This document shows, one piece after another, positions 1-37,042 of a stretch of 37,042 nt of DNA. Made by a program: the position numbers and the translations under genes. Origin of the DNA: a virus; IMG/VR virus record IMGVR_UViG_3300028920_000159, positions 1 to 37,042 of that record, one strand, 5' to 3'. How positions within the stretch are numbered: the stretch's first letter is position 1; each line of letters starts with the position of its first letter. The notes under the pieces were generated by a model. The model searched no databases, was not told where the DNA came from, and was given only the letters and a program-made list of their open reading frames with translations.

Positions 1-3
1 CTC

Positions 4-19
4 AAATTTTCGAAAATTT
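4..19. repeat. 16-bp perfect palindrome upstream of terminase
   Basis: The sequence aaattttcgaaaattt is its own exact reverse complement. It is very AT-rich in an otherwise GC-rich genome and lies about 200 bases before the small terminase gene, at the window edge where HNH and terminase genes would meet if the ends join. Inference: a protein binding site, either a terminase or cos-associated site or an operator for the promoter that follows. The sequence alone does not decide between them. Confidence 0.5.
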
Positions 20-60
20 CGCCGAATTACGCGATTTCGGTAAATAGTACCGGCTAGTTG

Positions 61-89
61 TTGGCCGATCGCCCGCAATGTTGTATAAT
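61..89 (+). promoter_or_regulatory. sigma70-like promoter for the terminase/head operon
   Basis: A TTGGCC -35 box (61-66) is separated by exactly 17 bases from a perfect TATAAT -10 box (84-89). Transcription would start near position 96, leaving a leader of about 110 bases before the small terminase gene. The spacing and the perfect -10 make this one of the two clearest promoters in the window. It probably drives the structural gene block, which runs without an obvious strong terminator. Confidence 0.65.
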
Positions 90-144
90 AGTCCTGTGTG
101 ACCTCGGTTCCTTCGCGGGCGCCGGGTGCTTCACCTCCTGACAG

Positions 145-180
145 CCGGGGCTCGTAGGGGTCCCGCCTTACTTGCCCCGG
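145..180 (+). other. leader hairpin before small terminase
   Basis: ccggggc (145-151) and gccccgg (174-180) are exact inverted repeats enclosing a 22-base loop. The element lies in the predicted 5' leader of the terminase message, 25 bases before the start codon. No T-run follows, so it is not a standard intrinsic terminator. It could be a leader structure or part of the packaging-site region. Confidence 0.4.
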
Positions 181-205
181 TTTCTCAGGGGCGGAGGACC
201 AGGAC

Positions 206-709
206 ATGGCAGGCCGGCCGGCAACACCCGTGAAGCTACAGCTCCTCGAAGGCAATCCGAACCGACGATCGAAGAAGCAGATCGCCGACCGCCAGGCCAG
301 TGAGATCGTCCTCGGCAACAAAACGCTTCGCCCCTCCGCCGCGCTCAAAGCCAACAAGCCCGCCCTCGCAGAGTTCAAACGCATAGTCAAAGTCTACAAC
401 GACAGCGACGCCGAGTTCCTGACAGACGCCGACGTCAAGCTGCTCGAGCGCCGGTGCTTCACTCACGCCGACTATGTGAGCGTTCGGGCCTGGCGCGAGA
501 AGGTCATGCGTAAACGCTCTATGGATTTCGAGGAGAAGCTCTCAGCAACTCGCAGCATAGACCTCGCGCTGAGTCGCCTCAACGACCAGCTGCAGAAGAT
601 GGATCGCGAGCTGCTGCTCACTCCGCTGTCGCGTATCAGCGGGATCAACCGTTCGAAGAGCAAGGGCAAGGAGGACCCGGACATGGCTGATATGTTCGGC
701 GACGGATGA
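206..709 (+). CDS. terS: terminase small subunit (P27-like)
   Basis: 167 residues. The N-terminus, MAGRPATPVKLQLLEGNPNR, is the characteristic opening of P27-family small terminases. The rest is helical and charged, and the C-terminal tail is basic then acidic. Small terminase recognises phage DNA and presents it to the large subunit at the procapsid portal. A ggaggaccaggac ribosome site precedes the ATG. The stop codon overlaps the start of the large terminase gene as ATGA, a typical translational coupling. The position between a putative packaging-site region and the large terminase gene supports the call. Confidence 0.9.
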   Translation: MAGRPATPVKLQLLEGNPNRRSKKQIADRQASEIVLGNKTLRPSAALKANKPALAEFKRIVKVYNDSDAEFLTDADVKLLERRCFTHADYVSVRAWREKVMRKRSMDFEEKLSATRSIDLALSRLNDQLQKMDRELLLTPLSRISGINRSKSKGKEDPDMADMFGDG

Positions 710-2475
710 AGAAGTCGCGAGTTCACCCGACCACCAGGTACGCCCGGGACGTTGTCGCCGGGAAGTTCACCTCGTGCAAGTGGGAGAAGCTCGCGTGCCA
801 GCGTCACCTCCGGGATCTGAGACGGTCGAAAAGCGACAAGTGGTTCCCGTACACGTTCGACGAGTCCCGTGCTGATCGGATATTCAAGTGGTTTGCCATC
901 TGCCGGCACGTCCGCGGACCTCTCGCTGGCAAGCCGATCGAGCTGGCACCCTGGCAACAGTTCGTACTCGGGTGCGTGTTCGGTTGGGTTCACAAGCAGC
1001 ACGGTGGGCGCCGGTTCAAGACGGCGTATATCCGTGTCGCTCGAGGTAACACAAAATCGACAATGATGTCAGCGATCGCCAATTACGGAATGTGTTCCGA
1101 CGCACGATACTCGCCTGCCGATTATGGCGACACTGAGACGTATGTCTTCGAGCGAGCCCCCGAAGTGGTTTGCGCCGCGGTCGACCGAGAGCAGGCGAGT
1201 ATCGTGTGGGGAGACGCGCGCGAAATGGGTCTCGCGTCTCCAGAGATCGTGAAGCGTCTCGACATTCGCAAGACGACCGTCAAGCACCGGACGCGGGGCG
1301 GGAAGCTGGTCAAGCTCTCCAGGGACACGAAGAACAAGGACGGCGGGGCGCCGTGCATAATCATCATTGATGAGTACCACGCACACCCGACGTCGATCGT
1401 CAAAGACACGACGAGCTCGGGCAAGGGCAAGCGCGCGCAGTGCCTCGAGTTCATTGTCACCACGGCCGGCGAGGACGCCGAGAACAAGCCGTGCAAGATC
1501 GAGGACGACATTGTCAAGAAGATCCTCGCCGGCGATATCGAGAACGAATCATACTTCGGCATCATATTCGAGCTCGACCAGGCAGACGATCCGCACGACT
1601 CGAAGGTGTGGGAAAAAGCGAACCCTCTATTCAGGTCGAAGGGTGAGTACTCGAGAATACTCCGGGAAACGGTGAAGGAGGAACACGATCTCGCGTTCAA
1701 CTCCGGAGACAACAGCAAGAAACGCCAGTGGCTGATCAAGCGGGCCAACCTCTGGCAGGTCGACAGCGAGGACCGGTATATGTCCGGACATATGGGCAAG
1801 TGGAAGAGCCTGCTCGCGCCACGTCGCGAGTTCGCCAAGCTGATCAAAGGCCGCGAGGCGTACGTCGGTGTCGACCTCTCGAAGTCGATCGACCTCACCG
1901 CCGACGCGTTCGTGTTTCCGCTTGACGACGGCCGATTCGCTGTTACCGCCCATGGTTTTATGCCCGAGGAAACCGCCACAAAGCACGTACACACTGACCG
2001 GGTGCCATATCCGGATTGGGCGAGCGAGGGCTGGTGCACCTTGACGCCCGGCAACGTCACAGACGACCGGTTCATAAAGCAGCACATACACGACATGGAG
2101 CTCGAGCACGAGGTGTCGATTAATGAGTTTTGTTACGACCCCTGGGGCGCTCGCCAGTTCGCGAACGTCATGCAGGACGACGGGTACACTTGCGTCGAGG
2201 TCAGGCAGGGCGTGATCACATTGTCGGAGCCGACAAAGAAGTTCCGCGAGCTCGTGCTGCAGGACCGTATCGTTCACGACGGAAGCCCCGTTTTGACGTG
2301 GTGCGTATCGAACGCGAGAGAGGTTTCCGACAACAACGGCAATATCAAGCTCAGCAAGAAGCACAAGGACGACAGCCAGCGTATCGACCTGATCGCCGCG
2401 GTGATCATGGCGTTCTCGCGTGCCATGCTGGCCGAGGTATCAGTCTACGAAGAGAGAGGGATGCGGTTCCTATGA
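706..2475 (+). CDS. terL: terminase large subunit (HK97-like)
   Basis: 589 residues, full length for the HK97/YmfN-type family. It is the ATP-driven packaging motor and the nuclease that cuts concatemers. The ATPase domain occupies roughly residues 60-350. A deviant Walker A (ARGNTKST, near residue 112) follows the PWQ segment (ELAPWQQFVLGC), and Walker B is the IIIIDEYHAH segment near residue 217. The C-terminal RNase H-like nuclease domain begins with YVGVDLSKSIDLTA near residue 386; later acidic residues lie in EFCYDPWGA and in the RIDLIAAVIMAF end. It is coupled to terS and, through another ATGA overlap, to the portal gene. Confidence 0.95.
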   Translation: MKKSRVHPTTRYARDVVAGKFTSCKWEKLACQRHLRDLRRSKSDKWFPYTFDESRADRIFKWFAICRHVRGPLAGKPIELAPWQQFVLGCVFGWVHKQHGGRRFKTAYIRVARGNTKSTMMSAIANYGMCSDARYSPADYGDTETYVFERAPEVVCAAVDREQASIVWGDAREMGLASPEIVKRLDIRKTTVKHRTRGGKLVKLSRDTKNKDGGAPCIIIIDEYHAHPTSIVKDTTSSGKGKRAQCLEFIVTTAGEDAENKPCKIEDDIVKKILAGDIENESYFGIIFELDQADDPHDSKVWEKANPLFRSKGEYSRILRETVKEEHDLAFNSGDNSKKRQWLIKRANLWQVDSEDRYMSGHMGKWKSLLAPRREFAKLIKGREAYVGVDLSKSIDLTADAFVFPLDDGRFAVTAHGFMPEETATKHVHTDRVPYPDWASEGWCTLTPGNVTDDRFIKQHIHDMELEHEVSINEFCYDPWGARQFANVMQDDGYTCVEVRQGVITLSEPTKKFRELVLQDRIVHDGSPVLTWCVSNAREVSDNNGNIKLSKKHKDDSQRIDLIAAVIMAFSRAMLAEVSVYEERGMRFL

Positions 2476-3740
2476 ACGTATTTAAGAGAGTCGCCACCGC
2501 GCTGAATTCGACGGCCTGGGATCAGATGATCCGAGACTGGCAGGCAGGGAAAGAGAGCGACGGGTCAGAGGGCATACCCGTCACGCAGGACACGGCAATG
2601 AAGTACTCGGCGGTGTTCGGCTGCTGCCGGGTCCTGGCCGAAACGTTCTGCAGCGTGGTCGTCAAGGAGTACAAGCGAACCGACCGCAGCGGCGATCGGC
2701 AGCGGACGTACGACACAAGCGCGTACGACATTCTCCACAACGTGCCAAACGACGAAATGAATCCGTTCAGTTTTTCCGAGCTCGGAATGTATCAGCTGAA
2801 CCTCGGCGGGAACTTCATGTCTCGCAAGATCCGCAACAACGCCGGGGGTATTCATTCCCTGATCCCGCTCAACCATGAGTGCGTCGAGATCAAGCGCAAC
2901 GAGAACACCAAGCGCGTCGAGTACGTGTTCAAGCCCAACAACGAGAAAGAAGAGACATACACACGAGACCAGGTGTTCCACGTTCCGGGGCCGTCGCTGA
3001 ACGGAATCACCGGCATGAATCCAATCTCGTACGCCCGGGCAGCAATCAAGCTCGGCAAGACATACGAGATGTTCCTGCAGCAGTACTATGAGAACGGCGC
3101 GCTCCCGTCGGGCATGTTTGAACACCCCGGCACCCTGAAGGATATCGCGTACGACCGCCTGAAGGCAGACCTCGAGAAGGGGTACAAGTCGTTCCTCAAC
3201 AAGGGAAAACCGCTTGTGCTCGAGGACGGGCTGAAGTACTCGCCGTTCTCGCTGGACCTGCTCGACGCACAGCTCCTCGAGAGCAAGAAGTTCCAGATCG
3301 AGGATATCTGCAGGATCTACCGGGTACCGCTTCACATGGTCCAGAACCTGGACAAGGCGACGAACAACAACATCGAACACCAGTCTCTCGAGTTCGCCAT
3401 GTACACAATGCTGCCATGGTTCAAGCGTTGGGAGTCGTGCGTGAACGCTCAGCTCCTCAGCAAGGCGGAACGCCAGGCCGGGTACTATCTCGAGTACGAC
3501 ATGGCCAGCCTGTTGCGCGGCGACTCGAAGAGCATGGCCGAGGCGTTCGCCCGCGGTCGCCAGTGGGGCTGGCTATCAGTGAATGACATTCGTCGGCTGC
3601 TGAACATGAACAGTATACCGAACGGTGATATCTACCTGCAGCCGGTCAACATGGTCGAGGCCGGCGCGTCGGGCCTGGCTCCGGTCGACCAGAAGCTCGT
3701 CGACGAGATCCGGGCTCTCATTGAAACGCGGAAGGAGTGA
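2472..3740 (+). CDS. portal protein (HK97 family)
   Basis: 422 residues from the ATG that overlaps the large terminase stop. A longer open frame reaches upstream, but it lies inside terL and is spurious. Family signs are the early KYSAVFGCCRVLAETFCSVV segment, the YDILHNVPNDEMNPFSFSEL segment, the GGNFMSRKIRN strand and the long RIYRVPLHMVQNLDKATNNN stem motif, all typical of HK97-type portals. The dodecameric portal forms the DNA channel at one capsid vertex. It docks the terminase during packaging and the connector proteins afterwards. Order terL, portal, protease, capsid is canonical. Confidence 0.93.
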   Translation: MNVFKRVATALNSTAWDQMIRDWQAGKESDGSEGIPVTQDTAMKYSAVFGCCRVLAETFCSVVVKEYKRTDRSGDRQRTYDTSAYDILHNVPNDEMNPFSFSELGMYQLNLGGNFMSRKIRNNAGGIHSLIPLNHECVEIKRNENTKRVEYVFKPNNEKEETYTRDQVFHVPGPSLNGITGMNPISYARAAIKLGKTYEMFLQQYYENGALPSGMFEHPGTLKDIAYDRLKADLEKGYKSFLNKGKPLVLEDGLKYSPFSLDLLDAQLLESKKFQIEDICRIYRVPLHMVQNLDKATNNNIEHQSLEFAMYTMLPWFKRWESCVNAQLLSKAERQAGYYLEYDMASLLRGDSKSMAEAFARGRQWGWLSVNDIRRLLNMNSIPNGDIYLQPVNMVEAGASGLAPVDQKLVDEIRALIETRKE

Positions 3741-3743
3741 TAT

Positions 3744-4553
3744 ATGGCTAAGTGGTGGCATATCAAGAACCAGGGGAACAAAACCGCCGAGGTGCGAATC
3801 TATGGCGTGATTGCGAATGAGAAGTATTACGAATCGGACGTCACACCGACCGACTTTCAGAACGAGCTCGACGCCCTGGGCGATATCGAACTCCTCAACG
3901 TGTACATCAACTCGCCCGGTGGCAGCGTGTTCGCCGGCTTCGCGATCTACAACATTCTGAAGCGGCACAAGGCGGCCGTCGCGTGCCACGTGGACGGTAT
4001 GGCCGCGAGCATTGCCTCGGTGATTCTGCAGGCCGGCGACGAGCGCGTGATGGCGATTAACGGCATGGTGATGATACACCAGCCGATGATACTGGCCATG
4101 GGGAACGCCACAGAGCTGCGCAAGTGGGCGGACGACCTCGACAAGATCACCGAGCCGATTATCGCGTCGTACACCGACCGGTCAACCCTCGAGCACGACA
4201 AGATTCTCGACATGATGACCGCCGAAACGTGGATGACTGCCGAGGAAGCAGTCGAGCTCGGTTTCGCCGACAAGGTCAACAGCAACAGCAAGGCGGATGC
4301 GTCGGCCGAGGACAAGAACGTCACGATTAACGGCATTACGTTCGATCTGAGCAACTTCCGAAACTTCGACGCCTCAAGGCTCGTAACAGCCAACAACCGA
4401 AACCCCGAACCGAACCCGGTACCGGCGCCGGCAGGAACAAGGCCGATCGCTCGAGTCGTAGACCCGGCAAACACACAGGAGCCCGGGCAGCGAGTCGACT
4501 ATAAGCAGTACGAGGACGCGCTCGCCAAGACTGACGCGATCCTGAAATCATAG
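3744..4553 (+). CDS. ClpP-like prohead maturation protease
   Basis: 269 residues. The ClpP/SppA-like fold is visible from VYINSPGGSVFAGFAIYN (about residues 53-70), the nucleophile segment DGMAASIAS with Ser89, and the MIHQP segment with His112. The protease domain ends near residue 195. The remaining 75 residues are a low-complexity, Pro-rich tail of the kind that links to scaffold function or is shed. The enzyme should process the capsid delta domain during head maturation. A ggaaggag ribosome site precedes the ATG, 3 bases after the portal stop. The downstream capsid gene encodes a plausible N-terminal delta domain as substrate. Confidence 0.92.
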   Translation: MAKWWHIKNQGNKTAEVRIYGVIANEKYYESDVTPTDFQNELDALGDIELLNVYINSPGGSVFAGFAIYNILKRHKAAVACHVDGMAASIASVILQAGDERVMAINGMVMIHQPMILAMGNATELRKWADDLDKITEPIIASYTDRSTLEHDKILDMMTAETWMTAEEAVELGFADKVNSNSKADASAEDKNVTINGITFDLSNFRNFDASRLVTANNRNPEPNPVPAPAGTRPIARVVDPANTQEPGQRVDYKQYEDALAKTDAILKS

Positions 4554-4587
4554 TAACCGACACCCTCAACTCAAACGAGGAGGAGCC

Positions 4588-5868
4588 ATGCACTGGCTTG
4601 AAATGATCAAGAACGCCAAGGCGAAGCAGGAGGATATCCTGGCCAAGGCAAAGGAAGAGAATCGTCTGTTCACGGACGAGGAGCAGGCCGAGTTCGATGC
4701 GCAGCAGACGGAGATCGACAAGGCCACCGCCATGATCGAGGCGGAGAAGAAGATCCAGGCGACGAACGGGCTGCTCGGTGCGCCGGCAGAGCCGGAGCCG
4801 ATCTCCCGGGTCGACGTCAAGCCGACCGACGCGCCCAAGTGGGAAAACGGGATGGGCCAGTTCCTGCAGGCCGTGGCCGTTGCCACCGCTGGCGGGAACC
4901 GTGACGAGCGCCTGGTGTACAACGCTGCACTCGGCGGTAACGAGAAGATGGGCACCGACGGCGGTTTCCTGGTCGAGCCCGAACACGCCAACGGGCTGAT
5001 CAAGCGTGCGTATGAGCTCGCGCAGGTGGCAAGCCGCTGCGCTCGCAACACGATCAGCAGCAACCGCATGACGCAGAATTACGTCAAGGAGACCAGCCGG
5101 GCGACCGGTTCGCGCCTTGGCGGTGTCCGCGGGTACTGGATCGACGAGGCTGCGACCATCACCGCGTCTGCCCCGACGTTCGGTCAAATCGAGTGGAAGC
5201 TCAAAAAGCTGGCGGGGCTGTACTACGCCACCGAGGAGCTGCTGCAGGACGCAGTCGGGCTCGCGTCGTTCGCGACCGAAGCCTTCGGCGAAGAGTTCGC
5301 CTGGCTGCTTGACGACGCCGTGATGAACGGCGCCGGAGCATCTGACCCGCAGGGGATCAACAACGCCACGTGCATCGTCGAGGTGTCGAAGGAAGCCGCT
5401 CAGCTTGCCGACACGATCGTGTACGAGAACATTGTGGCCATGTGGGCGCGTCTGTGGGCACGTAGCCGCGGCAATGCTGTCTGGTTCATCAACCAGAACT
5501 GCGAGCCGCAGCTGCAGACCATGGCCATGGTTGTCGGTGCTGGCGGCGTGCCGGTGTACATGCCTGCGGGCGGTGTGGCGGCGACGCCGTACTCGACCCT
5601 TATGGGCCGGCCGATCATTCCGATCGAGCAGTGCAAGACCGTCGGCGACGCCGGCGACATTGTCCTCGCGGACATGAGCCAGTACCAGCTCGTCGAGAAG
5701 CCCGGAATCAAGGCCGATGAGTCGATTCACGTGCAGTTCCTGACGGATCAGCGCGCGTTCCGGTTCATCTATCGCGTCGACGGCCAGCCGAAATGGCAGT
5801 CGGCTCTTACCCCGGCGAATGGCACGGACACGCTCAGCCCGTTTGTGCGCCTCGAGGAGCGTGCGTAG
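4588..5868 (+). CDS. major capsid protein (HK97 gp5 fold)
   Basis: 426 residues. Residues 1 to about 60 form a charged coiled-coil delta domain that would act as internal scaffold and be cleaved by the upstream protease. The mature shell domain begins before the TDGGFLVEPEHANGLIKRAY segment (about residues 123-142), the hallmark of HK97-type capsids. DDAVMNGAGASDPQGI and the later AVWFINQNCEPQLQTM and GRPIIPIEQC segments are also family features. A strong gaggaggagcc ribosome site precedes the ATG, consistent with very high expression. A GC-rich hairpin lies in the gap after the stop. Confidence 0.95.
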   Translation: MHWLEMIKNAKAKQEDILAKAKEENRLFTDEEQAEFDAQQTEIDKATAMIEAEKKIQATNGLLGAPAEPEPISRVDVKPTDAPKWENGMGQFLQAVAVATAGGNRDERLVYNAALGGNEKMGTDGGFLVEPEHANGLIKRAYELAQVASRCARNTISSNRMTQNYVKETSRATGSRLGGVRGYWIDEAATITASAPTFGQIEWKLKKLAGLYYATEELLQDAVGLASFATEAFGEEFAWLLDDAVMNGAGASDPQGINNATCIVEVSKEAAQLADTIVYENIVAMWARLWARSRGNAVWFINQNCEPQLQTMAMVVGAGGVPVYMPAGGVAATPYSTLMGRPIIPIEQCKTVGDAGDIVLADMSQYQLVEKPGIKADESIHVQFLTDQRAFRFIYRVDGQPKWQSALTPANGTDTLSPFVRLEERA

Positions 5869-5909
5869 TCGGCAGGCCGTAAGGGCTTGACCGTGCGAAG
5901 GTAGTAACG

Positions 5910-5935
5910 GGGAGGGGTCCGGGTGGGCCTCTCCC
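5910..5935 (+). other. GC-rich hairpin after capsid gene
   Basis: gggagggg (5910-5917) pairs with cctctccc (5928-5935) over 8 base pairs with one G-U wobble and a 10-base loop. No T-run follows, so it is not a classic intrinsic terminator. It is the first of three hairpins in successive intergenic gaps after the capsid gene and lies about 25 bases before the next start codon. Confidence 0.6.
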
Positions 5936-5961
5936 GAAACCACAGAAGAAGAGAGGACGAA

Positions 5962-6420
5962 ATGAACGGATACACTCACCTCGTCAAGGGGATCGACCCT
6001 GTCGCGGACGCCTTCAGCGGCACCGTGTACACCGATGTGTACAACCTGAAGAACCACCACCGGATCGAGTTCTACATCTACAAGGGTGTAGGCGCGACCG
6101 GGACCAGCACGATCACGGTCGAGGCGTGCGACGACACGACCCCGAGCACCACAGACGCCATCCCGTTTCACTACCAGGAGATCGCCTCCGGTGACACGCA
6201 TGGCGACATGACCGCCGCCACCGCGGCCGGATTCACCACGACTGCCGGGTCTTCGGGCCTGATCAAGGTCGTGGTCGAGTCTCAGGCCCTCACGAACGGG
6301 TACGGATACGTTCGTCTGGCAGCCGTCGAGGTCGTGAACAGCCCGGTTGTCGGGTGCATTATGGCAGCCCTGATCGAACCTCGTTTCGACCAGGATGTCC
6401 AGGATACCACGCTGACATAA
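5962..6420 (+). CDS. small structural protein, unrecognised
   Basis: 152 residues from ATG 5962, chosen because a gagaggacga ribosome site directly precedes it. A GTG at 5923 would start inside the hairpin. The protein is predicted beta-rich, with alternating hydrophobic segments (RIEFYIYKGV, STITVEACDD, GYVRLAAVEVV) and no membrane segment. It stands alone between two hairpins directly after the capsid gene. That position suits a head decoration or accessory structural protein, but no family was recognised. Confidence 0.75.
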   Translation: MNGYTHLVKGIDPVADAFSGTVYTDVYNLKNHHRIEFYIYKGVGATGTSTITVEACDDTTPSTTDAIPFHYQEIASGDTHGDMTAATAAGFTTTAGSSGLIKVVVESQALTNGYGYVRLAAVEVVNSPVVGCIMAALIEPRFDQDVQDTTLT

Positions 6421-6434
6421 CAGCAAACCGAAGC

Positions 6435-6457
6435 GGCGGGGGCCTCGAGCCCCCGCC
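6435..6457 (+). other. strong 9-bp hairpin in intergenic gap
   Basis: ggcgggggc (6435-6443) and gcccccgcc (6449-6457) are perfect inverted repeats with loop ctcga. It is very stable but lacks a T-tail. It sits between two small structural genes, 14 bases after one stop and just before the ribosome site of the next. Likely roles are mRNA 3'-end protection or partial transcription attenuation, by inference. Confidence 0.65.
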
Positions 6458-6478
6458 ACCTCAAGCAAGGAGAAACCA

Positions 6479-6949
6479 ATGGGAGTACTCAACGAGGGCA
6501 GGACCTACCGCCAGGCGATTCTCGGCCAGCGCGTTGACAGGGCAACCGACACCCTGCCGGCGACGACTGACGAGGCGCTTTTCAGCATCACGGGCGGGCG
6601 TGTCATGATCACGTCGATCATCGGTGAGGTTACAACCGTAATCCAGACGCAGGCCAACGACACGAAGCTGAAGTTCAACCCGACCGCCACCGGTGCCGAC
6701 ACGGATCTGTGTGCGGCGCTCGATATCACCGCAGACGCTGTCGGCACGCTGTACAGCATCACGGGCGATTTCTCGGACGCCATGAAGGACGGGCTCTTGT
6801 GCCTGGAAACCGACGCCGTGCTCGAGAGGGGTATCATACTCTCTGAGGGCGACATCGAGCTCGACTGCGCCGCCACGAACACCGGGTCGGTTGCGTGGTC
6901 GCTGACGTATGTTCCCATCGACGACGGGGCTGCTGTCGCCGCTGCGTAG
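6479..6949 (+). CDS. small structural protein, unrecognised
   Basis: 156 residues preceded by a caaggagaaacca ribosome site. It appears beta-rich: repeated short strands (GRVMITSIIGEVTTVI, DIELDCAATNTGSVAW), a hydrophobic Ala-rich C-terminus (DDGAAVAAA), no Cys cluster and no membrane helix. Strand-rich proteins ending in a SVAWSLTYVPID-like segment are common in capsid-proximal clusters and are often decoration or virion-associated proteins. I cannot name a family. Hairpins flank it on both sides. Confidence 0.75.
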   Translation: MGVLNEGRTYRQAILGQRVDRATDTLPATTDEALFSITGGRVMITSIIGEVTTVIQTQANDTKLKFNPTATGADTDLCAALDITADAVGTLYSITGDFSDAMKDGLLCLETDAVLERGIILSEGDIELDCAATNTGSVAWSLTYVPIDDGAAVAAA

Positions 6950-6979
6950 TCGCTGAAAGTGGGGAGAATCAAAGAGCAA

Positions 6980-7007
6980 CCCGCGGGGTCAGAAATGACC
7001 TCGCGGG
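6980..7007 (+). other. 12-bp hairpin with GAAA tetraloop
   Basis: 6980-6991 pairs with 6996-7007 over 12 base pairs (one G-U) closed by a GAAA loop, a GNRA-type tetraloop. The sequence after it is atttcgac, so there is no real T-run. A ribosome site (caggagag) begins only a few bases downstream. This is the third hairpin in the series after the capsid gene. Confidence 0.65.
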
Positions 7008-7026
7008 ATTTCGACAGGAGAGGCAC

Positions 7027-7266
7027 ATGTCAGAGGGGAAGCGCAGAGTCAAGCTGAAGCACGTTGTCAACGTCAAACCCGACGCCGATGGCTACTTCGA
7101 CAACTATATCGCCGACCAGCTCGTCGCGGCTGGCCTGGCTGATGAAATCGAGGCCGCGGAGAAGCCGGCGCCGACTCCGCCACCGCCAGAAGAGAAACCA
7201 GCGCCGTCACCCGAGCCGAAGGCCAAGCCGAAGAACAAGGGCAAGGGGAAGGGAAAACGGAAATGA
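7027..7266 (+). CDS. small Pro/Lys-rich tail protein, unrecognised
   Basis: 79 residues from ATG 7027, which has an acaggagaggcac ribosome site. A longer frame upstream overlaps the previous gene and the hairpin. The first 50 residues look folded (KLKHVVNVKPDADGYFDNYIADQLVAAGLADEI), resembling the short head-proximal proteins that precede connector genes in many phages. The rest is a disordered Pro/Glu then Lys/Gly tail ending KGKGKGKRK, possibly DNA- or phosphate-contacting. The stop overlaps the next start (ATGA). Confidence 0.65.
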   Translation: MSEGKRRVKLKHVVNVKPDADGYFDNYIADQLVAAGLADEIEAAEKPAPTPPPPEEKPAPSPEPKAKPKNKGKGKGKRK

Positions 7267-7865
7267 GCAGCCGTATACGCGTAGTCACAGGCCCGACGGT
7301 CGAGCCCGTAACGGTCGACGAGGTGAAAACCCTCACGCACGTGAGCCACTCGGTCGAGGACGATCTGATCCTTCGGTGGATCAAGACAGCCCGGCAGCTT
7401 GCCGAGGGGTACCAGTGGCGGGCGTATATCACTCAGACGCTCGAGCTGTCGTTCGACGGGTTCCCAAGCATGCCGATCGAGATCCCGCGCTCGCCCCTGC
7501 AGTCGGTGACGAGTATCAAGTATACGGACTACCTCGGCACCGAGACCACGCTGTACGAGGCAGGCAATACCGATATGTTCCTGGTCGACACTGAGGGCGA
7601 GCCCGGGCGGATCGACCTGGCGTACAATCAGGTGTGGCCGAGCGTGACCCTGCGCACACTCAGCCCGGTGCAGATAGTGTTCGTGGCCGGCTATGGTGAC
7701 AGCGCCGACGACGTCCCGGACCAGGTGAAAGACGCCATTTTGATGTACTGCGGGTGGCGATACGAGAACCGCGCAGTTGAAACCGGGTGGGGCATGCGCG
7801 GGCGAGTCGTCCCGGCAGCGTTCTTTGAAATACTGAGGGACAACCGCGCGAGGAGTCAGCTGTGA
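7263..7865 (+). CDS. head-tail connector (gp6-like / phiE125 gp8 type)
   Basis: 200 residues. The N-terminus shows the family pattern of an early EPVTVDEVKTLTHVSHSVEDD segment followed by ILRWIKTARQLAEGYQWRAY helices. Then come the beta segment PRSPLQSVTSIKYTD and the late GYGDSADDVPDQVKDAILMYCGWRYENR helix, which is the classic C-terminal signature. The protein forms the first ring below the portal, closing the packaged head. It is coupled by short overlaps to the genes on both sides, in the usual connector, closure, gp10-like order. Confidence 0.88.
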   Translation: MSSRIRVVTGPTVEPVTVDEVKTLTHVSHSVEDDLILRWIKTARQLAEGYQWRAYITQTLELSFDGFPSMPIEIPRSPLQSVTSIKYTDYLGTETTLYEAGNTDMFLVDTEGEPGRIDLAYNQVWPSVTLRTLSPVQIVFVAGYGDSADDVPDQVKDAILMYCGWRYENRAVETGWGMRGRVVPAAFFEILRDNRARSQL

Positions 7866-8215
7866 ACCTGGACAGACGCCCAAGGAAAAGCCCTGCAACC
7901 AACCGCAGACACCTCGTATGGATAGAGCGGCGTACGCTCACCCGTGACGGTGAGGGCGGGTATACGGAAGCCTGGGCGCGCGTGGGCGGCTCTCAGATAT
8001 GGGCCAGCGTTTCACCTATCAAAGCCGTGCAGCGCCTGGATTATCAGAGCGTCGAGGTGGACGCCACGCACCTGCTGACGTTCGGCGGATACGACGACGT
8101 CGAGGAGAACGATCGCGTCTCGTTCGGGACCAGGACCTTCGAAATACTGACCATAGAGAACATTCAGGAGCGCGACTTTCTCAAGGTGTGCACGTGTAAG
8201 GAGATGCGGCCGTGA
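7862..8215 (+). CDS. head closure / head-tail adaptor protein
   Basis: 117 residues beginning at GTG 7862, overlapping the connector stop by 4 bases. It has the small beta-barrel pattern of SPP1 gp16/HK97-type closure proteins: VWIERRTLTRDGEGGYTEAWARV, then QIWASVSPIKA, then the EVDATHLLTFGGYDDVEENDRVSFGTRTFEILTIENIQERDFLKVCTCKE barrel. The D..V...DR(V/I).... R.(F/Y)EI... pattern followed by a short C-terminal strand is typical. It seals the connector after packaging and provides the surface for tail joining. Confidence 0.87.
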   Translation: MNLDRRPRKSPATNRRHLVWIERRTLTRDGEGGYTEAWARVGGSQIWASVSPIKAVQRLDYQSVEVDATHLLTFGGYDDVEENDRVSFGTRTFEILTIENIQERDFLKVCTCKEMRP

Positions 8216-8589
8216 CCACGTTCTCAACCAAGTACGTTACTCTGAAGAACTACGTCAAGCAGGTGGAGAAAGATATCTCCGCAGGCGAACGCAAGCGGCG
8301 CGCTGAGGCCGGTACGTACCTGAAGAGGAAGATCCGCGGCAAGATACGGAAGAGCGAAACCTCGCTCCCTGGTGAACCCCCCGGACGTGTCACAGGCAAC
8401 CTGCTGCGCGGGCTGGCCTCGAGGAACATGCGCTCGCAGACGATCGTCGGGTTCCGCCCTCCCGGGTATCATGCGCTGATGCTGGAGTTCGGCACCGAGA
8501 ACATGGCACCGCGGCCGGTGCTGTTTCCGACCATGGCAGAAGAAACGCCAACGCTGAAGAAAATTCTTTCGGGCCTGTGGGTGAAGTAG
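8212..8589 (+). CDS. HK97 gp10-like head-tail joining / tail component
   Basis: 125 residues from GTG 8212, overlapping the previous stop by 4 bases. Helical N-terminal half (KNYVKQVEKDISAGERKRRAEAGTYLKRKIRGKI), then the diagnostic SLPGEPPGRVTGNLLRGL segment with its PG.PP...TG.L pattern, a strand around IVGFRPPGYHALMLEFGTENMAPRPVLFPTM, and a short final helix. This combination is the HK97 gp10 family, a virion component at the neck or tail-completion step. It is the last of four closely coupled connector genes. Confidence 0.9.
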   Translation: MTTFSTKYVTLKNYVKQVEKDISAGERKRRAEAGTYLKRKIRGKIRKSETSLPGEPPGRVTGNLLRGLASRNMRSQTIVGFRPPGYHALMLEFGTENMAPRPVLFPTMAEETPTLKKILSGLWVK

Positions 8590-8608
8590 CAGAAGGGAAG
8601 AACGGGAA

Positions 8609-10252
8609 ATGCCAACGTACATATTCAGCGAAGGCCCAACAGGCGATCAGAGCGGAAACCACAAAGATACTCGAATATATGAGTACTTTAAGGCTCGCGC
8701 GTACGGCGGAGAGGCATATATCGAGATATCCAACGAGCCAGGGATAGACTCGTTCGGGCTTCTGCGGTTCGACGTTTCGGCAATTGACGGTTCAGAATCT
8801 GTAATCAGTGCGACACTGAGGCTGTACCTCGCCTACAATGGTTTGTCAAGCGATAGAAGCGTTGGTGCTCGTCCGCTAAGTACCGACTGGGGCGTTTCGG
8901 CCACGAGCGAGGGAAGCTCAGAAAACACGGCCACGGGCGGACAGGCAACATGGGACAACGCGTTTGACAACAACGGAAGCGATACCGGTTGGGCGGACGG
9001 CGAGGACGCTGGTTTTTCAAGTAACGACTATGGCGCTGAAGAAGATTCCGTAACCATGGGCAGCGCCGACGCTGTCGGCACAGCCTACGATTTTGATATC
9101 ACAAACATGGTGAAGGCGTGGGTCGCTGATTCTGACGACAACCACGGCGTACTGTTGCTCCCTGCCGGGTTTATGCAGGAGATTGTGCGCCTGGACTCGC
9201 AGGAATCAGCAACAGCGGCGGAACGTCCGATACTCACGGTTGAGACCGTTATCAGTTCAGCCTCCGAGTCGGCATCTGAGAGCGCCAGTGAGAGCGCTTC
9301 CGAGTCAGCGAGTGAAAGCGCTTCTGAATCTACTTCCGCTTCGGCTTCCGAATCGGCTTCACCATCAACGAGCGAGTCGGCGAGCGAGTCAACCTCGCCG
9401 AGCGCTTCTGAGTCGGCAAGCCCGTCAGAAAGCGAATCCGGCAGCGAAAGCGCGAGCGAATCAACATCAGAGAGCGCCTCGGAGTCGGTCTCTGAATCTG
9501 CTTCCGAAAGCGCCTCTGAGTCGACCAGCGAATCCGCTTCTGAAAGTGCTTCGGAGTCCGGAAGTGAAAGTGCCTCAGAGTCGGCCTCTGAATCAGCAAG
9601 CGAATCGGTGAGCGAGTCCGCGAGTGAATCGGCTTCTGAGAGTACCAGCCCTTCGGCGTCTGCAAGCTCCTCGCCAAGCGCGTCTGAGTCAACCAGCGAA
9701 TCCGCTTCTGAAAGTGCTTCGGAGTCCGGAAGTGAAAGTGCCTCAGAGTCTCTAAGCTATTCTGGCTCCACCTCGGCCTCGGCCAGTGCATCGCCAAGTG
9801 CACCGCCGACCTCGTGGAAAACGATCGAGGCCGTGCTGTACGAGACCCTGACGGCCGACACTGCCCTCGCGCACTATATCAGCGATTTCGAAGGCGCCCC
9901 GGCGATATTCAGCGACCTGGCACCCGAAGAGGTCAAAAACACGGACGTGTACATGGTGTTCCGGGCCGACCACCTGGGAGATGAGAATATCGCCGCCCTG
10001 GCGTTCAACATCTACATCGACATCTATGCCCGAAGCGCCAGCCGCGCGACGGTGCGCAAGATTGTGCGGCGCGTGAAGCTCGTGCTCGATCACGTGGCTT
10101 TGCGCGATCCGGATTGTGAATTTGACACCATTCGTCTGTACCTGTTCGACGCGGGCGCCGTGCCCGAGGGAGGAGAGTCTCAGAAGGTTCACTATAACCT
10201 GCAATTCACAGCTCGCGCCGGCCGCAAGGCGTGGGCCTCGCATCTCACATAG
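8609..10252 (+). CDS. DNRLRE-like / serine-rich stalk / tail completion fusion
   Basis: 547 residues in three parts. Residues 1 to about 214 resemble a DNRLRE-type beta-sandwich: FGLLRFDVSAI, SVISATLRLYL, then YDFDITNMVKAWVADSDDNHGVLLL and a final PILTVE. Residues about 216-400 are almost pure Ser/Ala/Glu with Pro, Thr and Gly (SASES, SPSTSES, GSES units). Residues about 403-547 (from WKTIEAVLYETLTADTALAHYI) look like a DUF3168/gp17-type tail completion protein, which the position between gp10-like and tail tube genes demands. Known family members are about the size of the C-terminal part alone, so the first 400 residues appear to be an added, virion-displayed adhesin and stalk. The N-terminal segment has more AT-rich codons than its neighbours. 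aagggaagaacggga precedes the ATG. Confidence 0.8.
   Translation: MPTYIFSEGPTGDQSGNHKDTRIYEYFKARAYGGEAYIEISNEPGIDSFGLLRFDVSAIDGSESVISATLRLYLAYNGLSSDRSVGARPLSTDWGVSATSEGSSENTATGGQATWDNAFDNNGSDTGWADGEDAGFSSNDYGAEEDSVTMGSADAVGTAYDFDITNMVKAWVADSDDNHGVLLLPAGFMQEIVRLDSQESATAAERPILTVETVISSASESASESASESASESASESASESTSASASESASPSTSESASESTSPSASESASPSESESGSESASESTSESASESVSESASESASESTSESASESASESGSESASESASESASESVSESASESASESTSPSASASSSPSASESTSESASESASESGSESASESLSYSGSTSASASASPSAPPTSWKTIEAVLYETLTADTALAHYISDFEGAPAIFSDLAPEEVKNTDVYMVFRADHLGDENIAALAFNIYIDIYARSASRATVRKIVRRVKLVLDHVALRDPDCEFDTIRLYLFDAGAVPEGGESQKVHYNLQFTARAGRKAWASHLT
9254..9811 (+). repeat. serine-rich SES repeat tract (first copy)
   Basis: About 185 codons of Ser-Ala-Ser-Glu-Ser type repeats. 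Serine codons of both kinds (TCN and AGC/AGT) are mixed, so the repeat is regular in protein but scrambled in DNA. The exception is an exact 58-base direct repeat: 9525-9582 is identical to 9693-9750, offset by 168 bases (56 codons), which points to an in-frame duplication. Confidence 0.9.
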
Positions 10253-10270
10253 CACAGCAAGGAGTGCAAA

Positions 10271-10600
10271 ATGGCGGAAATCACTGTTCAGCAGATCTCA
10301 ACCGATGGACTCGAGGCGGCCGCTGGCACAGCCGCAACGGCTGCAGGCGACACGTTCAAGAACAATGGCCGGACGTTTATCATTGTCGAGGACACGGGTA
10401 CCACAGCCCCGACCGTCACGATCAACAGCCTGGTCAACTGCAGCCAGGGCCACGACCACAATCTCAGCGTGGCAGTCCAGTCGGGCGAAATGCGTTATAT
10501 CGGACCGTTCCCGAAGGATCGTTTCAACGACTCGGACGGAATGGTTACGGTGACGTACGACGACGACACCGACGTGACGATTTCGGTTTTCTCACTCTAG
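10271..10600 (+). CDS. small virion protein, unrecognised
   Basis: 109 residues with an aaggagtgcaaa ribosome site. Beta-rich: TFIIVEDTG, PTVTINSLVNCSQGHDHNLSVAV, GEMRYIGPFPKDRFND and GMVTVTYDDDTDVTISVFSL. The IGPF....(F/Y)ND..G.V.VTYD....(V)...V..L ending recurs in small proteins next to tail tube or head decoration genes in phage genomes. A structural role is inferred from this and from its position between the tail completion and tail tube genes. Confidence 0.75.
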   Translation: MAEITVQQISTDGLEAAAGTAATAAGDTFKNNGRTFIIVEDTGTTAPTVTINSLVNCSQGHDHNLSVAVQSGEMRYIGPFPKDRFNDSDGMVTVTYDDDTDVTISVFSL

Positions 10601-10636
10601 CCTCGCGCCTGGAACGCGCGCAAAGGAGCCAAGACT

Positions 10637-11206
10637 ATGGCGACACATGGCATAACAACCAACACGTACAAGCGCTTTGTCATTGACAGCGGCGCAGTGT
10701 ACAAAAACTGGGGTGAGGCCGGAGAAGCACTCCTCGGCGCCACTCGCGGCGGCAACGTTTTCAAGATCGAAACCGAGCTCCGCATGATGGAAGTCGACGG
10801 AGCCCGGGGACCGGTCAAGGGCGGGAGGCGCATCACCAACGTGCTCGCGACCATAACGGCCAACTTCATCGAGGTGTCCGAGGAAATGCTTCTGCGGGCC
10901 CTTCCGGCTGCGGTGGCTGCGGACTATCCGGTGGCGCCGGCAACCAAGACGCACGACCTGATCACCAGGTCGACGGACGTCGCGGACGCCGACTACCTGA
11001 CGAACATTGCAATCGTCGGGGAGTCGACGTACTCGAGCACGAACAACATCGTCGTCGTGCTTGAGAACGTGCTGTCGGATGGCAACCTCGAGGTATCCTT
11101 CGCGGACAAGGACGAGTCGGTGATTGCTGTTACGTTTACCGCTCACTACCTCCCGAGCGCCATCGACACCGAGCCGTGGAAGATATACAACCCGGTGATC
11201 GGATAG
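10637..11206 (+). CDS. major tail tube protein (probable)
   Basis: 189 residues. It lies exactly where the tail tube gene is expected: after the tail completion gene and immediately before the frameshifted tail chaperones and tape measure. The layout fits a tube protein: an N-terminal arm (TYKRFVIDSGAVYKNWGE), the GATRGGNVFKIETELRMMEVDGARGP strand and loop region, then strands in ITNVLATITANFIEVSEEML and NIVVVLENVLSDGNLEVSF, ending with AVTFTAHYLPSAIDTEPWKIYNP. That (V/I)TF.AHY......PWKI ending is common in siphophage tail tube proteins. An aaaggagccaagact ribosome site precedes the ATG. Confidence 0.75.
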   Translation: MATHGITTNTYKRFVIDSGAVYKNWGEAGEALLGATRGGNVFKIETELRMMEVDGARGPVKGGRRITNVLATITANFIEVSEEMLLRALPAAVAADYPVAPATKTHDLITRSTDVADADYLTNIAIVGESTYSSTNNIVVVLENVLSDGNLEVSFADKDESVIAVTFTAHYLPSAIDTEPWKIYNPVIG

Positions 11207-11238
11207 CCTGATCACCACAACGTCAAGGAGCTGAAGCA

Positions 11239-11736
11239 ATGAGCGACACCGTCACACAGTCAGGTGAGAAGCAGTACACTATCCACCCCCTGAAAAAGAA
11301 GGATCAGAGGGTGGTCGCGGCAATGTTTGGCAAGCTCGCCGACGAGTTCGACGAGCCTGCCATTCGCCGTATTATCTCGAGTGGGTTCAGCGACGACGAG
11401 GGCAAAGCGGACAAGGAAACCGCGGACGACCGGAAGGCCAGGCTCGTGCATGTGTTCTTCGAGCTGTTCCGCAAGTGCCTGACAAAGCTCGCTGTCGACG
11501 CCGAGGAGTGGTTGGCGTCACTGATCGGCGTGAGCGTTGAGGAGTACCAGGAGCTGCCGATCGACATTGACGTCCAGATCCTGAATCAGGTCAAGGAGGC
11601 GCCCGAGGTAGAGCGTTTTTTTACTGGAGCATTGCGGCTATTCAGCGCGACGCAGGCGTTAGACAAAGCCTTGTCTCAGTTGAAAAGCTCGTACGCTTCC
11701 GCCTTCGGATCACAGCAGGAGAGCTCGACGGACTGA
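11239..11736 (+). CDS. tail assembly chaperone, zero-frame product (gpG-like)
   Basis: 165 residues. Acidic and helical, positioned between tail tube and tape measure as lambda gpG is. It has a short N-terminal strand (KQYTIHPLKKKDQRVVAAM) followed by helices. Codon 127 onward reads TTT TTT within the slippery run at 11616-11622. Ribosomes that do not slip continue 38 codons to the TGA at 11734-11736. Chaperones of this kind coat the tape measure and recruit tube subunits. The acidic helical content and the frameshift site support the assignment more strongly than any residue motif. Confidence 0.85.
   Translation: MSDTVTQSGEKQYTIHPLKKKDQRVVAAMFGKLADEFDEPAIRRIISSGFSDDEGKADKETADDRKARLVHVFFELFRKCLTKLAVDAEEWLASLIGVSVEEYQELPIDIDVQILNQVKEAPEVERFFTGALRLFSATQALDKALSQLKSSYASAFGSQQESSTD
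11616..11622 (+). promoter_or_regulatory. -1 frameshift slippery site T TTT TTT
   Basis: Seven consecutive T's occur in the phase required for a -1 slip: codons cgT TTT TTT act. After a one-base slip the next codon is tac at 11622. That frame stays open for 131 codons to 12017 and encodes a sensible helical protein. U UUU UUU is an established -1 slippery heptamer. The location in the overlap of the two chaperone genes is the textbook one for tailed phages. Confidence 0.9.
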
Positions 11737-12017
11737 CATTCGAGGAATTCATCTTTACCGCTGACATGATCGAGGAGGAAAGGGCGGCGCGGTTCAAGGA
11801 CGACATGACCTGCGCCGCCTTTGTTGGTTGGCAGATGGGACGTTTCCAGGGGAGCATCAGCGAGCATACGACGTTTCCGAAGTACCTCAAGACGTGCGGG
11901 CTGCTCGACGGTCCGCCGCCAATGACGGAAGAAGAGCGCGCGGCAATGGTGGCCAAGGCCATGGAGAAGGCAAGCAAGATCAGAGCGGCATTTCAACCGG
12001 AGCGGGTGAATGAGTAG
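11622..12017 (+). CDS. tail assembly chaperone, -1 frame extension (T part of gpGT-like)
   Basis: This is the -1 frame half of the frameshift product. The 128 codons of 11239-11622 joined to these 131 give a 259-residue fusion. The extension reads YWSIAAIQRDAG, then RITAGELDGLTFEEFIF, then ADMIEEERAARFKDDMTCAAFVGWQMGRF, and ends MTEEERAAMVAKAMEKASKI before the stop. No stop occurs between the slip site and 12017. The first internal ATG (11766) lies 144 bases downstream of the slip and lacks a ribosome site, so independent translation is unlikely. The last 8 bases overlap the tape measure start. Confidence 0.87.
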   Translation, partial: YWSIAAIQRDAGVRQSLVSVEKLVRFRLRITAGELDGLTFEEFIFTADMIEEERAARFKDDMTCAAFVGWQMGRFQGSISEHTTFPKYLKTCGLLDGPPPMTEEERAAMVAKAMEKASKIRAAFQPERVNE

Positions 12018-14445
12018 AGAAGTATTCAGTCTGATCGGGCGGATTCGTACCGAGGGGTTCGGGGCGGTTAAGAAGGAACTGAGCGTCCTCGACAAGAACA
12101 TCACGAAGGCCGCGAACAGAATCGACAAGTTTGGCCGCGACGTTGGCAAGATCGGCGTCAATATGGCCAAAATGACGGCACCGATCGCCGCGCTCGGGGT
12201 GGCTGCATATAAGAGCGTCGAGCTCGTCACCGATCTGAATGAGACCATCTCCAAAACCGGCGAGATATTCGGGGACGCTGCCGGACAGATTGACGACTGG
12301 AGCAACTCCGCCGCGCAGGCGTTTGGCATGTCGAAGCAGCAGGGCATGGATGCCGCAAGCACGTTCGCGATATTTGGGAAGTCGGCCGGGCTGTCGGGGG
12401 ATCGTCTGGCCACCTTCTCGACGAACTTCGTGCAGCTGGCTGCCGACTTTGCATCATTCCACAACGCGAAGCCGGAGGAAGCCATCACGGCGATCGGCGC
12501 CGCCCTCCGGGGAGAGAACGAGCCGATACGCCGGTTCGGTATTCTACTCGACGATGCAAGCATGCGCGCCGAAGCTCTGAAGCTCGGGCTCATTGAGACC
12601 ACGAAGCAGGCGCTCACGCCGCAGGAGAAGGTCCTGGCGGCTCAGTCGCTCATATACAAGCAGTCGGCCGATGCACAGGGCGATTTCCTGCGCACCTCCG
12701 ACGGCCTGGCAAACCAGACGCGTATCCTGAAGGCCGAGATCATAGACATGGCCACAGCGTTCGGTCAGGCGTTCCTCCCGGCTGCTCAGCAGGTCATGAC
12801 CCTGATCCGAACCAAGCTGCTGCCGGCAGTGAAGGGCGCCGTCGAATGGTTCACGAACCTGTCCCCCGAACTCAGAAACACCATGATAATGTTCGGCGGG
12901 ATTGCGGTCGCTATCGGTCCGCTGCTGATTGGTATCGGGAAGCTGATTGGGCTGGTTAAGACGCTTTGGGTGACTGTGCAGCTGCTTAATGCGACAATGT
13001 TGGCGAACCCGATCGGGCTCATTATCACACTGATCGGACTGTTGGGAATTGGTGTTGTTGCTCTGGTGAAAAACTTCGACACTGTCAAGGCGGCCTTTGT
13101 TGATCTGTTCTGGGAGATTCTATATGCCACGCGTCAAACGGTGAGCTATGTCCGCCTGGCGCTTTTTAAGGTCGTGGCGTGGATGATCGGGGTTGCCAAA
13201 GTTGCGGCGAAGGTCATACCAGGGATGGCCGATAAACTCGCATACCTCGAGGCACAGATGAAGTCGTTGGCTGCTGCTGAGGATGAGCAGATCAAGCGTC
13301 GGCGACGATTCCGGGCCGAGTCAAAGGCAGCGGCACAGGACACCGAAAAGCTCGCCAAGGCAGTCGAGAAGGCCAAGGAGGAAACGAATAAGTACTCAGC
13401 CACACTTCCCGAGCTGATCAAGACACGGAAGCGCGACACCAAGGCAACAGACGACCAAGCGAAGGCCGAGAAGAAGCTGTCCGAAGAGCGGGCGAAGTTC
13501 TCGGAGGGGTGGACTGACAAGCTGCGCGAGCAGATCATGACCCGGTCGCAGTTGCTCGAATGGGAGTACAGAGACGCCCTTTCACGTGCTGAAGAGCTCG
13601 GAGCAAGCCGGCAGGACATAGAGCTGTACTATCACATACAGCGCCTGAGACTGGCCGAGGAGGAGGCCAACGAAAAGGCACGTCTCGCACAGAAGGAAGT
13701 CGACGACCGCAAGGAAAAACTTCAGCTTACGAAGAGCCTGGCCATGCAGGCGGTCGATCAGATATTCGCGCTTATGGCCGCCGCGACAGACAACGAGATC
13801 GCCCGTATTGACCAGGCAGCCGAGAAGCGCAAGGCCGCGATCGACGAGAGTGTCCTCGGCGAGGAGGAGAAGGAACGGCAGAAGGCCGCAATCGACGAGC
13901 AGGCCGAGAAGAAGAAGCGCAACCTCATGCGCGAACAGGCCAAGCGCGACAAGGCCGCGGCGTACTTCGCCGCCATTATCAACACGTTCCAGGCCGTCAG
14001 TAAAGCCCTGACGCTCGGGTTCCCGCTCGGCCTGGTCATGGCGGTGCTGTTCGGGGTTCTCGGGATTGCGCAGGTCGCCGCAATAGCTGCCGAGCCCCTG
14101 CCACAGCTCGCCCGTGGTGGCGTTGTGAAGCGAAGCCAGGGCGGGACCGCGCTCGTGGCCGGCGAGGGTGGCGAGGACGAGATGATCCTTCCCATGCAAA
14201 CGGGCGTCCGTCGAGTCGTTGGCGACGTTGTAAACGGCATACGCAGCGCTTTGGCGGGGCCTGAACTTCCGGGCTCCCTCGCGCACGGACGGCCGGCTAT
14301 GGGCGGTGTCGGTGCCGGCAGTGGCGGCGGGGGGGTCCACTTCCATATCGGGACGCTTATTGCTGATGATAGCGGTATGCGAGAGCTGGAGCGACGGCAG
14401 CTGAAGTTCAGAAACCAGGAGAAGATCCGGAAGGGTGAAATCTGA
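12010..14445 (+). CDS. tail tape measure protein
   Basis: 811 residues, the largest helical protein in the window. N-terminal coiled coil (KKELSVLDKNITKAANRIDKFGRDVGK), then a tape-measure core rich in Ala/Gly with DAASTFAIFGKSAGLSGDRLATFSTNFVQLAADFASF, typical of phage tape measure domains. Hydrophobic segments occur around residues 295-325 and 335-360 and near residue 665-690 (FPLGLVMAVLFGVLGIAQVAAI). A long charged coiled coil lies between about 410 and 640. The end has the family-like QLARGGVVKRSQGGTALVAG and GEGGEDEMILPM segments. Using about 1.5 angstrom per residue, known for siphophages, the tail would be near 120 nm. It overlaps the chaperone stop by 8 bases. Confidence 0.93.
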   Translation: MSREVFSLIGRIRTEGFGAVKKELSVLDKNITKAANRIDKFGRDVGKIGVNMAKMTAPIAALGVAAYKSVELVTDLNETISKTGEIFGDAAGQIDDWSNSAAQAFGMSKQQGMDAASTFAIFGKSAGLSGDRLATFSTNFVQLAADFASFHNAKPEEAITAIGAALRGENEPIRRFGILLDDASMRAEALKLGLIETTKQALTPQEKVLAAQSLIYKQSADAQGDFLRTSDGLANQTRILKAEIIDMATAFGQAFLPAAQQVMTLIRTKLLPAVKGAVEWFTNLSPELRNTMIMFGGIAVAIGPLLIGIGKLIGLVKTLWVTVQLLNATMLANPIGLIITLIGLLGIGVVALVKNFDTVKAAFVDLFWEILYATRQTVSYVRLALFKVVAWMIGVAKVAAKVIPGMADKLAYLEAQMKSLAAAEDEQIKRRRRFRAESKAAAQDTEKLAKAVEKAKEETNKYSATLPELIKTRKRDTKATDDQAKAEKKLSEERAKFSEGWTDKLREQIMTRSQLLEWEYRDALSRAEELGASRQDIELYYHIQRLRLAEEEANEKARLAQKEVDDRKEKLQLTKSLAMQAVDQIFALMAAATDNEIARIDQAAEKRKAAIDESVLGEEEKERQKAAIDEQAEKKKRNLMREQAKRDKAAAYFAAIINTFQAVSKALTLGFPLGLVMAVLFGVLGIAQVAAIAAEPLPQLARGGVVKRSQGGTALVAGEGGEDEMILPMQTGVRRVVGDVVNGIRSALAGPELPGSLAHGRPAMGGVGAGSGGGGVHFHIGTLIADDSGMRELERRQLKFRNQEKIRKGEI

Positions 14446-14813
14446 TGGCGCTCAACGACATATATCTCGGTGAAAGCGGCTCTGAGGTCCTTCTCAGCGC
14501 GTTTGCTCGCGAGTTCACACAGAGGCGTATCGAGGTGTCCAGGGAGGACAGGACGGCGTCAGGGCGCCTTGTGAAGGACATTAGGGCAATTAAGCTCGGG
14601 TTCTCCATTTCGTACGACATGATCAGCCATACCGACCTCACGGTGATTGCCGACCTGTACGACCTCGAGGACGAGCTCAGCCTGATTGTGACGCGTCCCG
14701 ATTTCAGCCAAGACACATACACCGTGCTGCTTAAGCCCTTCGACCAAACCCGCGTAAAGAGCGTCGGGTGTGGGTATTGGGGCGGGGTAGCCCTGGAGCT
14801 CGAGGAGACATGA
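14445..14813 (+). CDS. minor tail protein, unrecognised
   Basis: 122 residues whose ATG shares one base with the tape measure stop. Mixed alpha/beta: RRIEVSREDRTASGRLVKDIRAIKLGFSISYDMISHTDLTVIADLYDLEDELSLIV, then TYTVLLKPFDQTRVKSVGCGYWGGVALELEE. A strand-rich protein with an EDRTASGRLV...K..F.ISY.......V....L...D..L...V pattern directly after the tape measure suggests a tail-tip component such as a reduced distal tail protein. The assignment is from position and strand pattern only. Confidence 0.7.
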   Translation: MALNDIYLGESGSEVLLSAFAREFTQRRIEVSREDRTASGRLVKDIRAIKLGFSISYDMISHTDLTVIADLYDLEDELSLIVTRPDFSQDTYTVLLKPFDQTRVKSVGCGYWGGVALELEET

Positions 14814-15110
14814 ATGGAAGGCGCGGACGGGCTGACTCTGACTATCGGTGCTGCCGGCCTTGTGGCCGTCGGGGGGGTTGTCGTGAAACTCGTTGAGGCA
14901 ATCGTCGCATGGATGGCAAAGCGGAACAACAACGGGAACGGGACGCTCAAGGGGTACATCAGCCGCGAGGACTGCCGTGATAGTATCGGCAAAATCGAGG
15001 CCCGTTTCGACCGGACCGACACGCGGATCGGGGAGCTGCATGATAAGGTCAATGACACAAACGAGAAGCTCGCCGAAATGCGCGGGTACCTGGGAAGGCA
15101 TCTAGGATAG
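14814..15110 (+). CDS. membrane-anchored coiled-coil protein (holin-like candidate)
   Basis: 98 residues starting directly after the previous stop. Residues about 6-34 form one hydrophobic segment (LTLTIGAAGLVAVGGVVVKL and the following VEAIVAWM). A polar NNNGNG hinge follows, then a heptad-like helix (CRDSIGKIEARFDRTDTRIG and ELHDKVNDTNEKLAEM). One membrane span plus a soluble coiled coil is seen in small phage lysis proteins, but here the membrane part is N-terminal, unlike XhlA. It is the best single holin candidate in the late region. A membrane tether for the tail-glycosylation enzyme downstream is an alternative. Function uncertain. Confidence 0.65.
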   Translation: MEGADGLTLTIGAAGLVAVGGVVVKLVEAIVAWMAKRNNNGNGTLKGYISREDCRDSIGKIEARFDRTDTRIGELHDKVNDTNEKLAEMRGYLGRHLG

Positions 15111-15118
15111 GGGGAACA

Positions 15119-17290
15119 GTGAGCAGGGTTTCGGTTATCATAGCCGGGCGAAATGAGAAGTACTTTCAACAGACCGTCGATTCCGTTTTGGAGTCGGCGG
15201 TCGGTGACGTTGAGGTCGTCGCCGTTGTCGACGAGGAGGAGTACTCCGGAGAGCTCGCAACAGACGACCCGTACGCGCGCCACAGCCTGCACTCTGACGA
15301 CCCGCGCGTGCGTATCATTCGCCTCGAGAAGGCTATCGGCCAGCGGGCCGGGTACAACCTGGGCGTCCGGGAGTCGACCGGCGAGCACGTCATGAAGATC
15401 GACGCGCATGCCCTGCTCAGCAAGGGTTTCGACGAGGAACTCAAGAACTGCTGCGGAGACAAGGACGTTGTTCTGCCGGAAATGCGCCGGCTGAACGTTC
15501 GGGAGTGGGCACCGAAGCGGGGCGGGGAAGCCATACACATGTACTTCGGGCTCGATATGTACTGCCATTACTGGCGGGACAGAACGAAAGCGAACACCGA
15601 GAAGTGCCCGGAGATCATGACCGGACAAGGATCGTGCTGGTTCTGTACCCGGGAGTGGAATGATCGTATCGGTCTCCTCGACGAGGGCGTCGGGTCCTGG
15701 GGGAACGTCGGAATCGAGATATCGCTCCGCACGTGGCTGCAGGGTGGTCGGCAGATATGTTGTACGACAGCCTGGCAGGCTCACTATTTCCGCAAGGACG
15801 ACGGCGGATTTCCGTATTCGCTGACCGGGCGGGACGTTGCGCGCGCGCACCGGTACACGCGTGAGCGGTACTTTTTCAACGATGCAGCCTTCGAACACCA
15901 GACCAGGCCGTTCGGCTGGCTGGTTCGAAAGTTTCAACCGCCAGGATGGGAGGCGTATCTCGTGGACTCGTTCAAGTCGCCCCGGGTGATAGTGTACTAC
16001 ACTGACTCGCAGCTGCAGCCGGAGCTCGCCAACGCTGTCAGGAAGCGGATCAAGAAGGTGTGCGGGCCGATCCCGATTATCAGCGTATCGCAGGAGCCGC
16101 TCAAGTTCGGGCGAAACGTCTGTATCGGGGAGCAGCCGCGCAAGTATAAGAGCGTGTACGAGGCCCTCCTCGCAGGCGTGAAGGCGGCGCCGGAGGGGTC
16201 GATCGTGTACCTGCTCGAGCACGACGTGTTCTATCACCCGTCGCATTTCGCGTTCCTGCCGGCCGAGCACGGGGTTCTCTATTTCAACGACAACCGGTAT
16301 TACTATCACCTGGGCTGTGACACGTTCGACCTTGCCCGGGGGAAGTGTGCGCTCTCGCAGTGTGTGGCATGGCGCGATGATATCATACAGCACGCCGAGG
16401 AGCGGCTCGCGGTTGCCGGCGACGACATGACCGAGTACTTCGAAACCTGGCAGAAGCGCAGCAGCCTCAAGACTCAGGGGTTCAGCTCAGATCGGCCGAA
16501 CGTCGATATCCTGCACGGGCAGAACCTGACGCTCCGGGGCAAAATGAAGAACGAATATATCCGCGGCAAGCGCAAGGGAATAGCGAACCTTCCAGGATGG
16601 GGCCGGGCTCCGCATTTCCGCAGCGTGACCGGGTACCGCAGGCAGGAGTCGAAACCGGCGCCGGCCAAGAAGGCGGTCTCGGTGAGGACGGGCGAGGTCG
16701 ACGTGGCGCAGGTACTGCAGCGCAAGTTCCGCAAGCTACTCCCGCAGGTGTCTCCGGTGCGCGCCCGGAAGGTCGGGCGGTCCTGGCTGCCGGAGCTGTT
16801 TCGAACCTGTCAGTTCACGAAGGGCGCCGAGATAGGGGTCCGTAAGGGCGAGTTCTCTGAGCTGATCTGCAAAGCAAACCCGACCGTTGAGCACATGTGC
16901 GTCGACCTCTGGCGGCCGTACTATATCCACAACAGCCAGAAGAGACACGACTCGCACCTGGCAGAAGCGAAGCGCCGGCTCAAGCCGTACCGGGTGCAGT
17001 TCGTGAATATGCCGAGTATGGAAGCCGCGCGAAACGTGGAGGACGAAAGCCTCGACTATGTGTACATCGACGCCGATCACCGGTTCGACTTTGTCATGGA
17101 GGACCTGATCGCGTGGGGTCGAAAGGTCCGGCCGGGCGGGATCGTGAGCGGTCACGACTACTATCGTTTCCGCAATGCGGGCGTGGTCGATGCTGTAGAC
17201 CTGTATACTCGGATGCATGGTGTGCAGGAATGGTTTGTGACGGATGAGAAAGAATCGAGCTTCTTCTGGGTGAAGCAATATGGCTGCTGA
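15119..17290 (+). CDS. three-domain glycosyltransferase / methyltransferase
   Basis: 723 residues from GTG 15119 after a taggggga ribosome site. Domain 1 (about 3-285) is a GT-A transferase: VSVIIAGRNE start, DAH at 95-97 (DxH metal motif), WGNVGIEISLRTWLQGG at 194-210 and AHYFRK at 221-226. These match the Gal/GalNAc motif and metal histidine of polypeptide GalNAc-transferases (GT27) in order. Domain 2 (about 288-530) has a separate YLLEHDVFY acidic motif near 367-369 and may be a second transferase. Domain 3 (about 545-720) is a class I SAM methyltransferase: GAEIGVRKGEFS loop near 568, YVYIDADHRFDFVMEDL near 647, and RPGGIVSGHDYY. It lies in the tail operon, overlapping the tail hub gene by 11 bases. 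I infer protein or virion glycan synthesis in the host cytoplasm. Confidence 0.85.
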   Translation: MSRVSVIIAGRNEKYFQQTVDSVLESAVGDVEVVAVVDEEEYSGELATDDPYARHSLHSDDPRVRIIRLEKAIGQRAGYNLGVRESTGEHVMKIDAHALLSKGFDEELKNCCGDKDVVLPEMRRLNVREWAPKRGGEAIHMYFGLDMYCHYWRDRTKANTEKCPEIMTGQGSCWFCTREWNDRIGLLDEGVGSWGNVGIEISLRTWLQGGRQICCTTAWQAHYFRKDDGGFPYSLTGRDVARAHRYTRERYFFNDAAFEHQTRPFGWLVRKFQPPGWEAYLVDSFKSPRVIVYYTDSQLQPELANAVRKRIKKVCGPIPIISVSQEPLKFGRNVCIGEQPRKYKSVYEALLAGVKAAPEGSIVYLLEHDVFYHPSHFAFLPAEHGVLYFNDNRYYYHLGCDTFDLARGKCALSQCVAWRDDIIQHAEERLAVAGDDMTEYFETWQKRSSLKTQGFSSDRPNVDILHGQNLTLRGKMKNEYIRGKRKGIANLPGWGRAPHFRSVTGYRRQESKPAPAKKAVSVRTGEVDVAQVLQRKFRKLLPQVSPVRARKVGRSWLPELFRTCQFTKGAEIGVRKGEFSELICKANPTVEHMCVDLWRPYYIHNSQKRHDSHLAEAKRRLKPYRVQFVNMPSMEAARNVEDESLDYVYIDADHRFDFVMEDLIAWGRKVRPGGIVSGHDYYRFRNAGVVDAVDLYTRMHGVQEWFVTDEKESSFFWVKQYGC

Positions 17291-20200
17291 TTTTGTACAT
17301 GCGATATTCAAACGCGGCGATAAGATAACCGCTCCGGGGAAAGAGTATCTCGGGATCAAGGATGGCATGCTGGTCACGTGGCACGACCCGGACGTGTACG
17401 ATCCCAAGTTCTCCGCATGGATGCAGCGCGTTTTTTTCTGTGTCAAGCTAAAGCGCGATCTGCTTCCGAAACTGATCGCGGGTGTTCAAGAAAGCCAGAA
17501 CGCGGCCGACGGGGCCGTCGACAAGAAAACCTATCTCGCGCGCATGGCCGCAATCGACATTGCGGAAGTCGAGAGAGTGGCGGGAATTTCGGGCCTTTCC
17601 GCTGACATGGCATCTGCCGAGATCATTCCCGAGCTGGATCTTACAGCAGGTAGCGAGAAGCTGATCAAGGTGCCGACACTGCAGGCCCCGACAGTCCGCG
17701 ACGTGATGAGTGTTTCGAGTGGAGCGTATGGCGTCGGAAGCGGGGACGACTACAGCGACTGGATCAGCGCGAGAGCCGATATCGCCAATCTCACAAACGA
17801 TCTGAGCTTCACTCAGTCGAGCGCCTTCACCCTTAATGGTGGCTCGAACATTTCGGAGTCTCTCAACGGGCATGCGCTGACCTTTGATTCTGACACGCCC
17901 CCGGCTGGCGATCCGACTTCTGGACTCATTACGTCCATAGATTACGAGGGGTATCTATTCGGCGATTTCCAGGAGGGGGCGGGCGAGACAGTATACGAGG
18001 GGCTCTACTGGAAAAGAATCCTCGCCGGTTCAAACGAAGACGCTTCTTGTATCACTACGTCGAGCGTGAGCACCGGATTTGACCTGGTTATCAGGAAGTG
18101 CATGATAGACGGCAACGGGCATATCGGCTGCGGAGTTCGTGCCGCGGATGCTGATGTGACACACTACATCTACAACAATGTGATCTGGAGTTTCGACGGC
18201 GCGAGCGGCGACGCATACGGTCTCCACCTGGACGCTCTCCACTCCTCGTCTGTGATTGAGAATAACACGATATACAGCATTGGCGGGACGAGCTCTGCTG
18301 GTATCGATGCTGAAAACAACGCATGCACGATTCGGAATAACGCAGTATACGACTGTACAAGCTGTTTCCTGGCCGTTGGATCGGCAACCGGAAACAACAA
18401 CGCGGCAAGCGATACCACAGGAGAAGATGGGGACTTCTCGAGTGGATCAGGAAACCAATCGTCGCGCAGCGCCGCGACTGATTTTGAAAGCACCACTGAC
18501 ACCGTCGCTGCGTTCCTGAACATTGCCAGCGGTGGCGGTCTAAAGTATGCAGGAAACGCAACCATACTCGGTGGTAACACTACCGGCATACGCGGGAACA
18601 CCCGGCCGGTTTCCGGTGAAAATCCCTCAATCGGAGCCGCAGAAGTCAATCCGGGCTCCTCTTCTGCTTCTGCCAGCGAAAGCGGAAGTGAAAGTGCGTC
18701 GCCCTCAACATCAGAGTCGGCCTCTGAAAGCAGCTCGCCCTCGGCTTCAGAATCAGCCAGCCCGAGCACGTCTGAAAGTGCAAGCCCGTCAGCTTCCGAG
18801 TCCGGCAGCGAGTCCGCCTCAGAATCAGGCAGCGAGTCAGCAAGCCCCTCGGCAAGCGAGTCGGGATCTGAGAGTGCTTCCGAATCTGGCAGCGAAAGCG
18901 CGAGTGAATCGGGCTCAGAGTCCACCTCCCCCTCGACCAGCGAGTCGGCAAGTGAGAGCCCCTCAGAGAGTGGCTCAGAGTCTGCCTCAGAGAGTGCCTC
19001 GCCGTCGGCTTCTGGTGGCGGTTCTGCTTCCGAGTCGGCCAGTGAGTCGGCATCATACAGCGGGTCAGCATCAGAGAGCGCGAGCGAGTCGGCCAGCCCG
19101 TCCGGGTTCCCGACGTTTGACGAGGCAGCGGCGCTCACCGTGCGCAAGTGGGTCGGGCGTGTTACGGTCTATTGGGGCGGGGCCCTGCTGGACAACATCG
19201 AAGTCACATGGCCGGGGACCGTCGCAAACTGGCTCATGGACGAGGTCCCGCAGCTTCCCCCACAGATAGCCAACGGGGTGGACACAGTCGCGTACAAGTG
19301 GTTCCGGTGCGACGGGGTGGCCACGCTCGACGACATGGTCCTGGCGCCCGGAGACGAGGCCGCAGCGGCTCTCTACGAAATGGGATGGTGGGGCGGCACG
19401 TTCGCCGGTGCCCTGGGGGCATTTACCGACCCGCAGTACCTGCGGCTCCGCCTGGTCGAGCAGGCCGTGGCGACTGTTACGGTTGCCGGCGACGCAGCCC
19501 TCGGCGAGTACCCTGTCGACTTCACGATCAAGGTGTTCAGCGGTGTGGGCGGTTCCGTGCTCGAGGACGAGGTCGCGGTGACAGGAAACGCTCAGGTCAG
19601 CCGCGACGTATCTGTCGGGCCGGTGTCGGAAGCTACTGCCGTACTGCTGACGATCACGAAGTGGAGCGACGCCGATGCGGTGATCAAGATATCGGAGCTC
19701 TTCACCTCGGCTTCCGCGGTGTACGATGGCGACGAGATCATGACGATGAACGTGTTCGAAGAGAACGAGATCAAGAACGCAACGCTTCCGACCGGGAACA
19801 TTGCAGCGAATGAGCTCGAGCTCGCTCTGAACAACGTCGACGACAAGTTCTTTCCGGCCAACGACCTGGCGCCGTATCATGCCATGGTCCGGAAGAACCG
19901 CAAGATCGTCGCCGAGATCGGGCTTGTGATACCCGACGGCGGCGGGACCGAATACATTGCCATGGGCACGTACTGGAGTGGGGACTGGAAGGTCTCCGAG
20001 GGCGGCACAACCGCTTCGACCACGGCAATGGACCGCCTCGGCCGGCTGCAGAAAATGACGTTCTCCACCAGCGAGGTCTATTTCGACTACACGATCGGAC
20101 AGCTGATCGACGTGGTTATGACCGCGGCACGGCTGCAAATGTTCGATCTTGAGTACGAAGTCGACGCCGAGCTGTACGGCGACGACTACACAATACCCGT

Positions 20201-21113
20201 TGCGTGGTTCCCGAAGGTTTCGTTCTTCGAAGCCCTCAACACGCTGTCGGGCGCGTGCCTCGGGTCTATCTACGTGGACCGCCAGGACGTTATCCAGTGT
20301 GAAGCCCCGGCCGAGATCGGCGCGTACGAGTACGAGCTCACTGCTGACGACTATTACGAGCGCCGGCAGCCGGAGGAATCGGAGAGCGTCGAGAACCGTA
20401 TCGAGGTCACAACGCAGCCGCTGCGCCTGGACCCGGACGAGGGCGAGGGCGTCGAGGTGTACCGGTCCAGCGAACCGCTCACCCTCGAGGTCGGCGAATC
20501 GCTCGAGAAGCTGATTGAGTACAGCGACAAGCCGGTCGACGGCGCAGTCTTTTCCGTCGAAGCAACAGACGGGTCCTCTTTCGTCGGTTCGGTAACGGTC
20601 AACAACTCGTATGCGTGGGGAGCTGAGCTCACCGTTGAGTGCACGACGGCCGGAGAATTCGAAATCGTGGCGGAGGGCGACCTGTACACGGTCGATGGGA
20701 AAGAGGTCGTCGTGAAGATCGACAACGACAGCCAATTCCAGTACGGCGAGCAGCGGTACGCCCTGAAGGACAACCCGCTGATCCAGACCGAAGCGCTTGC
20801 CACCAAGATCGCGGAGACGCTTCTGGAGACATACCGGGACCCGTCGCGCGACATAGAACTGAACTGGCGCGGGAACCCGAATGTCAAGCTCAACACGGTG
20901 ATCCGCGCGCCGGAGTACGTCCGCGGCGCCGTCAGCAATAAGTCTGATTTCGTGGTATTCAAGCAGAAAACGATCTTCGACGGGACACTGTGCGCAACGC
21001 TCAGCGGTCGACGCGTGCGCGAGACGAATCTGGTTGTCGTCCAGGACACGGACGGCAGCGGATACGATATTCAGGATACGGACGACAGCGGGAATATCGT
21101 CTGGCAGGACTAA
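17280..21113 (+). CDS. beta-helix / serine-rich stalk / tail hub fusion
   Basis: 1277 residues. Residues 1-110 are a mixed domain. About 125-455 read as a right-handed beta-helix: repeated short turns such as THYIYNNVIWSFDG, SSVIENNTIYSIGG, ACTIRNNAVYDCTS, ending RGNTRPVSGENPSIGAAEV, the usual end of pectate-lyase-like helices. About 458-608 are Ser-rich SES/SPSTSES/GSES repeats. About 610-1277 look like a phage tail hub or tail-associated structural protein: NVFEENEIKNATLPTGNIAA, ELELALNNVDDKFFPANDLA, then MGTYWSGDWKV and the FFEALNTLSGACLGSIYVDR domain. The order after tape measure and before fibre genes fits a baseplate hub. The beta-helix could bind or cut a surface polysaccharide. No catalytic residues were identified. 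Confidence 0.8.
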   Translation: MAADFVHAIFKRGDKITAPGKEYLGIKDGMLVTWHDPDVYDPKFSAWMQRVFFCVKLKRDLLPKLIAGVQESQNAADGAVDKKTYLARMAAIDIAEVERVAGISGLSADMASAEIIPELDLTAGSEKLIKVPTLQAPTVRDVMSVSSGAYGVGSGDDYSDWISARADIANLTNDLSFTQSSAFTLNGGSNISESLNGHALTFDSDTPPAGDPTSGLITSIDYEGYLFGDFQEGAGETVYEGLYWKRILAGSNEDASCITTSSVSTGFDLVIRKCMIDGNGHIGCGVRAADADVTHYIYNNVIWSFDGASGDAYGLHLDALHSSSVIENNTIYSIGGTSSAGIDAENNACTIRNNAVYDCTSCFLAVGSATGNNNAASDTTGEDGDFSSGSGNQSSRSAATDFESTTDTVAAFLNIASGGGLKYAGNATILGGNTTGIRGNTRPVSGENPSIGAAEVNPGSSSASASESGSESASPSTSESASESSSPSASESASPSTSESASPSASESGSESASESGSESASPSASESGSESASESGSESASESGSESTSPSTSESASESPSESGSESASESASPSASGGGSASESASESASYSGSASESASESASPSGFPTFDEAAALTVRKWVGRVTVYWGGALLDNIEVTWPGTVANWLMDEVPQLPPQIANGVDTVAYKWFRCDGVATLDDMVLAPGDEAAAALYEMGWWGGTFAGALGAFTDPQYLRLRLVEQAVATVTVAGDAALGEYPVDFTIKVFSGVGGSVLEDEVAVTGNAQVSRDVSVGPVSEATAVLLTITKWSDADAVIKISELFTSASAVYDGDEIMTMNVFEENEIKNATLPTGNIAANELELALNNVDDKFFPANDLAPYHAMVRKNRKIVAEIGLVIPDGGGTEYIAMGTYWSGDWKVSEGGTTASTTAMDRLGRLQKMTFSTSEVYFDYTIGQLIDVVMTAARLQMFDLEYEVDAELYGDDYTIPVAWFPKVSFFEALNTLSGACLGSIYVDRQDVIQCEAPAEIGAYEYELTADDYYERRQPEESESVENRIEVTTQPLRLDPDEGEGVEVYRSSEPLTLEVGESLEKLIEYSDKPVDGAVFSVEATDGSSFVGSVTVNNSYAWGAELTVECTTAGEFEIVAEGDLYTVDGKEVVVKIDNDSQFQYGEQRYALKDNPLIQTEALATKIAETLLETYRDPSRDIELNWRGNPNVKLNTVIRAPEYVRGAVSNKSDFVVFKQKTIFDGTLCATLSGRRVRETNLVVVQDTDGSGYDIQDTDDSGNIVWQD
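18651..19106 (+). repeat. serine-rich SES repeat tract (second copy)
   Basis: About 150 codons of the same Ser-rich repeat type as the tail completion fusion, with more Gly and Pro (SGSES, SPSTSES, SPSASES). Serine is encoded by mixed TCN and AGY codons. It separates the beta-helix from the tail hub part. Two tracts of the same unusual composition in different structural genes of one phage suggest a shared origin or gene conversion. Confidence 0.88.
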
Positions 21114-21131
21114 CCGAGAGAGAGGCGACAC

Positions 21132-22397
21132 ATGCCGTCAAACGTAACGACAATCGCAGGAGCAACCCCGCTCGATTTCTACCTGGGGAACTACTCGTAC
21201 GCCGACTTCGACGCTGAGGGTGTTTCGGCGAAGCTCAGGTTCAAACTGGACACCGTCACGCACCGGCTGATGTGGAAGAACGCCGCAGGGACCACGGTCA
21301 AGGCCATGGCCGACGCGTCGACTACCGCGAACCATGGATCCGCCCGGGTGCTCTTTACGGACGCCCTCGGTGCTGCAGATGCGTCCGCGGCGCTGAAGTA
21401 TGACGGCAACGCTCTCGGGTTGGGCATGAGCGGTTTTCGGGGCTGGCCGAGCGGGAAGGGCATAATCCAGCTCGGGGACGAGAACGGCTTCTATGCAGAC
21501 GACGACACCGAGCTGAGCGTGCTTTTCAATGCCTATTACGACGATACGGATTCGCGCTATGAATACGCCTCGACGGGCGCCGTGGCACGGCACAAGCTCG
21601 GGCCGGCGCTGCATGCTCTGCAGGTGGCCGCAAGCGGAACAGCCGACACGGAGATTACCTGGCTGGATATTCTCGAGCTCGACGCAGCGACCGCAGGATG
21701 GCCGATTCATTTCCGCAAGGGTCAGAGCGGAGCGACGGCCAGCGCAAGCGCGGATACGATGGTTATGGAGGCGGCCGGCACGGGCCTCGACTTCGAGCTC
21801 TCAATGCTTGCCGGCGACGGAAGGGACATTCGGCACTATCTCGGCGACACGACCGATCCGGACTACTTCCAGCACTTGTACTCGCGCACCAACCAGAAGC
21901 ACACGTATAAGATGGGGTCCTGGAACGCGTTCACCTGGGAGGAAGATACCCGATACGCCGGCGTCGGTGTTTCGAATCCGCTCGCACACTGGCACGTGTA
22001 CCATAACAGTTCGGACACGACGGCGATCCGCGAGTTTATCCGCATGACCCACGACGCACAGTACCCCGGCGACGGGTTCGGTGTGCGTATTACGGGCGTG
22101 CTCAACAACCAGACGCAGGCAACGCAGTACACCGCAGGAGCGATTGACATACTATGGGCGGACGAGAACGCCGGCCACGCCGACCAGGTGTTCCACACGA
22201 CGAACGCCTGGAGCCTCGAGGAGACGCTCCGACTGATAGGTCAGGAGAACGGCGCGCAGCTGCTATCAACGGGCGCGCTGTACTTCGGTGAGCATGCCAC
22301 GAACGGTACGTGGCGCATTGTTCGAAGCGGGAACGACCTCGTAATTCAGCGCCGGGAGACCGGCTCGTACGTCACCAAAAGCACTATAAGCGCGTAG
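21132..22397 (+). CDS. tail fibre-like / receptor-binding structural protein
   Basis: 421 residues, ATG preceded by gagagaggcgaca. Predominantly beta with Asp/Gly/Thr-rich turns. The N-terminus (NVTTIAGATPLDFYLGNYSY) may be the tail attachment region. Middle repeats such as ALKYDGNALGLGMSGF, WLDILELDAATAGWPIHFR and TGLDFELSMLAGDGRDIRHY, plus the C-terminal LLSTGALYFGEHATNGTWRI and RSGNDLVIQRRETGSYVTK, resemble fibre shafts and the terminal segments of phage side-tail proteins. No chaperone domain or catalytic motif is visible. It follows the hub gene by 18 bases, which supports a tail-tip appendage role. Confidence 0.7.
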   Translation: MPSNVTTIAGATPLDFYLGNYSYADFDAEGVSAKLRFKLDTVTHRLMWKNAAGTTVKAMADASTTANHGSARVLFTDALGAADASAALKYDGNALGLGMSGFRGWPSGKGIIQLGDENGFYADDDTELSVLFNAYYDDTDSRYEYASTGAVARHKLGPALHALQVAASGTADTEITWLDILELDAATAGWPIHFRKGQSGATASASADTMVMEAAGTGLDFELSMLAGDGRDIRHYLGDTTDPDYFQHLYSRTNQKHTYKMGSWNAFTWEEDTRYAGVGVSNPLAHWHVYHNSSDTTAIREFIRMTHDAQYPGDGFGVRITGVLNNQTQATQYTAGAIDILWADENAGHADQVFHTTNAWSLEETLRLIGQENGAQLLSTGALYFGEHATNGTWRIVRSGNDLVIQRRETGSYVTKSTISA

Positions 22398-22409
22398 CAG
22401 GAGGAAGTA

Positions 22410-22937
22410 GTGCACTACTGGACACTTGCGATCGGCGATATTCCGGAAGAGCTGCAGCCCATAGTTGATCACAACGTGGCTAAATGGGACATGGAGATCG
22501 TCAGGCTCGACGCGATCACCGACCTCGAGGGGATCGCGCTGGTCGAGGAGCTGACCCGCGTCTCGGATATCTACCGGCACGAGCGGGCAGCCAATAACAC
22601 AGACTACGCCGAGGCGTACCTCGACCTTGATTGCAAGCTCCTGATGTCTCTCGACGAGTACGAGCCCGAGGCCCTGCCGTACTGGCCGGAGGAGACCACG
22701 CTGAGCGCCGACAAGCAGCCAGATACGTTTATCATGATCGTGTCGCCGGGCGCCGCTCAACGGGCGCTTGACATTGCCGCCGAGAAGGGCGGGGCGTTTA
22801 ATACCGGTGCGTATTGCTGGCCTCGTCGCGTGTGGCGTGAGTTCAAGGGTATCACGCAGATCGACCCGTCATGCTACGAACACGGAATGTATTCTGTTAA
22901 GAGACGCCGAGCGCTGCAGGCCGCAGCCAAGGCATAA
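22410..22937 (+). CDS. small GT32-like glycosyltransferase candidate
   Basis: 175 residues from GTG 22410, with an aggaggaag ribosome site. Residues 64-82 (TDYAEAYLDLDCKLLMSLD) resemble the core GT32/Och1 motif, in which a YLDLDV segment carries the metal-binding DxD (here D72 and D74) and is followed by a hydrophobic stretch and LD. The N-terminus, with its IP and W...IVRLDA segments, is also compatible. The protein is shorter than typical GT32 enzymes and the classic double glycine before the DxD is missing. It could therefore be a minimal or degenerate transferase. It sits among tail appendage genes, as the three-domain glycosyltransferase does. Confidence 0.5.
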   Translation: MHYWTLAIGDIPEELQPIVDHNVAKWDMEIVRLDAITDLEGIALVEELTRVSDIYRHERAANNTDYAEAYLDLDCKLLMSLDEYEPEALPYWPEETTLSADKQPDTFIMIVSPGAAQRALDIAAEKGGAFNTGAYCWPRRVWREFKGITQIDPSCYEHGMYSVKRRRALQAAAKA

Positions 22938-22964
22938 CCGTCACCCCGTCAGGAGGAGTGAACA

Positions 22965-23210
22965 ATGGAAGAGCTGAGCCTCAGAGACAGGCACGCGATT
23001 CACAACGATAACATTTACAAGATCAATCTGCTGCTCTACGATGCGAACCGGTGCAAGCTGGTCGCTGAGAAGTGCGGGCCGGCCGCCAAGCTCGACGCCC
23101 TGCTCAAGGCGATCCCGCAGCTCGAGCGGGAGCTGAGGGCATGGGAAGAGCTCAAGGCAGGACTACCCGTGCTTGAGGAAACCGAACCGACACCAAACCC
23201 GGAGGCGTAA
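22965..23210 (+). CDS. small coiled-coil protein, unrecognised
   Basis: 81 residues after an aggaggagtgaaca ribosome site. Mostly helical and charged, with heptad-like spacing in LLLYDANRCKLVAEKCGPAAKLDALLK and IPQLERELRAWEELKAGL, and a short acidic, Pro-rich end. Two cysteines are not in a metal-binding arrangement. It lies between the GT32-like gene and a small beta protein in the late operon. Chaperone or virion accessory are both possible. Confidence 0.65.
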   Translation: MEELSLRDRHAIHNDNIYKINLLLYDANRCKLVAEKCGPAAKLDALLKAIPQLERELRAWEELKAGLPVLEETEPTPNPEA

Positions 23211-23213
23211 GTT

Positions 23214-23681
23214 ATGGCAGAATGGACCGCACCGAAGGTCGATTGGGGCGCAACCGACGCCGTCCCTCACACCGAGCTGAACAAGAACGGCGAAAACGTG
23301 CAGTGGCTGCGCAACACGATGGCCATCACCGGGTCGACTGTTGGGCGCAGCATGAGCCCCACGTCGGAGAGCACGCGCGACATGTGCATGATCACCGTGC
23401 CCGCGAATACTGTGCTCAAGCTCAAGCATTGGCGGTTCTTCTTCGACAACGAGGACGACATTCGCCTGCAGGTCGAGGTGAAGTATCGGGCCAGCGGCGC
23501 GGTTCAGTATGACAAAACCTCAACCGCGCAGTACGACGACGACGAGCTGGACGAGACCGTTATCAACACGACCGGCACCCCCCAGGATATGACGATTTGG
23601 GTCACTGTGCACAACATCAACAACTTCTCCACCCGAACAGTTAGCGGCGGCTGGTGGCTGCTGTTCGCTCTCGAGAGCTGA
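23214..23681 (+). CDS. small tail appendage protein (probable)
   Basis: 155 residues; ggagg overlaps the end of the previous gene, 8 bases before the ATG. The start (WTAPKVDWGATDAVPHTELN and KNGENVQWLRN) has the W....DW.....V....LN...EN...L pattern found at the N-terminus of many phage tail fibre or appendage proteins. The C-terminal two thirds is a beta-sandwich-like series (LKLKHWRFFFDNEDDIRLQV, then EDETV and MTIWVTVHN) ending in an aromatic GGWWLLFAL. It precedes the lysis genes, a usual place for the last virion gene. Confidence 0.65.
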   Translation: MAEWTAPKVDWGATDAVPHTELNKNGENVQWLRNTMAITGSTVGRSMSPTSESTRDMCMITVPANTVLKLKHWRFFFDNEDDIRLQVEVKYRASGAVQYDKTSTAQYDDDELDETVINTTGTPQDMTIWVTVHNINNFSTRTVSGGWWLLFALES

Positions 23682-23695
23682 CAAGGGGATCTGCA

Positions 23696-24247
23696 ATGCT
23701 CAAGGTGGCTATCTATCCCGGACACGTCGGCAAGGACAGCGGCGCGATCGACACGACCGACGAATACGCCGGCGACGAGTTCCACGCCATCGAGGCGGTT
23801 GTGACGTGGGGCATTGCGGACAAAGTGGCCGGACTGCTCTGCTGCATGGGCATTGATCACACGATCGGGATCGGCTCGTTTGACAACCGGATCGCCGATA
23901 CCCGCGATTGCACCATGGGAGTATCAATTCATGCGGACTCGTTCCACGATCGAACGGCTCACGGGTTCCACGTGATACACTACCCTGGCAGCGTTGCGGG
24001 CGGTTTGCTGGCCGACTCGATCGACGAGTGTCTCTCTGTGTTCGGGCACCGGAACCGCAAGCCACACGCGCGGCGTGACCTGGCAATTCTGCGCGACACG
24101 TCGTTTCCGTGTGCCCTGGTTGAGTGTGGTTTCATCAGCAACCCCGAGGAAGAGGCTGTGCTCATGCTGCGCACCAAACAGTACCGCCTCGCGTGGGCAA
24201 TCGTCGGCGGGATCGTGCGGTACGTATTTGGGAAGGAGAAACCATGA
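23696..24247 (+). CDS. N-acetylmuramoyl-L-alanine amidase (Amidase_3)
   Basis: 183 residues from ATG 23696, chosen because an aaggggat ribosome site precedes it; a longer frame runs back into the previous gene. Zn-dependent LytC/AmiC-type amidase: first ligand His in IYPGHVGKDSGA (residue 9), second Glu in FHAIEAVV, third His in GVSIHADSFHD, and the catalytic Glu in CALVECGFISNPEEE near the C-terminus. It cleaves the bond between muramic acid and the peptide stem. There is no signal peptide or separate wall-binding domain, so export through a holin or direct virion use is implied. The stop overlaps the lipase start. Confidence 0.92.
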   Translation: MLKVAIYPGHVGKDSGAIDTTDEYAGDEFHAIEAVVTWGIADKVAGLLCCMGIDHTIGIGSFDNRIADTRDCTMGVSIHADSFHDRTAHGFHVIHYPGSVAGGLLADSIDECLSVFGHRNRKPHARRDLAILRDTSFPCALVECGFISNPEEEAVLMLRTKQYRLAWAIVGGIVRYVFGKEKP

Positions 24248-24918
24248 TGCACACCCTTGAGCGCCGTATCGTTGATTTTGCTGAGCTCAGCCGGTCGGCT
24301 CGTCCGGGCGGTGATTGGGGCGATTTGCAGCCGAGGTTCTTCGAGTGCAAGGAAACCGACGTGCAGTTCTTCTTCCTGGACCTGCCACGCGAGTACGTGT
24401 TCGTGTTCCCGGGTACCGACCCGAGAAGCGCGAAGGACTGGACAACGAACTTCATGTTCGCCAAGCGGGTGATCCCGTACGGGAACCAGAACAGCAAGAT
24501 CCGCGTTCACCGCGGGTTCCTGCGGGGGTACAAGTCGGTCCGGAAGAAGGTACACGGGTGCGTCCGCAACTACGTCACCGAGAACAAGCCGATCGTCGTG
24601 GTCGGCCACAGCCAGGGCGGGGCGTTCTCCTTCCTCGGGGCGGTTGACATTCAATGGAACATGCGAGAGGGGGACCTGCAGGAGCGCCGGCGCGAGGTGT
24701 ACGCCATCACGTTCGGCGCCCCTCGGGTCGGGAACAAGGCTTTCCGCAACTCCTACGTCGTGCGAGTGAAACGGACCTGGCGCTACGCGGGCGCGTTCGA
24801 CGTCGTGACGCGTGTGCCGTTCGCGTGGCTCGGTTTCCGGCACGTCGGGCAGCTGGTTCGGCTGGCCTGCCGGCACGACATTCGCAAGTACATTCGGGAG
24901 CTGAAGAAAAAGCGCTAG
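24244..24918 (+). CDS. class 3 lipase (alpha/beta hydrolase)
   Basis: 224 residues from ATG 24244, which overlaps the amidase stop (ATGA) and has a gggaaggag ribosome site. Lipase_3 signs in order: EYVFVFPGTDPRSAKDWTTN, where the oxyanion region precedes the WTTN segment; VHRGFLRGY; the nucleophile elbow VVVGHSQGGAFSFL with its Ser; YAITFGAPRVGNKAF; the Asp-bearing FDVVTRVPF; RHVGQLVRL; and the His of CRHDIRKYIREL. The full triad appears present. There is no signal peptide or membrane segment. Coupling to the amidase suggests envelope lipid attack at lysis, as in mycobacteriophage lysin B, which is a different fold family. Substrate unknown. Confidence 0.87.
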   Translation: MMHTLERRIVDFAELSRSARPGGDWGDLQPRFFECKETDVQFFFLDLPREYVFVFPGTDPRSAKDWTTNFMFAKRVIPYGNQNSKIRVHRGFLRGYKSVRKKVHGCVRNYVTENKPIVVVGHSQGGAFSFLGAVDIQWNMREGDLQERRREVYAITFGAPRVGNKAFRNSYVVRVKRTWRYAGAFDVVTRVPFAWLGFRHVGQLVRLACRHDIRKYIRELKKKR

Positions 24919-25325
24919 TCGCCCGGGGTAGGGTGCACGTCGATCGTGTCTCCCATGACGTCGCTCGAGGCCGGATCTGAGATCCTGATACTCCAATACC
25001 ACCTCACAGTATCAGCCGCGGTACCCGCGTCACGCGTAAACCGCATTGAGGCGCCGAGATCGAACCATTCGTACGAGGTGTCGACGTTCCACGTGTGGAC
25101 GTGGGGGAGTTCGGCGTACGGGTTCAGGAGCCCGTTCCCGCTCGGGTAGCTGATATCCTGCCAACAGGTATCCAGCAGGGACCATTCATCATACGTGCCG
25201 GCCGGAGCATGCAGTACCACGGTGACGAGTGTTCCGTCCGTGTCCGATGGTCCGAGGCTTGTCGGTGAGTTCTCGGTGCAGCCAAGTATCAGCGCCACGA
25301 GTGACAGCGTGAGCAGGTACCGCAT
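24915..25325 (-). CDS. small phage lipoprotein (only minus-strand gene)
   Basis: 136 residues. ATG 25325 is preferred over GTG 25331 because gggagg lies 5-6 bases upstream of the ATG. Residues 1-15 form a signal peptide (MRYLLTLSLVALILG) followed by lipobox Cys16, so the mature protein would be lipid-anchored with Thr next to the Cys. The mature part is strand-rich with conserved-looking aromatic spacing (LLDTCWQDIS, TWNVDTSYEWFDLG, VRWYWSIRIS). The stop codons of this gene and the lipase face each other in one CTAG at 24915-24918. It may be a lysogeny-independent moron such as a superinfection-exclusion lipoprotein. Not a unimolecular spanin: no C-terminal membrane helix. Confidence 0.78.
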   Translation of the reverse strand: MRYLLTLSLVALILGCTENSPTSLGPSDTDGTLVTVVLHAPAGTYDEWSLLDTCWQDISYPSGNGLLNPYAELPHVHTWNVDTSYEWFDLGASMRFTRDAGTAADTVRWYWSIRISDPASSDVMGDTIDVHPTPGD

Positions 25326-25537
25326 AGCCACCTCCCTGGTTGTGTGTGAACCCCATAATGGTACATCGAAACGGGCCCGGGCGCAAGCGGCACAGCCGGT
25401 TCCGTCCGTTCGTGCGGTGCTTGCCTGTTCCCTTTGTTGTCATTTCCGCAAGACCACATTTCTGGTTTCCCCTCTGTAGCGGCTCGGCGCCGGCGAGCTG
25501 GTCGATTTAGCATTTCCGACAAAGTGCAGCACCCCCC

Positions 25538-25566
25538 TTGACCACGTGCCCGGAATCCCGTATTAT
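25538..25566 (+). promoter_or_regulatory. strong sigma70 promoter for the early/replication operon
   Basis: TTGACC (25538-25543) and TATTAT (25561-25566) are separated by exactly 17 bases, each box one base off consensus. Transcription would begin near 25573 and run rightward into the small early genes and replication block. The 300-base gap between the lipoprotein gene and the first early gene otherwise holds nothing I can identify except the lipoprotein ribosome site. I found no convincing promoter for the lipoprotein itself. Confidence 0.75.
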
Positions 25567-25621
25567 TACTTCAGGACGCCGGGACGGGTTCAACACCACA
25601 CCACGCCAAGGGTAGAGCAGC

Positions 25622-25801
25622 GTGAACACCAACCAGACATTTGAGATCATGCGGGAAGGACTAGCGCCTGTGGTGGGCGTGATGGGCGGACCGCTCGGCT
25701 CTACCCCCGAGTACCGCCCGTCCTTCCTGCTCCTCAACACCACGGAGGTAGAGTATGCGGCAGAAGAAGAGCAACAGCAAGACAGTTACCTACTTTGTTA
25801 A
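25622..25801 (+). CDS. possible short leader gene (59 codons)
   Basis: A 59-codon frame opens at GTG 25622, about 50 bases into the predicted message, and ends overlapping the next gene by 47 bases. The product (VNTNQTFEIMREGLAPVVGV, then a Pro/Leu segment and an EEEQQQDSYLLC end) is not recognised. Its upstream ggtagagcagc is only a weak ribosome site, and an internal ATG at 25649 is possible. It may simply be leader sequence. Listed because the promoter leaves an otherwise empty 180-base leader. Confidence 0.35.
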   Translation: MNTNQTFEIMREGLAPVVGVMGGPLGSTPEYRPSFLLLNTTEVEYAAEEEQQQDSYLLC

Positions 25802-25943
25802 CGTCGAAGAAAAGACCATTGAGGTCGCTCTCGACGGTGCAAACTACGTGACGATTGCAAACTACACGCCCGGCATTCTCGGTGCCATTGTGAACGCCCG
25901 TGTAGTCGAAGGCTGCCACGTCGATATCATCACCGTCGGATAA
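25755..25943 (+). CDS. small early protein, unrecognised
   Basis: 62 residues with an excellent acggaggtagagt ribosome site. Basic N-terminus (MRQKKSNSKTVTYFVNVEEK) then a beta/alpha segment (VALDGANYVTIANYTPGILG) and a VNARVVEGCHVDIITVG end. It is the first well-supported gene of the rightward early operon, a position that in many phages holds host-takeover factors. No family recognised. Confidence 0.65.
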   Translation: MRQKKSNSKTVTYFVNVEEKTIEVALDGANYVTIANYTPGILGAIVNARVVEGCHVDIITVG

Positions 25944-25951
25944 TGCCAGGT

Positions 25952-26006
25952 GGGGAGGGTGGTCAGTCAGGGCAGCGCTTAAAGCGGGCACCCTGCAGCC
26001 CTCCCC
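25952..26006 (+). other. nested stem-loop in early leader gap
   Basis: Three nested inverted repeats share one centre. The outer arms are ggggaggg (25952-25959) and ccctcccc (25999-26006). The middle arms are caggg (25968-25972) and ccctg (25991-25995). The inner arms are cgct (25976-25979) and agcg (25983-25986) around loop taa. Together they describe a single bulged stem-loop of 55 bases in the gap between two small early genes. It could be an attenuator, an RNA processing site or a small structured RNA. Confidence 0.5.
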
Positions 26007-26031
26007 GGGCACAACAGGACCAGAGCACACC

Positions 26032-26223
26032 ATGAACGCTTTCACGATTTCCCGCATGCTACCGCTTGAACGCCTTGTGAACCTGACGAAGAAGCAAGCC
26101 GAAGCGACATATCGAGAGGGCCGTCGACACTGCGTGCGTATCATGCGCGGCCGGATGGCAAACGGCAAATGGTTTGCCATGCGAACGGACGGACAGCGGG
26201 CGAGGATTATCACACAGGAGTAG
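26032..26223 (+). CDS. small basic protein, unrecognised
   Basis: 63 residues, lying just after the nested stem-loop. The sequence is basic in the middle (LTKKQAEATYREGRRHCVRI) and ends MANGKWFAMRTDGQRARIIT. The upstream ribosome site (aggaccagagcacacc) is modest. The size and charge suggest nucleic-acid contact or inhibition of a host protein, but no family was recognised. Confidence 0.55.
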   Translation: MNAFTISRMLPLERLVNLTKKQAEATYREGRRHCVRIMRGRMANGKWFAMRTDGQRARIITQE

Positions 26224-26230
26224 ACACACC

Positions 26231-26323
26231 ATGCTGACAATCACGATCACCGGGATCGCGCTGTTCTGCGGCATCTGTGCGACATTCAATCTGGCAGTCA
26301 GGAGGGCAACGTGCTCGAGGTGA
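26231..26323 (+). CDS. possible 30-residue membrane peptide
   Basis: ATG 26231 opens a 30-codon frame (MLTITITGIALFCGICATFN, then LAVRRATCSR). The first 23 residues form one hydrophobic span followed by a basic end, as in small inner-membrane peptides. An aggag lies about 10 bases upstream, at the end of the previous gene. The end overlaps the next gene by 13 bases. It is too short to be sure of. Confidence 0.45.
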   Translation: MLTITITGIALFCGICATFNLAVRRATCSR

Positions 26324-26688
26324 CACACAACGACGACGACATTCTCGTATCCGGCGACAAGGTCACGCGACTGACCCCGGAAATGGCGATCGACCTTGCC
26401 CGGGACCTGGTCGAGCAGGCCGAGGAATTCGAGAGCCGTGAGCATGTCCTGTTTCTGGACACGGACAACGGCGACGACGCTGCCGAGGTCGAGGTCGCTC
26501 TCGCGCTCATGCTGGCGCAGCTGCAGCGGAACAACGCCCCGCTCAACTACAGCGAGATCAGAAATGCAGTAATGGTCGTTGAGAAGTGGGCCGGCATGCT
26601 GCCGAAGAAGGAAACAACCCCATCAGAGGAGCAGCACCATGATACCAGCGGAGACGATGCAGACGTTCCGATTCGCCCTGGAGAATAA
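26311..26688 (+). CDS. acidic helical protein, unrecognised
   Basis: 125 residues from GTG 26311 with a strong caggagggcaac ribosome site. Very acidic: an early HNDDDILVSGDKVTRLTPEM strand segment, then AIDLARDLVEQAEEFES and DTDNGDDAAEVEVALALMLAQL helices, and an EEQHHDTSGDDADVP tail. The last 50 bases overlap the following gene in another frame, so the tail may be constrained by that reading frame. No domain recognised. Confidence 0.6.
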   Translation: MLEVTHNDDDILVSGDKVTRLTPEMAIDLARDLVEQAEEFESREHVLFLDTDNGDDAAEVEVALALMLAQLQRNNAPLNYSEIRNAVMVVEKWAGMLPKKETTPSEEQHHDTSGDDADVPIRPGE

Positions 26689-26890
26689 CGAGCGGGCCGT
26701 GGCTGAGCGGATACGGGACGCGTTCGCGACCTGCCAGTGTCACCATTGCAAGCGAGACGTATCGGTCCTGAACCAGATGCTCGACGCCCATTTCGCGCAG
26801 CCGGACCGGCTTCCTCTGGAGACCCCCAAATCAGCACCGGCCCCGGCGCCGTCGACCGATGATATCGCCGAAGCCCTGGACAGGAGATAG
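26639..26890 (+). CDS. small Cys-motif protein, unrecognised
   Basis: 83 residues from ATG 26639, chosen because agaggagcagcacc directly precedes it. The central segment FATCQCHHCKRDVSVLNQML contains C-x-C-x-x-C, which together with a neighbouring His could bind one metal ion. N-terminal helix (MQTFRFALENNERAVAERIR) and a Pro/Ala-rich end. It overlaps the previous gene by 50 bases. Probably a small regulatory or accessory protein. Confidence 0.6.
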   Translation: MIPAETMQTFRFALENNERAVAERIRDAFATCQCHHCKRDVSVLNQMLDAHFAQPDRLPLETPKSAPAPAPSTDDIAEALDRR

Positions 26891-26894
26891 CAAC

Positions 26895-27059
26895 TTGTCG
26901 CTCAGCAAGTACGTCAAGCCGCAGGAACTGCACCGTATCGAGACCGCAGCCGGGACCCTGTTTTTCGTGTTCAGCGAGGGCGAGCCGGTGGCATGGTGGG
27001 AACGTGGCGGGCGGCTTGTATGGGCGACTGACGATGAAATACGGAGGTTTCTCGGATGA
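26895..27059 (+). CDS. small protein, TTG start likely
   Basis: 54 residues if begun at TTG 26895, which has ggag 8 bases upstream. A longer reading from ATG 26859 overlaps the previous gene and lacks a ribosome site. The product (LSLSKYVKPQELHRIETAAG, then TLFFVFSEGEPVAWWERGGR and LVWATDDEIRRFLG) is compact and aromatic. The stop overlaps the next ATG. Function not recognised. Confidence 0.55.
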   Translation: MSLSKYVKPQELHRIETAAGTLFFVFSEGEPVAWWERGGRLVWATDDEIRRFLG

Positions 27060-27313
27060 GTGGGCACCGGTACCGCAGCCGCGAAATCGAACAGGCCGGG
27101 AAGGTGCGTGCAAAACGCGCGTACGTCCGGGTCTACACCGAGCCGGCCGTGATGTACCCTCACCCCATGATGCACAAATGGAAGTGTCCCGAGTGTCTGG
27201 TCCTGAACGCGGAAATGGCGAAAGGGAACACGGGCACCGGATATCGGAACTGCTCACAGTGTGGCAAGCGGTGGCGCCTATGGTGCCCGAAACAGGACAG
27301 GAGGAGCAAATGA
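27056..27313 (+). CDS. small zinc-ribbon protein
   Basis: 85 residues. The ATG overlaps the previous stop (ATGA). A basic helix-like N-terminus (YRSREIEQAGKVRAKRAYVR) is followed by a four-Cys zinc ribbon: KWKCPECLVLN (C-x-x-C) and YRNCSQCGKRWRLWCPK (C-x-x-C plus a nearby Cys). Such single ribbons in phage early regions bind DNA, RNA or host polymerase, but no partner can be named here. Confidence 0.65.
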   Translation: MSGHRYRSREIEQAGKVRAKRAYVRVYTEPAVMYPHPMMHKWKCPECLVLNAEMAKGNTGTGYRNCSQCGKRWRLWCPKQDRRSK

Positions 27314-27582
27314 AGCCCCAAACCGACCTATTCACCCCGCCCCGGACGACGTACCTGGTTGTCCCGGCGAAGGACAGCGACCGGAGAGCGTACCGCGAGA
27401 GGTACGGGACCGACCGGCTGTACGAGGGTCCCGAGGAGGAGCACGCCCGGATCGCCCTGCATCACAACTCAATGTGCGCCCGGGTACCGACCATCATGGC
27501 AGAGCGCCGGCCAGACGGGCGGATCGGCCGCATTGTCCACGAGGCAGCCTTCAGGAGGAAACCATGCAGACCAGCCGTATGA
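27310..27582 (+). CDS. small early protein, unrecognised
   Basis: 90 residues from ATG 27310 with an aggaggagcaa ribosome site. A longer upstream frame is spurious. The start MKPQTDLFTPPRTTYLVVPA has the (D/E)LF motif sometimes used to bind the sliding clamp (a QxxLF-like pattern: QTDLFT), an interesting but unproven reading. The rest is charged (RRAYRERYGTDRLYEGPEEE). The last 19 bases overlap the next gene. Confidence 0.55.
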   Translation: MKPQTDLFTPPRTTYLVVPAKDSDRRAYRERYGTDRLYEGPEEEHARIALHHNSMCARVPTIMAERRPDGRIGRIVHEAAFRRKPCRPAV

Positions 27583-27827
27583 AGCGGACACACGCCCTCA
27601 AGAAGGGCCGACCAGGTACGAAGGCGTGGCGCAAGAAGCAGCACCAGCCGCAGGCCGTGAGCGTTCAGTCCGGGAAGCGCCGGCACAAGTCGAAGAATAC
27701 GGTCTCGGCTCACGAGCTTAACGACCACACGACCGAGGAGCGCGTCGTATACCGCCGCGGTGTGCGCGTACGGCTTTTGAAGGCCAATTACGACCGCCGA
27801 AAGAGGGAGGGCCGCAACCGTGGATAA
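27564..27827 (+). CDS. highly basic small protein
   Basis: 87 residues from ATG 27564, with a caggaggaaacc ribosome site. Extremely rich in Lys/Arg (KRTHALKKGRPGTKAWRKKQ; SGKRRHKSKN; YDRRKREGRNRG at the end). Likely binds nucleic acid non-specifically or is a small ribosome- or nucleoid-directed factor. No defined fold recognised. It overlaps neighbours by 19 and 8 bases. Confidence 0.55.
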   Translation: MQTSRMKRTHALKKGRPGTKAWRKKQHQPQAVSVQSGKRRHKSKNTVSAHELNDHTTEERVVYRRGVRVRLLKANYDRRKREGRNRG

Positions 27828-28194
27828 GCAAGCCCTCGCGGATCAGGTCCGTGCATACGTCGACGATTGCCTGAAGAAGGCCAAGGCGGGCATTCTGGAG
27901 CCGTCAGACCTCGAGGACTGGTCAAACCCTTGCTGCGGCGAGTTTGGCGGAGTGAGCGGTCCCTCGTGCGTTCTGTGCCCGCTGGACGGGTCGGCCTGCG
28001 AGAACCTCCAGAAGGCGTACAATCAGCTGTACGACGGCCAGGGGGGTGGCGTAGAGCCACTCCAGGCAGTCAAAGCGATTCTAGAGGGGTCTCTGTGCGC
28101 CTGGTTGAATTCTGAGCACCCTGCCGACCTGGCATCTGAGAGCGCTCAGCCGGTGACTCCCTTCGCCGGCGCCGGATCCGGGGGTGCAGCATGA
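27820..28194 (+). CDS. small Cys-rich protein, unrecognised
   Basis: 124 residues from GTG 27820 after an agggagggccgcaacc ribosome site. Helical N-terminus (ALADQVRAYVDDCLKKAKAG), then a Cys-rich centre, CC near residue 39 and a CVLCPLDGSACENL segment, suggesting a metal or Fe-S site of four or five Cys. A final Pro/Ala-rich tail looks disordered. The stop overlaps the next start (ATGA). Confidence 0.6.
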   Translation: MDKQALADQVRAYVDDCLKKAKAGILEPSDLEDWSNPCCGEFGGVSGPSCVLCPLDGSACENLQKAYNQLYDGQGGGVEPLQAVKAILEGSLCAWLNSEHPADLASESAQPVTPFAGAGSGGAA

Positions 28195-28388
28195 AAACGA
28201 TTGAGCATTTCGCGTTTTGGGCGTTCCTGATACTCCTGGCGGCGCTTCTAGCCATGGTCCTGTCAGAATGCACCTGTCGTATCAGCAAGGCCGATAGAAC
28301 CATCATACAGCGCTGGCGGGACGATTGGCCGGTACCCAAGGACACATGCGAGCAGAACCCTTTCGATAGCACGGAGGCGGCCGAATAG
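28191..28388 (+). CDS. small single-span membrane protein
   Basis: 65 residues beginning in an ATGA overlap. Residues 6-26 (HFAFWAFLILLAALLAMVLS) form one clear membrane span, followed by ECTCRISKADRTIIQRWRDDW and a short acidic end. One span plus a soluble tail fits a small early membrane factor. A holin-type role is less likely because the gene lies in the early block. Confidence 0.6.
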   Translation: MKTIEHFAFWAFLILLAALLAMVLSECTCRISKADRTIIQRWRDDWPVPKDTCEQNPFDSTEAAE

Positions 28389-28389
28389 T

Positions 28390-29178
28390 ATGCCACGAAA
28401 GAAGCGCCACGAGTACACCTTCGAGGAAATGGTCGAGCTATGCAGGGAGAACCCCGACTGCAAATGGCCGTCGTTTCAGTTCTACCCGGCAAACTTCCTC
28501 GGCAGCAACAAGGTCAGCATGATGTCGACCGAGGCACTCGGGGCGTACGTGGTTCTTCTTTGCCGGGAGTGGCAGGAGGACGACTGTGGGCTCCCAACGG
28601 ACGACGCCAGTCTGAGCCTTCTCAGCCGGACATACAACCATTGGGAGGATCTGAAAGAGCAGGTTCTTCGGTGCTTCCGATTGTATGACGGAAGGCTCTA
28701 TAATGAGAAACTGGTGTTCTGTCGCACCGAATCTATTCATATACGTCATTCGCGCATTAGAGCACGTATGAGCAAAAACACCCCCACAAGTGTACCCACA
28801 ATTGTGGGTACAAGTGAGGTACAAACTTCAGTTTCAGTTTCAGTTTCAGATTCAAGATCAAAAGAAGGGGGATCCAAGGGGGGGAACGGCAAGCTCCCGG
28901 AGCCTCTCAGATCAGCGGTTGCCGGATGGGTTGAGCAGCGGACCGCCAACAAGAAGAAGCCGACGGCCAGGGCAATCGAGCTCGCAGTCAACCGGGCCGA
29001 AACCTTGTGTCCGGGCGATATCCGGAGACAGGCGGAACTCTTCGACCATGCCACAGAGCACCAATGGTCCGGCCTGTACTGGCCGAAGGAATGGGGGGAG
29101 CAGCCGTCAGCAGGTCCCGAAGATATCGACGAGGATCCACTTTCGCCAGGGCATAGGCCCATGGGAGAGCAACTATGA
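28390..29178 (+). CDS. DUF1376-type replication protein (probable initiator or helicase loader)
   Basis: 262 residues. Residues about 26-110 carry the DUF1376/YdaU pattern: WPSFQFYPANFLGSNKVSMM, then TEALGAYVVLLCREWQEDDC, GLPTDDASLSLLSRT and a final CFRLYDGRLYNEKL. The middle (about 120-165) is a Ser/Thr/Val-rich disordered linker. The C-terminal 80 residues contain a helical domain (RAIELAVNRAETLCPGDIRR, HATEHQWSGLYWPKEW). DUF1376 proteins usually accompany phage replication helicases. The gene overlaps dnaB by 4 bases, so it probably loads the helicase or recognises an origin. Confidence 0.75.
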   Translation: MPRKKRHEYTFEEMVELCRENPDCKWPSFQFYPANFLGSNKVSMMSTEALGAYVVLLCREWQEDDCGLPTDDASLSLLSRTYNHWEDLKEQVLRCFRLYDGRLYNEKLVFCRTESIHIRHSRIRARMSKNTPTSVPTIVGTSEVQTSVSVSVSDSRSKEGGSKGGNGKLPEPLRSAVAGWVEQRTANKKKPTARAIELAVNRAETLCPGDIRRQAELFDHATEHQWSGLYWPKEWGEQPSAGPEDIDEDPLSPGHRPMGEQL

Positions 29179-30500
29179 GCAGGCCACAGCCGCACGACGT
29201 GTCGGCCGAACGTAGCATAATCGGCTCCATGATGCACGACAACAGGGTCGTCAGCACCGCAATCGACGCCGGGCTCGAGCTCCAGGACCTGTACGTTTCT
29301 GCCAACAGGGTCATTCTGAGGGCAATTCTGGCCATATACGACCGTGGGGACCAGATCGATATCGTGGTGCTGACCGATGAACTGCGCAAGCTCGGAGCCC
29401 TTGAGGCCGTGGGCGGGACGCCGTACCTGTCCGAACTCTCGCAGAACATTGCCACCGCCATCGACGTGAAGCCGTGGGTCCGGATTGTGCGCAAGCATGC
29501 CGAACGGCGCCGGGTGATACAAGCCAGCCTGCAGGCGATCAAACTTGCCGAGGACGACGAATACGACGGGGATCTAGCCGAAGCGTGCCAGAATAAGCTA
29601 TTCGAGGCGACCATCACGAAGCGCCAAAGCGAACTCGTCCGGGTCGGGCAGCTCCTGCCGACGGCCTTCGAGCACATAGAGAGCTATCGGAAGGGCATTA
29701 TCCAGGGCACAAAGACCGGTTTTGCTGATATTGACAAGTACACGGGCGGCTTTCACAACGGCGAGCTCGTGATTCTGGCCGGGCGGCCGTCCATGGGCAA
29801 GACTGCCCTTGCGACATGTATCGGCATGAACGCCGCCAAGCGTGGCCAGCGGGTCCTCTTTCACAGCTGCGAAATGAACCGCCAGCAGATGGTCGAGCGG
29901 ATACTCTGCCTTGAGGCCCGGGTGAACATTGCGGCGATCCGGGCGGGCAAGTTCGACGACGAGCAGCATCAGGCCATGTCGTTCGCCGCCTCGACGCTCG
30001 ACGAGATCCCTTTCTACATCGACGATACACCGGCCGTTTCAATGGCTCAGATTCGCTCCAGATACCAGCGCTGTGAGGCCGATCTCGTGATTATCGACTA
30101 CCTGCAGCTTATGTCGGGCCTTCGTGGGCGGTCGCGCGAGGAGGAGATCGGCGGAATATCGCGCGCGCTGAAATCGTTCGCCGGCGAGATCAGCCGGCCG
30201 GTCGTCGCGCTGTCACAGCTGAGCCGGGCGGTCGAGCAGCGCAAGCCGCCGCGGCCGGTGCTATCGGACCTGCGAGAGTCTGGCTCGATCGAGCAGGACG
30301 CCGACGTGGTCATGTTCGTGTACAGGCCCGAGCGGTACCCGCAGTTCTACAAGAAATCGAACGGAAACGACCGATGGGGCCCGATCGCCCGTCGGGCGGA
30401 TATCATAATCGACAAGCAGCGAAACGGTCCAGTCGGCACCGTGTGTCTCGAGTTCACCGAGTGGTGCGCTCAGTTCCACGACCGCGAGACCGACAAGTGA
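29175..30500 (+). CDS. dnaB: replicative DNA helicase (DnaB family)
   Basis: 441 residues, close to the usual length. N-terminal helical domain starts QPHDVSAERSIIGSMMHDNR, the standard DnaB opening. The RecA-like domain begins near TGFADIDKYTGGFHNGELVI; Walker A is GRPSMGKTALA near residue 202, then RVLFHSCEMNRQQM and Walker B LVIIDYLQLMSG near residue 303. SQLSRAVEQRKPPRPVLSDL followed by RESGSIEQDADVVMF are diagnostic helicase motifs. It unwinds DNA at the fork for replication by host polymerase and primase. No phage primase or polymerase was found. Confidence 0.95.
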   Translation: MSRPQPHDVSAERSIIGSMMHDNRVVSTAIDAGLELQDLYVSANRVILRAILAIYDRGDQIDIVVLTDELRKLGALEAVGGTPYLSELSQNIATAIDVKPWVRIVRKHAERRRVIQASLQAIKLAEDDEYDGDLAEACQNKLFEATITKRQSELVRVGQLLPTAFEHIESYRKGIIQGTKTGFADIDKYTGGFHNGELVILAGRPSMGKTALATCIGMNAAKRGQRVLFHSCEMNRQQMVERILCLEARVNIAAIRAGKFDDEQHQAMSFAASTLDEIPFYIDDTPAVSMAQIRSRYQRCEADLVIIDYLQLMSGLRGRSREEEIGGISRALKSFAGEISRPVVALSQLSRAVEQRKPPRPVLSDLRESGSIEQDADVVMFVYRPERYPQFYKKSNGNDRWGPIARRADIIIDKQRNGPVGTVCLEFTEWCAQFHDRETDK

Positions 30501-30520
30501 CCAAACCACAGGAGGGAAGC

Positions 30521-31597
30521 ATGGCAGGCAAAGGCCAGGCCAACGCAGTCGAAGTAGCATCACCCCGGGTTCCGGAGCCGTCCGCGGCTTTGTTGCAGGC
30601 AATCCAGAACATGCCACCGCGGAACATGAGCGAGGTCAAGGAGAATATCCTGGCGTCGGTGGCCGAAAGCCCCTCTCTCGCTCGGGCCTGTTTCTACTGC
30701 AAGCCCGTCGGGAAGCGGGGGAACTTCCAGCAGTTCAGCGTCGGGCCGAGTATTCGGTTCGCTGAGCTCGCGCATCAGCATTTCGGGTATCTGTGGGTGC
30801 GCACATACGTGGCCGAAGAGACACCGGTCGGGCCGAAGAAGAACAACAAGGTACAGCCCGGCACGGTCGTGACCGAAACGGTCGTGTTTGACCTGAAAAC
30901 CGGCAATATCACCAGCGCCATGGACTCGAGCCCGGTCTACAGCGAGAACCGTCGCGACACGGCAATGGACCGGTCGAGGTCTCTGTCTCGCCGTGACGCT
31001 ATACGGGACCTGGTCCGGCCGCAGTACGAGGCGATCGAGCGCCAGCTCAAGCAGGGTGTGATCCTCGGGTTCTGCCCGGAAGGCACAAAGGAGGAAGAAC
31101 GCCTGCAGCAGGCCCGAAAGCAGCTGTGGGTGTACCTGAAGCGCAAATTCGAGAAGCTGAACGTCTCCGAGCACCAGCTTTCAAACATGGTGCAGGCGGA
31201 GCAGACGATCGACGACGGGTACGTGAAGCTCCTCGGGATACTGAACTGGCTCAACGACGGGAACGCCGACAAGGTGCACGAGGTGTTCCCTCCCTGCAGC
31301 AAGCCGCCTGTCAAGGACTGCGAGGAACTCAAGGACGCGCCGGCAGAAGAGACGCCGGCCGAAGCAGCCGAGAAGGAAGTCGCCGAACCCAAGAAGAAGG
31401 CCGAAACGGTCGATCCGCGCGTGGAATTCGAACAGCGGGTGATGGGTCAGGCCAGGAAGGCGAACCTCACTGTCGACCAGATCAACGACATTATCGCGGC
31501 TGAGTTCGACACAATCGGCGGGCTTGGCGCCGTTGCCGAGAGCGACTTCGACCGCGTGCACGACCATTTCCTGGCTATGGCCGAAGGGAAGGGCTGA
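30521..31597 (+). CDS. recombination-associated protein, unrecognised family
   Basis: 358 residues from ATG 30521 with a caggagggaagc ribosome site. The N-terminal 230 residues show LLQAIQNMPPRNMSEVKENI, then FQQFSVGPSIRFAELAHQHF and a strand series (YLWVRTYVAEE, VVTETVVFDLKTGN). A Lys/Glu/Ala-rich linker (about 262-300) leads to a final helical domain (VMGQARKANLTVDQINDIIA). A GPSIR(F/L)AE segment followed by an aromatic strand resembles proteins found beside phage exonucleases that I suspect to be single-strand annealing factors, but I cannot name a family. The next gene is a RecB-like nuclease, which supports that guess. Confidence 0.6.
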   Translation: MAGKGQANAVEVASPRVPEPSAALLQAIQNMPPRNMSEVKENILASVAESPSLARACFYCKPVGKRGNFQQFSVGPSIRFAELAHQHFGYLWVRTYVAEETPVGPKKNNKVQPGTVVTETVVFDLKTGNITSAMDSSPVYSENRRDTAMDRSRSLSRRDAIRDLVRPQYEAIERQLKQGVILGFCPEGTKEEERLQQARKQLWVYLKRKFEKLNVSEHQLSNMVQAEQTIDDGYVKLLGILNWLNDGNADKVHEVFPPCSKPPVKDCEELKDAPAEETPAEAAEKEVAEPKKKAETVDPRVEFEQRVMGQARKANLTVDQINDIIAAEFDTIGGLGAVAESDFDRVHDHFLAMAEGKG

Positions 31598-31598
31598 T

Positions 31599-32237
31599 AT
31601 GCTGACGTTCGAACCGGAGGGGCACGTCTACAAGTGGGATGGGGTCGAGAAGGAATCTGTCACGCAGGTGCTGAGCAGGGTCGGCGCCGAGGTCGGCGGG
31701 TCCTGGCGTAGCCTCTCCGGTGCCGAGTTTATGAACAGCCCCGACGCCATGCACTTCGGCCACGTGTTCCATGATTTCGCACGGCGGGACCTGCTCGGGC
31801 ACCGGTTCAAGTACGACCCCGCCCTGCAGCCATGGGTCAACGGATATCGGCAGTTCCTGGCTGAGCACACCCCCGAGCCGGTGCTGTTCGAAGGCAGGAC
31901 CATGACCGAAGTTCCGCAGTACTGCCGGCGCTACGGGTACGCGTACACGCCCGACTATCCGTGCTTCCTGCGCGGCGGCCCGACGGTGCTGGACTGGAAA
32001 ACCGGCGAGTCGTGGTGCGATCACTGGTGGACGCAGGCGGCGGCGTACAGCATCGGCCTCGACGAGCTCACCAACCTGCACCGGTGGCAGACCATGATCG
32101 TGCGGATCGGCCCGGACTCATTCGAGGCCCGGGTGCACACGCCCGACCAGGTCCGGCGCGACGTAAACCGCTGGATGGCCGTCCTCAGTGTGTACCGTAT
32201 GGTCGTCCCGCAGATATTGACAGGGGGGGCAGCGTGA
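31599..32237 (+). CDS. RecB-like PD-(D/E)XK exonuclease
   Basis: 212 residues from ATG 31599. The fold is that of small RecB/Cas4-type nucleases: MHFGHVFHDFARRDLLGHRF carries the His and acidic helix, CFLRGGPTVLDWKTGESWCD gives D-(9)-D-x-K with VLDWKTG, and the WTQAAAYSIGLDEL segment matches the QxxxY motif that follows. It should resect double-stranded DNA ends for recombination, probably with the protein encoded immediately upstream. It overlaps the next gene by 4 bases. Confidence 0.85.
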   Translation: MLTFEPEGHVYKWDGVEKESVTQVLSRVGAEVGGSWRSLSGAEFMNSPDAMHFGHVFHDFARRDLLGHRFKYDPALQPWVNGYRQFLAEHTPEPVLFEGRTMTEVPQYCRRYGYAYTPDYPCFLRGGPTVLDWKTGESWCDHWWTQAAAYSIGLDELTNLHRWQTMIVRIGPDSFEARVHTPDQVRRDVNRWMAVLSVYRMVVPQILTGGAA

Positions 32238-32977
32238 GCGAACACGACGTATGCGAACTGATACCCGACGAGCAGATGAACCAGATCGGCCGGGCCCTGA
32301 AAATGTGCAATCAGGTCATGTCGGTGCCAATCGACAGCGACATGTCGTACGCCGGCGCCGGTCAATCGCTGCGGAACCTGCGGAACCTGCGCAAGCGCCT
32401 CGAGGAGGACCGCAAAGCGCTGACGGCCGAGTATGCCGAACCGAAGAAGGTTATCGACGAGCATTACAAGCCGGTGATCGAGGTTCTGGTGTCGCTCGAG
32501 AGCGTGTTCGCGCACGACCTCGGCGAATACTACGGCAAGCGCCTCCGGCAGCTGGCACGCCGCGAGGAGTCAGAGCTCACCCGGGCCGATCGGCGCCGCG
32601 AACAACTCGAAAGCCGCGCGGACGCCGAACTGGAAAAGGCCGACAAGTACCAGATCCAGCAGCGGCACGGCATGGCCGACAAGGCCCTCGCCCGGGCTGC
32701 CGCTGCTCAAGAAGAGGCCGACTATCTGGTCGCCGCATACGAGCAGGTACCCCGTCCCGCGGGGGTTACATTCTCTGAGCGTTGGGGAATGAAGGTGTCC
32801 AGCAAGGACGACCTCGTCGCGTTCTGCATGTCAAGCCCGGAGCTGCGCAAGGCGATCCAGATCGACGAGAAGCACCTTCTCGACCTGCAGCGACGCGCAC
32901 ATGGCAACATGATGATCGAGGGAGCCTCTTTTCACCGCGTGTATACCCCAATCGTGGAGGGTGACAATGCCGAATAG
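32234..32977 (+). CDS. coiled-coil protein of the recombination module
   Basis: 247 residues from GTG 32234, overlapping the nuclease stop (GTGA). Long charged helices dominate: AGQSLRNLRNLRKRLEEDRK, KRLRQLARREESELTRADRR and EQLESRADAELEKADKYQIQ. A small C-terminal domain follows (VTFSERWGMKVSSKDDLVAF, then CMSSPELRKAIQIDEKHLLD). Proteins of this shape commonly sit beside phage exonucleases and annealing proteins, but the role is not established. The start is preferred over in-frame readings that run back into the nuclease gene. Confidence 0.65.
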   Translation: MSEHDVCELIPDEQMNQIGRALKMCNQVMSVPIDSDMSYAGAGQSLRNLRNLRKRLEEDRKALTAEYAEPKKVIDEHYKPVIEVLVSLESVFAHDLGEYYGKRLRQLARREESELTRADRRREQLESRADAELEKADKYQIQQRHGMADKALARAAAAQEEADYLVAAYEQVPRPAGVTFSERWGMKVSSKDDLVAFCMSSPELRKAIQIDEKHLLDLQRRAHGNMMIEGASFHRVYTPIVEGDNAE

Positions 32978-33107
32978 CATGTGGATTGCGATCGTCGCGT
33001 GTGCGTTTATCGCCGGGGCAGGGGTCGGCGCCGGCATCATGGCTGCCGTTGTCGCTCACGCGTTTACGCTTCTCGCACCCGAGGAGGCAGAAGAATGCGA
33101 ACCGTAG
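32967..33107 (+). CDS. 46-residue membrane protein
   Basis: ATG 32967 has a gtggagggtgaca ribosome site and opens a 46-codon frame. The product begins MPNSMWIAIVACAFIAGAGV and continues as one Gly/Ala-rich hydrophobic span to about residue 37, ending in an acidic EEAEECEP tail. It overlaps both neighbours by about a dozen bases, typical of real small genes here. One-span Gly/Ala-rich proteins of this size can be holins or pinholins, but the location argues for an early function. Confidence 0.55.
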   Translation: MPNSMWIAIVACAFIAGAGVGAGIMAAVVAHAFTLLAPEEAEECEP

Positions 33108-33697
33108 AGCTCACGATACCAGGCAAGCCGGTCGCGAAGGCCCGCGCGAAGTTCCGGGCCGTGCACACTGGCGTGTACGAGTTCAACAAGCACCGCGGCC
33201 GGAAGCAGGAGAAGGTCCACGTCGTACCACACACGCCGGCCGAGTCGGCGAAATACGAGAACCTTGTCCGCATGGCGTACGTCGAGGTGTGCCGGGACCT
33301 GCCACCGACGGACGAATTCGTTGTGATCGATGTGGTGGCGTACTTCCAGGCGCCGAAGAGCCTGCGGGCTGCGGATCGGGTGTTCGCCGAAGATGGAGTG
33401 CTTCCCCATGGCAAGAAGCCCGACGGCGACAACATTCTGAAAGCAATCAAGGACGGCCTTCGGACCGTGGCGTACCAGGACGACCGCCAGGTGTTTGACG
33501 CCCACGTTCTCAAGGCCATAAGCAACCGGCCTCGCTGTGAGGTCAAGATCACATTTCTCAATCAGGAGGAAGCAGTATGTCGACTCAGAAGGCAGGTGTC
33601 AGGCCAGGAACCGCACAGCTCAGAGGTCCCTATGACAAGGCCGACAAGCAGTTCACAGTGCTCGCTCTCGCTGCTGCAAACGCAGGCTTCGAGCTGA
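33095..33697 (+). CDS. rusA: RusA-like Holliday junction resolvase
   Basis: 200 residues from ATG 33095 with a gaggaggcagaag ribosome site. The start VELTIPGKPVAKARAKFRAV has the family's early P(G/W).P..K.R.R pattern. The catalytic segment KKPDGDNILKAIKDGLRTVA followed by YQDDRQV is the RusA signature, with its conserved Asp residues in DGDN and DD. It cuts branched DNA before packaging. Oddity: known RusA domains end near residue 155-160; here the frame runs about 40 residues further inside the next gene (33577 on), with a low-complexity Ser/Gln tail, as if a stop codon had been lost. Confidence 0.87.
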   Translation: MRTVELTIPGKPVAKARAKFRAVHTGVYEFNKHRGRKQEKVHVVPHTPAESAKYENLVRMAYVEVCRDLPPTDEFVVIDVVAYFQAPKSLRAADRVFAEDGVLPHGKKPDGDNILKAIKDGLRTVAYQDDRQVFDAHVLKAISNRPRCEVKITFLNQEEAVCRLRRQVSGQEPHSSEVPMTRPTSSSQCSLSLLQTQASS

Positions 33698-33957
33698 GGA
33701 CGTTCGACGAGAAGTACAAGAAGCTCCGCAAGCCCCTGGCCGACAAGGCGAAGGCTGCCGAGGATCAGCTGTACCTCGGAAAGGCCACCGAGACGGACGT
33801 CGATTTTCTGTACATGCACGACCTCGGGCAGGTGTGGATCCGCCGCAAGGACAACGGCAAGATCGTCGAGCGCCGGGAAATGAACGAAGAGGAGCGCGAG
33901 GAGCAGGATATCTTCGACACCGAGGAAGATATCGAAGTCAACGACGACGAGGTGTAA
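33577..33957 (+). CDS. acidic-tailed protein, unrecognised
   Basis: 126 residues, ATG 33577 with a caggaggaagcagt ribosome site, starting within the resolvase frame. The central helical part (ADKQFTVLALAAANAGFELR, KYKKLRKPLADKAKAAEDQL) is followed by a short strand (DLGQVWIRRKDNGKIVER) and a strongly acidic end (EEQDIFDTEEDIEVNDDEV). Acidic tails of this type occur in DNA mimics and in disordered regulatory proteins. No family recognised. Confidence 0.6.
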   Translation: MSTQKAGVRPGTAQLRGPYDKADKQFTVLALAAANAGFELRTFDEKYKKLRKPLADKAKAAEDQLYLGKATETDVDFLYMHDLGQVWIRRKDNGKIVERREMNEEEREEQDIFDTEEDIEVNDDEV

Positions 33958-33959
33958 GT

Positions 33960-34298
33960 ATGACCGGCGCCGGTTGGCAGTATTTAGGGTCGGCCGGCGC
34001 CATGGGGATAATTATGCAAGCAGACGACCAGGTACAGCCGGAGCCGATCCGCAAGGACATAGACGAGCCGTACGCGTCCACGAAGGTCGGCCGCCTCGAG
34101 CGAAATATCAAGGAGCTGAAGCAGCAAATCGGGGGACTTGAACGCCGAAACACGTACCTCGAGGACATGGTCGCGAGGGGGGAGTCGTTCAAGGTGTGCC
34201 GGCGCCTGGTCGAGCTGCTGCAGTTCCGGAAGCACAACAAAGAGTGGTGGCATGAACTCACCGCCCTGGCAACCCGCGCGAGAAAGGTGCTCGAGTGA
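33960..34298 (+). CDS. coiled-coil protein, unrecognised
   Basis: 112 residues from ATG 33960, 3 bases after the previous stop, with gaggtgtaagt as ribosome site. Disordered start (GWQYLGSAGAMGIIMQADDQ), coiled coil (VGRLERNIKELKQQIGGLER), then helices with aromatic residues (LVELLQFRKHNKEWWHELTA). The stop overlaps the next GTG. No family recognised. Confidence 0.55.
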   Translation: MTGAGWQYLGSAGAMGIIMQADDQVQPEPIRKDIDEPYASTKVGRLERNIKELKQQIGGLERRNTYLEDMVARGESFKVCRRLVELLQFRKHNKEWWHELTALATRARKVLE

Positions 34299-34456
34299 TT
34301 GAACTGCTGAGACACCCACGAACCTTCCCCTCTGTGCTGATCGTGCTCGATATCGTGGCCGCGGCAAACTGCGGAGCTGTCGGCCAGTGGTGGAAAGTCA
34401 TATACTGGACGGCTGCGGCCGTTCTCACCGTTTCCGTTACCTATGGCATGGAGTGA
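34295..34456 (+). CDS. 53-residue membrane protein
   Basis: GTG 34295 in a GTGA overlap opens 53 codons. The product (MIELLRHPRTFPSVLIVLDI, then VAAANCGAVGQWWKVIYWTA and AAVLTVSVTYGME) has two hydrophobic segments, about residues 12-29 and 34-50, around a short GQWWK turn. Two-span proteins of this form are common at the end of phage early operons. It is the last gene before the composition changes. Confidence 0.55.
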   Translation: MIELLRHPRTFPSVLIVLDIVAAANCGAVGQWWKVIYWTAAAVLTVSVTYGME

Positions 34457-34486
34457 CGGGACAGTGGACACCCGCGAACACAAGCT

Positions 34487-34557
34487 GCTCCCGGCACCCT
34501 TCCCCGCGACCTCTTCGCGTGTGATGGGCCTCAAGGTGCTGGAACCTCGCCGGGAGC
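34487..34557 (+). other. inverted repeats in gap before the accessory island
   Basis: gctcccggc (34487-34495) and gccgggagc (34549-34557) are exact inverted repeats. Inside them, cgcga (34505-34509) and tcgcg (34515-34519) form a second hairpin with loop cctct. The 206-base gap 34457-34662 holds no convincing gene. The structure could end the early transcript without a T-run or mark an old recombination joint. A weak cattat box at 34563-34568 lacks a -35. Confidence 0.4.
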
Positions 34558-34662
34558 GGCCCATTATAGCGGTGTGTGCGGTGGTGTCGGAGCCCAGCCT
34601 ATACGGAAGGGACGCAAAAATACAGGCACTACCGCGCTCACCCATAAACAGGAGATATGCGC

Positions 34663-34944
34663 ATGGATATACAGGCGATGCCAATGCAACTAGTGTACGT
34701 GGAGTGGGACGATGCCGCCGAATTGCGCACCGATGCGACATGGTTCACCCGCGACGAGCTAGAGGGCCAATCGGCAGACGTTCCGTGTTACTCTGTTGGT
34801 TGGGTTGTAGAGCGCACAGAGACGCATATGCTGCTGGTTTCGCTGCTATCGCCAACGGGTGATGGTGACGCAATGATGGGGCTTCCGTTCAAGATCCCCA
34901 CACCGATGGTACGCAAAGTAACGGTAATATGTCAGCCAGGATAG
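34663..34944 (+). CDS. small accessory protein, unrecognised
   Basis: 93 residues from ATG 34663, preferred over ATG 34657 because aggag lies 8 bases upstream of it. The early VYVEWDDAAELRTDATWFTR and the later YSVGWVVERTETHMLLVSLL and GDGDAMMGLPFKIPTPMVRK segments make a compact beta protein of a kind often seen as short orphan genes in phage accessory regions. Codon use is less GC-rich than in the core genes. The ribosome-site region (aggagatatgcgcatg) is nearly repeated before the next gene. Confidence 0.65.
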   Translation: MDIQAMPMQLVYVEWDDAAELRTDATWFTRDELEGQSADVPCYSVGWVVERTETHMLLVSLLSPTGDGDAMMGLPFKIPTPMVRKVTVICQPG

Positions 34945-34955
34945 GAGATACGCGC

Positions 34956-35207
34956 ATGTCACGGAACGAAATAGTCGAAATTGATTGGATGGCCGCAGGT
35001 GCTCGCTTGGGTTGCTTGTCAGACGAAGAACAAGGGGCGTTTTTTGAGGGGTTTGCCCGCGAATTGTATGGGCCAAGCTACCAATCCCATTTCCACCGCG
35101 AAACCCAGATGCTTTATGTGCGCGACAAGATACCCGCCAAGTGGCGAGTGGTATTGAAAGAGTACCTGCCTTGTCTGTGGTGCGACGAGTCAGACGGGGA
35201 GGACTGA
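34956..35207 (+). CDS. small accessory protein, unrecognised
   Basis: 83 residues from ATG 34956; the aggagatacgcgcatg upstream is a near copy of that of the previous gene, with the same 8-base spacing. The product (IDWMAAGARLGCLSDEEQGA, then FFEGFARELYGPSYQSHFHR and KIPAKWRVVLKEYLPCLWCD) has a helical pattern seen in small proteins of unknown function next to other phage accessory genes. A C-x-x-C near the end could bind metal if paired, but only two Cys are near. Confidence 0.6.
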   Translation: MSRNEIVEIDWMAAGARLGCLSDEEQGAFFEGFARELYGPSYQSHFHRETQMLYVRDKIPAKWRVVLKEYLPCLWCDESDGED

Positions 35208-35211
35208 GGCT

Positions 35212-35517
35212 ATGGAGAACGAGATACGAGACAGGGTGCGGAACATACTGGCGTTATATGTGTTTCCCGAGTGTGTGAACGAATGTGCCGACCATGTCTT
35301 TGCAGCCCTGACCGCTCCCGCTGATGGGTGTGATAGACCGCCATTCGACGGACAGTTGCACCTCAACGCTGATGGGTGTGAGTGCCGCCACCACGATGCG
35401 GGGGTGTACGTGTCGGACTGCCCCATGTTGGTGCGCCCCGGCGAGGTGTCGTTGGGTAAGAAGTGCCCCGACAAGCCGTGTACAATCACTGAGCCGACCA
35501 AGGGAGGAAGCAAATGA
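35212..35517 (+). CDS. small Cys-rich accessory protein
   Basis: 101 residues, 4 bases after the previous stop with gggaggactgaggct upstream. A helix (RVRNILALYVFPECVNECAD) leads to a linker APADGCDRPP, whose DNA (gctcccgctgatgggtg) recurs in the next gene. Then comes a Cys/His-rich part (DGCECRHHDAG, YVSDCPML, KKCPDKPC) that could hold a metal. Modular appearance, function unknown. The stop overlaps the next ATG. Confidence 0.6.
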   Translation: MENEIRDRVRNILALYVFPECVNECADHVFAALTAPADGCDRPPFDGQLHLNADGCECRHHDAGVYVSDCPMLVRPGEVSLGKKCPDKPCTITEPTKGGSK

Positions 35518-35701
35518 GTGATGAAACCGCAGTCATGGTGATCTTTGATAAAATGTTTGGTGTCATTCGGGACGAAGATGCCAAGGTATTTGGTAGTCCT
35601 GCCAAGGCCATTGCGGCAATAGTGGCGGCTCGTGACGAATTGGTGGAACTCATACAGAGTGCCCGTCGCACCCCAGCCACCGCTCCCGCTGATGGGTGCG
35701 A
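35311..35701 (+). repeat. recurrent linker repeats encoding (A)PADGC
   Basis: A 23-base unit containing gctcccgctgatgggtg occurs at 35311-35333 and, with one change, at 35679-35701; a shorter form (aacgctgatgggtgtgag) occurs at 35365-35382. All are in frame and encode APADGC-type linkers. Related linkers (TPATAPADG; TPDTAPTG at about 35947-35970; TPTEPCG and TPTEQASG near 36127 and 36229) mark domain borders in the next genes. They look like joints used for module exchange. Confidence 0.65.
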
Positions 35702-35816
35702 GGGGTGTATTCACCTGTCAAATGGCAGGCCAGATATTGAGTGTCACCCCTGCAAACGATACCCACACAAATACCCCGACCACTACACCCCCAAGGAGGG
35801 AGACACCAATGAGTGA
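35514..35816 (+). CDS. small accessory protein with shared linker
   Basis: 100 residues. The ATG overlaps the previous stop, with aagggaggaagcaa as ribosome site. Helical N-terminal half (TAVMVIFDKMFGVIRDEDAK, then AIAAIVAARDELVELIQSAR), the APADGC linker at about residue 58, and a Cys/His-rich end (CEGCIHLSNGRPDIECHPCK). The end part has the pattern C-x-x-C-x-H ... C-x-x-C and may be a small metal-binding domain. Same architecture as the neighbour upstream: helix, linker, Cys-rich module. Confidence 0.6.
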   Translation: MSDETAVMVIFDKMFGVIRDEDAKVFGSPAKAIAAIVAARDELVELIQSARRTPATAPADGCEGCIHLSNGRPDIECHPCKRYPHKYPDHYTPKEGDTNE

Positions 35817-36603
35817 GCTAAAGCCGTCAAGGCGAGAGTTGTTGTACAACCGGCTACGTGCATTCAAGCGCATGGTCAGAAGTGGGGCCGAATGCGGGAT
35901 TGATGAACTGACCGAGGAGTGCGAGGCCATCGAATCCATCTACCGCACCCCAGACACAGCACCTACGGGCGAGATAGACGGGCACCGGTGTAGCATTGAT
36001 TGGGCTCACAATGAAGATAAGACCGTTGTGCAGTTCTCTCGCTTCGCCACCAACAAGGTATGGGCCATAGACAAGACGGTGTATCTCACACGCGAACAAG
36101 GGGAAGCACTCCGCGCTTCTCTCACACCTACCGAACCATGCGGCACCTGTGGCTCACCGGACACGGAGCGCGAGGGCGACACGCTATGCTGTAATAGCTG
36201 CGGTGTCGTACGAGACAGGCCGCTGGGCACACCTACCGAACAGGCTAGCGGCTCACAGATCTGCAATGCGTTCGTTACCGTCGGATCGGGAACGCATTTC
36301 TATGATTGCGAGACCCTGACCTTCGACTGCTGCACGTTTTACTCCGACGAGCTGACCAGCATGGAGATCCTCGAGAAGGTGAGGGGCAAGGTCGGCGCAA
36401 CTCGCTGCCTGTTCCTGGGGAAGGACCGGCGGGATCTGGACGTGTACGGGAAGCCCGCCTCGGCGCCGATCCATGGCTGGCCGAAGCCACCGCAGGGGGA
36501 TATCGGGGCCTGTGAAGATACGCCCAACGAAAGGGTGCACCGTGACAAACCCAAGCTCACACCACCTACAACAGGCGGCCGTACTGTGCCGCACGGTGCA
36601 TAG
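35809..36603 (+). CDS. mosaic zinc-ribbon accessory protein
   Basis: 264 residues from ATG 35809, with an aaggagggagacacca ribosome site. A longer frame upstream is spurious. Helical N-terminus (RRELLYNRLRAFKRMVRSGA), then an IDGHRCSIDWAHNEDKTVVQ segment. A zinc ribbon CGTCGSPDTEREGDTLCCNS followed by CG lies near residues 110-131. A PTEQASG linker follows, then a distinct GC-rich C-terminal part (FYDCETLTFDCCTFYSDELT and EILEKVRGKVGATRCLFLGK). Base use changes near 36260, inside the gene. This suggests that an accessory N-terminal module was joined to an older, core-type C-terminal part. Confidence 0.6.
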   Translation: MSELKPSRRELLYNRLRAFKRMVRSGAECGIDELTEECEAIESIYRTPDTAPTGEIDGHRCSIDWAHNEDKTVVQFSRFATNKVWAIDKTVYLTREQGEALRASLTPTEPCGTCGSPDTEREGDTLCCNSCGVVRDRPLGTPTEQASGSQICNAFVTVGSGTHFYDCETLTFDCCTFYSDELTSMEILEKVRGKVGATRCLFLGKDRRDLDVYGKPASAPIHGWPKPPQGDIGACEDTPNERVHRDKPKLTPPTTGGRTVPHGA

Positions 36604-36605
36604 CT

Positions 36606-36974
36606 ATGGCCACCCGTCCGCCTCACGAGTGCCGCAAGCCAGGGTGCCACGTCCTGACCAACACCCCGTACTGCGAGGAGCACACAAGGCCGCGAGAGAG
36701 TACGCAGAAGCCCCGGGAGAGCACGACTGACCGAGGCTATGGCCACAGCTGGCAGAAGCGCAGGGAGGCGTATCTGGCGCGTGCTGAGAACGTTCTGTGC
36801 AGACGGTGCACGGCCGCAGGTATCCGAGGTATCAGGGCTGAGCTGATACACCACAAGGACGGCAACCCCCACAACAACGACGAGAGCAACCTCGAGCCGC
36901 TGTGCAATGACTGCCACGAGCGGCACCACGGTCGCAAGCGTGCGACATGGGACGAGAACCTCGATCTCGACTGA
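36606..36974 (+). CDS. HNH endonuclease (packaging-associated)
   Basis: 122 residues, 3 bases after the previous stop. Zinc-binding Cys pairs frame the HNH motif: CRKPGCHVLTNTPYCEEH at the N-terminus and LCRRCTAAG; the core is AELIHHKDGNPHNNDESNLE followed by PLCNDCHERHH. HNH proteins next to terminase genes are widespread parts of the cos-type packaging machinery and stimulate terminase cutting. Here HNH ends 68 bases from the right edge and terS starts 206 bases from the left edge, so the two would be neighbours if the ends join. Confidence 0.9.
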   Translation: MATRPPHECRKPGCHVLTNTPYCEEHTRPRESTQKPRESTTDRGYGHSWQKRREAYLARAENVLCRRCTAAGIRGIRAELIHHKDGNPHNNDESNLEPLCNDCHERHHGRKRATWDENLDLD

Positions 36975-37042
36975 AATCTGGTCAATACGGCTCAAAATAG
37001 GGGATAGGGGGGTGAAATCCACCCACTGTTTCGGGCCTGACT
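36975..37042. other. right-end non-coding segment, part of a putative packaging region
   Basis: No gene is present. The segment has a G-rich run (aggggataggggggtg) and a short inverted repeat gggtg (37010-37014) and caccc (37020-37024). If the ends join, this segment plus 1-205 makes a 270-base gap between HNH and terS that contains G-runs, the AT palindrome and a promoter. Such a layout would be expected for a cos region, but the exact cut site cannot be seen. Confidence 0.4.

Follow-up and report, generated by a model that had tools for sequence, protein, structure and literature searches.

Stalk genes and the enzyme between them

The stretch of viral DNA analysed here (referred to as the window; 37,042 nucleotides, IMG/VR record IMGVR_UViG_3300028920_000159) carries two plus-strand genes for proteins with alternating-serine blocks, denoted stalk proteins A and B, and between them, on the same strand, the gene of a three-domain enzyme (15119-17290), whose open reading frame (ORF) shares 11 nt with the start of the second stalk ORF. 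Protein A (8609-10252) is composed of a DNRLRE-like N-terminal domain (E 9e-21), a Ser-x-Ser block (9257-9799; residues 217-397, 181 aa) and a C-terminal region with weak likeness to tail-completion gp17 (Tail_completion_gp17, E 0.018, under the cut-off). Protein B (17280-21113) has an N-terminal region followed by a Ser-x-Ser block (18657-19103; residues 460-608, 149 aa) and a C-terminal tail-protein region; it matches phrog_13879, a family of unknown function, with E 9.5e-45 and a minor tail family with E 1.3e-7. Serine occupies 100% of the alternate positions in the block of protein A and 98.7% in that of protein B, with Ser and Thr together accounting for fractions of 0.55 and 0.54, which makes both blocks candidate acceptors for O-glycosylation. 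TCN and AGY serine codons are intermixed (59/33 in the A block, 48/28 in the B block), indicating that serine is apparently maintained at the protein level and that the blocks are not simple DNA repeats. A preliminary description of the locus had reported two repeats of 150-185 residues and a three-domain enzyme lying between them and overlapping the second protein; this held, including coordinates and motifs. Its designation of proteins A and B as structural held only in part, as their place in the virion is inferred from weak or partial family matches and from the position among tail genes.

In relatives, one of the nine stalk proteins scanned against PHROGs matched a tail family. Of 21 stalk proteins inspected, the majority have a long non-repeat N-terminal region, in one case with two Laminin_G-type matches. 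Stalk proteins of the core family (see below) share the C-terminal motif PIIS..GIHS..MGG, which was rejected as a general stalk motif, since none of 82 stalk ORFs of the wider family contained it with the pattern used. The C-terminal end of one stalk (L268) resembles the motif by eye, though it was missed by the pattern.

The enzyme comprises a GT27-like domain 1 (15119-15973), a second domain (15974-16639) and a methyltransferase (16724-17287). Domain 2 is predicted by the structural model (pLDDT 92) to be a second, divergent GT-A domain with an E-H-D motif; it matches GT-A folds with a best E of 1.5e-6 in Foldseek and a best Z of 13.0 in VIA (rmsd 3.1, 169 aligned residues), with chondroitin synthases among its best fold matches. 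Domain 3 belongs to the Methyltransf_24 family (Pfam match at residues 571-681) and differs from one relative to another. No PDB relative of domain 2 or of the methyltransferase was found by sequence. The preliminary description had proposed that the glycan is extended by domain 2 or by a GT32-like protein encoded at 22410 and then capped by methylation. The fold of domain 2 is compatible with the former role, sugar transfer itself being inferred, while the GT32-like assignment was not confirmed: the 22410 protein matched nothing in Pfam at E 0.1, nor did BLAST find a counterpart in the loci compared. Capping by methylation was weakened, as the methyltransferase is missing in one relative (L002) and in both wider-family enzymes scanned and is thus not a general component.

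Domain 1 is related to polypeptide GalNAc-transferases

Domain 1 is related by sequence, fold and motif to the polypeptide GalNAc-transferases of family GT27, the enzymes that in animals begin mucin glycosylation, without a phylogenetic tree behind this statement. In a PDB sequence search, the first nine of 20 rows were polypeptide GalNAc-transferases (best E 7e-9; the ninth row being 8uhv, TgGalNAc-T3), and with a profile built from 15 relatives the best match reached E 4.4e-13; a profile of the wider family reached a best E of 5.1e-9 against the PDB. GalNAc-transferases were also top-ranked when the predicted model was searched with Foldseek (E 1.2e-13), and the first 29 of the 50 entries shown in a VIA fold comparison were all GalNAc-transferases (Z 21.0-23.9, rmsd 2.8-3.4, 257-273 aligned residues), the next entry following at Z 17.4. 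VIA lists are limited to the best 50 entries, so that unlisted families are not excluded. The check on the grouping of domain 1 that the preliminary description had proposed thus places polypeptide GalNAc-transferases first by both sequence and fold.

Three motifs carry the resemblance. D95-A-H97 (15401-15409) aligns with the DxH metal motif, W194-G-N-V-G-I-E...W-L-Q-G-G210 (15698-15748) is the counterpart of the GalNAc-transferase WGGEN...GG segment with GGEN changed to GNVG, and A-H222-Y-F-R (15779-15793) corresponds to the third metal ligand, which is His359 in GalNAc-T2, together with the loop Arg. The metal ligands of GalNAc-T2 are Asp224, His226 and His359 (PMC4432651), and with D95, H97 and H222 aligned to all three, the test for GT27 metal ligands is met. 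In an alignment of 15 members, D95-A-H97, W194-E200, S202-L207, G209, G210, A221, H222, F224 and R225 are invariant, with variation at positions 201 (I/V), 208 (Q/C) and 223 (Y/W). The replacement of DxD by DxH has been given as an example of a family-confined change, described for GT27 and GT60, both of which O-glycosylate Ser/Thr of polypeptides (PMC7185993). The test for the WGGEN donor signature is not met, as the window enzyme and its core relatives carry WGNVG; in the wider family, 68 of 79 ORFs have QQG or SQG after WG. Two distant proteins (L005 and L017) retain WGGEN. The 79 wider-family ORFs with domains 1 and 2 all contain a D-x-H-[CAS] string, and 72 of them W[YF]AH.

Taken against the known enzymes (GalNAc-T1, T2, T4, T7, T10 and T12, PGANT9, TgGalNAc-T3), domain 1 shares the GT-A fold, the DxH with a third His, the Trp of WG, the E-x-S-x-R-x-W-x-x-GG segment and HxFR. 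Unlike GT27 members, the phage enzyme has GNVG (core) or mostly QQG/SQG (wider family) in place of GGEN and lacks the ricin-type lectin domain: Pfam gave only GT2-type and methyltransferase matches, and residues 286-507 are modeled as GT-A. It also differs in being phage-encoded and in having another GT-A domain in the same chain, followed in most of the core family by a methyltransferase. The match to GT27 made in the preliminary description through DxH, WGxxxxExSxRxWxxGG and AHYFR therefore held except for the change of GGEN to GNVG. Because of this change we use the label GT27-like without naming a donor sugar; GalNAc as donor, as implied by a mucin-type initiation, is not shown.

Genetic linkage of enzyme and stalk genes

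A single-sequence scan of viral contigs matched three stretches, none of them a relative, and the core enzyme family was recovered from viral contigs by motif pattern. A wider family comprises 456 viral stretches, of which the best 80 loci were read. No match to domain 1 was obtained by tblastn at E 0.1 in 50,697 phage records, a collection that includes Mycobacterium phages, and two wider-family proteins likewise gave no match in phage records. In cellular genomes, the core profile returned 14 stretches, none a relative, and the motif pattern returned two stretches from about 85,000 genomes without a full relative (the match in L059 spans 21 residues only); these negatives cover the core profile and the motif pattern and not the wider-family profile.

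Enzyme and stalk genes are tightly linked in many viral contigs. All 17 other viral contigs with a core enzyme carry a Ser-x-Ser gene on the same strand, adjacent or one gene off; one gene intervenes in G009, and in G008 (L043) a 97-residue Ser-x-Ser ORF with 31 hits lies at the contig start and runs up to the enzyme. Among the best 80 wider-family loci, 70 contain a Ser-x-Ser ORF defined by at least 15 overlapping hits (66 at ≥40 hits); when the loci are clustered at 90%, the count is 62 of 72. The nearest such ORF lies on the strand of the enzyme in 70/70 cases with a median gap of 36 nt. Three of the 80 loci (L218, L219 and L224) had been reached via a stalk scan, and 67/77 remain when they are excluded; L238 lies exactly at the 15-hit threshold. 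For comparison, a broad scan with a Ser-x pattern gave 76 loci, of which 9 fulfilled the same criterion.

The linkage was also followed from the stalk to the enzyme in three scans. The first (31 stretches; Ser-x-Ser ORF with ≥15 overlapping hits, the strand being plausible as coding) yielded 19 stalk contigs after L066, an apparent antisense reading of an Asp-rich gene, and L061 and L063 (<15 hits) had been dropped. Domain 1 and/or domain 2 were present in 17 of the 19 (in G032 only domain 2, located where the contig ends), and the two without enzyme were G030, a fragment of 5.4 kb that breaks off within the stalk, and G033 with a 55-residue stalk. The broad scan (at least 120 stretches, with 76 new loci examined) gave 12 loci with ≥15 hits at a 60-residue ORF cut-off; four of these were taken as real stalks (L103, L111, L135 and L150), two of them with the enzyme, and the other eight, which resemble homopolymer or wrong-frame repeats, had none. 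In the two real stalks without enzyme (G040 and G042), the contig breaks off within the stalk gene. Of the four enzyme-less stalk contigs of these smaller scans, three are thus fragments of 5-10 kb that are truncated in the stalk gene, the fourth being G033 with its short stalk.

In the third scan (at least 120 stretches, 79 new loci), the enzyme was found in 29 of 45 stalk contigs versus 0 of 28 control loci without stalks (Fisher p 3.5e-9). L339, L353 and L373 were left out because another locus of the same contig was tested, and L343, L351 and L361, which have few hits or repeat a single residue, were placed in neither group. The control loci come from pattern scans of the same type and are not random tail modules; scanning with the major tail protein as a control gave no relatives. 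Sixteen of the 45 stalk contigs had no enzyme-profile match, and five of these 16 are ≥20 kb. One of the five, G084, contains a different sugar-enzyme cluster upstream of the stalk, and the enzyme domain profiles gave nothing in the remaining four (G069, G070, G074 and G098), other transferase families lying outside that search. The co-occurrence that the preliminary description had suggested as a check was thus borne out in that the genes travel together, though not in every stalk contig.

A putative module for stalk O-glycosylation

These data likely reflect a phage module that recurs, has apparently not been described before and attaches O-glycans to the phage's own stalks, as the preliminary description had proposed. 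That reading is supported, while the catalysis, the donor sugar, the sites of attachment, the sequence of steps, the function of the stalk and the presence in the virion are all inferences. The enzyme at 15119-17290 would be a protein O-glycosyltransferase dedicated to the neighboring alternating-serine stalks of the tail region. Domain 1, a metal-dependent (DxH...HxFR) and probably retaining GT-A enzyme, would transfer the first sugar from a nucleotide donor to stalk Ser/Thr, domain 2 would most likely add the next sugar, and domain 3, where present, would probably methylate the glycan. The sugars may stiffen and protect the otherwise floppy Ser/Ala/Glu chain, turning it into a rod that holds the N-terminal domain off the virion, by analogy with the glycosylated stalks of Gram-positive serine-rich-repeat adhesins.

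In these adhesins (GtfA/GtfB/GtfC systems), the stalk likewise alternates Ser with Ala, Val, Thr and Glu, the glycosylated rod projects a binding region, and dedicated transferases are encoded nearby, with extra transferases that vary (PMC6973325). The alternating-serine acceptor repeat that characterizes such systems is present in both stalks of the window. Unlike the adhesins, the phage stalks are tail-region and not cell-wall proteins, and they have a GT27-like enzyme next to them in place of a GtfA/GtfB pair; a Pfam scan covering 20 ORFs of the window revealed no such priming pair, the remaining window being outside the scan. The accessory Sec export and LPXTG anchor of the bacterial systems would not be expected for a virion protein. 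Phages have been described as not usually glycosylated, with mycobacteriophages as the reported case (PMC11256854). The earlier statement that no phage system of this exact form is described must accordingly be read with the qualification that phage-encoded virion glycosylation as such is already known from mycobacteriophages (Freeman et al. 2023, quoted in PMC12363180, PMC11256854 and PMC12619734), where phage transferases (Che8 gp110, Corndog gp38, Myrna) glycosylate virion proteins (PMC12363180, PMC12619734). Their glycans are located at the C-termini of capsid and tail-tube subunits, and a Ser-x-Ser stalk is not mentioned in the passages cited here.

Several other readings were weighed. 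Domains 1 and 2 could form a polymerase of the chondroitin/heparosan-synthase type, making a polysaccharide that is free, lipid-bound or on the host surface, in which case the linkage to stalks would reflect nothing more than a shared position in the tail module. Tandem GT-A domains as in chondroitin polymerase, the presence of K4CP and heparosan synthase among matches of the two-domain model and of chondroitin synthases among the best matches of domain 2 speak for this. However, domain 1 aligns with GalNAc-transferases at Z 21.0-23.9, whereas the two-domain model aligns with the polymerases at Z of about 17 with rmsd 15-20; domain 1 also has DxH, known from GT27 and GT60, which act on proteins, and it is the stalk gene itself that is linked, closely and always on the same strand. 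We consider the polymerase unlikely. Still less probable is that the enzyme modifies host glycans or lipids for serotype conversion or superinfection exclusion, with the stalks as ordinary unmodified linkers: serotype-modifying phage transferases are known (PMC12619734), but the gene lies inside the tail block and co-occurs with stalks (membrane anchors and flippases were outside our searches). Modification of nucleic acid, by glycosylation of hypermodified bases, is very unlikely: phage transferases that glycosylate DNA are known (PMC12619734), but the best matches are protein O-glycosyltransferases and the gene is placed among tail genes and stalks.

A further possibility, less likely than not but compatible with stalk O-glycosylation as the preferred explanation, is that the glycans serve mainly as an antigenic or protease shield of the particle instead of stiffening an adhesin. 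Glycans on capsid and tail tube protect mycobacteriophages against antibodies (Freeman 2023, quoted in PMC12363180), but the long non-repeat N-terminal regions, one with Laminin_G-type matches, fit a stalked adhesin.

The recurrent pair of stalk and enzyme, if borne out, would make virion glycosylation a common strategy, and it would offer a clear acceptor together with a clear initiating enzyme for testing. The module could also be a source of GT27-type phage polypeptide O-glycosyltransferases for bacterial glycoengineering, and it could bear on the origin of GT27. By a narrow margin, we also lean towards a bolder reading, namely a large family of uncultured tailed phages with a mucin system of its own, in which GT27-like initiators, fused or linked extenders and optional methyltransferases would build phage-specific O-glycans on serine stalks of up to ~980 residues. 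If true, viruses would have their own counterpart to the mucins of animals and the serine-rich adhesins of bacteria, and this might indicate that GT27-type initiation is ancient and widespread among phages.

The window enzyme and its domains

The viral record that forms the window is 37,042 bases long and has a tailed-phage gene order (terminase, portal, protease, HK97-type capsid, connector, major tail protein, tape measure, amidase, lipase and DnaB helicase), and its two stalk proteins and the enzyme are situated in the tail block. The enzyme (15119-17290, plus strand) comprises 723 residues in three domains, of which the first was assigned by Pfam to Glycos_transf_2 (E 6.3e-12) and the last to Methyltransf_24 (E 3.3e-15). 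A search of domain 1 against PDB sequences returned polypeptide GalNAc-transferases (GalNAc-Ts, family GT27) in the top nine of 20 rows (best E 7e-9; the ninth is 8uhv, TgGalNAc-T3), and a profile built from 15 relatives matched its best GalNAc-T at E 4.4e-13, so that homology is shown. Domains 1-2 were modelled with AlphaFold2 (mean pLDDT 81); for this predicted fold GalNAc-Ts ranked first in Foldseek and, after VIA re-alignment, made up the top 29 of 50 entries (Z 21.0-23.9), other transferases following from Z 17.4 on.

The motif correspondence is likewise shown. In the alignments D95-A-H97 falls on the DxH motif, H222-Y-F-R on HxFR and W194 on the Trp of the donor signature WGGEN. In GalNAc-T2 the metal ligands are Asp224, His226 and His359, with Trp331 as a key catalytic residue (PMC4432651), and the DXH motif and conserved His are given likewise for a snail GalNAc-T (PMC6994419). 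DxH in place of DxD is a variation limited to GT27 and GT60, both polypeptide Ser/Thr O-glycosylation families (PMC7185993). Because domain 1 has GNVG in place of GGEN, it carries no Asp or Glu at the site matching the xED base of inverting enzymes, which we infer, drawing on PMC7185993, to be compatible with a retaining enzyme. Since residues near the donor are also altered, we do not claim GalNAc as the donor. A lectin domain was not found in the window enzyme.

For domain 2 a search of PDB sequences gave no relative (a single chance-level row, E 1.2); this domain was modelled as a GT-A fold with a pLDDT of 92. Its best VIA rows were scattered over families (chondroitin synthase, B4GALNT1 and others, Z 11-13), and the model therefore predicts a divergent transferase of no clear family. 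Its E-H-D motif is invariant in 15 members of the core family, the close relatives of the window enzyme, and present in 72/79 ORFs of a wider family of more distant enzymes. Domain 3 found no match among PDB sequences. The match to Methyltransf_24 is only partial in the loci L006 and L013, the enzyme of L002 ends without this domain, and it is missing in both wider-family enzymes scanned. A free-standing Methyltransf_24 gene (L032:12521-13144, contig G009) lies between stalk and enzyme, additional to the enzyme's own methyltransferase domain.

Linkage of enzyme and stalk genes

Viral contigs were searched with the degenerate pattern W-G-x4-E-x-S-x-R-x-W-x2-G-G, which yielded 22 stretches: 16 encode enzyme relatives (43-71% identity), two encode distant proteins keeping WGGEN and four are chance matches; a profile scan added one further contig with a core enzyme. 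Domain 1 had no match at E 0.1 in 50,697 phage records, 53 of which gave distant matches to the methyltransferase domain alone. Nor did two motif-limited scans across the genomes of 84,980 cellular species recover a full relative. All 17 core enzyme contigs carry a same-strand Ser-x-Ser gene beside the enzyme, with one small intervening gene in G009; near-identical contigs are included (G007/G011/G012 and G018/G039). The two distant GT27-like proteins (L017:6838-8388, on the same contig as L042, and L005:2487-3206) retain the full WGGEN and DPH; no Ser-x-Ser ORF is present in L042 or L005, and a 117-residue Thr/Gly-rich ORF stands at the end of L042, about 6 kb away.

The wider family was reached with an alignment (A4) of enzymes from more distant stalk phages, characterized by DAH, WG..G with mostly QQG, W[YF]AH[ML]FR and, in the three having domain 2, EHD. 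This query found relatives encoded in 456 viral stretches, the best 80 of which were used for locus counts. A Ser-x-Ser ORF was present in 70/80 loci at a threshold of at least 15 hits and in 66/80 at 40 or more, compared with 9/76 loci (at least 15 hits) from a broad Ser-x pattern scan, a sample in which such repeats are over-represented. The count was 62/72 after clustering at 90% identity and 67/77 without three loci known beforehand. The nearest stalk ORF shared the enzyme's strand in 70/70 and lay downstream of the enzyme in 60; the median gap was 36 nt (within 100 nt in 39/70 and within 1.5 kb in 55/70). Nine of the ten stalk-less loci contain an ORF with domains 1 and 2, and in eight of these nine at most 3.3 kb of contig is left downstream; L286, with such an ORF and 5.6 kb downstream, still shows no stalk. 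In the tenth, L297, the enzyme is cut by the contig end, and a stalk gene lies elsewhere on the same contig (L354 on G089). At least two domain-1 ORFs occur in 71/80 loci.

Linkage is shown from the stalk side as well. A first scan with the pattern (SASE)x4 gave 31 stretches; 19 contigs had a Ser-x-Ser ORF of at least 15 hits, and 17/19 encode domain 1 and/or 2, ten of these 17 being already known via the enzyme motif. From a scan with a second stalk pattern, 45 stalk contigs were taken for testing, and the wider enzyme family was found in 29/45 versus 0/28 stalk-less contigs of the same scan (p 3.5e-9). Among stalk contigs of at least 20 kb the proportion was 21/26. As five such contigs are without the GT27-like enzyme, the stalk is not always accompanied by it. 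In one of them, G084 (L417:6007-10799), a different cluster lies upstream of the stalk gene, coding for an RGP-family protein, two GT2 proteins and an epimerase, and is possibly a second way of glycosylating such stalks; the remaining four yielded neither domain 1 nor domain 2, in searches that did not cover every transferase family.

Architecture of the stalk proteins

In protein A (8609-10252), which also shows a DNRLRE match, the Ser-x-Ser block spans 181 residues with Ser at 100% of alternate positions; in protein B (17280-21113) it spans 149 residues with Ser at 98.7%. The residues separating the serines are chiefly Glu and Ala, also Gly, Pro and Thr. Both stalks use TCN as well as AGY serine codons; a switch between the two needs more than one base change, and it is thus likely, as an inference from sequence alone, that the serines are maintained at the protein level. 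Across 21 stalk proteins read, total stalk length ranges from 71 to 983 residues and Ser+Thr content from 48 to 56%. The majority carry a long N-terminal region outside the repeat, and C-terminal ends vary from group to group; one of eight proteins scanned with Pfam showed two Laminin_G-type matches.

Several further features were observed. The stalk proteins of L028, L029, L030, L032, L041 and L083 are among those with a short hydrophobic C-terminal motif like PIIS..GIHS..MGG.I.SG, which is possibly a virion anchor; the pattern used did not find this end in 82 wider-family stalk ORFs. In several phages (L221, L224, L226, L291 and others) NKYSxxGNTYTDKY-type C-terminal repeats lie downstream of the Ser-x-Ser block. 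A second type of stalk gene, coding for about 220-450 residues, also recurs (L227:562-1599, L242:4434-5432, L230:1443-2456 and others). In its product a Ser-x-Ser block, often with SFP or SPSFPDV at its end, takes up everything after a conserved N-terminal part (like FELK..LP..TQ.EIDRI.AI); neither of two scanned proteins had a Pfam match. In the window, a class 3 lipase gene (24124-24918, E 2.3e-24) overlaps the end of the amidase gene (23654-24247), and the pair may represent a lysis region.

A putative stalk glycosylation module

The phage stalk proteins follow the same plan as serine-rich-repeat adhesins. In these adhesins the stalk serines alternate with Ala, Val, Thr or Glu, and the stalk is a rigid O-glycosylated rod extending the binding region (PMC6973325). 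Glycosylation of serine stalks is established in Gram-positive bacteria, and phage-encoded virion glycosylation has been described for mycobacteriophages (Freeman et al. 2023, as quoted in PMC12363180, PMC11256854 and PMC12619734). No paper linking phage serine stalks with GT27-like enzymes was found in the open-access literature searched, which leaves out most subscription journals and every bioRxiv preprint; within that scope the pairing is new, and the two kinds of glycosylation are already known.

All chemistry of the module and the presence of stalk proteins in virions are inferred. Domain 1 would prime Ser/Thr of the stalk, domain 2 would extend the primed sugar, and in some lineages the methyltransferase would cap the glycan; priming at other sites or the attachment of more sugars may fall to additional domain-1 genes. 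The glycosylated stalks would form stiff, extended, protease-resistant arms. For the stalk-enzyme module itself, the case that it recurs in many uncultured phages is strong.

Follow-up and report, generated by a model that had tools for sequence, protein, structure and literature searches.

An amidase gene overlapping a class 3 lipase gene at the end of a tailed-phage late operon: a probable accessory lysis lipase

Phages need to breach each layer of the host envelope and, to our knowledge, enzymatic attack on a lipid layer during lysis has been little studied outside the mycobacteriophages. In that group the esterase LysB is described as essential for efficient lysis (PMC5707550), and in a Pseudomonas syringae phage a GDSL lipase gene lies upstream of the holin and endolysin genes (PMC12173070). 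With these precedents, a lipase in a lysis cassette is an already known kind of arrangement. No earlier description of a Lipase_3 gene beside an Amidase_3 gene, the arrangement treated here, was found in the literature searched.

The window (the whole stretch of DNA analysed, 37,042 bases) is an entire phage record of the tailed-phage type. Its late operon runs in tailed-phage order from the small terminase (206) through the large terminase, portal, protease, major head protein and tape measure to the tail and fibre genes, which reach 23681; its last genes are Amidase_3 (23696-24247) and then Lipase_3 (24244-24918). After the lipase comes a convergent ORF for a lipoprotein-like protein, with small ORFs and replication genes further on. 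Neither tRNA genes nor a direct terminal repeat were found in the record. The features that bear on the argument are as follows.

12010-14445, in the late operon: tape measure gene.
14814..15110, + strand: candidate holin or inner-membrane spanin, 98 aa, a weak assignment from hydropathy.
23696..24247, + strand: N-acetylmuramoyl-L-alanine amidase (Amidase_3), probable endolysin, 183 aa (Pfam PF01520, PHROG 435).
24233..24247, + strand: ribosome-binding site AAGGAG, lying within the amidase gene, and the ATGA shared by stop and start, read from the sequence.
24244..24918, + strand: class 3 lipase (Lipase_3), probable accessory lysis lipase, 224 aa (Pfam PF01764).
24915-25331, - strand: lipoprotein-like ORF; its lipobox is LILGC, and it shares 4 bases with the lipase gene at the stop of the latter.

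Within the tail gene block, 15119-17290 (+) encodes a family 2 glycosyltransferase and a Methyltransf_24 domain fused in one protein. The virion-region proteins of 8609-10252 and 17280-21113 (both +) carry long SASES-type serine/glutamate repeats, and the first of them has a weak match, slightly under the cut-off, to a Disaggregatase-related repeat domain.

Both members of the pair are real genes, with family scores far above the cut-offs. The amidase matches Amidase_3 at 84.1 bits (cut-off 27; 1.6e-23) and the endolysin family PHROG 435 at 2.6e-22; the lipase matches Lipase_3 at 86.6 bits (cut-off 22; 1.9e-24) over profile positions 1-137 of 140, and also matches PHROG 21992, esterase/lipase. 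The lipase ATG (24244-24246) overlaps the amidase TGA (24245-24247), the common bases being the ATGA at 24244-24247, so that the 4-base overlap of the original prediction stands; a further in-frame ATG at 24247 would serve equally well as the start. The amidase-lipase observation itself is real and far beyond chance. With an overlapping start and a strong ribosome-binding site of its own, the lipase would be translated from the amidase's message.

Four amidase residues, His10, Glu33, His79 and Glu143, are retained in the sole close relative (G017, described below), and from family knowledge we take them to be candidate zinc and catalytic residues. The lipase motifs GHSQGG (Ser123), FDVVTRVP (Asp186) and CRHDIRKY (His211) had been put forward as a full apparent triad, and the alignment of 11 phage sequences bears this out in letters, not in activity: Ser123 and Asp186 never vary, and His211 reaches at least 90% conservation. 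The Ser123 and Asp186 stretches also align with Rhizomucor miehei lipase, while the register of His211 comes from sequence conservation, the VIA-align ranges being insufficient by themselves. The putative triad Ser123-Asp186-His211 thus appears intact. Trp66 (in Asp65-Trp66) lies in a segment aligned with the lid helix of the Rhizomucor miehei enzyme; Thr58 lies in the oxyanion position, and both assignments follow the lipase literature.

An AlphaFold2 model of the lipase was built from an alignment of the window and virus-contig sequences (mean pLDDT 74, with lower certainty in the lid region and parts of 141-210). Its best structural match is feruloyl esterase A (2ix9; Z 23.9, 204 of the 224 residues, rmsd 2.3), with fungal class 3 lipases at Z 20 to 22.6 and the Enterobacter cloacae type VI secretion lipase effector 9cys at Z 13.5. 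The model supports an alpha/beta hydrolase fold of the class 3 lipase kind, a statement about fold and not about substrate; the feruloyl esterase among the best matches makes lipid a less certain substrate. Feruloyl esterase acts on esterified polysaccharide, and according to the discussion in PMC12173070 Bacillus phage phiNIT1 has a lipase that is released at lysis and degrades extracellular polymer. Both points favour an unlikely reading, in which the window's lipase is freed at lysis to deacylate host surface polymers, vesicles or debris, aiding the escape or spread of progeny while being dispensable for membrane rupture. They are opposed by the solved structures nearest in sequence, which are triacylglycerol lipases, by the alignment of the Trp66 segment with a lid helix and by the absence of a carbohydrate-binding module from the lipase.

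A scan with the portal protein gave 68 virus loci, and the 44 longer records were then searched whole. Lipase_3 occurs in just one of these 44, G017 (IMGVR_UViG_3300028840_001027), whose portal is 65% identical to the window's and which also encodes an Amidase_3. There, too, the lipase gene immediately follows the amidase gene, and the two occupy the position behind the fibre genes that they have in the window. The amidases are 66% identical and the lipases 54-55%. AAGGAG is retained in G017, and the probable lipase ATG lies 5 bases past the amidase stop. Lipase identity at codon positions 1, 2 and 3 is 0.65, 0.71 and 0.50, the third position being less conserved than the first and second, which is the pattern that purifying selection would leave. 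Both records have a convergent gene beyond the lipase, for the lipoprotein-like protein in the window and for a zinc-ribbon protein in G017; this difference suggests that the lipase was kept with the amidase and not as a piece of a longer frozen block. The coupling of lipase to endolysin that had been proposed is therefore upheld by the conservation of the pair in the sole related record with Lipase_3. The G017 portal gene region (L068:2330-3754) is interrupted in its given frame by two stop codons, possibly assembly errors.

It counts against a lysis role that the pair is held by one relative only and that Lipase_3 is missing from all 16 records in which a related amidase was found, although these absences are weak evidence because many of the records are fragments. 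A single-protein scan of virus contigs found no close lipase relatives; alignment scans found the cyanophage types, L024 and G017. We give next to no credence to the lipase being a chance passenger (a moron) that is not firmly tied to lysis: it is missing from 43 of the 44 portal relatives and from all 16 amidase relatives, but the same pair in the same order in G017, with a lipase 55% identical and a substitution pattern of purifying selection, argues otherwise. Very improbable, too, is a virion-associated pair for entry, with tail-borne amidase and lipase opening the envelope from outside. The two genes do directly follow the tail and fibre genes, but the end of the late operon is the customary place of an endolysin, and the products are small stand-alone enzymes with no fusion to a structural domain and with no virion-anchoring domain detected in Pfam and PHROGs searches.

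The original prediction held a Lipase_3 enzyme in a lysis cassette to be uncommon, and the family is itself rare in phages: a search of 50,697 phage records, with E 1 as the limit, gave matches in 11, mostly cyanophages. CrV and Cr-LKS4 have the lipase gene ahead of dCTP deaminase, P-SSM2 has it among unknown genes and a methanogen virus has it in an early region. Since most other phage copies are away from lysis genes, the family, judged by its gene neighbours, also has other roles in phages. Homologues in such places had been named beforehand as grounds for giving up the lysis role. That is where most of them are, but they are just 23-31% identical to the window's lipase, which weakens a family-wide lysis role more than it weakens the role of this gene. 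The same placement among metabolic or unknown genes in most cyanophages and in the methanogen virus speaks for an auxiliary part in lipid metabolism, where the enzyme would remodel or mobilise lipids in the infected cell and its place after the amidase would reflect late-operon position only; a role in host glycerolipid metabolism has been proposed for a distant lipoprotein-lipase homologue of a cyanophage (PMC9964418). We find this distinctly unlikely for the window, in view of the location at the end of the late operon, the translational overlap with the endolysin and the retention of the pair in G017 despite a changed next gene.

Endolysin families occur in 2 of 70 neighbours of lipase loci in the PHROGs scan, both being phage lysozymes, in L036 and L039. 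There the lysozyme gene is followed by one for a holin-like DUF6450 membrane protein, which has hydrophobic segments at its N terminus, then by the lipase gene and by one for a small protein that has an N-terminal hydrophobic segment and a 4-base overlap with the lipase stop; L036 and L039 are nearly identical and so count as one lineage. In L032 the same lysozyme and DUF6450 protein lie upstream of the lipase. This cluster is a separate and independent case of Lipase_3 associated with lysis genes, in a minority of the cyanophages.

Several other loci collected with the lipase have features of their own. A small protein overlaps or abuts the 3' end of the cyanophage lipase in L032, L036, L039, L004, L023, L037, L038, L052, L053, L055, L058 and L064-L066; these proteins are hydrophobic or combine a transmembrane segment with a coiled coil, and may be membrane partners of the lipase or spanin-like. 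At 781-2463 of L024, a 43.8-kb virus contig, the lipase directly follows a reverse transcriptase gene, which reads as the diversity-generating type, with an integrase-like gene adjacent. MT836410.1 (L155), a tblastn match labelled Bacteriophage sp., was rejected as a phage lipase; it resembles a VgrG/type VI secretion locus, apparently bacterial, that encodes a lipase-domain effector.

Neither a holin nor a spanin was found beside the amidase-lipase pair, and no membrane protein adjoins the amidase in the late operon. The candidate at 14814-15110 has a single N-terminal hydrophobic segment and a charged tail, with no family match; G017 has a 77-aa protein of similar layout at the same slot. 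The role of outer-membrane spanin was weighed for the lipoprotein-like ORF at 24915-25331 and rejected: the ORF is on the opposite strand, has no inner-membrane partner and is missing in G017. It is possibly a lysogenic conversion or exclusion gene.

Neither a signal sequence nor a membrane span was seen in the amidase or the lipase, and the lipase is highly basic (pI about 10.5, and 10.3 in G017, with no membrane segment in either). We hold with modest confidence that it is an accessory lipase for lysis, a cytoplasmic and very basic enzyme which is freed together with the amidase and then hydrolyses lipids of the host membranes. The two enzymes would form a lysis module closing the late operon, in which the amidase, as the endolysin, would cut the peptide off the glycan chain of peptidoglycan. 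The lipase would accumulate in the cytoplasm until a holin opened the inner membrane and released both together. Its high positive charge might draw it to anionic phospholipid, where the Ser-Asp-His triad with its lid-like segment could hydrolyse acyl esters of membrane lipids and so hasten the collapse of the remaining membranes. We infer here the catalysis, substrate, holin release, effect and lysis role of the lipase, and the whole suggests a virus that opens its host by digesting membrane lipids besides the wall.

The original prediction further took the lipase as a hint of the host's envelope type. That link is unsupported: the searches pointed to no host, an export signal is absent from both proteins and the fold holds no substrate information. 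An alignment search of genome contigs found no lipase relatives. The portal scan of the same contigs found mostly Firmicutes, with portals only about 50% identical, which permits no host call. Window positions 1-20000 had no plasmid DNA match, and neither the helicase nor the protein of 30518-31597 gave a host clue.

As a doubtful generalisation, class 3 lipases may have been recruited on more than one occasion by phages whose hosts are not mycolate-bearing, to serve specifically in lysis as a third enzymatic activity besides holin and endolysin that may replace spanins. The lineage of the window would exemplify this by its amidase-lipase pair, and the cyanophages by a set of lysozyme, holin-like protein and lipase together with a small membrane protein whose gene overlaps the lipase stop. 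Two related phages with a Lipase_3 gene fixed beside the endolysin gene, and unrelated cyanophages with one near a lysozyme gene, make a simple testable case, and the lipase might be paired with endolysins to which an outer membrane is a barrier.

Among known systems, the fungal lipases of the Rhizomucor miehei type and feruloyl esterase A share with the window's lipase the fold over 204-207 residues, the Ser and Asp stretches and a lid-like helix, but they are secreted eukaryotic enzymes, whereas the phage lipase is smaller, highly basic and without a signal sequence. The type VI secretion lipase effectors (E. cloacae, 9cys) have a related lipase fold, there used against bacterial rivals; they depend on delivery by a secretion machine and on an immunity partner, neither of which is in the window. 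The cyanophage class 3 lipases (P-SSM2, CrV, PHROG 21992) belong to the same Pfam family and have the triad letters, and three related contigs cluster the gene with lysozyme and a holin-like protein, yet they are only about 23-31% identical to the window's lipase and most copies are not beside lysis genes. The GDSL lipase of the Pseudomonas syringae siphophage is likewise a phage lipolytic enzyme with its gene beside those of holin and endolysin, there with a Gram-negative host; it differs in belonging to the GDSL family, in an extra carbohydrate-binding module and in lying upstream of holin and endolysin, whereas the window's Lipase_3 follows the endolysin. LysB, the mycolyl-arabinogalactan esterase of mycobacteriophages, is of another sequence family: the window has no cutinase or LysB match, in Pfam to E 1 or PHROGs to E 0.1, and nothing found points to a mycolate host. 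LysB too, however, is a serine esterase of the lysis cassette, encoded beside the endolysin and acting much as a second enzyme of lysis would, on a lipid layer.
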